Part shown: positions 1 through 29,052 of the stretch, piece by piece
Position numbering within the stretch: position 1 is the stretch's first letter
Layout: each line of letters starts with the position of its first letter
Assembly: GCA_023132135.1 (NCBI GenBank)
Contig: JAGLYR010000021.1
Location: 1-29,052 of the forward strand
Direction of reading: 5' to 3'
DNA: 29,052 bases
DNA from: Candidatus Eiseniibacteriota bacterium
GTDB taxonomy: Bacteria > Arandabacterota > Arandabacteria > JAGLYR01
The notes under the pieces: generated by a model
What the model was told of the DNA's origin: nothing
Seen by the model: only the letters and a program-made list of their open reading frames with translations
Database searches by the model: none
Program-made: the position numbers and the translations under genes

Positions 1-31
1 ACATGATGATGGTTCGCCAATGCATCCCCAC
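1..31 (-). CDS. 5' end of an unidentified gene downstream of rplI (partial)
   Basis: Just after the rplI stop there is a strong Shine-Dalgarno, AGGAGGG at 37-43. It is followed 5 nt later by GTG (29-31) and 11 nt later by an in-frame ATG (23-25). The frame stays open to the window edge and reads VGMHWRTIIM. Only about ten codons are visible, so no product can be named. The gene after rplI is often dnaB or another replication or translation gene, but nothing here shows that. The ribosome binding site overlaps the rplI stop codon, so translational coupling is likely. Confidence 0.45.
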   Translation of the reverse strand, partial: MGMHWRTIIM

Positions 32-41
32 AAGTACCCTC

Positions 42-485
42 CTACTCTCTGACAACCCAGACCTTGATCTTGGTCTGTATGTCCTGAAAGATCCTGACCA
101 CAACGGTGTACACGCCCAAGGCCCTGAGCGGTTCCTCCAGAACAATCTTCCGCTTATCCACTTCGACGCCCTGCTCGCGCAGCGCGCTGCTGATGTCCTG
201 CGCAGTAATGGAGCCGAACAGTCGATCGTCTTCCCCGGCCGGAACAGCAATGGTACAGGAGACTCCAGCCAGTTTCCCGGACACCCGCTCAGCCTGGCGC
301 CGCAGCTTGTTCTCGCGGACAGATCGGAGCTTCTCCTCCTCTTCAAACTGTCTCCGATTGCCGCGGGTTGCCTTGACGGCTATACCTTGGGGAATCAGGT
401 AGTTCCGTGCATACCCGTCGGCCACCTTCACGAAATCCCCCCGGGAACCGAGGGACTTCATTTCATCCAGAAGAATGACTTCCAT
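42..485 (-). CDS. rplI: 50S ribosomal protein L9
   Basis: Ribosomal protein L9 binds 23S rRNA and projects from the large subunit. The 147-residue length is normal for the family. The N-terminal signature is clear: MEVILLDEMKSLGSRGDFV, then GYARNYLIPQG, the L9 rRNA-binding domain at about residues 1-50. A charged connecting helix follows (about 50-75), then a C-terminal domain containing LFGSITAQDI. The ATG start has GGAGG six nt upstream. It lies 35 nt after the DUF2232 membrane protein, and the rpsF-ssb-rpsR-yybS-like-rplI order matches the layout of this ribosomal locus in Firmicutes and other bacteria. The identification is secure. Confidence 0.97.
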   Translation of the reverse strand: MEVILLDEMKSLGSRGDFVKVADGYARNYLIPQGIAVKATRGNRRQFEEEEKLRSVRENKLRRQAERVSGKLAGVSCTIAVPAGEDDRLFGSITAQDISSALREQGVEVDKRKIVLEEPLRALGVYTVVVRIFQDIQTKIKVWVVRE

Positions 486-520
486 CTACAGCCTCCAATT
501 CCAGTAGTACCTGTCAGACA

Positions 521-1513
521 TCAGGCCTGCTCGGGGCCCGGTCTTCTCCTAAAATCAACCCACGTGTCCAGCAATCCCATGGCCACGGCAACTACCCCGG
601 ACGCCGGCTGCAGGAAGACCAGTCCCACAATCCAGACCAGAATTCGCCCCACCTTCGGAACTCGCCGCTTTTCCAGCACATGCGCCAGGATCGCGGCGCC
701 CTGAACCATGTAGGCAACCCCGGCAGCCACCAGGATATTGTGGCCCACCGCTACTGCCGGTCCGATACGTGATATCTCCAGAACGAGCCCCAGGACCGGG
801 ACCCAGACGAATCGCTCCCCCAAGGTCCAGCCGCGAAACGGAGCGACAGACGCCAACCGGACCCCGAACCGGGGGAACAGCCACTGCCCGATCCGGTACA
901 CAACAAAACTCAGAACGACCGCCAGAACCACTCCCAGAGCCGGGGTAATCAGCCACATCAGGTCCCCGACTTCCACAGCCAGTTCCCGGGCAGCCGCCAG
1001 CCCCTCAGGACTCACGCCCAGGACAGATTGCAGTCTGCCGGCTTCGTCCACGGCGGCCTGCAACTCGGACAGAAAGATCCCTCGAGCATCCGTGCTGACG
1101 AGAACCAGACTCTGGAGCGCGGAAACCACGACCAGGGGCAACGACGCAACAGCGATGACCCGGTGGGCTCCCCACTGCTTCTCCCGCCCCCAGGCCATCA
1201 GAAGTCCGGTCAGGCCCAGGATCACCACCGCGACCAATCCCTCGCCTGTTTTCAACAGGCCCCCGGCAACCACACCGGCGGCGAGCCCCCAGAAACCTGC
1301 AGCCCGGCCGTGCCGCAACCTGAGCCATGCGAAAGCGAGAGGAGCCAGGACCATCCCCACGATCCCCATCCCCAACCCCGCAGTCGCCGCTGCACAACAG
1401 ACAACGCCCGCCAGCATCGGCCCACGACGCGGATCCCTGTCAAGATCCGGCAGCCGTCCCGGTTCCAACAACGAAACCCGGCCCCGGTCGCCGCTCACTC
1501 CAACCGTCCTCAT
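521..1513 (-). CDS. DUF2232 / YybS-like polytopic membrane protein
   Basis: A 330-residue hydrophobic protein with about seven or eight predicted membrane segments, for example LAGVVCCAAATAGLGMG near the N-terminus, LITPALGVVLAVVLSFVVY in the middle and VGRILVWIVGLVFLQPAS near the C-terminus. Length, topology and position between rpsR and rplI match the YybS/DUF2232 family, whose biochemical function is not established. I place the start at ATG 1513, 17 nt after the rpsR stop, because the longer open frame reads back into rpsR. The ribosome binding site is weak (GGCGG-like), which suggests coupling to rpsR. The family call rests on topology and context more than on a diagnostic motif. Confidence 0.75.
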   Translation of the reverse strand: MRTVGVSGDRGRVSLLEPGRLPDLDRDPRRGPMLAGVVCCAAATAGLGMGIVGMVLAPLAFAWLRLRHGRAAGFWGLAAGVVAGGLLKTGEGLVAVVILGLTGLLMAWGREKQWGAHRVIAVASLPLVVVSALQSLVLVSTDARGIFLSELQAAVDEAGRLQSVLGVSPEGLAAARELAVEVGDLMWLITPALGVVLAVVLSFVVYRIGQWLFPRFGVRLASVAPFRGWTLGERFVWVPVLGLVLEISRIGPAVAVGHNILVAAGVAYMVQGAAILAHVLEKRRVPKVGRILVWIVGLVFLQPASGVVAVAMGLLDTWVDFRRRPGPEQA

Positions 1514-1530
1514 CTCAGCCGCCGCCTGTA

Positions 1531-1767
1531 CTAGCGCGCCTGATCGATGGTGAATGGGATGATGCCCAGATGACGGGCCCGTTTCACCGCCCGAGCCACG
1601 CGCCGCTGATGCCTTGCGCACGTACCCGATATTCGCCTTGGAACGATCTTGCCCCGCTCTGTGACGAAGCGCAGCAGCTTCTTGTCATTCTTGTAGTCGA
1701 TGGTCAGCGTCGGATCTGCACAGAACTTGCAGACCTTTCGCGGACCTCGCCGATCACCCCGCGCCAC
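1531..1767 (-). CDS. rpsR: 30S ribosomal protein S18
   Basis: S18 is a small-subunit platform protein that pairs with S6. The 78 residues show the family core [25 protein letters not shown] and the basic C-terminal part [19 protein letters not shown]. It carries CKFC near the N-terminus and a further Cys in GTCARHQ, so it resembles the zinc-type (C+) form of S18. The start is GTG at 1767, preceded by GGAGGG eight nt upstream. A 112-nt spacer with a very strong hairpin separates it from ssb; the other genes of this block are closer together. Confidence 0.97.
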
Positions 1768-1831
1768 TGGACTATCCCTCCTCGTGTTGTTCTTGCCATC
1801 TACAAGACGCCCTTTTTCAGTTCATTGCTCT

Positions 1832-1880
1832 GCCTGGATTGTGTATGAACCCCAGGATGGGGTTCATACACAATCCAGGC
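1832..1880. repeat. Perfect 22-bp palindromic hairpin between ssb and rpsR (repeat copy A)
   Basis: Arms 1832-1853 and 1859-1880 are exact reverse complements (22 of 22) around a 5-nt loop. The arm begins GCCTGGATTGTGTATG and ends in four C. The last base of the right arm is also the last base of the ssb TAG stop codon (1880-1882). No T tract follows on the minus strand, so it is not a typical intrinsic terminator. The outer GCCTGGATT matches three other copies in this window. A long perfect stem between cotranscribed genes would act in the mRNA as an mRNA-end protector or an attenuator; that role is inferred. Confidence 0.85.
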
Positions 1881-2362
1881 TAGAACGGAACATCGTCCAG
1901 ATCCGGCCCTGCAGGGGCCGCCCCTTCATCCCCTGAAGTCCTCCGCGACGCTGCCGCCGGAGAAACCTCCTCCCGTGAGAATGTCCGCGACGACTCTCCG
2001 CCAGTGGCACCCGACGAGAACTTCTCCAGAGCCTGGAACCGGTCCACCCGGATCTCCACCACGGTTCGCTTCCTCCCGTCCTCCGTCTCCCACGACCGGC
2101 TCTGCAAACGCCCCTCGATCAGGAGAGGGGATCCCTTTTTCACGTTGTCCCGCGCCAGCTCTGCCCACCGTTGCCATGCGACAACGTTGATGAAGGCCGT
2201 GTCATCCTTCCACTCGCCGCTCTGATCCTTGTAACGCCGGGTGCTCCCGATCCCGAAATTGGCCACGGCCGCCCCGCTGGGAGTATACCGCAGTTCGGGG
2301 TCCCTCGTTGCATACCCGGTGATCAGCACCTTGTTCACAGAGGGCAGTCGGATCTCTGCCAT
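1880..2362 (-). CDS. ssb: Single-stranded DNA-binding protein
   Basis: SSB protects single-stranded DNA during replication and repair and recruits partners through its C-terminal tip. The 160 residues have an OB fold at about 1-110, with NKVLITGYATRDPELRYTPSG, AFINVVAWQRWAELA and LLIEGRLQSRSWE. A low-complexity linker rich in Ser, Glu and Ala follows, then the acidic tip DLDDVPF, close to the usual DDDIPF. Start ATG 2362 has AAGGAGG four nt upstream. It sits between rpsF and rpsR, the normal position in this operon. The TAG stop overlaps the base of the 22-bp hairpin. Confidence 0.97.
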   Translation of the reverse strand: MAEIRLPSVNKVLITGYATRDPELRYTPSGAAVANFGIGSTRRYKDQSGEWKDDTAFINVVAWQRWAELARDNVKKGSPLLIEGRLQSRSWETEDGRKRTVVEIRVDRFQALEKFSSGATGGESSRTFSREEVSPAAASRRTSGDEGAAPAGPDLDDVPF

Positions 2363-2456
2363 GTTGCCTCCTTAAGTGGTTCGCAGACGAGCAAGGCCCG
2401 CGCCCGGTTCCCCGCCATCGAGGTCCGTGGAACACGTGCGCCGCAGTCCTCTCGGA

Positions 2457-2750
2457 TCACTCCCCGGAGACTCTGAGGACAAGATGCCTCAGTACGGACT
2501 CGTTCAACCGGAAAGCCCGTTCGAGGCCTTCGATCAGCTCCGGACCCGCCGCAAACCGGAGTAACGTGTAGTAGCCCTCCGACTTGCCGCTGATTTCGTA
2601 GGCGATTTTCCGACGGCCCCAGCGCTGGACTTCTGTAACTTCTCCCTGACCTTCGCTCACGAAGCTGGTGATCTTCTCGATTTCCTGCTCGATGTCCTGA
2701 TCTCCAAGCGAAGAATCGATTACAACAACCGACTCATACGACCTTTGCAT
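2457..2750 (-). CDS. rpsF: 30S ribosomal protein S6
   Basis: S6 forms a heterodimer with S18 on the 30S platform. The 97-residue length is normal. The conserved YESVVVID start, the central strand RWGRRKIAYEISGKSEGYYTLLRF and ELIEGLERAFRLNESVLRHLVLRV fit the ferredoxin-like S6 fold. ATG 2750 directly follows the pth stop with no gap, and GGAGG lies inside the end of pth seven nt upstream, so the two are translationally coupled. A 94-nt gap leads to ssb. Confidence 0.97.
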   Translation of the reverse strand: MQRSYESVVVIDSSLGDQDIEQEIEKITSFVSEGQGEVTEVQRWGRRKIAYEISGKSEGYYTLLRFAAGPELIEGLERAFRLNESVLRHLVLRVSGE

Positions 2751-3359
2751 TCAGCACCCTCCAGAACCTGACTCGCGGGAACCCTCTCCCTCTGGAAACC
2801 AGCCGTTGAACTCCGACATGGCCGCTTCCAACGACCCGCGAAGCGCGGCTTCCACAGCATCCGCGGCGCGGGGAACCACCCTCGCCACGATTCTCTCCTC
2901 CTCCGGTTCAAACACATCAAGAACGTACTCGGCGGTCTCAACTCCCTCGGGGGGGCGCCCAACGCCAATCCGAAGCCGGGGGAAAGCATCCGTGCACAAC
3001 GCCTCCGCCACCGACATCAACCCCCTGTGGCCCCCGCTCCCCCCGGACCCTCGCAGCCGGAGGCGCCCCAGGGGAAGATCGACATCGTCACAGACCACAA
3101 GAATCTCCTCCGGAATCAGACCGAACACATCTCCCAGCTTCCGCCCAACCCGCCCGGAGAGGTTCATCGGCGTCTCCGGCCGGGCCAAGACCACCTTCTC
3201 CTGTCCCAAGACCGTGCATCCCAGCAGGCACTCGCCCTCGGAACGCGAAAGGGGACATTTCCACCTCTCGCTCAGGCAGTCCACAACCCGAAATCCGGCA
3301 TTGTGCTTTGTCCGGGCATACGCACTTCCCGGATTTCCCAACCCCAGGACCAGATGCAA
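2751..3359 (-). CDS. pth: Peptidyl-tRNA hydrolase
   Basis: Pth cleaves peptidyl-tRNA released from stalled ribosomes. The 202 residues carry the family motifs LGLGNPG (N9), TKHNAGF (catalytic His19), PETPMNLSG (N66) and CDDVDLPLG (D91). The GSGGHRGL loop has Arg112 where E. coli Pth has Asn114 (GHNGL), a substrate-binding position. The start is TTG 3359, with AAGGGA about nine nt upstream overlapping the end of rplY. The C-terminal extension (EGEGSRESGSGGC) is not conserved. The order prs-rplY-pth is widespread in bacteria. Confidence 0.95.
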   Translation of the reverse strand: MHLVLGLGNPGSAYARTKHNAGFRVVDCLSERWKCPLSRSEGECLLGCTVLGQEKVVLARPETPMNLSGRVGRKLGDVFGLIPEEILVVCDDVDLPLGRLRLRGSGGSGGHRGLMSVAEALCTDAFPRLRIGVGRPPEGVETAEYVLDVFEPEEERIVARVVPRAADAVEAALRGSLEAAMSEFNGWFPEGEGSRESGSGGC

Positions 3360-3365
3360 GCGCTA

Positions 3366-4049
3366 TCATCCCTTGGACTGCGAGGGCTGCTCCGACTCCG
3401 GGGGAGCCACATCTTCCTTGGCAGCTTCCTCGCCCTCCGCGGCTTCCGCTTCCAACTCCTCTTCAGACGGCACCTTCTCCTCCACAACGGTCGGACGCGC
3501 CACGGCGGCCACGGGTATCTCCTCGGGGTTCAGAATGGTCACGCCCTCGATACTCAAATCCGACACGTGAAGCGACTGCCCGACGTCGAGATGCGAGACA
3601 TCCACAGCAACCTGTCCGGGTATGTTGTCCGGCAAGCATTCGATATCGAGTTCCCGCAGCAGAAGTTCGAGAACACCGCTCGACGTCTTCACTCCCACCG
3701 GTTCGCCCACCAGAACCACAGGCACAGCGAGATGGATCTTTTTCTTCAAGGAGACACGCTGGAAATCCACGTGAAGCATTTCTCCCCGGAATGGATGCTG
3801 CTGCACTTCCTTCATGAGAGTCAGGTAGTTCCCCGACGGGTTTCCTTCCACCTTGAGATCCACCAGATGGCTTCCTCTCCCGGCGGTCCGCAACAGCGTA
3901 GTCAGCGCGCGAGCCTCTACGGCCAGCAAACGGTTCTCACTTTTCTCGCCATACAAAACCGCAGGGACGTAGCCTTCCCGCCTCGTGCGCCGGGCGGCGC
4001 CTTTCCCCTTGCCCTCTCTCGTTTTTCCTGTCAATGAATATCTGGCCAT
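3366..4049 (-). CDS. rplY: 50S ribosomal protein L25, long CTC/TL5 type
   Basis: L25 of the CTC type binds 5S rRNA. The 227 residues comprise an N-terminal L25 domain (about 1-95: TGKTREGKGKGAARRTRREG, then VPAVLYG, then HVDFQRVSL), a C-terminal beta domain (about 96-185: VPVVLVGEPVGVK, LRELDIECLPDNIPGQVAVDVS) and a very acidic tail rich in Glu and Ala. I chose ATG 4049 because GGAG is five nt upstream; an in-frame GTG six nt earlier overlaps that ribosome binding site. It lies between prs and pth, the usual place for ctc. Confidence 0.95.
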   Translation of the reverse strand: MARYSLTGKTREGKGKGAARRTRREGYVPAVLYGEKSENRLLAVEARALTTLLRTAGRGSHLVDLKVEGNPSGNYLTLMKEVQQHPFRGEMLHVDFQRVSLKKKIHLAVPVVLVGEPVGVKTSSGVLELLLRELDIECLPDNIPGQVAVDVSHLDVGQSLHVSDLSIEGVTILNPEEIPVAAVARPTVVEEKVPSEEELEAEAAEGEEAAKEDVAPPESEQPSQSKG

Positions 4050-4096
4050 ACCCACTCCATGCGAAAGATGTTTTCTCCAAATCCGGCAACCCGGGG

Positions 4097-5032
4097 TTAC
4101 TCAAACAGAATGCTCACCGACTCACTGCGATGAATCCGCAGAATCGCCTCGCCCAGAAGTTCCGCAACCGAGAGGATGCGGATTTTCCGGAACGGCGGCC
4201 GCCGGGCAATCTGTATTGTGTTGGTGATTCCAACTTCCTCAAACGGCGCTTCGTTCAGCCTCTCCAGCGCGTTCCCGGAGAACACCGCGTGAGTCGCCGC
4301 CATGTAGATCCGCCCCGCACCACTCTCCTTCAGGACGCGGGCCGCTTCACATACCGTCCCCGCTGTGCTGATCAGATCATCAACAATAAAAACCTGCCTC
4401 CCCTCCACATCCCCGATGACATTCAGCGCCTCACTCCGGTCGGGACCCGTCCGGCGTTTGTCAATCAGGGCCAGCGTCAGGTCCAACTTTGCAGCCAGCG
4501 AGCGGGCCATTTTGGTTCCTCCCAGATCGGGAGGCACGACCACGGCATCTTCCACCTTCAGACTCTCGAAGTACTGCTTGATCACAGGCGCGGCAAACAG
4601 GTGATCCATGGGGATGTCGAAAAACCCCTGAATCTGGGACGCGTGCAGATCCATTGTGAGAACCCGGTCCGCGCCCGCCGTCGTGATCAGGTTCGCCACC
4701 AGCTTGGCGGCGATAGAGACTCTGGGTTGATCCTTCCGGTCCTGGCGTGCGTACCCAAAATATGGGATGACAGCCGTGACCCGCTTGGCCGAGGCCCGCT
4801 TGGCCGCATCCAGCATGAGAAGCAGCTCCAGCATGTTGGACGCGGGCGAGTCCGTCGGCTGAATGATGAAAACATCCACCCCCCGCACATTTTCATTGAA
4901 CTTGACAAAGGTCTCACCGTCTTCGAACTGCGAAACTTCCACATCACCCAGTGCTATGTCGAGATACGCGGCAATCTGATCGGCCAGCGGCCGGTTCGCC
5001 GTCCCGGAAAAGATCTTCAGTTCCTGCTCCAT
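4097..5032 (-). CDS. prs: Ribose-phosphate pyrophosphokinase (PRPP synthase)
   Basis: This enzyme makes PRPP from ribose 5-phosphate and ATP, feeding purine, pyrimidine, His, Trp and NAD synthesis and possibly the UbiA phosphoribosyltransferase encoded upstream. The 311 residues show the class I pattern: FEDGETFVKFNENVRG (about 37-51), PYFGYARQDRKDQPR (90-104), MDLHASQIQGFFDIPMD with H130, and the PRPP loop VDDLISTAGT (217-226). I chose ATG 5032 because AAGGA is about seven nt upstream; ATG 5038 would be too close to it. It follows tRNA-Gln with only a short spacer and precedes rplY by 47 nt. Confidence 0.97.
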   Translation of the reverse strand: MEQELKIFSGTANRPLADQIAAYLDIALGDVEVSQFEDGETFVKFNENVRGVDVFIIQPTDSPASNMLELLLMLDAAKRASAKRVTAVIPYFGYARQDRKDQPRVSIAAKLVANLITTAGADRVLTMDLHASQIQGFFDIPMDHLFAAPVIKQYFESLKVEDAVVVPPDLGGTKMARSLAAKLDLTLALIDKRRTGPDRSEALNVIGDVEGRQVFIVDDLISTAGTVCEAARVLKESGAGRIYMAATHAVFSGNALERLNEAPFEEVGITNTIQIARRPPFRKIRILSVAELLGEAILRIHRSESVSILFE

Positions 5033-5066
5033 CCACATTTCCTTCTAGACCGCATATGGCCCCGGG

Positions 5067-5141
5067 TGGCTGGGGCGGGAGGATTCGAACCTCCGAATGC
5101 AGGAACCAAAATCCTGTGTCTTGCCACTTGACGACGCCCCA
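5067..5141 (-). tRNA. tRNA-Gln (anticodon TTG)
   Basis: A full cloverleaf is readable on the minus strand. The acceptor arm TGGGGCG (5135-5141) pairs with CGCCCCA (5071-5077). The anticodon arm is CAGGA-TTTTGGT-TCCTG with TTG at positions 34-36, reading CAA. The T arm is GGAGG-TTCGAAT-CCTCC. The discriminator is G and CCA is encoded (5067-5069). It sits between spoVG and prs on the same strand with no obvious terminator on either side, so it is probably excised from a polycistronic transcript. Confidence 0.97.
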
Positions 5142-5180
5142 ATCCGGTGTCTACGTCACCCGCCGCCGCGCACATCCGCG

Positions 5181-5495
5181 TCAGGGCAAGGTCTCCCCAT
5201 CAAGCCCCTCGGCGGGAACATCCGGCAGTTCAAGCAATTTGGCGCCCAGTTGCTTCCGGTACTCCGCAAGCACACACCCTTCCACCATGCGGCGAGTCTC
5301 GTTGTTGATCGGATGGGCGATGTCCTGGTATGTCCCGTCCGGTTTCTTCCTGCTGGGCATGGCAACGAACATCCCGTTGGGACCATTTATAACCTTGAGA
5401 CCACGCACAACGAAACACCCGTCCAGCGTGATGCAGGCGAACGCCTTGAGCCTCTCATCATCCTTCAGGGACAGCCTCACCTCGGTGATATCCAT
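5181..5495 (-). CDS. spoVG: SpoVG family regulator
   Basis: SpoVG is a small nucleic-acid-binding regulator, first known from Bacillus sporulation but widespread in other bacteria. The 104 residues carry the family core: [60 protein letters not shown] and [20 protein letters not shown] chose ATG 5495, with GAGG five nt upstream; the open frame extends 24 codons further to a GTG, but that extension is not SpoVG-like and has no well-spaced ribosome binding site. ispE upstream and prs downstream reproduce the ispE-spoVG-prs neighbourhood known from Firmicutes, here with a tRNA inserted and without glmU. Confidence 0.95.
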
Positions 5496-5579
5496 CCTGG
5501 CCTCACCATCTCTACGTCGGGCCGCTCGGGGTGAAGCAGAACCCGGCAGGAACGCACTGAGATACACGAACCCCCTGGA

Positions 5580-5605
5580 CCGGGTCCACCTCCTGCGGGA
5601 CCCGG
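5580..5605 (-). promoter_or_regulatory. Hairpin presenting an AGGAGGT loop in the spoVG leader
   Basis: The ispE-spoVG spacer (136 nt) holds an 8-bp perfect stem: CCGGGTCC at 5598-5605 and GGACCCGG at 5580-5587 on the minus strand. The 10-nt loop (5588-5597) reads CGCAGGAGGT and so contains a consensus Shine-Dalgarno. No start codon is suitably spaced behind it. It may be a decoy ribosome-binding or protein-binding element in the spoVG leader, or chance. Confidence 0.35.
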
Positions 5606-5631
5606 CTCCCGTGGAGCCATACGCCGCGGGA

Positions 5632-6498
5632 CTACAGTATCTCTACGCCCTTTTTCACAGGCCTGACCATAAAGGAGCGATATCCGCGCGCGGTCAACCA
5701 CCTGTTCAGCATAGCCGCCGTATTCTGCAAGTCGAAAATCGCCAGCAGGCTGGGCCCGCTGCCCGAAAGCACAACTCCCAGAGCATGGTGTTCCCTGATC
5801 TCCGCCTTCAGAGACCCCAAGTCAGGATAGACTTCAAAGACCACCGATTCGAACCGGTTAAACAACTCACGAGCCACGGCCGGTACATCGCCGCGGCTGA
5901 GTCCCAACTGAATCATGGTAGTCAAGTCCTTTCCCCTTGTCAACGGCATTTTCAGGTGTTCGTAGGCCCAGGCGGTGGAGATGCTGGTGTCCGGGCAGAC
6001 CAGCACTATCCAGCAATCCGCAACTGGCTTCTGTGGCTCAAGATCCGTCCCCCTCCCCTTCGCCAGTTGGGTGCCTCCGTCCAGAAAAAACGGGACATCG
6101 GACCCGATATCCGCCGCCAGCCGGTGAAGATCCGCATTCCCCCCGTACATCCGGGCCAGTCCCAGCAGCACCCCGGCGGCATTCCCGCTTCCTCCCCCAA
6201 GCCCCGCCGCCACAGGAATGCGCTTGGTGATAGTGATTCTCACACCCGGCGGCTTCCCTGTGGCCGCGAAGAAAGCACTCCAGGCCTTTGCCGCCAGATT
6301 CTCCTTCCCGGTTGGGACTCCCGGGCTATCGCACACCACCTCGATTCCCGACTGCGCCTCCTCCAGCAGGATCTCATCGGCGAGGCTGACCGTTTGCATT
6401 ACCGACTCGATATCGTGGTATCCGTCGGGCCGCCGTCGCAGGACTTCCAGATAGAGATTCACCTTGGCGTAGGTCAGAAGCTTGATCTGCTTGGCCAT
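5632..6498 (-). CDS. ispE: 4-diphosphocytidyl-2-C-methyl-D-erythritol kinase
   Basis: IspE phosphorylates CDP-methylerythritol in the MEP pathway that makes IPP and DMAPP. The 288 residues are a normal length for this GHMP kinase. Motifs are [20 protein letters not shown] (about 9-28), the glycine-rich ATP loop [15 protein letters not shown] (95-109), [20 protein letters not shown] and the C-terminal [15 protein letters not shown]. Start ATG 6498 has AGG about eight nt upstream. It shows that the cell makes isoprenoids by the MEP route, which feeds the prenyl-chain enzymes encoded upstream. A 296-nt spacer with repeats separates it from the UbiA gene. Confidence 0.96.
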
Positions 6499-6526
6499 GT
6501 CGTAATCCTAACCCAGCCCCTGGTCC

Positions 6527-6570
6527 AAAAAAAAAAGGGCATGAGAACCAGTGCTTCGTGCAATGATGCC
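6527..6570 (-). terminator. Weak hairpin plus T10 tract, possible terminator of the glycan block
   Basis: On the minus strand GGCAT (6566-6570) can pair with ATGCC (6538-6542) across a 23-nt loop, followed by one C and ten T (6527-6536). The T tract is strong but the stem is short and the loop long, so intrinsic termination is only possible. It lies about 30 nt before the ispE start. Confidence 0.25.
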
Positions 6571-6576
6571 AACACC

Positions 6577-6678
6577 CGTAAATTGTAAATGGTAAATGGC
6601 GCTCGGAGAACTGCATTGGAATAGCCCACTACTTCCTTGTCTCCGTTGTTTCCCCCCATTTACGATTTACCATTTACG
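6577..6678. repeat. Inverted repeat element of TAAATGG units
   Basis: The left arm 6577-6599 (begins CGTAAATTGTAAATGG) and right arm 6656-6678 are inverted copies matching at 21 of 23 positions, enclosing 56 bp. Each arm consists of three roughly 7-nt units of TAAATGG type. The arms are AT-rich in a GC-rich chromosome, which suggests an inserted or amplified element. It resembles a small MITE-like or cruciform element without coding capacity. No target-site duplication is obvious. Confidence 0.6.
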
Positions 6679-6684
6679 TTCCTT

Positions 6685-6715
6685 CCCCGGTCATAGCCTT
6701 GGTTGTTCAGGCTAG
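6685..6715. repeat. Dispersed palindromic repeat, copy B
   Basis: The 31 nt on the plus strand begin CCCCGGTCATAGCCT and end TTCAGGCTAG. They match the copy at 26474-26504 at 29 of 31 positions. The TAGCCT / AGGCTA ends are inverted. It directly follows the TAAATGG element in the spacer between the UbiA gene and ispE. Confidence 0.7.
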
Positions 6716-6794
6716 TGACAAGGAAAAAGGGCTAAGGAGAAGAGCCGCTCGCTCTTTCGCGGCCTCGCTCTCTCGCCCATTCGCTCATGCCGCG

Positions 6795-7682
6795 CTACAG
6801 GCCGTAGAGTACCAACCCTGCCGTGGCAAGCCACAACACGATGTCCAGGGCCAGGGGAAAGTCCGTCATCATCAGTTCGGAAGGATTCCCGCCCTCGTCC
6901 TTGTGCCACACCAGGTACAGATAGCGGAACAGACCATAGACCACAAAGGGCACGGTGTAGATGAGATTCTGCGTGTGGAACTTCGCCACAGTACCCGGCC
7001 AGATGGTGTAGATGGCATAGGCAATCGCCGTGCACCCAGCGACCATCGCGATCAAATGATTCAGCAAATCGACCGAGTACTCTTCCAGTGATTGCCGATG
7101 CCGGCCCGCGCCCGCTTCCAGCAGGGAAATCTCGTGGCGGCGCTTCCCCAGGGCAAGCAGGAGAGACAGGAACAGGGTGCACACCAGTAGCCAGGGAGAA
7201 AGGACCACATCAGGATCCGTAGATTGCAGGGCTTCAACCCCCGCGATGGCCCGGAGCACGAACCCCACGGCAATACTCAGGACATCGAGCAGGACTATCT
7301 GTTTGAGGCGCAGTGTGTAGGCGAGATTGAGCAGGAGGTAGGCAGACCCCACAATCCCGAAGGTCACCCCCAGCGCAAGAAAAGAACAGGCAATCCCGCC
7401 CGCGCCGACGACCAGCGCAAGGGCCAGGGCAGTCCGTGGAGACACGCGGCCGGCGGCCAGGGGCCGGTGTTTCTTGCGGGGATGCCGGCGGTCGGCTTCG
7501 ATGTCCACAAGGTCATTGATGATGTAGATGCTGCCCGAAAGCGCGCAGAACAGGAGAAAAGCCAGGCAGGCATCATAGAACATCCGGGCGTCGAACAGAC
7601 TCCTCGAAAACAGCAGGGCCGCAAACACGACCAGGTTCTTGACCCACTGCGACGGACGCATTGTCAGGAACAGAGATTTCAT
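6795..7682 (-). CDS. UbiA prenyltransferase, decaprenyl-phosphate phosphoribosyltransferase-like
   Basis: A 295-residue UbiA-superfamily membrane protein with about eight or nine membrane segments. The motifs resemble mycobacterial Rv3806c (decaprenyl-phosphate phosphoribosyltransferase): RPSQWVKNLVVFAAL at the N-terminus, the first Asp motif NDLVDIEADRRHPRKKHRPL (N56, D57, D60, D64), then LAYTLRLKQIVLLDVLSIAVG and LRAIAG around the second Asp motif, and LALGKRRHEI. That enzyme transfers 5-phosphoribose from PRPP to a polyprenyl phosphate. The start is ATG 7682, three nt after the udk stop. prs and ispE lie further down the same strand, so donor and isoprenoid supply are near. A digeranylgeranylglyceryl-phosphate synthase role is an alternative given the GGGP synthase homologue, but the motifs fit the phosphoribosyl branch better. 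Confidence 0.8.
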   Translation of the reverse strand: MKSLFLTMRPSQWVKNLVVFAALLFSRSLFDARMFYDACLAFLLFCALSGSIYIINDLVDIEADRRHPRKKHRPLAAGRVSPRTALALALVVGAGGIACSFLALGVTFGIVGSAYLLLNLAYTLRLKQIVLLDVLSIAVGFVLRAIAGVEALQSTDPDVVLSPWLLVCTLFLSLLLALGKRRHEISLLEAGAGRHRQSLEEYSVDLLNHLIAMVAGCTAIAYAIYTIWPGTVAKFHTQNLIYTVPFVVYGLFRYLYLVWHKDEGGNPSELMMTDFPLALDIVLWLATAGLVLYGL

Positions 7683-7685
7683 GAG

Positions 7686-8333
7686 CTAACCCGAATTGTC
7701 CCCTGCCGCCAGGATGTCCTTGATTTTGGTCACGATGAGATCGATCGCCACGCGGTTGTGGCCTCCCTCGGGAATCACTACGTGAGCATGTCTCTTGGAA
7801 GGCTCTACGAACTGGAGGTGCATCGGGCGGACCACTTCCAGGTACTGCTTCATCACGGATTCCGGCGTGCGATTCCTCTCCTGCACGTCGCGCCGGAGCC
7901 GCCGGATGAAGCGAATGTCTGCGTCCGTGTCGATGAAAATCCGGATATCCATCAGCTCCCGGATGCTGGAGTCTTCCAGAACCAGAATGCCCTCGAGTAG
8001 ACAGATGCGGGGCGATTCAATCCGCCGAGTCTCCTTGAGACGCGTGTGAGATGCGTAGTCATAGGTGGGTGTCTCAACAGGCAGCCCGCGGCGCAGAGCG
8101 CTGAGGTGTTTCAGGAGCAGGCTGTTCTCGAAGGCCGACGGGTGATCATAGTTCAGGATCTCCCTCTCCCCGATCGTGAGATGGGACCGATCCAGATAGT
8201 AGGAGTCGTGGTGGAGAAGAACCACGTTGTCGTACTCGAAGTTCTTCATCACGTGCTTCGCGACCGTCGTCTTCCCGGACCCCGTTCCACCCGCAATCCC
8301 GATGACGAGCACACGGCTCAGTGTCAGATCCAC
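7686..8333 (-). CDS. udk: Uridine kinase
   Basis: Uridine/cytidine kinase of pyrimidine salvage, making UMP or CMP. The 215 residues show the P-loop GGTGSGKTT (15-23), HHDSYYLDRSHL, NYDHPSAFENSLL, PTYDYASHTRLKETRR, LEGILVLED and the lid region FIRRLRRDVQERNRTPESV, all typical of Udk. The start is GTG 8333, with AGGAG seven nt upstream inside the end of the preceding gene; the next gene begins three nt after the stop. Its place inside a glycan/prenyl block could mean only convenience, or a UTP supply for nucleotide sugars; nothing in the sequence decides this. Confidence 0.93.
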   Translation of the reverse strand: MDLTLSRVLVIGIAGGTGSGKTTVAKHVMKNFEYDNVVLLHHDSYYLDRSHLTIGEREILNYDHPSAFENSLLLKHLSALRRGLPVETPTYDYASHTRLKETRRIESPRICLLEGILVLEDSSIRELMDIRIFIDTDADIRFIRRLRRDVQERNRTPESVMKQYLEVVRPMHLQFVEPSKRHAHVVIPEGGHNRVAIDLIVTKIKDILAAGDNSG

Positions 8334-8336
8334 ATC

Positions 8337-8723
8337 CTAGCTCCTGGAAATGAGAAACACTCCTGCGCAGATCACCACGATCCCCAACACCCGCATGCCG
8401 GTCACATGTTCGTGGAAGAGAATCCTGGAGAGGATGACCACCGCCACGTACCCGATGCTCACCATGGGGTACGCGTAGCTGAGCTCCACGCGCGAAAGAA
8501 CCATCAGCCAAACCAGAGCGCTGATCCCATACAGCAGGAAACCCGCAGTGACAAAGGGCTGCATCAGGGCTTTCGACAGAGATGCCGCCAACTCACCCAC
8601 TCCGGAGGTAATAATCTTGACCTGGCTCATGCCATGTTTCATCGACAGCTGTCCGATCACCCCCAGCAACACGGCGCCGAGGATGAGAAACAGATTCTTG
8701 CTGAATTCAACCTTCAACTTCAC
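8337..8723 (-). CDS. Small DMT-superfamily (SMR/ArnE-like) four-TM membrane protein
   Basis: A 128-residue protein with four membrane segments: LFLILGAVLLGVIGQLSM, FVTAGFLLYGISALVWLMVL, AYPMVSIGYVAVVILSRILF and MRVLGIVVICAGVFLISRS. Size and pattern, including GQLSMKHGMSQ after the first helix and YAYPMVSIGYVAV in the third, fit the EmrE/ArnE-type half-size DMT transporters. The start is GTG 8723, with a GAGGGG ribosome binding site five nt away. It overlaps the end of the glycosylphosphotransferase gene by 17 bp, so the two are translationally coupled. ArnE/ArnF flip undecaprenyl-phosphate-aminoarabinose. Translocation of a lipid-linked sugar is a reasonable inference here; drug efflux is the alternative. 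Confidence 0.75.
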   Translation of the reverse strand: MKLKVEFSKNLFLILGAVLLGVIGQLSMKHGMSQVKIITSGVGELAASLSKALMQPFVTAGFLLYGISALVWLMVLSRVELSYAYPMVSIGYVAVVILSRILFHEHVTGMRVLGIVVICAGVFLISRS

Positions 8724-10242
8724 ACCCCCCCTCGCGGACCTGGACCGGACTCTCCTGGATCGCCGGATTCCCGGCCACATCTTTGCTTCGATCTACGGTA
8801 TCATGTGGGGCTGTCGCGAGCAACGGCTTTGTTGGACGATCCCCTCTCGCGGCCCCGCCGGACAGGAGGTGAACCACCGTGAGCCACAGGATCCGCAGAT
8901 CCAGAGCAACCGACCAGTTCTCGGCGTAATAGATGTCGTACTCGGTCCGTTCTTCGATGGGAGTGTTCCCCCTGAGTCCGTGGACCTGCGCCCACCCAGT
9001 CATCCCCGACTTGACACGGTGGCGATCCAGATACCGGGGCACAGCGGTCTGGAATTGCCGGACGAAGAACTCCCGTTCCGGTCGGGGTCCTACCAGGCTC
9101 ATCTCTCCCTTGAGAACATTCACCAGCTGCGGAAGCTCATCCAGACTCAGCCGCCGCAGGTAGCGTCCCACCCGAGTCGCCCGGGAGTCGTCCTCTCCGG
9201 CCCACACGGGCCCGGTTACGTCCTCAGCATCCGCTGTCATCGACCTGAACTTGTACATGACGAACGCCCGGCCGTCCCGCCCAACCCTTCCCTGCCGATA
9301 GATCACGGGCCCCGGCGATTCCAACCGGACAAGCACTCCCAGCGCCGCAAGAACCGGGGAAAACACCATCAAGCCAATCACCGACAAGGCAATGTCCACG
9401 GCGCGCTTGACCACACGATCCACCGGGCGCATCGGGAATTCCCTCAACACAATAAGGGGAATGCCGCCCACTTCGCTGACCTTGGCCGATTGACTCATGA
9501 GCTGCACCAGATCCGGAACAAGGCGAACTTCGACTCCCAAGCCGTCGACCTGCCGGATCACCTGCACCAACTTCTCGTGGGCTTCCAGAGGAAGGGCCAC
9601 GAGGATCCCGTCGAGACCCAAACTCCGGCAGATGTCTCGCAGATCCCGCATCTGCCCCAGGTACGGCGTACCGGGAGATCTGTCCGGATCGTCCTCCTCT
9701 CCGACCCAGCCCACCACATGGTATCCCAGGGAAGGTCTTCCCCTGACGGCCCGGTTGAGCCTCCACAACATCCTGCCCGAACCAACCAGGGCAACTCGGC
9801 TCGCGCCCCAACCGGAACGCTGCGCTGCCTCAACAACCTTGCGCACGGCGAGGCGACCCGCCGGGACAAAGACCGCCAGCTGCAGCCACAGGTGGAGAAA
9901 GAGAAGCCGTGAGAAGGAGACGTCCCGATAAAGAAACGCGGCAGCCATACCGACCACCGCGCCCACAGTCACCGCCTCGAACGCCTCCAGCAATTCGCGC
10001 CGGATGGCACGTCCGGACCGGGAGCGATAGAGACCGAAACCGTGGAGGCTGAGGAGCAGCACTATGAACATGAAACCAAAAGCCGGGAGATGTACCTCCA
10101 GCGGGGGTGTTCCCTTGGGCGTCGCAAGAAGGCTCGATTCAAATCGCAGCCAGTAGGAAAGTCGTATGGCAAGGGCAATCAGGCCGGCATCCACCAGAAA
10201 CGGCAACCAGGCCAGTACTATGGCCGAGCGTTTGGCCTGCAT
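8707..10242 (-). CDS. Polyprenyl glycosylphosphotransferase (WcaJ/WbaP-type, glycan-initiating)
   Basis: This integral membrane enzyme transfers a sugar-1-phosphate from a nucleotide sugar to undecaprenyl phosphate, the first step of exopolysaccharide or O-antigen assembly. The 511 residues have an N-terminal part with four membrane helices (about 1-140), a CoA-binding-like Rossmann region (about 150-270: VALVGSGRMLWRLNRAV) and the catalytic bacterial sugar transferase domain (about 280-460). The last contains KRAVDIALSVIGLMVFSP, SPGPVIYRQGRVGRDG, MYKFRSM, RRLSLDELPQLVNVLKGEMS, LVGPRPE and MTGWAQVHGLRGNT. A roughly 45-residue C-terminal extension after LLSGGAA is not conserved. The start is ATG 10242. 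Sugar specificity cannot be read from the sequence. Confidence 0.93.
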   Translation of the reverse strand: MQAKRSAIVLAWLPFLVDAGLIALAIRLSYWLRFESSLLATPKGTPPLEVHLPAFGFMFIVLLLSLHGFGLYRSRSGRAIRRELLEAFEAVTVGAVVGMAAAFLYRDVSFSRLLFLHLWLQLAVFVPAGRLAVRKVVEAAQRSGWGASRVALVGSGRMLWRLNRAVRGRPSLGYHVVGWVGEEDDPDRSPGTPYLGQMRDLRDICRSLGLDGILVALPLEAHEKLVQVIRQVDGLGVEVRLVPDLVQLMSQSAKVSEVGGIPLIVLREFPMRPVDRVVKRAVDIALSVIGLMVFSPVLAALGVLVRLESPGPVIYRQGRVGRDGRAFVMYKFRSMTADAEDVTGPVWAGEDDSRATRVGRYLRRLSLDELPQLVNVLKGEMSLVGPRPEREFFVRQFQTAVPRYLDRHRVKSGMTGWAQVHGLRGNTPIEERTEYDIYYAENWSVALDLRILWLTVVHLLSGGAARGDRPTKPLLATAPHDTVDRSKDVAGNPAIQESPVQVREGGCEVEG

Positions 10243-10291
10243 TCCTCATCACCCCTCTGTTCCAGCGCCGCAGCAACAGGGCCGGAGGTTG

Positions 10292-11440
10292 TCATAACAG
10301 CGTCTCCGGTGTCGCTTCCCCTTCCAGCTGCCTCCGGATTGCCTCCGTCATCCGGGCACGGTACTTCTCCCGCGAAAACCCCAGTGCGTGGCTGCGCAGA
10401 GCATCCCGGTCGAATTCCATTCGCTCAAACGAGCGAACCGCCGCCGCCAGAGCCGCGGGCGTCTGTTCGACGAAGAAGACCCCGGTGGCCGTACCCTCTT
10501 GGTTCTCCTCCCCACCCTCTCCAACCCAACTCCCGCGAACACTCTCCAGCACCCCTCCCTGCCCATACGCGACAACCGGCGTCCCGCACGCCTGAGCTTC
10601 AACGGGACCGATCCCGAAGTCCTCCAACCCGGCGAACACGAGCGCCCGACACCGCCGATAGTACTCCCGCAGTGCTTCAGGATCAACCCATCCTTCGAAG
10701 GAAACCCAGTCCGGAGCCCGGTCCCTCAGACTCCTTTCCTCAGGCCCTTTTCCCACCACGACCAGGGGGCGCCGCAGGTGCCGGAAGGCATCCACAATCA
10801 GATCGACCCGCTTGTACGGAACCAGAGCACTCACGACCAGATAGAACTCCTCCCGATCCCCGCCCGGCGTGAAGAAATCCGTTTCCACGGGAGGGTAGAT
10901 CACCTCGGCTTCGCGGCCGTAGTGTTTGCGGATTCGCCCCGCGACATTCTCGGAGTTAGCGACGAAATGATCCACCCGGTCGAGAGTGCGCAAGTCCCAC
11001 CGCCTGAGATACGCCACAACCGCTCGCAGGAACGCCTGGGAAAGCGCCCCCCCCGGAGCGTCGGCGAAGTACTCATCGAAGAACTCCCACACATACCGCA
11101 TCGGCGTATGGCAGTAGCATACGTGTACTCCCCGGTTCCTGCGAGCTCCCTTGGCCACGCAGTGGGACGTGCTGACTATGAGATCGTATCCACTGAAGTC
11201 GAACCTTTCGATGGCCATCGGGAACAGCGGCAGGTAGATCTGGTGCCTCCGCCTTGAACCCGGAAGCAACTGAATAAAGGATGTCCGGATCGGCATGCGT
11301 TCGATAGTCGGAGACACGGATCCCGCATGGTGCACGAGGGTGAAAATGTCGGCATCCGGATACATCTCGCAGAGAACTTCGAGACACTTCTCCCCACCTC
11401 GCATTCCCGTCAACCAGTCCTGAACCAGGGCAACTTTCAT
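10292..11440 (-). CDS. GT4 glycosyltransferase, WbaZ-like
   Basis: A 382-residue GT-B fold glycosyltransferase of family 4. The N-terminal MKVALVQDWLTGMRGGEKCL and SCVxH-like region ending YCHTPMRYVWEFFDEYF are typical of the WbaZ-type group in polysaccharide clusters. The donor-binding half has VSALVPYKRVDLIVDAFRHL, VVVGKGPEE and the E-x7-E type motif FAGLEDFGIGPVEAQACGTP. The start is ATG 11440, overlapping the stop of the upstream GT gene in ATGA. It is probably a cytoplasmic or peripheral membrane enzyme that extends a lipid-linked oligosaccharide. Donor and acceptor are unknown. Confidence 0.9.
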   Translation of the reverse strand: MKVALVQDWLTGMRGGEKCLEVLCEMYPDADIFTLVHHAGSVSPTIERMPIRTSFIQLLPGSRRRHQIYLPLFPMAIERFDFSGYDLIVSTSHCVAKGARRNRGVHVCYCHTPMRYVWEFFDEYFADAPGGALSQAFLRAVVAYLRRWDLRTLDRVDHFVANSENVAGRIRKHYGREAEVIYPPVETDFFTPGGDREEFYLVVSALVPYKRVDLIVDAFRHLRRPLVVVGKGPEERSLRDRAPDWVSFEGWVDPEALREYYRRCRALVFAGLEDFGIGPVEAQACGTPVVAYGQGGVLESVRGSWVGEGGEENQEGTATGVFFVEQTPAALAAAVRSFERMEFDRDALRSHALGFSREKYRARMTEAIRRQLEGEATPETLL

Positions 11441-12603
11441 GACTCCGATTCGCTCCCCATCAGATCCCGGATCTCCCGATCCCAGGCTTCTACCCACCGG
11501 TCCCAGCTGAAGGCCTCCCGGATTCTCCTGCGGCCCATCTCCGTCAAGGCGCGTCTCCGCGGCCGGCTACCCAGAAGCGCAAGAACCCTCTCCGCCAGCG
11601 CTCCCTCATCACCCGCCGGAACTGTGTATCCCGATCGACCCGTCTCAATGATCTCTCCCACACCACCCACAGCGAAGGCCACCACCGGCACACCGGCCGA
11701 CATAGCTTCAAGAATCACGGTGGGGAGCGAATCGGACGCCACCGATGTGAACGCAAGAACCGTCAGATGGTCGAGGATCGCGTCGAGATCATCCTGGTAG
11801 CCCGGCAGCTCCACACGATCTCCGATTCCCATCTTGTCCGGCAGGCGCCGTAGGCTCTCTGCGAAAGCCCGCTCTCGCGGGTCTTCGCCTCCCACCAGGA
11901 CAAACCTGGCGGAAGGGATCTCCGCCGAAACCCTGGCCGCCATTCGCAAGAACACGTCGGGGCCCTTCGACGGAACCAGGCGGCCAATCCACCCCACCCG
12001 AGGTTCCCCGCAATTGCCGAGTTGTTCGCCGGACATGCCGCTGTTCCGGTGCCTCTCCCGTATTCCATTGTACAGGACACGCACGCGGGCATCGTCCCCG
12101 TGCAGCTTCAGGGACAGAGCCGCTGCTCTCGAGACTGCCAGGATCCGGTGGGGCATGTAACGCGCAGCGGCTCTCACAACAGCGCGCGCCAGAAACCCAA
12201 ACGTGGTTCGATCCACAACATCGTGAAGCCACCATGCCAGCGGCCGGCCGGCCATCCTGGCGGCCAACCCACCGTACAGGTGCGCTTTCGTCGAACCGGT
12301 CAGGACCAGATCCGCGCCCCGAAGACCGTCGGCCAAGGCCCTCAGCGCAGCCGGCCAGGACAGGACACCACCGACCAGGGAGGTCAACAAACGCAGCGAA
12401 TTCCCCCGCCCTGCGACAAGGCTGCCCCGCGGCATCGGGATAACTCGGACCGGAACACCCCGCTGCCGGAGAGCATCCGCAAGCGGACCCGCACGGGGAA
12501 GAAACGCTTCGAACTCATGCCGGTCCCCCAGCGCGTCCACCAGTCTGAGGAGCGCAACCTCCGCTCCCCCCATCTCGACATGATGATTCACCAGTGCGAT
12601 CAT
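11437..12603 (-). CDS. GT4 glycosyltransferase
   Basis: A 388-residue GT-B glycosyltransferase. The N-terminal half opens with MIALVNHHVEMGGAEVALLR, the glycine-rich GGAE motif common in GT4. The C-terminal half has RVGWIGRLVPSKGPDVFLRMAARV, RFVLVGGEDP and SDSLPTVILEAMSAGVPVVAFAVGGVGEII, the donor-binding region with its E-x7-E element. I chose ATG 12603, with GGAGG four nt upstream; a GTG three nt earlier is too close to that site. It overlaps the upstream GT stop by one base (TGATG) and the downstream GT start by four. Donor sugar unknown. Confidence 0.9.
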   Translation of the reverse strand: MIALVNHHVEMGGAEVALLRLVDALGDRHEFEAFLPRAGPLADALRQRGVPVRVIPMPRGSLVAGRGNSLRLLTSLVGGVLSWPAALRALADGLRGADLVLTGSTKAHLYGGLAARMAGRPLAWWLHDVVDRTTFGFLARAVVRAAARYMPHRILAVSRAAALSLKLHGDDARVRVLYNGIRERHRNSGMSGEQLGNCGEPRVGWIGRLVPSKGPDVFLRMAARVSAEIPSARFVLVGGEDPRERAFAESLRRLPDKMGIGDRVELPGYQDDLDAILDHLTVLAFTSVASDSLPTVILEAMSAGVPVVAFAVGGVGEIIETGRSGYTVPAGDEGALAERVLALLGSRPRRRALTEMGRRRIREAFSWDRWVEAWDREIRDLMGSESES

Positions 12604-13727
12604 CACCCCTCCAGAATCTCCCGGTAGATTCGGAGCGTCCGGCCAGCCAGGTGCTTCCAGCTGTAGTGCTTCTCAACGCGCCTCCGAGCCCGGTATCCCA
12701 GGTCCCGGGCCCTCTCTCTGTTTCCAAGGATATCTCGCAGGGCACTGGCCAGCGCATCGGGATCGCCCTCGGGAACAATGATCCCCCCATCTCCGACGAC
12801 GTTGGGGATCTCACCCGAGTCGGAACCTACAACCGGGATTCCCGAGGCCATTGCTTCCAGGAGCACGCGCCCGAATCGCTCGACCCATCCCCGCGATGAC
12901 ACAGACGGGAGAACGAAAACGCTCATTTCCCTGAGGGCCTCCGGGATCCGGTGATGGCGCACAGACCCTGTGAACTCAACCCGGGAACTGATCTTCAGAT
13001 CCTGGGCCAGTGCCTCCAGTCGCTCCCTCTCCGGCCCATCGCCCACAATGAGGCCGCGTGCGGGCTCACCCATGCGCGCCAAGGCCTCAAGAAGCACCGG
13101 CACTCCCTTCTCTCCCGTCAATGCGCCAACGAACCCGACCACCCGTCCACCGGCCCCCGGTTCCCCATCCGCCGGCCGGAAGATCTCTGTGTCGACACCG
13201 TGGGGCACTACGTCGATTTTCCCCTCAAACCCGCGCGTTCGCAGTACCCGGGCCGCCGACTCGGACCGGGCCATCGCAGCCGACGCACCCCGGTACGTGG
13301 CCTTCTCGATCTGCCGGAATGGAGGAGGATACCACTTGCGGATGCTCTGCGACGTGTGGAAAACGAGTCTGGCGCCGGGACACTGCCGGTTTCTCGACCA
13401 CAGCATCTGGGCCGCGGCCCAGCACCACGGTTCCCTCTCGAGATCAATGATGTCCGGTCGGACCTCCCTGAGCAGACAACTGATTCCGCGCCGGAACAGG
13501 GCGACGTGGCCGTTGCCTGAGAACCAGATGGGGAGAACAACCGAGCGGTAGGATTCATCCTTCTCGCCTACTTCGTATTCGACGCCGCGCCCCGGCGACC
13601 ACCACTCCCTCCAGCAGGGCGGCGCCAGTACCGTAAGGTCAACTCCCGGCAACCGGCCGAGCTCGTCGCACTTTTTCCGGTAGGCCCGCTGGAGAAGCGA
13701 CGTGTAGCTGACCATCAGAACCCGCAT
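12603..13727 (-). CDS. GT4 glycosyltransferase
   Basis: A 374-residue GT-B glycosyltransferase. The N-terminal half starts MRVLMVSYTSLLQRAYRKK and contains DIIDLEREPWCWAAAQMLW. The C-terminal half shows RVVGFVGALTGEKGVPVLLE, GLIVGDGPERERLEALA and RFGRVLLEAMASGIPVVGSDSGEIP with the conserved E-x7-E donor motif. The open frame extends 158 codons upstream, but those codons cover the flippase gene and are non-homologous. I therefore start at ATG 13727, five nt after the flippase stop. It is the first of three consecutive, overlapping GT4 genes. Substrate unknown. Confidence 0.9.
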   Translation of the reverse strand: MRVLMVSYTSLLQRAYRKKCDELGRLPGVDLTVLAPPCWREWWSPGRGVEYEVGEKDESYRSVVLPIWFSGNGHVALFRRGISCLLREVRPDIIDLEREPWCWAAAQMLWSRNRQCPGARLVFHTSQSIRKWYPPPFRQIEKATYRGASAAMARSESAARVLRTRGFEGKIDVVPHGVDTEIFRPADGEPGAGGRVVGFVGALTGEKGVPVLLEALARMGEPARGLIVGDGPERERLEALAQDLKISSRVEFTGSVRHHRIPEALREMSVFVLPSVSSRGWVERFGRVLLEAMASGIPVVGSDSGEIPNVVGDGGIIVPEGDPDALASALRDILGNRERARDLGYRARRRVEKHYSWKHLAGRTLRIYREILEG

Positions 13728-13732
13728 GCACC

Positions 13733-15196
13733 TCACCCTCTCGCCTTGTCGCCCTTCACGGCTTGCGTTCGCGCCCCCTGCAGCGCGCCTTTGAGCAACC
13801 GCCAGTCCTCCGAGGGAAGCCCCTTCAGTAGCACCAGCGCAAGGACGTAGACCGCTCCACCCGCCGGGACGACCCACAGGATATTCTCCCCTCTCAGGAA
13901 AAACCACATCACACCCAGTACACATCCTGCGACCAGTGGCCGACCGATCATCGCTCGCCTGATCCCGCTCCCCTCCACGCATTGCCGCACCGCGGCCCAT
14001 TCCACTGCGAATACCAAGGCTGTGGAGATCAAGGTGGCAACTCCAGCTCCGACGTGGCCCCAACGGGGAACAAAGAGCAGGTTGAGAAGAATGTTGGCCA
14101 GCGCGCCGCAACCCAGGGCTACCGTCACCTGCCGCTGCCGCTCCGCGGAATTCAGAGTCGTCACGAACAGGTAGTTCATGAAAAGGAGAAAGAGCGTCCA
14201 TCCCAGGTAGGGTAGTACTTCCTCGGAACCACCGAACTCGCTCCCCAACAACCGCGTCACTCTAGGGAAAAAGGTCGCGCCCAGAGCAAAGGGGAGTGCC
14301 AGAGTGAAGAAGAGACGGAACGAACGCCCGAAAATCCCCGAGAGGGAATCCCCCGCAAAGAATTTCCGGGCCAGAACAGGAAAGAGGGCCGCAGCCATCA
14401 GATCCGGTACAAACAGGACGGCTTCGACAAAGCGGTACGCGCCGCCATACCACCCTGTCGCCAGATCCCCCTTGATGAACCGCAGCATCACAACGTCAAT
14501 ACGGAAATAGATCACACCCAGAACAGAGCTCAGGGCAAAGGGAAGTGCGTTTACCAGAAGCATCCTTGCAGTCCTGGCGGTTACCCGGAAGCCGGTCGGA
14601 ATCAGGCGGGCGCGCAGCAGGTAGACCGCGACACCCAGCTCCAGCAAACTGGTTCCTGCGAAGCAGCCAACCACCACCGTGAGCCCTACCGCCCGGACAT
14701 AACACAGGATACAGAGCGACAGCAGAACGAGTTTCCCTGCCACGAAGCCCAGAACCTCGTATTGCGTCTGCTCGAAGGCGCGAAATGCTCCATTGATCAT
14801 GCCCGTGAAGGAGACGGCAAAGAGGCTCACAGCAGCCAGGTACATGGCAGTACGGCTCGCCGGTTCGGTCACGACCGACTCCGTGATCCCTACCAGTGCC
14901 AGGATGGCCACCCCCAGGAGTCCGACCTTGATGACCGCGGCGGAACCCAGGTACTCCCCCGCCTCTTCCTTCCTTCGCGCCATCTCGCGGGTCACCAGAG
15001 GCGTCAGGCCGGCGCCCATGATCACAGCGATGAGTCCGACAAAGGAAAATGCAAACGAGAATCTGCCGAAGCCCTCGGCTCCCAGAAGGCGCGTGATCAG
15101 CAGTATGACAGCCAGCCCAACGAGACGCGAAAGAACGCGGGAGATAATCAGGAGAGTTGCATTGGATGCGACGCTCTCGCCAACTGAAGGACGCAT
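13733..15196 (-). CDS. Wzx-type oligosaccharide flippase (MOP superfamily)
   Basis: A 487-residue polytopic membrane protein with about 12-14 helices. The start MRPSVGESVASNATLLIISR and RLVGLAVILLITRLLGAEGFGRFSFAFS are typical of the polysaccharide transport / RfbX branch of the MOP superfamily. Internal LLVNALPFALSSVLGVIYFR followed by IDVVMLRF is another family signature. It probably flips undecaprenyl-linked oligosaccharides made by the neighbouring transferases across the inner membrane. ATG 15196 shares one base with the TGA of the preceding isomerase gene (TGATG), so translation is coupled. No Wzy polymerase or O-antigen ligase is visible in the window. Confidence 0.9.
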   Translation of the reverse strand: MRPSVGESVASNATLLIISRVLSRLVGLAVILLITRLLGAEGFGRFSFAFSFVGLIAVIMGAGLTPLVTREMARRKEEAGEYLGSAAVIKVGLLGVAILALVGITESVVTEPASRTAMYLAAVSLFAVSFTGMINGAFRAFEQTQYEVLGFVAGKLVLLSLCILCYVRAVGLTVVVGCFAGTSLLELGVAVYLLRARLIPTGFRVTARTARMLLVNALPFALSSVLGVIYFRIDVVMLRFIKGDLATGWYGGAYRFVEAVLFVPDLMAAALFPVLARKFFAGDSLSGIFGRSFRLFFTLALPFALGATFFPRVTRLLGSEFGGSEEVLPYLGWTLFLLFMNYLFVTTLNSAERQRQVTVALGCGALANILLNLLFVPRWGHVGAGVATLISTALVFAVEWAAVRQCVEGSGIRRAMIGRPLVAGCVLGVMWFFLRGENILWVVPAGGAVYVLALVLLKGLPSEDWRLLKGALQGARTQAVKGDKARG

Positions 15197-15825
15197 CAGC
15201 GGTTGCCCGGCGCCTCGGGGCAAGGTCCGAAGACCGTTTGCTCCACCAGCGCGCAGAGGATGTGACCCATCGCGCAGTGTAGTTCCTGGATGTGCGCGGT
15301 CCGCCTCGAAGGGACGATAAGGGCGTGATCCACGGCGCGAGCGAGATCACCGCCTCCCTTGCCGAGCAGTGCAATGGCGGGGATGGGAATCTTCCGGGCT
15401 GCCTCCGCAGCTCGGGTCAGGTTGGGGGACTCGCCGCTTGTACTGATGAGGACCAACAGGTCCTCAGGCCTGGCCAGGACCTCGATCTGCCGCGCAAATA
15501 CGTTCTCGTAACCCAAGTCGTTGGACACCGCAGTGAGCACCGACGGATCCGTCGTCAGAGCGCGGGCACGCATCCCGGGACGGTCCCGGTCGAGACGGAC
15601 CACGAACTCCGCTGCCATGTGCTGGGCATCGGCAGCGGATCCACCGTTGCCGCAGAACAGAACCTGCCCTCCCGACTTCACCGAAACGGCCATCAGGTCG
15701 GCCACAACCAACATCGTCTCGGCCATATCCTTCCGCGTTGCCGCCGCAAGGCATTCCAAGGCCTCGAACTCGCTGTCGATGAAGTACCTCCGGTCCACGC
15801 GCCGTGCTGTATCTGATCTGCTCAT
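15196..15825 (-). CDS. gmhA: SIS-domain phosphosugar isomerase, GmhA-like
   Basis: A 209-residue SIS-fold protein resembling sedoheptulose 7-phosphate isomerase, the first enzyme of ADP/GDP-heptose synthesis. CGNGGSAADAQHMAAEF carries the expected metal/active-site residues H69 and E73. ALTTDPSVLTAVSNDLGYENVF and LISTSGESPNLTRAAEAAR form the SIS sugar-phosphate site, and QELHCAMGHILC supplies Q180 and H188 with the same spacing as E. coli GmhA Q172/H180. ATG 15825 was chosen because the longer frame runs into rmlD. No other heptose genes (gmhB, hldE, waaF) are in the window. A DiaA-type or other SIS role is possible but less likely. Confidence 0.85.
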   Translation of the reverse strand: MSRSDTARRVDRRYFIDSEFEALECLAAATRKDMAETMLVVADLMAVSVKSGGQVLFCGNGGSAADAQHMAAEFVVRLDRDRPGMRARALTTDPSVLTAVSNDLGYENVFARQIEVLARPEDLLVLISTSGESPNLTRAAEAARKIPIPAIALLGKGGGDLARAVDHALIVPSRRTAHIQELHCAMGHILCALVEQTVFGPCPEAPGNR

Positions 15826-15838
15826 CGCTGAACACCCT

Positions 15839-16681
15839 TCACAGAAGCGAATTGGCCACGTAGTCGGCCACGGCCTCGCGCCAGCTCCGAAGAGGAACCC
15901 GACCACTCAGTTCCCAACAGCGGTTTCGCAACACCGAGTACTTAGGCCTGGGGGCGGGGCGCCCCGCGGTCGCGGTATCGATGCGGGCAACCTCCACTTC
16001 GACCCCGGCCGCTTTCAGGGCTTCGACGGCCAGGTCGTACCACGATCCCTCGCCCGAATTCGTCAGGTGATACGTCCCAAAGGGCAGCGACTCTACCAGC
16101 TCCGCCAGCCCGGAAGCGAGATCTACAGTATAGGTGGGTGAGCCCACCTGATCGTCCACAACATCAAGACGCGGGCGCTCCCGCCCAACCTCTACCATCG
16201 TACGCACGAAGTTCCTTCCGCCGGGGCCGAAGCTCCAGGCCGCGCGCACGATCCAGTGCTCCGGCTGGTGACGCCGCACCCACTCCTCCCCCGCCAGTTT
16301 TGACCGTCCGTAGACACTGACCGGTCGCGGGGAATCGAACTCGTCGTACGCCTCTCCCTTGGAACCGCCGAACACATAGTCGGTGCTCACATACACGATG
16401 GGACAATCCATCTTCCGACAGGCTACCGCCACATTGCGCGAACCCAGTGCGTTCACCGCAAAGGCCTCGTCCTCCCGAGTCTCGCAGTCATCCACGTCCG
16501 TGAAAGCCGCGGCGTGGATCACCAGATCCGGACGCAGGTCGCGGACCTGGGACCGGACGGTGGACCACACCCGGACATCCAAATCGTCGATGTCACGGAC
16601 CACCACATCATGGCTCCGACCGAACCGATCGACGAGGGCATGCCCCAGCATCCCCCTCCCGCCTGTGATCAGAATTCTCAA
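15839..16681 (-). CDS. rfbD: dTDP-4-dehydrorhamnose reductase-like (RmlD) SDR enzyme
   Basis: A 280-residue extended SDR resembling RmlD, which reduces dTDP-4-keto-L-rhamnose to dTDP-L-rhamnose with NAD(P)H. The Rossmann motif ITGGRGMLGHALVDRF (about 5-20), HAAAFTDVDDCETREDEAF, VYVSTDYVFGG and the catalytic YxxxK (Y124, K128 in VYGRSKLAGEEW) are present, with the substrate region RAAWSFGPGGRNFV. The start is probably TTG 16681, with AGGGA seven nt upstream. A GTG 21 nt earlier overlaps the rmlA-like gene and has no ribosome binding site. rmlB and rmlC are absent from the window, so the product may be made with enzymes encoded elsewhere. Confidence 0.88.
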   Translation of the reverse strand: MRILITGGRGMLGHALVDRFGRSHDVVVRDIDDLDVRVWSTVRSQVRDLRPDLVIHAAAFTDVDDCETREDEAFAVNALGSRNVAVACRKMDCPIVYVSTDYVFGGSKGEAYDEFDSPRPVSVYGRSKLAGEEWVRRHQPEHWIVRAAWSFGPGGRNFVRTMVEVGRERPRLDVVDDQVGSPTYTVDLASGLAELVESLPFGTYHLTNSGEGSWYDLAVEALKAAGVEVEVARIDTATAGRPAPRPKYSVLRNRCWELSGRVPLRSWREAVADYVANSLL

Positions 16682-16695
16682 CGTCTTTTCCCTCT

Positions 16696-17760
16696 CTAGC
16701 ACACTTCGATCCGGCTGTAGTCCCCGATCATGAACCGCATGGACTTGGGGGGCCCTGATGCGGTCCGGATCTCCGAGTTCTTTCCCACCAGGCTGCTCTC
16801 GATCCTGGAACCGATATCCACAATGGAGCTGTTCTCAAGAATGATAGAGTGCTGGATCTCACTGTTTCGGATCTCGGCGCCATTGTGAATGGATGTGAAG
16901 GGTCCAATGAAGGCTTCCTCAATCCGGCAGTCCCCTCCGATGATCAGCGGACCGCGCAGAACGCTGTTCCACACCCGGGTCCCCTTTCCTATGGATACGG
17001 GCCCTTCAACACGGGTGTCCTCGCCAATCTCGGCTTCGATCTTGCCCTTGAGCCCGCTCAGGATCACCCGGTTCGCCTCGAGGATGTCTTCCAGCTTGCC
17101 CGTATCTTTCCACCAACCGTTGATGATTTTCGATCGTACTTCATCACCCTGATCCACCAGGTACTGTATGGCATCCGTGATTTCCAGTTCGTTTCTCGCG
17201 GAGGGCTTGATGTGATCGATCGCATCATGAATGTCGTTGTTGAACATGTATACGCCAACCAGGGCAAGATCGCTCTTGGGTTCCATGGGCTTCTCAACCA
17301 GTCGAGTCACGCGGCCATCTTCCAGCTCGGCCACGCCGAATTCCTGCGGGGTCTGAACCTTGGCCAGCAGGATGTGACAGTGCCCGGTGTCAGAGCGGAA
17401 TTCATCGACATAGGTTCGGATCCCGTCCCGGATGAGGTTGTCGCCCAGGTACATGACAAAGGGATCCTCCTCCAGATACGGCCTGGACACCTTGATGGCA
17501 TGGGCGAGTCCCAGCGGTTCCTTCTGATGGACATACGTGACCTTCACACCGAACGCGCTTCCATCCCCTACGGCCGCCTGGATTTCCTCGCGCGTGTCCC
17601 CCACTACGATCCCCACATCCGTAATTCCGGCTTTTGCCATCGCTTCCAGACCATAAAACAGAATGGGTTTGTTCGCCACGGGCAGCAGTTGCTTGGCGCG
17701 GGTATGGGTAATCGGCCGGAGTCGAGTCCCCTTGCCGCCGCTCAGAATCAGACCCTTCAT
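16696..17760 (-). CDS. Glucose-1-phosphate thymidylyltransferase, long form (RmlA-like)
   Basis: A 354-residue sugar-nucleotide pyrophosphorylase that activates a sugar 1-phosphate, classically glucose 1-phosphate plus dTTP. The N-terminal nucleotidyltransferase domain (about 1-235) has the GGKGTRLRPITHTRAKQLLP signature, NKPILFYGLEAM, GDNLIRDGIRTYV, LVEKPMEPKSDLALVGVYMF and the NGWWKDTGKLEDILEAN motif. The C-terminal half (about 245-345) is a left-handed beta-helix of hexapeptide repeats (EDTRVEGPVSIGKGTRVWNS). This marks the long RmlA/StrD-type form, distinct from the short RmlA of typical rhamnose operons. ATG 17760 overlaps the GGGPS stop (ATGA). Confidence 0.88.
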   Translation of the reverse strand: MKGLILSGGKGTRLRPITHTRAKQLLPVANKPILFYGLEAMAKAGITDVGIVVGDTREEIQAAVGDGSAFGVKVTYVHQKEPLGLAHAIKVSRPYLEEDPFVMYLGDNLIRDGIRTYVDEFRSDTGHCHILLAKVQTPQEFGVAELEDGRVTRLVEKPMEPKSDLALVGVYMFNNDIHDAIDHIKPSARNELEITDAIQYLVDQGDEVRSKIINGWWKDTGKLEDILEANRVILSGLKGKIEAEIGEDTRVEGPVSIGKGTRVWNSVLRGPLIIGGDCRIEEAFIGPFTSIHNGAEIRNSEIQHSIILENSSIVDIGSRIESSLVGKNSEIRTASGPPKSMRFMIGDYSRIEVC

Positions 17761-18590
17761 CTTCGTAGTCTCCCGGCTGTCGCCTCCACACTCGCAGTTT
17801 CGGTCCTCGAAGCACCCGCGCCGTGAATCGCCCGGGCAAAGGCTTCGATCAGTTCCCCCCGGCCGTCATCTTCCAGGATATTGCCCGTCACAACGAAACT
17901 CGCCCCCGCTTCCACCGCAGCGCCCGCCTCTTCGGGCGATCGGATCCCCCCTCCCACAACCAGCGGGATTTCGATGTACTGGGACACGGCCCGAACCATC
18001 TCCACGGGAACAGCGCTTCGCCCTCCGCTGCCGCCATCCATGAACACGTAGCGCATCCCGAAATACTGGGCAGCCAGCGCGTGGGCCATGGCAATGTCGG
18101 GTTTGTCCCTCGGGATCGGCAGCGTGGAGCTCATGAACTCCACGGAAGTCCGCTCTCCCGAGTCGATCAGCAGATACCCGACAGGGATCGCCTCAAGCTC
18201 GTAGGCCTTGATGAGGGGAGCGGCTTTCGCCTGCTCGCCCACGAGAAACTGGGGGTTCCGTCCGCTCAGGAGGCAGAGGAAGAACACAGCATCCGCCCCC
18301 GGCACCACGTGGAACGCGTTGCCGGGAAAGACAATCACCGGAAGGCTCACACTCTCCCGGACTGCAGCCACACACTCGGCAAACGACGGCTTGAGCGTAA
18401 TGGACGAACCCACCAGAATCGCGTCGACGCCGTGGTCCTGAGACCGTTTGGCGAGCGTCACCAAGTCGCCGGTCGCGGCGCGGTCCGGATCCAGGAGAAC
18501 CAGGTATCCGGCTCCCTTCTCTGCCAGGACCCTGTCCAGGTATCGACACACCGAGTCTGCGGGCTTTCCCTGTCCGACCGGGTTTTTCAA
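17757..18590 (-). CDS. Geranylgeranylglyceryl/heptaprenylglyceryl phosphate synthase family
   Basis: A 277-residue TIM-barrel prenyltransferase of the GGGPS/PcrB family, which joins a polyprenyl diphosphate to glycerol 1-phosphate by an ether bond. This is the first committed step of archaeal-type lipids. Visible motifs are AEKGAGYLVLLDPDRA (strand 1), VGSSITLKPSF, LPVIVFPGNAFHVVPGADAV, FMDGGSGGRSAVPVEMV, IPLVVGGGIRSPEEAGAAVEAG and FVVTGNILEDD. The phosphate-binding GGSGG and GGGIRS loops are intact. The usual Glu of the YLEAGSG motif is Asp here. The likely start is TTG 18590, behind a G-rich site seven nt upstream; a GTG at 18605 overlaps alaS and has no site. It follows alaS by four nt and overlaps the rmlA-like gene. 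Chain length and function in this bacterium are not shown by the sequence. Confidence 0.9.
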   Translation of the reverse strand: MKNPVGQGKPADSVCRYLDRVLAEKGAGYLVLLDPDRAATGDLVTLAKRSQDHGVDAILVGSSITLKPSFAECVAAVRESVSLPVIVFPGNAFHVVPGADAVFFLCLLSGRNPQFLVGEQAKAAPLIKAYELEAIPVGYLLIDSGERTSVEFMSSTLPIPRDKPDIAMAHALAAQYFGMRYVFMDGGSGGRSAVPVEMVRAVSQYIEIPLVVGGGIRSPEEAGAAVEAGASFVVTGNILEDDGRGELIEAFARAIHGAGASRTETASVEATAGRLRR

Positions 18591-18594
18591 CTCT

Positions 18595-21225
18595 CTACCC
18601 CCCACTCAGAGTGTCCAACAGGCGGGCCCGGGTCTTGGCCAGCGCTTCATCCAGCGCTTCGGGGGTCTGACCACCCCCCTGTGCGAAGGTCGGTTTCCCA
18701 CCCCCGTTGCCCCCAAGTTCTCGGGCCAGCGCCTTGGCAATGGCACCGGCGTGAACCTTTCCGGCGCCAGCCAAGTCATCACTTACCCCTACCACAATCA
18801 CGACCTTCCGGTCCAGCGCGGATGCAAGAACAAAGGCTCCACTCCCGACAGACTCCTTGGCCCGGTCCAGCACCTTCCCCAGCTCTGCTCCATCCATCCC
18901 GTCGGCCCGCGCCACCAGCAGCGCATGGCCCCCATGTGTCTCTATCCCTCTCAGGAGACTCTCAAGACGCCCTCCGGTTCCATGGATCTGGATCTCCTCC
19001 AGATTCTTTTCCAACACCGCGCGCGAATCGAGGAGCTGTCTCGCTTTTTCCGGGACTTCTTCCCAGCTGCCGCGTAGGAGCTCGGCCGTCTCGGCGAGCA
19101 CATCCAACTGGCGACGCCCCAGTTCGTAGGCCAAGCTACCGGAGACCGCCTCGATCCGGCGGACCCCCGCCCCGATGGAGGATTCTCTCACAATCCTGAA
19201 CGCGCCAATCTCACCAACGGCCCGGACATGCGTTCCCCCGCAGAGCTCCAGGCTCGCCTCTCCAATCCTCACCACACGGGCCTCAGCGCCATACTTGTCT
19301 CCGAAGAAAGCCAGTGCTCCCATCTGCCGGGCTTCGGCCACGTCCTTGACCCGGATCTCCACCGCTGTGTTGTCGACAATCATCTCGTTGACCCTGCGCT
19401 CCACCTGCGTCAGGCTCACAGAATCCACGGCCGACGGATGGCTGAAATCAAACCGGAATCCCTCGGGACCCACGAGAGAGCCGGACTGTTTCACGTGCTT
19501 TCCGAGGACTTCGCGCAAAGCGGCCTGAAGCAGATGTGTGCTGGTGTGGTGGCGCTCCGTCGCGCGGCGATGTGCCACATCGATCCTGGCCTGGATTTTC
19601 ATCCCCGCCATCAGAGTGCCTGATTGTACCCGGCACCGGTGGACGGTGTGTTCCGCGTCCGGTTTCCGCGCGTCGGTAACCTCCGCCTGCATCCCATCGG
19701 CCTCAATCCAACCCCGGTCCCCCACCTGCCCTCCAGACTCCCCATAGAAGGGAGTCCGGGAGAGAACCACGTCCACCTCATCACCGGGACCCGCCGAATC
19801 CAGTATCGCGCCGTCCATTGCGACGAGCGTGATTTCGGCCTCGCACGAATCCGCCTGGTAGCCGACAAACCGGCTCGCGGGTCCCCAGTCCAACTCAACA
19901 GTCTGGCGAGCTCTGCCCAGCCGTGACGTTCCCTTGGCCTTGACCTTCTGTTCGTCCATCTGTTCCTGGAACCCCACCCGATCCACCGTCAATCCCCGCT
20001 CGGCCGCCATCTCTTCGGTCAAATCCAACGGGAATCCGTAGGTGTCGTAAAGCCGGAACGCATCTCCACCCGAGATAACCTTCCTTCCCGAATCCGCCAG
20101 TTGGGACACGATTTCCTCGAAGACTCCGGCGCCGTGTTCCAGGGTTCTCAGGAATCTGCTTTCCTCGCCGTCCACCACAGCGGCGATGTGTTCCCGCTGT
20201 TCGGCCAGTTCCGGGTATGCTTCGTGCATGACGTCAATGACGGCTCCCACAACCGACTTCAGGAAAGCGTCATCGATCTCCAGCCACTGGCCCGTGCGCA
20301 CAGCCCGCCTCAGAATCCGCCGCAGCACATATCCCCGCCCCTCATTGGACGGCAGAATGCCGTCGGCGATGGCAAAGGCCAGCGCGCGCGAATGGTCGGC
20401 AATCATGGCCACGCGGCGATGGCTGGGAGACGGGTTGTCCACGAGATCCCGAACGGTCCGGACAATGCCTGCAAAGAGATCGGTCTCGAAGATGTTGGGA
20501 ACGCCCTGCAGGATAGCCGCGAGACGTTCGAGTCCCATCCCCGTGTCGACACCCGGGCGTCCCAGCGGTCTCAGTGTCCCATCCGGCTCCTGAAAGAACT
20601 GCGGAAAGACCAGGTTCCAGAACTCCACGAAACGATCGCAGTCGCAGCCCGGGGCGCACTCAGCCCGGCCGCAGCCCACACCCTCCCCGGCGTCGTAGTA
20701 AATCTCCGAACATGGACCGCACACACCCGACACCCCTGCGGGCCCCCAGAAGTTGTCCTTCCGCGATAGCCGCACGATGCGCCCGGCAGGTATCCCGATG
20801 GACCGCTGCCAGATTTCGTGGGCTTCGTCGTCTTCCTCGTAGACGGAAACCCACAACGCATTTGTCTGAAGACCCAGAACCTGCGTCACGAACTCCCAGC
20901 CCCACTCGATAGCTTCCTGTTTGAAGTAATCGCCGAACGAGAAGTTGCCCAGCATTTCGAAAAACGTGCAGTGCCGCGCGGTCCGCCCGACATTCTCGAT
21001 GTCACTGTCTTTGCCGCCGGCCCGCAGACACTTCTGCACCGTTACCGCCCGCGGGTATGGCGCCCGGTCGGGATTCTGGTAGTGATTCCGGAACTGCAGC
21101 ATCCCGGCCGTTGTGAAGAGCAGCCCCGTCTCTTCTTCCGGGACCAGAGAAGCCGATGGGACATGCACATGCCGACGGTCCGTGAAGAACTCAATGAACT
21201 TCCGGCGAATTTCCTGACTAGTCAT
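18595..21225 (-). CDS. alaS: Alanyl-tRNA synthetase
   Basis: Charges tRNA-Ala and edits Ser/Gly mischarging. The 876 residues include the class II catalytic core at the N-terminus (MTSQEIRRKFIEFFTDR, FTTAGMLQFRNHY, CTFFEMLGNFSFGDYF, VCGPCSEIYYD) and a Cys-rich insert CGRAECAPGCDCDRF, as in many bacterial AlaRS. The editing domain has its zinc ligands in HHTSTH (about 559-564) and CGGTH (662-666), and a C-terminal oligomerization/DHHA1 domain is rich in Gly (GGNGGGKPTFAQGGG). All domains look complete. ATG 21225 overlaps the recX stop (ATGA). recA-recX-alaS is a common bacterial order. Confidence 0.97.
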   Translation of the reverse strand: MTSQEIRRKFIEFFTDRRHVHVPSASLVPEEETGLLFTTAGMLQFRNHYQNPDRAPYPRAVTVQKCLRAGGKDSDIENVGRTARHCTFFEMLGNFSFGDYFKQEAIEWGWEFVTQVLGLQTNALWVSVYEEDDEAHEIWQRSIGIPAGRIVRLSRKDNFWGPAGVSGVCGPCSEIYYDAGEGVGCGRAECAPGCDCDRFVEFWNLVFPQFFQEPDGTLRPLGRPGVDTGMGLERLAAILQGVPNIFETDLFAGIVRTVRDLVDNPSPSHRRVAMIADHSRALAFAIADGILPSNEGRGYVLRRILRRAVRTGQWLEIDDAFLKSVVGAVIDVMHEAYPELAEQREHIAAVVDGEESRFLRTLEHGAGVFEEIVSQLADSGRKVISGGDAFRLYDTYGFPLDLTEEMAAERGLTVDRVGFQEQMDEQKVKAKGTSRLGRARQTVELDWGPASRFVGYQADSCEAEITLVAMDGAILDSAGPGDEVDVVLSRTPFYGESGGQVGDRGWIEADGMQAEVTDARKPDAEHTVHRCRVQSGTLMAGMKIQARIDVAHRRATERHHTSTHLLQAALREVLGKHVKQSGSLVGPEGFRFDFSHPSAVDSVSLTQVERRVNEMIVDNTAVEIRVKDVAEARQMGALAFFGDKYGAEARVVRIGEASLELCGGTHVRAVGEIGAFRIVRESSIGAGVRRIEAVSGSLAYELGRRQLDVLAETAELLRGSWEEVPEKARQLLDSRAVLEKNLEEIQIHGTGGRLESLLRGIETHGGHALLVARADGMDGAELGKVLDRAKESVGSGAFVLASALDRKVVIVVGVSDDLAGAGKVHAGAIAKALARELGGNGGGKPTFAQGGGQTPEALDEALAKTRARLLDTLSGG

Positions 21226-21689
21226 ACGTCCATCTCTTCCAGGAATTCGGTGATCACACTCCGGGAGAACCCCCGCTGCAGAAGAAAACGGTAGAGCTTT
21301 CCCCTCCGCTTTGCGGCGGGGAGATTTCCGATTCTCCGCAGACAACCCGCCGCTGCCTTTTCGCAAAGATCGTCCTCCGAGACCGTCGCGTAGATGTCAT
21401 CCAGCTCCTGGGCCAGGACTTCCTCGTCGATTCCCCTGGCCGCCAGCTTCCTTTCGAGAGCCAGTCGACCCGACGGGCGAAGCGCCAGACGGCGGTCGGC
21501 CCAATTCCGAATCAGAGCGCGGTCATCCAGGAGACCCACTCTACGAAAGTCGCAGACAACCTGGGTGATGGTATCGGTGTCGAACCCCTTCCCACCAAGA
21601 TACATTTCTATCTCCCGCTCGGATCTCATCCGGCGGCCCAAGTGTTTCGCGGCAAGATCCTTCGCCCGCTGGAGCGTGGTTCGATCCAT
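21222..21689 (-). CDS. recX: RecA regulator RecX
   Basis: RecX modulates RecA filament extension. The 155 residues show the three-helix repeats of the family: LGRRMRSEREIEMYLGGKGF, then CDFRRVGLLDDRALIRNWAD, then KLAARGIDEEVLAQELDD, and a last repeat RRGKLYRFLLQRGFSRSVI. Length and the R-S-x-x-E-(I/L) start of the repeats are typical. ATG 21689 lies 26 nt after the recA stop with a weak upstream site. Cotranscription with recA is usual and fits the spacing; the stop overlaps alaS by four bases. Confidence 0.93.
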   Translation of the reverse strand: MDRTTLQRAKDLAAKHLGRRMRSEREIEMYLGGKGFDTDTITQVVCDFRRVGLLDDRALIRNWADRRLALRPSGRLALERKLAARGIDEEVLAQELDDIYATVSEDDLCEKAAAGCLRRIGNLPAAKRRGKLYRFLLQRGFSRSVITEFLEEMDV

Positions 21690-21715
21690 GGGGAACTTCT
21701 CTGCGTAATCTGCGG

Positions 21716-22777
21716 CTAAGGGGTCACCGTTTCGGGTTTCTGCTCCGGAGGCGCCGCCTCGACCAATCCCAGCGCCACACGCACCTCTTCTTCCAGCCGA
21801 TCTGCGATGTCGGGATTATCCTTCAGGAACCGGCGGGCGTTCTCGAACCCCTGGCCCAGTCGTTCCCCACTGTACGAGATCCAGGTTCCGCTCTTCTCGA
21901 CGATGTTGTGCTCGATCCCGGCATCCAGCAGTCCGCCCTCCCGGCATATGCCGTCACCGTAGATAATGTCGAACTCCGCCTGTCGGAACGGCGGAGCAAC
22001 CTTGTTCTTCACCACCTTCACCCGCGTCCGGTTTCCCTTCGCCTCCCCACCCTCCTTGATCGCTCCGATCCGGCGGATGTCCAGCCGGACCGAGGCGTAG
22101 AACTTGAGGGCCCGTCCGCCCGAGGTCGTCTCCGGATTGCCGAACATCACACCGATCTTCATCCGGATCTGGTTGATGAAAATCACGCAGGTGCCTGAAC
22201 GACTGATGTTACCCGCCAGTTTCCTGAGAGCCTGAGACATCAACCGCGCCTGCAGACCCATTTGCTGGTCACCCATTTCACCCTCGATCTCCGCCCTGGG
22301 CACCAGTGCCGCCACCGAGTCGATGGCAATGATACCCACAGCTCCCGACCGGACCAGCATGTCCGTGATCTCAAGGGCCTGCTCCCCCGTATCGGGCTGG
22401 GAGACCAGAAGGTTGTCGACGTCCACGCCCAGCCGACTCGCATAGGCCGGGTCCAGCGCGTGCTCGGCATCGATGAACGCCGCGGTGAGTCCCTGCTTCT
22501 GGCCCTCCGCCAGGATGTGGAGGGTAAGGGTGGTTTTCCCGGAGGACTCCGGGCCGAAGATCTCCATGACCCGCCCGCGCGGCACCCCTCCAATGCCCAG
22601 CGCTGCATCCAGGGCAATGGATCCCGTGGGAATCACGTCCATCTTCTTCCCGACTGCATCTTCTCCCAGACGCATGATGGAACCCTTGCCGAAGTGCTTC
22701 TCGATCTGAGCGATTGTCAGCTCCAGCGAGTCCCCAATCGTTTTCCTGGTCCCTTTCTGCTTCGACTGCACTGCCAT
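21716..22777 (-). CDS. recA: Recombinase RecA
   Basis: RecA forms filaments on single-stranded DNA, catalyses strand exchange and triggers SOS cleavage. The 353-residue length is normal. The Walker A motif GPESSGKTT is at 75-83, with [20 protein letters not shown] (Walker B and loop 1 region), [21 protein letters not shown] (loop 2 flank) and the C-terminal [18 protein letters not shown] chose ATG 22777; an in-frame TTG nine codons earlier lies within thpR. The visible upstream bases are the thpR end, so recA is probably transcribed with thpR and cinA. I saw no clear LexA-type box in the few nucleotides before it. Confidence 0.98.
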
Positions 22778-22781
22778 GTTC

Positions 22782-23366
22782 CTACTCGCTCCCTTCACCC
22801 CCAACGAGGGCCACTTCCCTGAGAACCGTGTAGATCGGTCCCTGCCTGGTCAACTGCGATTTCATCACTTCGATACGGGTCACACGGATGCCATCGATCT
22901 CCAGATGCTGGGCCGCCGCACGTTCTCCCAGCATGCGCACGGCCGGAGAGAAATCCTTCACGCGCCCGAGAGTGGCGTGTGCCTTGAACGGCCTCTCTTC
23001 CCGGGCGAAGCCCACCTCCTCAAGACAATCCTCGATGGACGCTGCCAGCCGCGCCACCTCCTCCCTGCCCCTCTCCAGCCCTACCCATATCACCCGCGGA
23101 CGGCGGAGATTCGGAAACGCGCCGATCCCTTCAAGAGAAACCTCGAAGGCCCGGACACCCGCGCATCCCTTCTCCACAGCGCCGTACACAGACTCCAGCC
23201 GGTCCACCGGCATGTCCCCCAGGAACCTGAGACTCAAATGGAAGTTCTCCGGTTCCACCCACCTCACCCGTATGCCCGGCACGTGAATCCTGTTCTGGAC
23301 CTCCGCGACGGTCTTCTGAACCCATGACGGCAACCGGAGAGCCACAAAGGTTCGGATCGCTTCCAT
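22782..23366 (-). CDS. thpR: RNA 2',3'-cyclic phosphodiesterase ThpR (2H family)
   Basis: A 194-residue 2H phosphoesterase (formerly called 2'-5' RNA ligase LigT) that opens 2',3'-cyclic phosphates. The two catalytic HxTx/HxSx motifs are HLSL (43-46) and HATL (130-133). The opening [10 protein letters not shown], the context around [15 protein letters not shown] and the later [13 protein letters not shown] match the family closely. It lies between cinA (12 nt upstream) and recA (four nt downstream), a frequent arrangement. Confidence 0.95.
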
Positions 23367-23378
23367 TCTCAGGCTGCC

Positions 23379-24653
23379 TCAGGGTTCAAGCCCGTCCAGT
23401 GTACCACCAAGCAGGTACAACCTCAACACATTGAGCGCGGCCCGGGCCGACCGTCGTTTCACGAGTTCCCGCCCTCCCGGGAACCGGAAGCGGAACCCAC
23501 ACGCCCGCCGCCCCACCGACAACCCCACATAAACGAGACCGACAGGCTTCGCCTTCGTCCCCCCACCCGGCCCGGCGATCCCCGTCGCCGACAGCCCGAT
23601 CCGGGTCCCGGCCAGCCGGCGAACGCCCCAGGCCATTTCGACCGCAACTTCCTCGGAAACGGCCCCGTGAGCCCGGAGGGTTCCGGGATTGACGCCGAGA
23701 ACCGAGGTCTTGGTCCGGTTACTGTACGCGACGACCGCCCTGTCGAAGTACCCGGAGCTCCCGGGCACGTTGGTGAGAAGGTGGGAAATGAGCCCCCCCG
23801 TGCAGGACTCGGCCACGGCCACCGATAGCCCCTTCGTCCTGAGCAGACTCCCAACGACGCTCTCCAGAGTCTGACCATCCGTCCCGTAGACAACGGGTCC
23901 CAGGATCCGCCGGATCCGCCGCGCCACCCCGCGCAGGGTGCGGTTCACCTGATCCGGAGAACCCGAAGCTCCAATTCGCAGATCCACACTGCCGGCGTGA
24001 GGCAGGTAGGCCAGCGACCACTGTTCATCCGCTTGCAGGCTTCCAGGCAGGCGTTCCGAAAGAACCTGGGCGATCCCCGATTCGGGCCACCCAATTGTGT
24101 GCAGGGTCCGGTACTTTCGAATTCGATCGGGGAACCGGGACTCAAGATACGGGAGAATGGCGTCCTCCAGCATCCCCCGCATCTCGGCCGGCGGCCCGGG
24201 GATAACAAAAACGTCCACCCCTGCGCACGTCATCCTGAAACCCGGGGCAGTTCCCACGCGGTTCTCGATGGCCGCGGCACCCTGCGGAATGTAGGCCTGG
24301 CGGGTGTTGCTCTCCGGCATCTCAGGGCCGCGCGCCCGCCACCGTTCTCGCATCCTTCCCAGGAGGTCGCTCCTGAGCTCGAGCTTCCGCCCCGCGCCGG
24401 CGGCTACCCCCTCCCGGGTCCGGTCGTCCGCGGTGGGTCCCAACCCGCCCGTCACAATCACGACGTCGGCTCGCTCCACCGATCGCCGGACCGCCGATGA
24501 GATTTCCTCCTCATTGTCGGAAACGACGGTGACCCAACAGGGTCCAACGCCAACCTCAAGTAGTTTCTGACCCAACACAGCCGCGTTGGTGTTGACTGTG
24601 AACCCAGTCAGAAGCTCGTCCCCAACAGTGATGATCTCAGCTCTCACATCCAT
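23379..24653 (-). CDS. cinA: CinA: ADP-ribose pyrophosphatase-like / nicotinamide-nucleotide amidase
   Basis: A two-domain 424-residue protein. The N-terminal MoCF-like (COG1058) domain has AEIITVGDELLTGFTVNTNA and VTGGLGPTADDRTREGVA, typical of an ADP-ribose/CoA-type pyrophosphatase. The C-terminal PncC amidase domain has SVAVAESCTGGLISHLLTNV, YSNRTKTSVLGV and SATGIAGPGGGTKAKPVGLV and deamidates nicotinamide mononucleotide for NAD recycling. The start is ATG 24653, overlapping the end of pgpA by 10 bp; a GTG at 24647 is a less likely alternative. cinA next to recA is a classic association. Confidence 0.95.
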   Translation of the reverse strand: MDVRAEIITVGDELLTGFTVNTNAAVLGQKLLEVGVGPCWVTVVSDNEEEISSAVRRSVERADVVIVTGGLGPTADDRTREGVAAGAGRKLELRSDLLGRMRERWRARGPEMPESNTRQAYIPQGAAAIENRVGTAPGFRMTCAGVDVFVIPGPPAEMRGMLEDAILPYLESRFPDRIRKYRTLHTIGWPESGIAQVLSERLPGSLQADEQWSLAYLPHAGSVDLRIGASGSPDQVNRTLRGVARRIRRILGPVVYGTDGQTLESVVGSLLRTKGLSVAVAESCTGGLISHLLTNVPGSSGYFDRAVVAYSNRTKTSVLGVNPGTLRAHGAVSEEVAVEMAWGVRRLAGTRIGLSATGIAGPGGGTKAKPVGLVYVGLSVGRRACGFRFRFPGGRELVKRRSARAALNVLRLYLLGGTLDGLEP

Positions 24654-25111
24654 CCCAGCCCGCGCCAGAGAACCTGAAGAACGAGATTGCCGTAGATACC
24701 CGCAATCACGTCGTCGACCATGACACCCCACCCCCCCCGGAGAGACTGGGAACGCCCGGCCGGAAACGGCTTCACAATATCAAAGAAGCGGCAGAGAAAA
24801 AAGCCGACAATCAGGAGATTCCAGGTCTTCGGCACCCAGAGCATTACCACCCACATGCCGACGACTTCGTCAATGACAATGCGGCCCGCATCGTGGCCGT
24901 AGACCTTCTCCGTTTCCTGAGCGGCCCACACTCCTACGAAGAACCCGGCGACGATGGCCACCATAAGGGGAAGCGCTCCATCCAGTCCCCGGGATGAATC
25001 CGGGAACAACCAGTACAGGCCCGCCGCAAGGAGCGCCCCCGCGGTGCCCGGCGCAAAAGGGCTGTAGCCCGTGCCAAGACCTGTGGCCAGAACCAGTGCG
25101 AGCTTCCTCAA
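24644..25111 (-). CDS. pgpA: Phosphatidylglycerophosphatase A
   Basis: This membrane enzyme dephosphorylates phosphatidylglycerol phosphate, the step after PgsA. The 155 residues include GTGYSPFAPGTAGALLAAG, HDAGRIVIDEVVGMWVVML with the conserved Asp/Glu motif, FFLCRFFDIVKPFPAGRSQS and GVMVDDVIAGIYGNL. Several membrane helices are present. The start is TTG 25111, with AAGGAG eight nt upstream. pgsA lies directly upstream, separated by a 96-nt spacer that holds a palindromic repeat, so two steps of one pathway are adjacent. Confidence 0.95.
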   Translation of the reverse strand: MRKLALVLATGLGTGYSPFAPGTAGALLAAGLYWLFPDSSRGLDGALPLMVAIVAGFFVGVWAAQETEKVYGHDAGRIVIDEVVGMWVVMLWVPKTWNLLIVGFFLCRFFDIVKPFPAGRSQSLRGGWGVMVDDVIAGIYGNLVLQVLWRGLGWM

Positions 25112-25128
25112 TGCGTGAACTCCTTCAG

Positions 25129-25158
25129 AGCCTGGATTATTCCTGAATAACCCAGGCT
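25129..25158. repeat. Dispersed palindromic repeat, copy C
   Basis: The spacer between pgsA and pgpA contains AGCCTGGATTATTC (25129-25142), a 2-nt loop and GAATAACCCAGGCT (25145-25158), a stem with 13 of 14 pairs. Read on the minus strand, the GTAGCCTGGGTTATTCAGG half matches the copy near ybaB. No T tract follows directly, so an intrinsic terminator is not supported. Confidence 0.75.
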
Positions 25159-25207
25159 ACAACCAGGGTGACTGACACAGAACGACAGCGTGTCGCCCCC
25201 TCGCCCT

Positions 25208-25801
25208 CTACCGCAACGCACTTCCCAGCACAGCCCGGTTTCGGACAAGGTAGTCCAAACCCGAGACGAGGGTCAACACCACGGTCGACCACAGCAGAAG
25301 GAAAAGCACGATATCCGATACCGCGTAGTCCTGGACAATCCCCGCGTGGCTCACCCACCCAATCCGCCCCAGGAACGTCAGCTGGCCCAGGATCCATCCC
25401 ACCAAGACCATCTGGAACACGGTTTTCAGCTGCGCCATCCGGCTTGCCGCGATTACGAGCCCTCTGTAGGCCGCCAGGGAGCGGAATCCCGTGACCACGA
25501 GTTCCCGGCCAATGATCACAACCACCATCCACCCCGGGAGCCCCGGGGCGCCGCGGGCGAGCAAACCAACAAGAGCCAGTGAGATCAGAAGCTTGTCGGC
25601 GAAGGGATCCATGAGCTTCCCGAAGGATGTCTGGACGCCGGTCTTGCGGGCGAGGTATCCATCGAAGATATCTGTGAGAGCCGCTGTCAGGAACAGGAAG
25701 AACGCGATGTAGAGGAATGGGAGACCGTCCGCCAGCAGGAAAACCATGAATACCGGGCTCAGGACAATCCGGGAGAGAGTAAGCTTGTTGGGAAGATTCA
25801 T
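25208..25801 (-). CDS. pgsA: CDP-diacylglycerol-glycerol-3-phosphate 3-phosphatidyltransferase
   Basis: Makes phosphatidylglycerol phosphate from CDP-diacylglycerol and glycerol 3-phosphate in the inner membrane. The 197 residues carry the full CDP-alcohol phosphotransferase motif, D44-x2-D47-G48-x2-A51-R52-x8-G61-x3-D65-x3-D69 (DIFDGYLARKTGVQTSFG continuing to MDPFADK). The start MNLPNKLTLSRI is typical of PgsA. It follows recR by 13 nt and precedes pgpA. Its presence shows that the cell makes ordinary G3P-based phospholipids beside the G1P-type enzyme encoded nearby. Confidence 0.96.
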   Translation of the reverse strand: MNLPNKLTLSRIVLSPVFMVFLLADGLPFLYIAFFLFLTAALTDIFDGYLARKTGVQTSFGKLMDPFADKLLISLALVGLLARGAPGLPGWMVVVIIGRELVVTGFRSLAAYRGLVIAASRMAQLKTVFQMVLVGWILGQLTFLGRIGWVSHAGIVQDYAVSDIVLFLLLWSTVVLTLVSGLDYLVRNRAVLGSALR

Positions 25802-25814
25802 CTCCGGCCCGCCC

Positions 25815-26429
25815 CTACTTCAGGTCCGTCCGTCCCTCAAGAGCTCTCGACAAAGTCGCCTGGTCGGCGGACTCGACATCGCTCCCCACCGGAAGTCCCC
25901 GGGCAATGCGTGTGGTTTTGACTCCCCTTGGCCGGACCTGCTCCGCAACATAGGCAGCCGTGGCGTCCCCCTCAACGTTGGGCGGGGTTGCCAGAATCAG
26001 CTCCGTGACGGCCTCCGGCTCAAGCCGATCCAGAAGTTGGCGGATCCGGATATCCCCCGGTCCGATGCCATCGAGGGGAGACAGAAGACCGTGCAACACG
26101 TGGTACCGTCCCCTGTGGGCCCCCGTACTCTCCAGAGCCATCACATCTCCGATGCCCTCCACTACACAGATGGTTCCCACGTTGCGGGACTCATTGGAAC
26201 AGAGGGGGCAGAGATCCTCCTCGGCAAGATCGCCGCAAATCCGGCAGTAGCCGACCTTCTCTCTCAGCATGCGGATGGCAGCGGACAGGGCATCCGCCTC
26301 CTCTGGCTTGCGCAGGAGATGCAGCGCCACGCGCTGGGCGCTCTTGCGCCCAATCCCCGGCAGTTTGGCCAGACGCTCCACGAGACTGGCCACCGTCCCC
26401 ACGCCATAGATTGATTTCGCCACAGCCAT
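25815..26429 (-). CDS. recR: Recombination mediator RecR
   Basis: RecR works with RecO/RecF to load RecA at gaps. The 204 residues have a helix-hairpin-helix region (LAKLPGIGRKSAQRVALHLL, about 20-40), the zinc finger C62-x2-C65-x8-C74-x2-C77, a Toprim domain starting TICVVEGIGDVMALESTG and the C-terminal ARGLPVGSDVESADQATLSR. I chose ATG 26429 with AAGG seven nt upstream; an in-frame TTG two codons earlier is too close. dnaX-ybaB-recR is a conserved bacterial cluster. Confidence 0.96.
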   Translation of the reverse strand: MAVAKSIYGVGTVASLVERLAKLPGIGRKSAQRVALHLLRKPEEADALSAAIRMLREKVGYCRICGDLAEEDLCPLCSNESRNVGTICVVEGIGDVMALESTGAHRGRYHVLHGLLSPLDGIGPGDIRIRQLLDRLEPEAVTELILATPPNVEGDATAAYVAEQVRPRGVKTTRIARGLPVGSDVESADQATLSRALEGRTDLK

Positions 26430-26457
26430 CCCCAATCCTTACCTTCGATCCTCGCGG

Positions 26458-26483
26458 TCACCCCGGTTCATCACCCCGGTCAT
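26458..26483. repeat. Imperfect tandem 13-mer in the ybaB-recR spacer
   Basis: Two adjacent 13-nt units, TCACCCCGGTTCA (26458-26470) and TCACCCCGGTCAT (26471-26483), share their first ten bases. The second unit runs into palindromic repeat copy D, so the duplication may reflect slippage or insertion at the edge of that element. Confidence 0.5.
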
Positions 26484-26504
26484 AGCCTGGGTTATTCAGG
26501 CTAG
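26474..26504. repeat. Dispersed palindromic repeat, copy D
   Basis: The 31 nt begin CCCCGGTCATAGCCTG and end TTCAGGCTAG on the plus strand. They differ from the copy at 6685-6715 at two positions only. Inverted ends TAGCCTG (26483-26489) and CAGGCTA (26497-26503) flank a 7-nt centre. On the minus strand the first three bases of the element are the TAG stop codon of ybaB (26501-26503). Confidence 0.75.
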
Positions 26505-26806
26505 AACAGACCCGGAATCCGCATGCCTCCGGTAATCTTGGACATCTCCTCCATCATGAGTTCCTTCGACCGTTCTCTCGATTCGTTCACGGCGGCCAGA
26601 ATAAGGTCCTCCAGCATTTCGACGTCTTCGGGGTCAATAACCTCGGGATCGATGTGGATCTCGAGAATCTCCTGGCTTCCGTTGGCCACAACCTTGACCA
26701 TGCCTCCGCCGGAGCTTGCCTCGACCCTCTTTTGCGCCAGTTCCTTCTGAACCTGCTGGACCTTCTCCTGGATCTTCAACATGTCTCCGAGTCCGAATCC
26801 TTTCAT
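26501..26806 (-). CDS. ybaB: YbaB/EbfC nucleoid-associated protein
   Basis: A small dimeric DNA-binding protein that coats the nucleoid. The 101 residues include GDMLKIQEKVQQVQKELAQ (helix), VEASSGGGMVKVVANGSQEI, LEIHIDPEVIDPEDVEMLED and LILAAVNESRERSKELMMEE, closely matching the family. Two consecutive ATG codons (26809 and 26806) follow the dnaX stop. The second is better spaced from GGAAGG, but the first cannot be excluded. It sits between dnaX and recR as usual, and its stop codon falls inside repeat copy D. Confidence 0.95.
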   Translation of the reverse strand: MKGFGLGDMLKIQEKVQQVQKELAQKRVEASSGGGMVKVVANGSQEILEIHIDPEVIDPEDVEMLEDLILAAVNESRERSKELMMEEMSKITGGMRIPGLF

Positions 26807-26809
26807 CAT

Positions 26810-28492
26810 CTACCTTCCCTTTTCGGGCCGATTCACAACTCGCACCACTTCCGCGTCGAAGGCCGACATCAGCTTGCGGGCCCCCGGAGCAGAAGCAAGA
26901 TCCCCTGCACCCGATCCGGGATGTGCGGACTCGCTTGCCCCCGGGGCGCCCGGCCCTTTCTTCTCCTCGGAATGGCACACGATTCCTACAGGCCGTCCGG
27001 CAAGTTTGGACAGGACCTGGCAAACCAAGTCGCGATTCTGGCGATACATGACCTGTTCGGCATGGTACTGTTCTCCGTCGCTGAAAAGGACACGGAGGAC
27101 CCCCTGGTCCAGCCCATCCGGGCGGCCGGCGGCCAGAAACATCCCCAGGGACATCTTCCTGGACTTCACTTCCGTCACCACCCGTTCCCAGATCTCCTGG
27201 ATTGACTCCAACCCCAGATCCCGCTGGGGAGGGCCGGTCTCTTCAACCTCCGGTTCCTGTTCCTCGGTAACTATCTCGGCGGAATTCTCTTCCCGGCCCT
27301 CCGTCGACGCTGCGGACGAATTCCCGCAGTCTCCATCCCCTGCCGCCCCCAGCTTTTTCTCCAAAGACTCGAGGCGGTGCACAAGATCCTTGAGGGACCC
27401 GGCCGCCGGTCGCGAAGCAAATCCCAGGAGTGCAACTTCCGCCAACGCCCTCGGTTGGCTCGAGCGCTTCATTCCGGGTTCAAGTTCCGTCAACATGCCA
27501 AGGCAGCGAATGAGATCCTCCTCGCTGATTCCTTCTACCGAAGCTCGATACCGATCGACCTCCTCCGGTGTGAAGTCAGCCAGGCTGGTCGCATCCCTGT
27601 CTATCCTGGCCACGAGCAGGTTACGGAGATGTTCAATGAGACCGCCCACAACCGTCGAGAGATCCCACCCCATGCGCGTGAGCTCGTCCAGGTCAATCAG
27701 GAGACGGGTGAGATCCCTCCTCAGAAGATGCTCCCCAAGTGAAAACAGGCTGTCATGCTCCACAACCCCCAGGAGTCGAAGCACATCCGCCTCCGCCGCT
27801 TTCTCTCCTCCGAACGCAACCACCTGGTCCAGAAGACTCTCTGCGTCCCGCATGCTCCCGTCCGCCTTGCGGGCTACGCGCTCCAGGACCCCGCTGTCAA
27901 CCTCCAGCGATTCACTCCTGGCGATGCCGGCCAGCCGTTCGACAATGGTGGCTACAGGTATGCGGCGGAAATCAAAACGCTGGCAGCGCGACAGGATGGT
28001 AAGGGGAATTTTCTGCGGCGCAGTCGTCGCGAAGATGAACAAGACGTGGGGCGGAGGTTCCTCCAGCGTTTTCAGAAGAGCGTTGAAGGCCTCCGTCGTC
28101 AGCATGTGGACCTCGTCGATGATGTAGACCTTCCTCCTGCCTCCGGGTGGTGCATAGCGGACCCGCTCCCGAAGATCGCGCATCTCATCGATCCCCCGGT
28201 TGGAGGCGCCGTCGATCTCGATCACATCAAGGGAGCGGCCCTCCGCGATTTCGATGCAAGGATCACACTTCCCACACGGACTTGGAGTAGGGCCTTCGAC
28301 GCAGTCCACCGCCTTGGCCAGGATTCGCGCAGTCGTGGTTTTTCCCACACCACGGGGACCCGTGAACAGATACGCATGCGCAATCCGGCCGGAAGCAATG
28401 GCATTGGTCAACGTGCGGGCGACGTGCTCCTGCCCAACCAGCTCGTCCAGGGTCTGTGGCCGGTATTTCCTGGCCATGACGATGTAGGACAT
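26810..28492 (-). CDS. dnaX: DNA polymerase III subunit tau/gamma
   Basis: The clamp-loader ATPase and, through its C-terminus, the organiser of the replisome. The 560 residues open with MSYIVMARKYRPQTLDELVG. The Walker A motif GPRGVGKTT is at 45-53 and the zinc ligands C64, C73, C76 and C79 are spaced as in E. coli. Walker B VYIIDEVHML, sensor 1 FIFATT, and the lid and collar domains follow. After about residue 370 there is a Glu/Ser/Ala-rich linker, then a C-terminal domain (about 430-560). ATG 28492 has GGAG seven nt upstream. I saw no classical A-AAA-AAG frameshift site, so a separate gamma form is not supported. The SRP RNA gene upstream and ybaB downstream are the standard neighbours. 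Confidence 0.96.
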   Translation of the reverse strand: MSYIVMARKYRPQTLDELVGQEHVARTLTNAIASGRIAHAYLFTGPRGVGKTTTARILAKAVDCVEGPTPSPCGKCDPCIEIAEGRSLDVIEIDGASNRGIDEMRDLRERVRYAPPGGRRKVYIIDEVHMLTTEAFNALLKTLEEPPPHVLFIFATTAPQKIPLTILSRCQRFDFRRIPVATIVERLAGIARSESLEVDSGVLERVARKADGSMRDAESLLDQVVAFGGEKAAEADVLRLLGVVEHDSLFSLGEHLLRRDLTRLLIDLDELTRMGWDLSTVVGGLIEHLRNLLVARIDRDATSLADFTPEEVDRYRASVEGISEEDLIRCLGMLTELEPGMKRSSQPRALAEVALLGFASRPAAGSLKDLVHRLESLEKKLGAAGDGDCGNSSAASTEGREENSAEIVTEEQEPEVEETGPPQRDLGLESIQEIWERVVTEVKSRKMSLGMFLAAGRPDGLDQGVLRVLFSDGEQYHAEQVMYRQNRDLVCQVLSKLAGRPVGIVCHSEEKKGPGAPGASESAHPGSGAGDLASAPGARKLMSAFDAEVVRVVNRPEKGR

Positions 28493-28524
28493 GTGGTAGC
28501 TCCGGTACGAGAGAACAAGAGTGA

Positions 28525-28586
28525 AGAATGGAAAATCGACAACCTATGGGAAATAGAAAATCAGAGAATAGAAAATAGAAAATAGA
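28525..28586. repeat. AT-rich tract of GAAAATA-type units
   Basis: Between ffs and dnaX lies an A-rich (plus strand) tract with four close repeats of AGAAAAT / AGAATAG type ending in GAAAATAGAAAATAGACC. On the minus strand it is U-rich (TCTATTTTCTATTTTC), directly after an inverted repeat. The composition contrasts sharply with the GC-rich genes on both sides. No coding potential is seen. Confidence 0.6.
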
Positions 28587-28588
28587 CC

Positions 28589-28654
28589 GCAGTGGAGATT
28601 GAATGTTTCTCCGGTGGGCCGTCGGCCCCGGCTTTCCAGACGCGTCTCCACTGC
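28589..28654 (-). terminator. Inverted repeat followed by U-rich tract, possible ffs terminator
   Basis: On the minus strand GCAGTGGAGA (28645-28654) and TCTCCACTGC (28589-28598) are exact inverted copies. They enclose a second stem, GGGCCG/CGGCCC, at 28616-28628. Immediately after it the RNA becomes U-rich (CTATTTTCTATTTTC). The long loop makes it an unusual terminator, but the position between ffs and dnaX is right for ending the SRP RNA transcript. Confidence 0.35.
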
Positions 28655-28657
28655 TCT

Positions 28658-28693
28658 GCTCACTCCCGGCGTCTTCCGGCGCCGGGAGTGAGC
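28658..28693 (-). other. 14-bp perfect hairpin abutting the SRP RNA 3' end
   Basis: Arms 28680-28693 and 28658-28671 (GCTCACTCCCGGCG and its exact complement) surround an 8-nt loop. It begins at the base next to the predicted 3' end of ffs. There is no immediate T tract. It could protect or define the 3' end for processing of the SRP RNA precursor, or be the upstream stem of a compound terminator. Confidence 0.6.
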
Positions 28694-28964
28694 GGCCGTG
28701 CACCCAACCTTCGATCCTGTTCCCCAAGCGCCACCCGGATCGCCGGCTCCAGCCAGAAGCACCCGCGGCACACGAAGATGTCCGCTTACCGCTGCTCCCT
28801 CCCGGTCCTGACGGGATTCACGAGTCTTCGTTGCGCAGGGTCCGACCTTCAACACCACGTGCCCGGAGGTTGGCTCACAGAAGCAGGACCTCAGGGAGGG
28901 AATTCAACCCCGCTATAGCGGATTGCGGGTTCAGGGCACCGCTACCTCCCCGTCTAGCACGGCC
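28694..28964 (-). ncRNA. ffs: Signal recognition particle RNA, long bacterial (Alu-domain) type
   Basis: The SRP RNA binds Ffh and targets membrane proteins to the translocon. The 5' part reads GGCCGTGCTAGACGGGGAGG, then TAGCGGTGCC, CCCGCAATCCGCTATAGC and GAATTCCCTCCCTGAGGTCC, very close to the Alu domain of Bacillus scRNA. The S domain has GTCAGGACCGGGAGGGAGCA then GCGG, with a GGGA (GNRA) tetraloop where GGAA is usual, and GTGTGCCGCGGGTGCTTCTGG on the return strand. The ends pair perfectly: GGCCGTGC (28957-28964) with GCACGGCC (28694-28701), giving about 271 nt. It lies upstream of dnaX, its usual place in many bacteria. Exact ends are inferred from the closing helix. Confidence 0.93.
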
Positions 28965-28997
28965 TGGAACCTCGAACGCGCGAAGCGGCAAATGTGC

Positions 28998-29052
28998 TGG
29001 TGGAGATGAGCGGGCTCGAACCGCCGACCTCTGCCTTGCGAAGGCAGCGCTC
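28998..29052 (-). tRNA. tRNA-Ala (anticodon CGC), 5' part cut by the window edge
   Basis: The 3' 55 nt of a tRNA are present. They start in the D arm (GAGCGC), with anticodon arm CTGCC-TTCGCAA-GGCAG (CGC at 34-36, reading GCG), variable loop AGGTC, T arm GGCGG-TTCGAGC-CCGCT, the 3' acceptor strand and an encoded CCA at 28998-29000. The sequence closely matches bacterial tRNA-Ala. The acceptor 5' strand and most of the D arm lie outside the window. It is 33 nt upstream of ffs on the same strand. Confidence 0.95.

Follow-up and report, generated by a model that had tools for sequence, protein, structure and literature searches.

The enzymes with which Archaea build their membrane lipids have been described in bacteria as well. 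In the FCB group, Coleman et al. (2019; PMC6431249) recorded geranylgeranylglyceryl phosphate synthase (GGGPS) and DGGGP synthase (DGGGPS) in all 12 of the phyla surveyed and glycerol-1-phosphate (G1P) dehydrogenase (G1PDH) in only two, while Villanueva et al. (2020; PMC7852524) reported that the Cloacimonetes enzymes are active, accept both G1P and glycerol-3-phosphate (G3P), and yield an archaeol phospholipid (PG-archaeol) in E. coli, with egsA, araM, and CarS missing from the Cloacimonetes MAGs. The occurrence of GGGPS and DGGGPS without G1PDH in FCB bacteria is already published, and the present case extends that pattern to another lineage. Within the open-access literature that we searched, no paper linked the Eisenbacteria to this pathway; nor did we meet there, in a search not aimed at them, the conserved gene row, the reductase pairing, or the Phe/Asp motif considered below.

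The gene under study lies in a stretch of 29,052 nucleotides (the window) from a Candidatus Eiseniibacteriota genome. With the group II bacterial systems—F. johnsoniae (4JEJ) and the Cloacimonetes—its product shares the fold, the HMM family, the Mg-site Asp, and the phosphate loops, and the genome resembles the Cloacimonetes MAGs in having DGGGPS without CarS or G1PDH; unlike those systems, however, the genome carries its DGGGPS beside uppP on another contig and not beside GGGPS, and has no geranylgeranyl reductase (GGR), while the YLEAGSG motif of 4JEJ reads FMDGGSG in the window. The archaeal group IIa enzyme of M. thermautotrophicus (4MM1) is the best PDB sequence match (ca. 37% identity, TM 0.95), but the window has Phe and Asp in place of the catalytic Tyr and Glu, and comes from a bacterium that lacks G1PDH. 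PcrB, the group I heptaprenylglyceryl phosphate synthase of Bacillus, belongs to the same Pfam family and has the same barrel, yet the identity is ca. 20%, the score against the Bacillus heptaprenyl model NF003197 is only 32.4 bits (cut-off 260), and the window's genome has no AraM. MoeO5, a GGGPS-family member that acts in glycolipid synthesis in the moenomycin pathway, is of the same superfamily, but reaches only 32 bits by phmmer, and has 3-phosphoglycerate as acceptor and FPP as donor.

The GGGPS gene and its active site

On the minus strand, the gene occupies positions 17757..18605 and encodes an intact product of 277–282 aa, the length depending on the start chosen: either the TTG at 18590 or an in-frame GTG at 18605 that overlaps alaS, the stop being at 17757. 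The first-pass annotation had the gene begin four nucleotides past alaS, and the gap between the alaS stop (TAG, 18597-18595) and that TTG is indeed of exactly 4 nt. The ATGA coupling to the downstream neighbor, likewise claimed there, is exact—the TGA at 17759-17757 overlaps the ATG at 17760-17758—but "nucleotidyltransferase" was too imprecise a name for that neighbor, a long-form rmlA (16696..17760, minus strand; TIGR01208, 489 bits, cut-off 320) for a glucose-1-phosphate thymidylyltransferase.

The product was matched by the Pfam PcrB profile PF01884 (E = 5.7e-41; 140.9 bits, cut-off 23.9), by NCBIfam NF003198 (273.8 bits, cut-off 247), and by the GGGP equivalog TIGR01769 (190.6 bits, cut-off 161.55), and scored 42 bits against the A. 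fulgidus NCBIfam model; with phmmer, the M. thermautotrophicus GGGPS gave 175 bits versus 36 bits for that of A. fulgidus, and the closest solved structures were the GGGPSs of M. thermautotrophicus and F. johnsoniae. The AlphaFold model (mean pLDDT 88), a modified TIM barrel, superposed on 4jej and 4mm1 with TM values of 0.93–0.95, the fit to PcrB and MoeO5 being poorer, and its top Foldseek matches were all GGGPSs. On these HMMs, PDB matches, and structural comparisons, by which we defined group membership, sequence and predicted fold identify the gene as GGGPS, the enzyme by which Archaea start the building of their membrane lipids, and support its assignment to the FCB-type group II and not to the PcrB of Bacillus, whose model remains far under its cut-off. 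The intact GGGPS/PcrB barrel with phosphate-binding loops that had been read from the sequence, and the placement inside that family, have stood, with profiles, AlphaFold/Foldseek, and catalytic motifs in agreement. A further PcrB match in the same genome, at contig C342, was weak (19.8 bits, under the cut-off), and the "1 TGA inside" flags raised for relatives, considered as possible recoding, were terminal stops.

In the M. thermautotrophicus enzyme, Mg is bound by D25 and S54 (reviewed in PMC9385802); the counterparts by alignment, Asp39 and Ser68, are invariant across 23 aligned sequences, and the window protein retains the GGG and GSG phosphate loops. The same review describes Y134, Y178, and E180 as strictly conserved residues that matter for stereospecificity and catalysis; in the window the first is kept as Tyr144, the second is replaced by Phe, and the third by Asp. 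The first-pass annotation had rightly noticed the Asp, but overlooked the Tyr-to-Phe replacement two residues earlier, and its suggestion that the Asp might alter activity finds no support, because Asp is ordinary among the bacterial relatives (21 of 30). At the position of Tyr178, Phe was present in all 16 sequences of the window, its class sisters, the Eisenbacteria, and the Effluviviaceae, and in none of the 15 other bacterial sequences compared; in addition, relatives carry Phe/Glu and Tyr/Asp versions of the motif. With Asp common and Phe clade-wide, the stated strictness of these three positions fails in bacteria.

A conserved gene row and its inheritance

The window consists of a single minus-strand row of mostly housekeeping genes, as identified by Pfam and NCBIfam. 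The first half of the row comprises, in order, dnaX, ybaB, recR, pgsA, pgpA, cinA, thpR, recA (21716..22804; TIGR02012), recX, alaS (18595..21366; PF01411, 634 bits; also the upstream neighbor in syntenic relatives), GGGPS, rmlA, rmlD (15839..16702; TIGR01214, 301 bits) for a dTDP-4-dehydrorhamnose reductase, and gmhA, for a gmhA-like SIS-domain isomerase (15196..15906; PF13580; NF010546, 179.7 bits, under the cut-off of 276). A polysaccharide block follows, and then udk, a UbiA-family decaprenyl-phosphate phosphoribosyltransferase-like gene (DPPRS; 6795..7682; NF008977, 266 bits, over the cut-off), a GHMP-kinase gene (5632..6498; PF00288/PF08544) that, from family knowledge plus synteny, we take to be ispE of the non-mevalonate isoprenoid route, spoVG, tRNA-Gln, prs, rplY, pth, and ssb.

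The order in the Eisenbacteria is identical (pgsA-pgpA-cinA-thpR-recA-recX-alaS-GGGPS-rmlA-rmlD-gmhA-udk-DPPRS-ispE-spoVG-prs-rplY-pth), and in the Effluviviaceae the same order was followed to the limit of the contig; the Edwardsbacteria retain alaS-GGGPS-rmlA-rmlD-gmhA, with an rmlA of another type, and the Latescibacterota recA-recX-alaS-GGGPS. To describe the gene as embedded in a glycan operon, as had been done, is accordingly misleading: the comparison indicates that GGGPS is a long-standing resident of a deeply conserved housekeeping row rather than an insertion into a glycan operon. The polysaccharide block itself (8337-15223, between gmhA and udk) contains a flippase-like ORF (13733-15223, called by inspection only), three GT4 genes, a WcaJ-type initiating transferase, and an EamA protein, and is peculiar to the window, gmhA and udk being adjacent in the Eisenbacteria. 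A polysaccharide flippase occupies the corresponding position in one class sister (G001), and the gmhA-udk gap looks like an insertion hot spot.

The GGGPS tree was compatible with that of the concatenated alaS, recA, pgpA, and cinA, in which the Edwardsbacteria and Latescibacterota lie outside, followed by the window's lineage, the class sisters, and the Eisenbacteria; the window sits alone on a long branch that neither tree places exactly. These compatible trees, together with the common gene order, argue for an old GGGPS copy, vertically inherited within the clade. A recent transfer from Archaea was rejected on the conserved gene order, the absence of contradiction between the two trees, and the closest matches, which are bacterial and come from neighboring lineages.

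The candidate diether pathway and its glycerol phosphate

Five UbiA genes were found in the genome (window 6795-7682, C222, C225, C277, and C46). The one at C46:7198-8052 has the DGGGP synthase models NF009523 (209 bits) and NF009521 (191 bits) as its best matches, and keeps intact both the ND..D...D and the KD..D...D motifs, whose residues matter in the M. jannaschii DGGGPS (PMC9385802). Since the 209 bits lie under the curated cut-off of 269—as do the scores in all 32 compared genomes and in every named control genome, archaea included—the assignment as DGGGPS rests on motifs, synteny, and best match. Of the remaining UbiA genes, that of C277 showed no clear affiliation, while that of the window is of the decaprenyl-phosphate phosphoribosyltransferase type and not a DGGGPS, that of C222 a MenA, and that of C225 a UbiA-TPR fusion. 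The latter (L006:658-3183) is an 841-aa protein joining a UbiA prenyltransferase domain to a C-terminal TPR array, and UbiA matches in open frames of ca. 850–980 aa were seen in several Eisenbacteria genomes and in the Effluviviaceae genome.

A further 16 genomes with GGGPS encode a copy of the C46 DGGGPS at 33–41% identity; eight of them are Eisenbacteria, four are class sisters, and the Edwardsbacteria and Poribacteria account for two each. The gene was weak or missing in G002, G004, the Effluviviaceae genome, and the Latescibacterota, and the Bacteroidetes matches (47–122 bits) were ambiguous. In the window's genome and four class sisters, DGGGPS is flanked by a TPR gene and uppP; one of the Edwardsbacteria genomes has it before uppP, and one of the Poribacteria before a GGR. 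On C46 (L058:7198-9167) the DGGGPS start overlaps the stop of the 372-aa TPR gene, with uppP next, an order which suggests that diether lipid synthesis may be linked to undecaprenyl phosphate recycling.

The same-phylum comparison covered eight genomes, all of one class, seven of which possess GGGPS. In the six GGGPS-bearing class sisters, without exception, a GGR lies directly upstream of GGGPS: as a 391–408-aa flavoprotein between alaS and GGGPS, and few bases from the latter, in G001, G002, G003, G005, and G006; and in G004 as a GGR tail adjoining GGGPS at the contig end, the pairing there being read across two contigs. Four tested copies of these flavoproteins passed TIGR02032, the geranylgeranyl reductase family, and two tested copies contained the Pfam GGR catalytic domain. 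The Eisenbacteria loci have no GGR between alaS and GGGPS, the reductase being elsewhere in the genome; in the window's own 96%-complete assembly we found none, either at that junction or elsewhere, the best match (C118, 34.7 bits) resembling by eye a Thi4-type flavoprotein. The sole class member without GGGPS, G007 (83% complete), had no DGGGPS above 53 bits and no GGR, which is consistent with a loss of the whole route.

From this gene set we consider it probable that GGGPS and DGGGPS together make an unsaturated archaeol-type diether phospholipid, as a minor component beside normal ester lipids. The GGGPS, a soluble TIM-barrel prenyltransferase, would transfer the chain of geranylgeranyl diphosphate—the chain length being predicted from the family—to the C-3 hydroxyl of its glycerol phosphate substrate, either G1P or G3P, thus forming geranylgeranylglyceryl phosphate, to which the membrane-bound UbiA-family enzyme of C46 would attach a second geranylgeranyl chain. 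In the downstream steps, the head group would be added by bacterial CDP-lipid enzymes: a putative CdsA, followed by the window's PgsA and PgpA. The product would presumably stay unsaturated, because no reductase was found in the genome. Three polyprenyl synthases are present, as is PlsY, outside the window, whose presence leads us to expect ester lipids too; moreover, the ordinary G3P-based route that had been recognized in the window is there, with a pgsA-like CDP-alcohol phosphatidyltransferase gene (25208..25801, minus strand; PF01066) and pgpA for phosphatidylglycerophosphatase A (24644..25111, minus strand; PF04608), in agreement with the earlier suggestion that both chemistries may coexist.

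The reading as diether lipid synthesis draws on the GGR beside GGGPS in the class sisters, the co-occurrence of DGGGPS, and the housekeeping synteny, to which we add the GGR beside DGGGPS in a Poribacteria genome and the formation of PG-archaeol by the Cloacimonetes orthologs in E. coli (PMC7852524). Against the same reading we count the score of the C46 DGGGPS, the Phe and Asp at two of three positions termed strictly conserved, and the absence of G1PDH, CarS, and GGR from the assembly. Of the companion genes that the first-pass annotation had suggested seeking in the rest of the genome, the DGGGPS was found, whereas CarS, for which bacterial CdsA can substitute (PMC7852524), gave no match in the 96%-complete assembly; nor did G1PDH (egsA/araM; NF002022), the genome's only Fe-ADH_2 match, at C342, being an aroK-aroB fusion. 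In that ORF (L003:844-2553) shikimate kinase and 3-dehydroquinate synthase are fused, and an aroQ-like ORF follows. The lack of any G1P source had been named beforehand as a finding that would speak against the first-pass reading, and by that rule it would weigh in that direction; but the same absence in the Cloacimonetes did not stop activity (PMC7852524).

Without a G1PDH, either some other source of G1P exists, or GGGPS uses G3P. Among 32 genomes, the only convincing relatives picked up by NF002022 were those of two Poribacteria, with a weaker one in a single Latescibacterota genome. One of those Poribacteria (G008) has a G1PDH-like ORF (L074:1366-2352; 113 bits), a Tyr/Glu-type GGGPS, and an adjacent DGGGPS-GGR pair, and is possibly, from its genes, a bacterium with the complete archaeal-type set. 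We propose only tentatively, and regard as rather unlikely, a sub-case of the diether explanation—the confidence accorded to the two overlaps—in which the Phe-for-Tyr clade of FCB bacteria (the window's lineage, the class sisters, and the Eisenbacteria/Effluviviaceae), without G1PDH and mostly with DGGGPS, makes archaeol-type diethers on a G3P backbone, the Phe/Asp enzyme taking G3P and the products having bacterial stereochemistry. None of the 16 Phe-clade genomes has a G1PDH match, those of at least 70 bits being confined to 3 of the 15 genomes with Tyr, and the Cloacimonetes GGGPS accepted G3P too in vitro (PMC7852524); but the Phe probably arose in a single evolutionary event, so that its association with the missing G1PDH is not independent evidence for G3P use, the Edwardsbacteria and Bacteroidetes have Tyr and are likewise without G1PDH, and, as cited in PMC7852524, E. 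coli makes G1P-lipids in the absence of araM.

Other roles and biological meaning

The earlier idea of a glycosylated prenylglycerol anchor is disfavored by the housekeeping synteny in several phyla, the GGR between alaS and GGGPS in the sisters, and the co-occurrence of DGGGPS. In its general form—a monoprenyl glyceryl phosphate that is dephosphorylated and then capped or glycosylated, in the manner of Bacillus PcrB or MoeO5, so as to serve the adjacent rml and GT genes—we judge this role to be improbable. The ATGA coupling of GGGPS to rmlA, the presence of rmlA-rmlD(-gmhA) after GGGPS in several phyla, the occurrence, in the gene row itself, of a polyprenyl-phosphate phosphoribosyltransferase-like gene and of ispE, and the precedent of MoeO5, itself a PDB match, would all fit such a role; but recA, alaS, prs, and pth share that row, so that the neighborhood alone says little, and in the Poribacteria and most of the Bacteroidetes loci examined GGGPS has no rml neighbors, which renders the glycan neighborhood inconsistent across phyla. 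Moreover, the direct upstream partner in the class sisters is a GGR and not a sugar gene, DGGGPS is present in the window's genome and in 16 others with GGGPS, and the PcrB and MoeO5 scores are low, the 32 bits of MoeO5 comparing with 175 bits for GGGPS. That GGGPS and DGGGPS instead degrade ether lipids, or are relics that ceased making them, would accord with the missing GGR, CarS, and G1PDH and with the reverse reaction suggested by Coleman et al. (PMC6431249), but is very improbable in view of the intact genes, the catalytic motifs conserved over long distances, the fixed gene order, and the orthologs active in synthesis (PMC7852524).

The synthesis of a diether lipid is thus the physiological role that we favor, and the conserved alaS-(GGR)-GGGPS order connects GGGPS with the reductase in bacteria. 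Which glycerol phosphate the FCB bacteria choose for their archaeal-type lipids is of direct relevance to the lipid divide and to models of mixed membranes; and if the G3P variant were true, a natural organism would combine archaeal chains and bonds with the chirality of bacteria. This genome group offers clean material for such a test, having long kept GGGPS and DGGGPS with no G1PDH, and presenting a natural Tyr-to-Phe and Glu-to-Asp active site beside relatives of the Phe/Glu and Tyr/Asp types.
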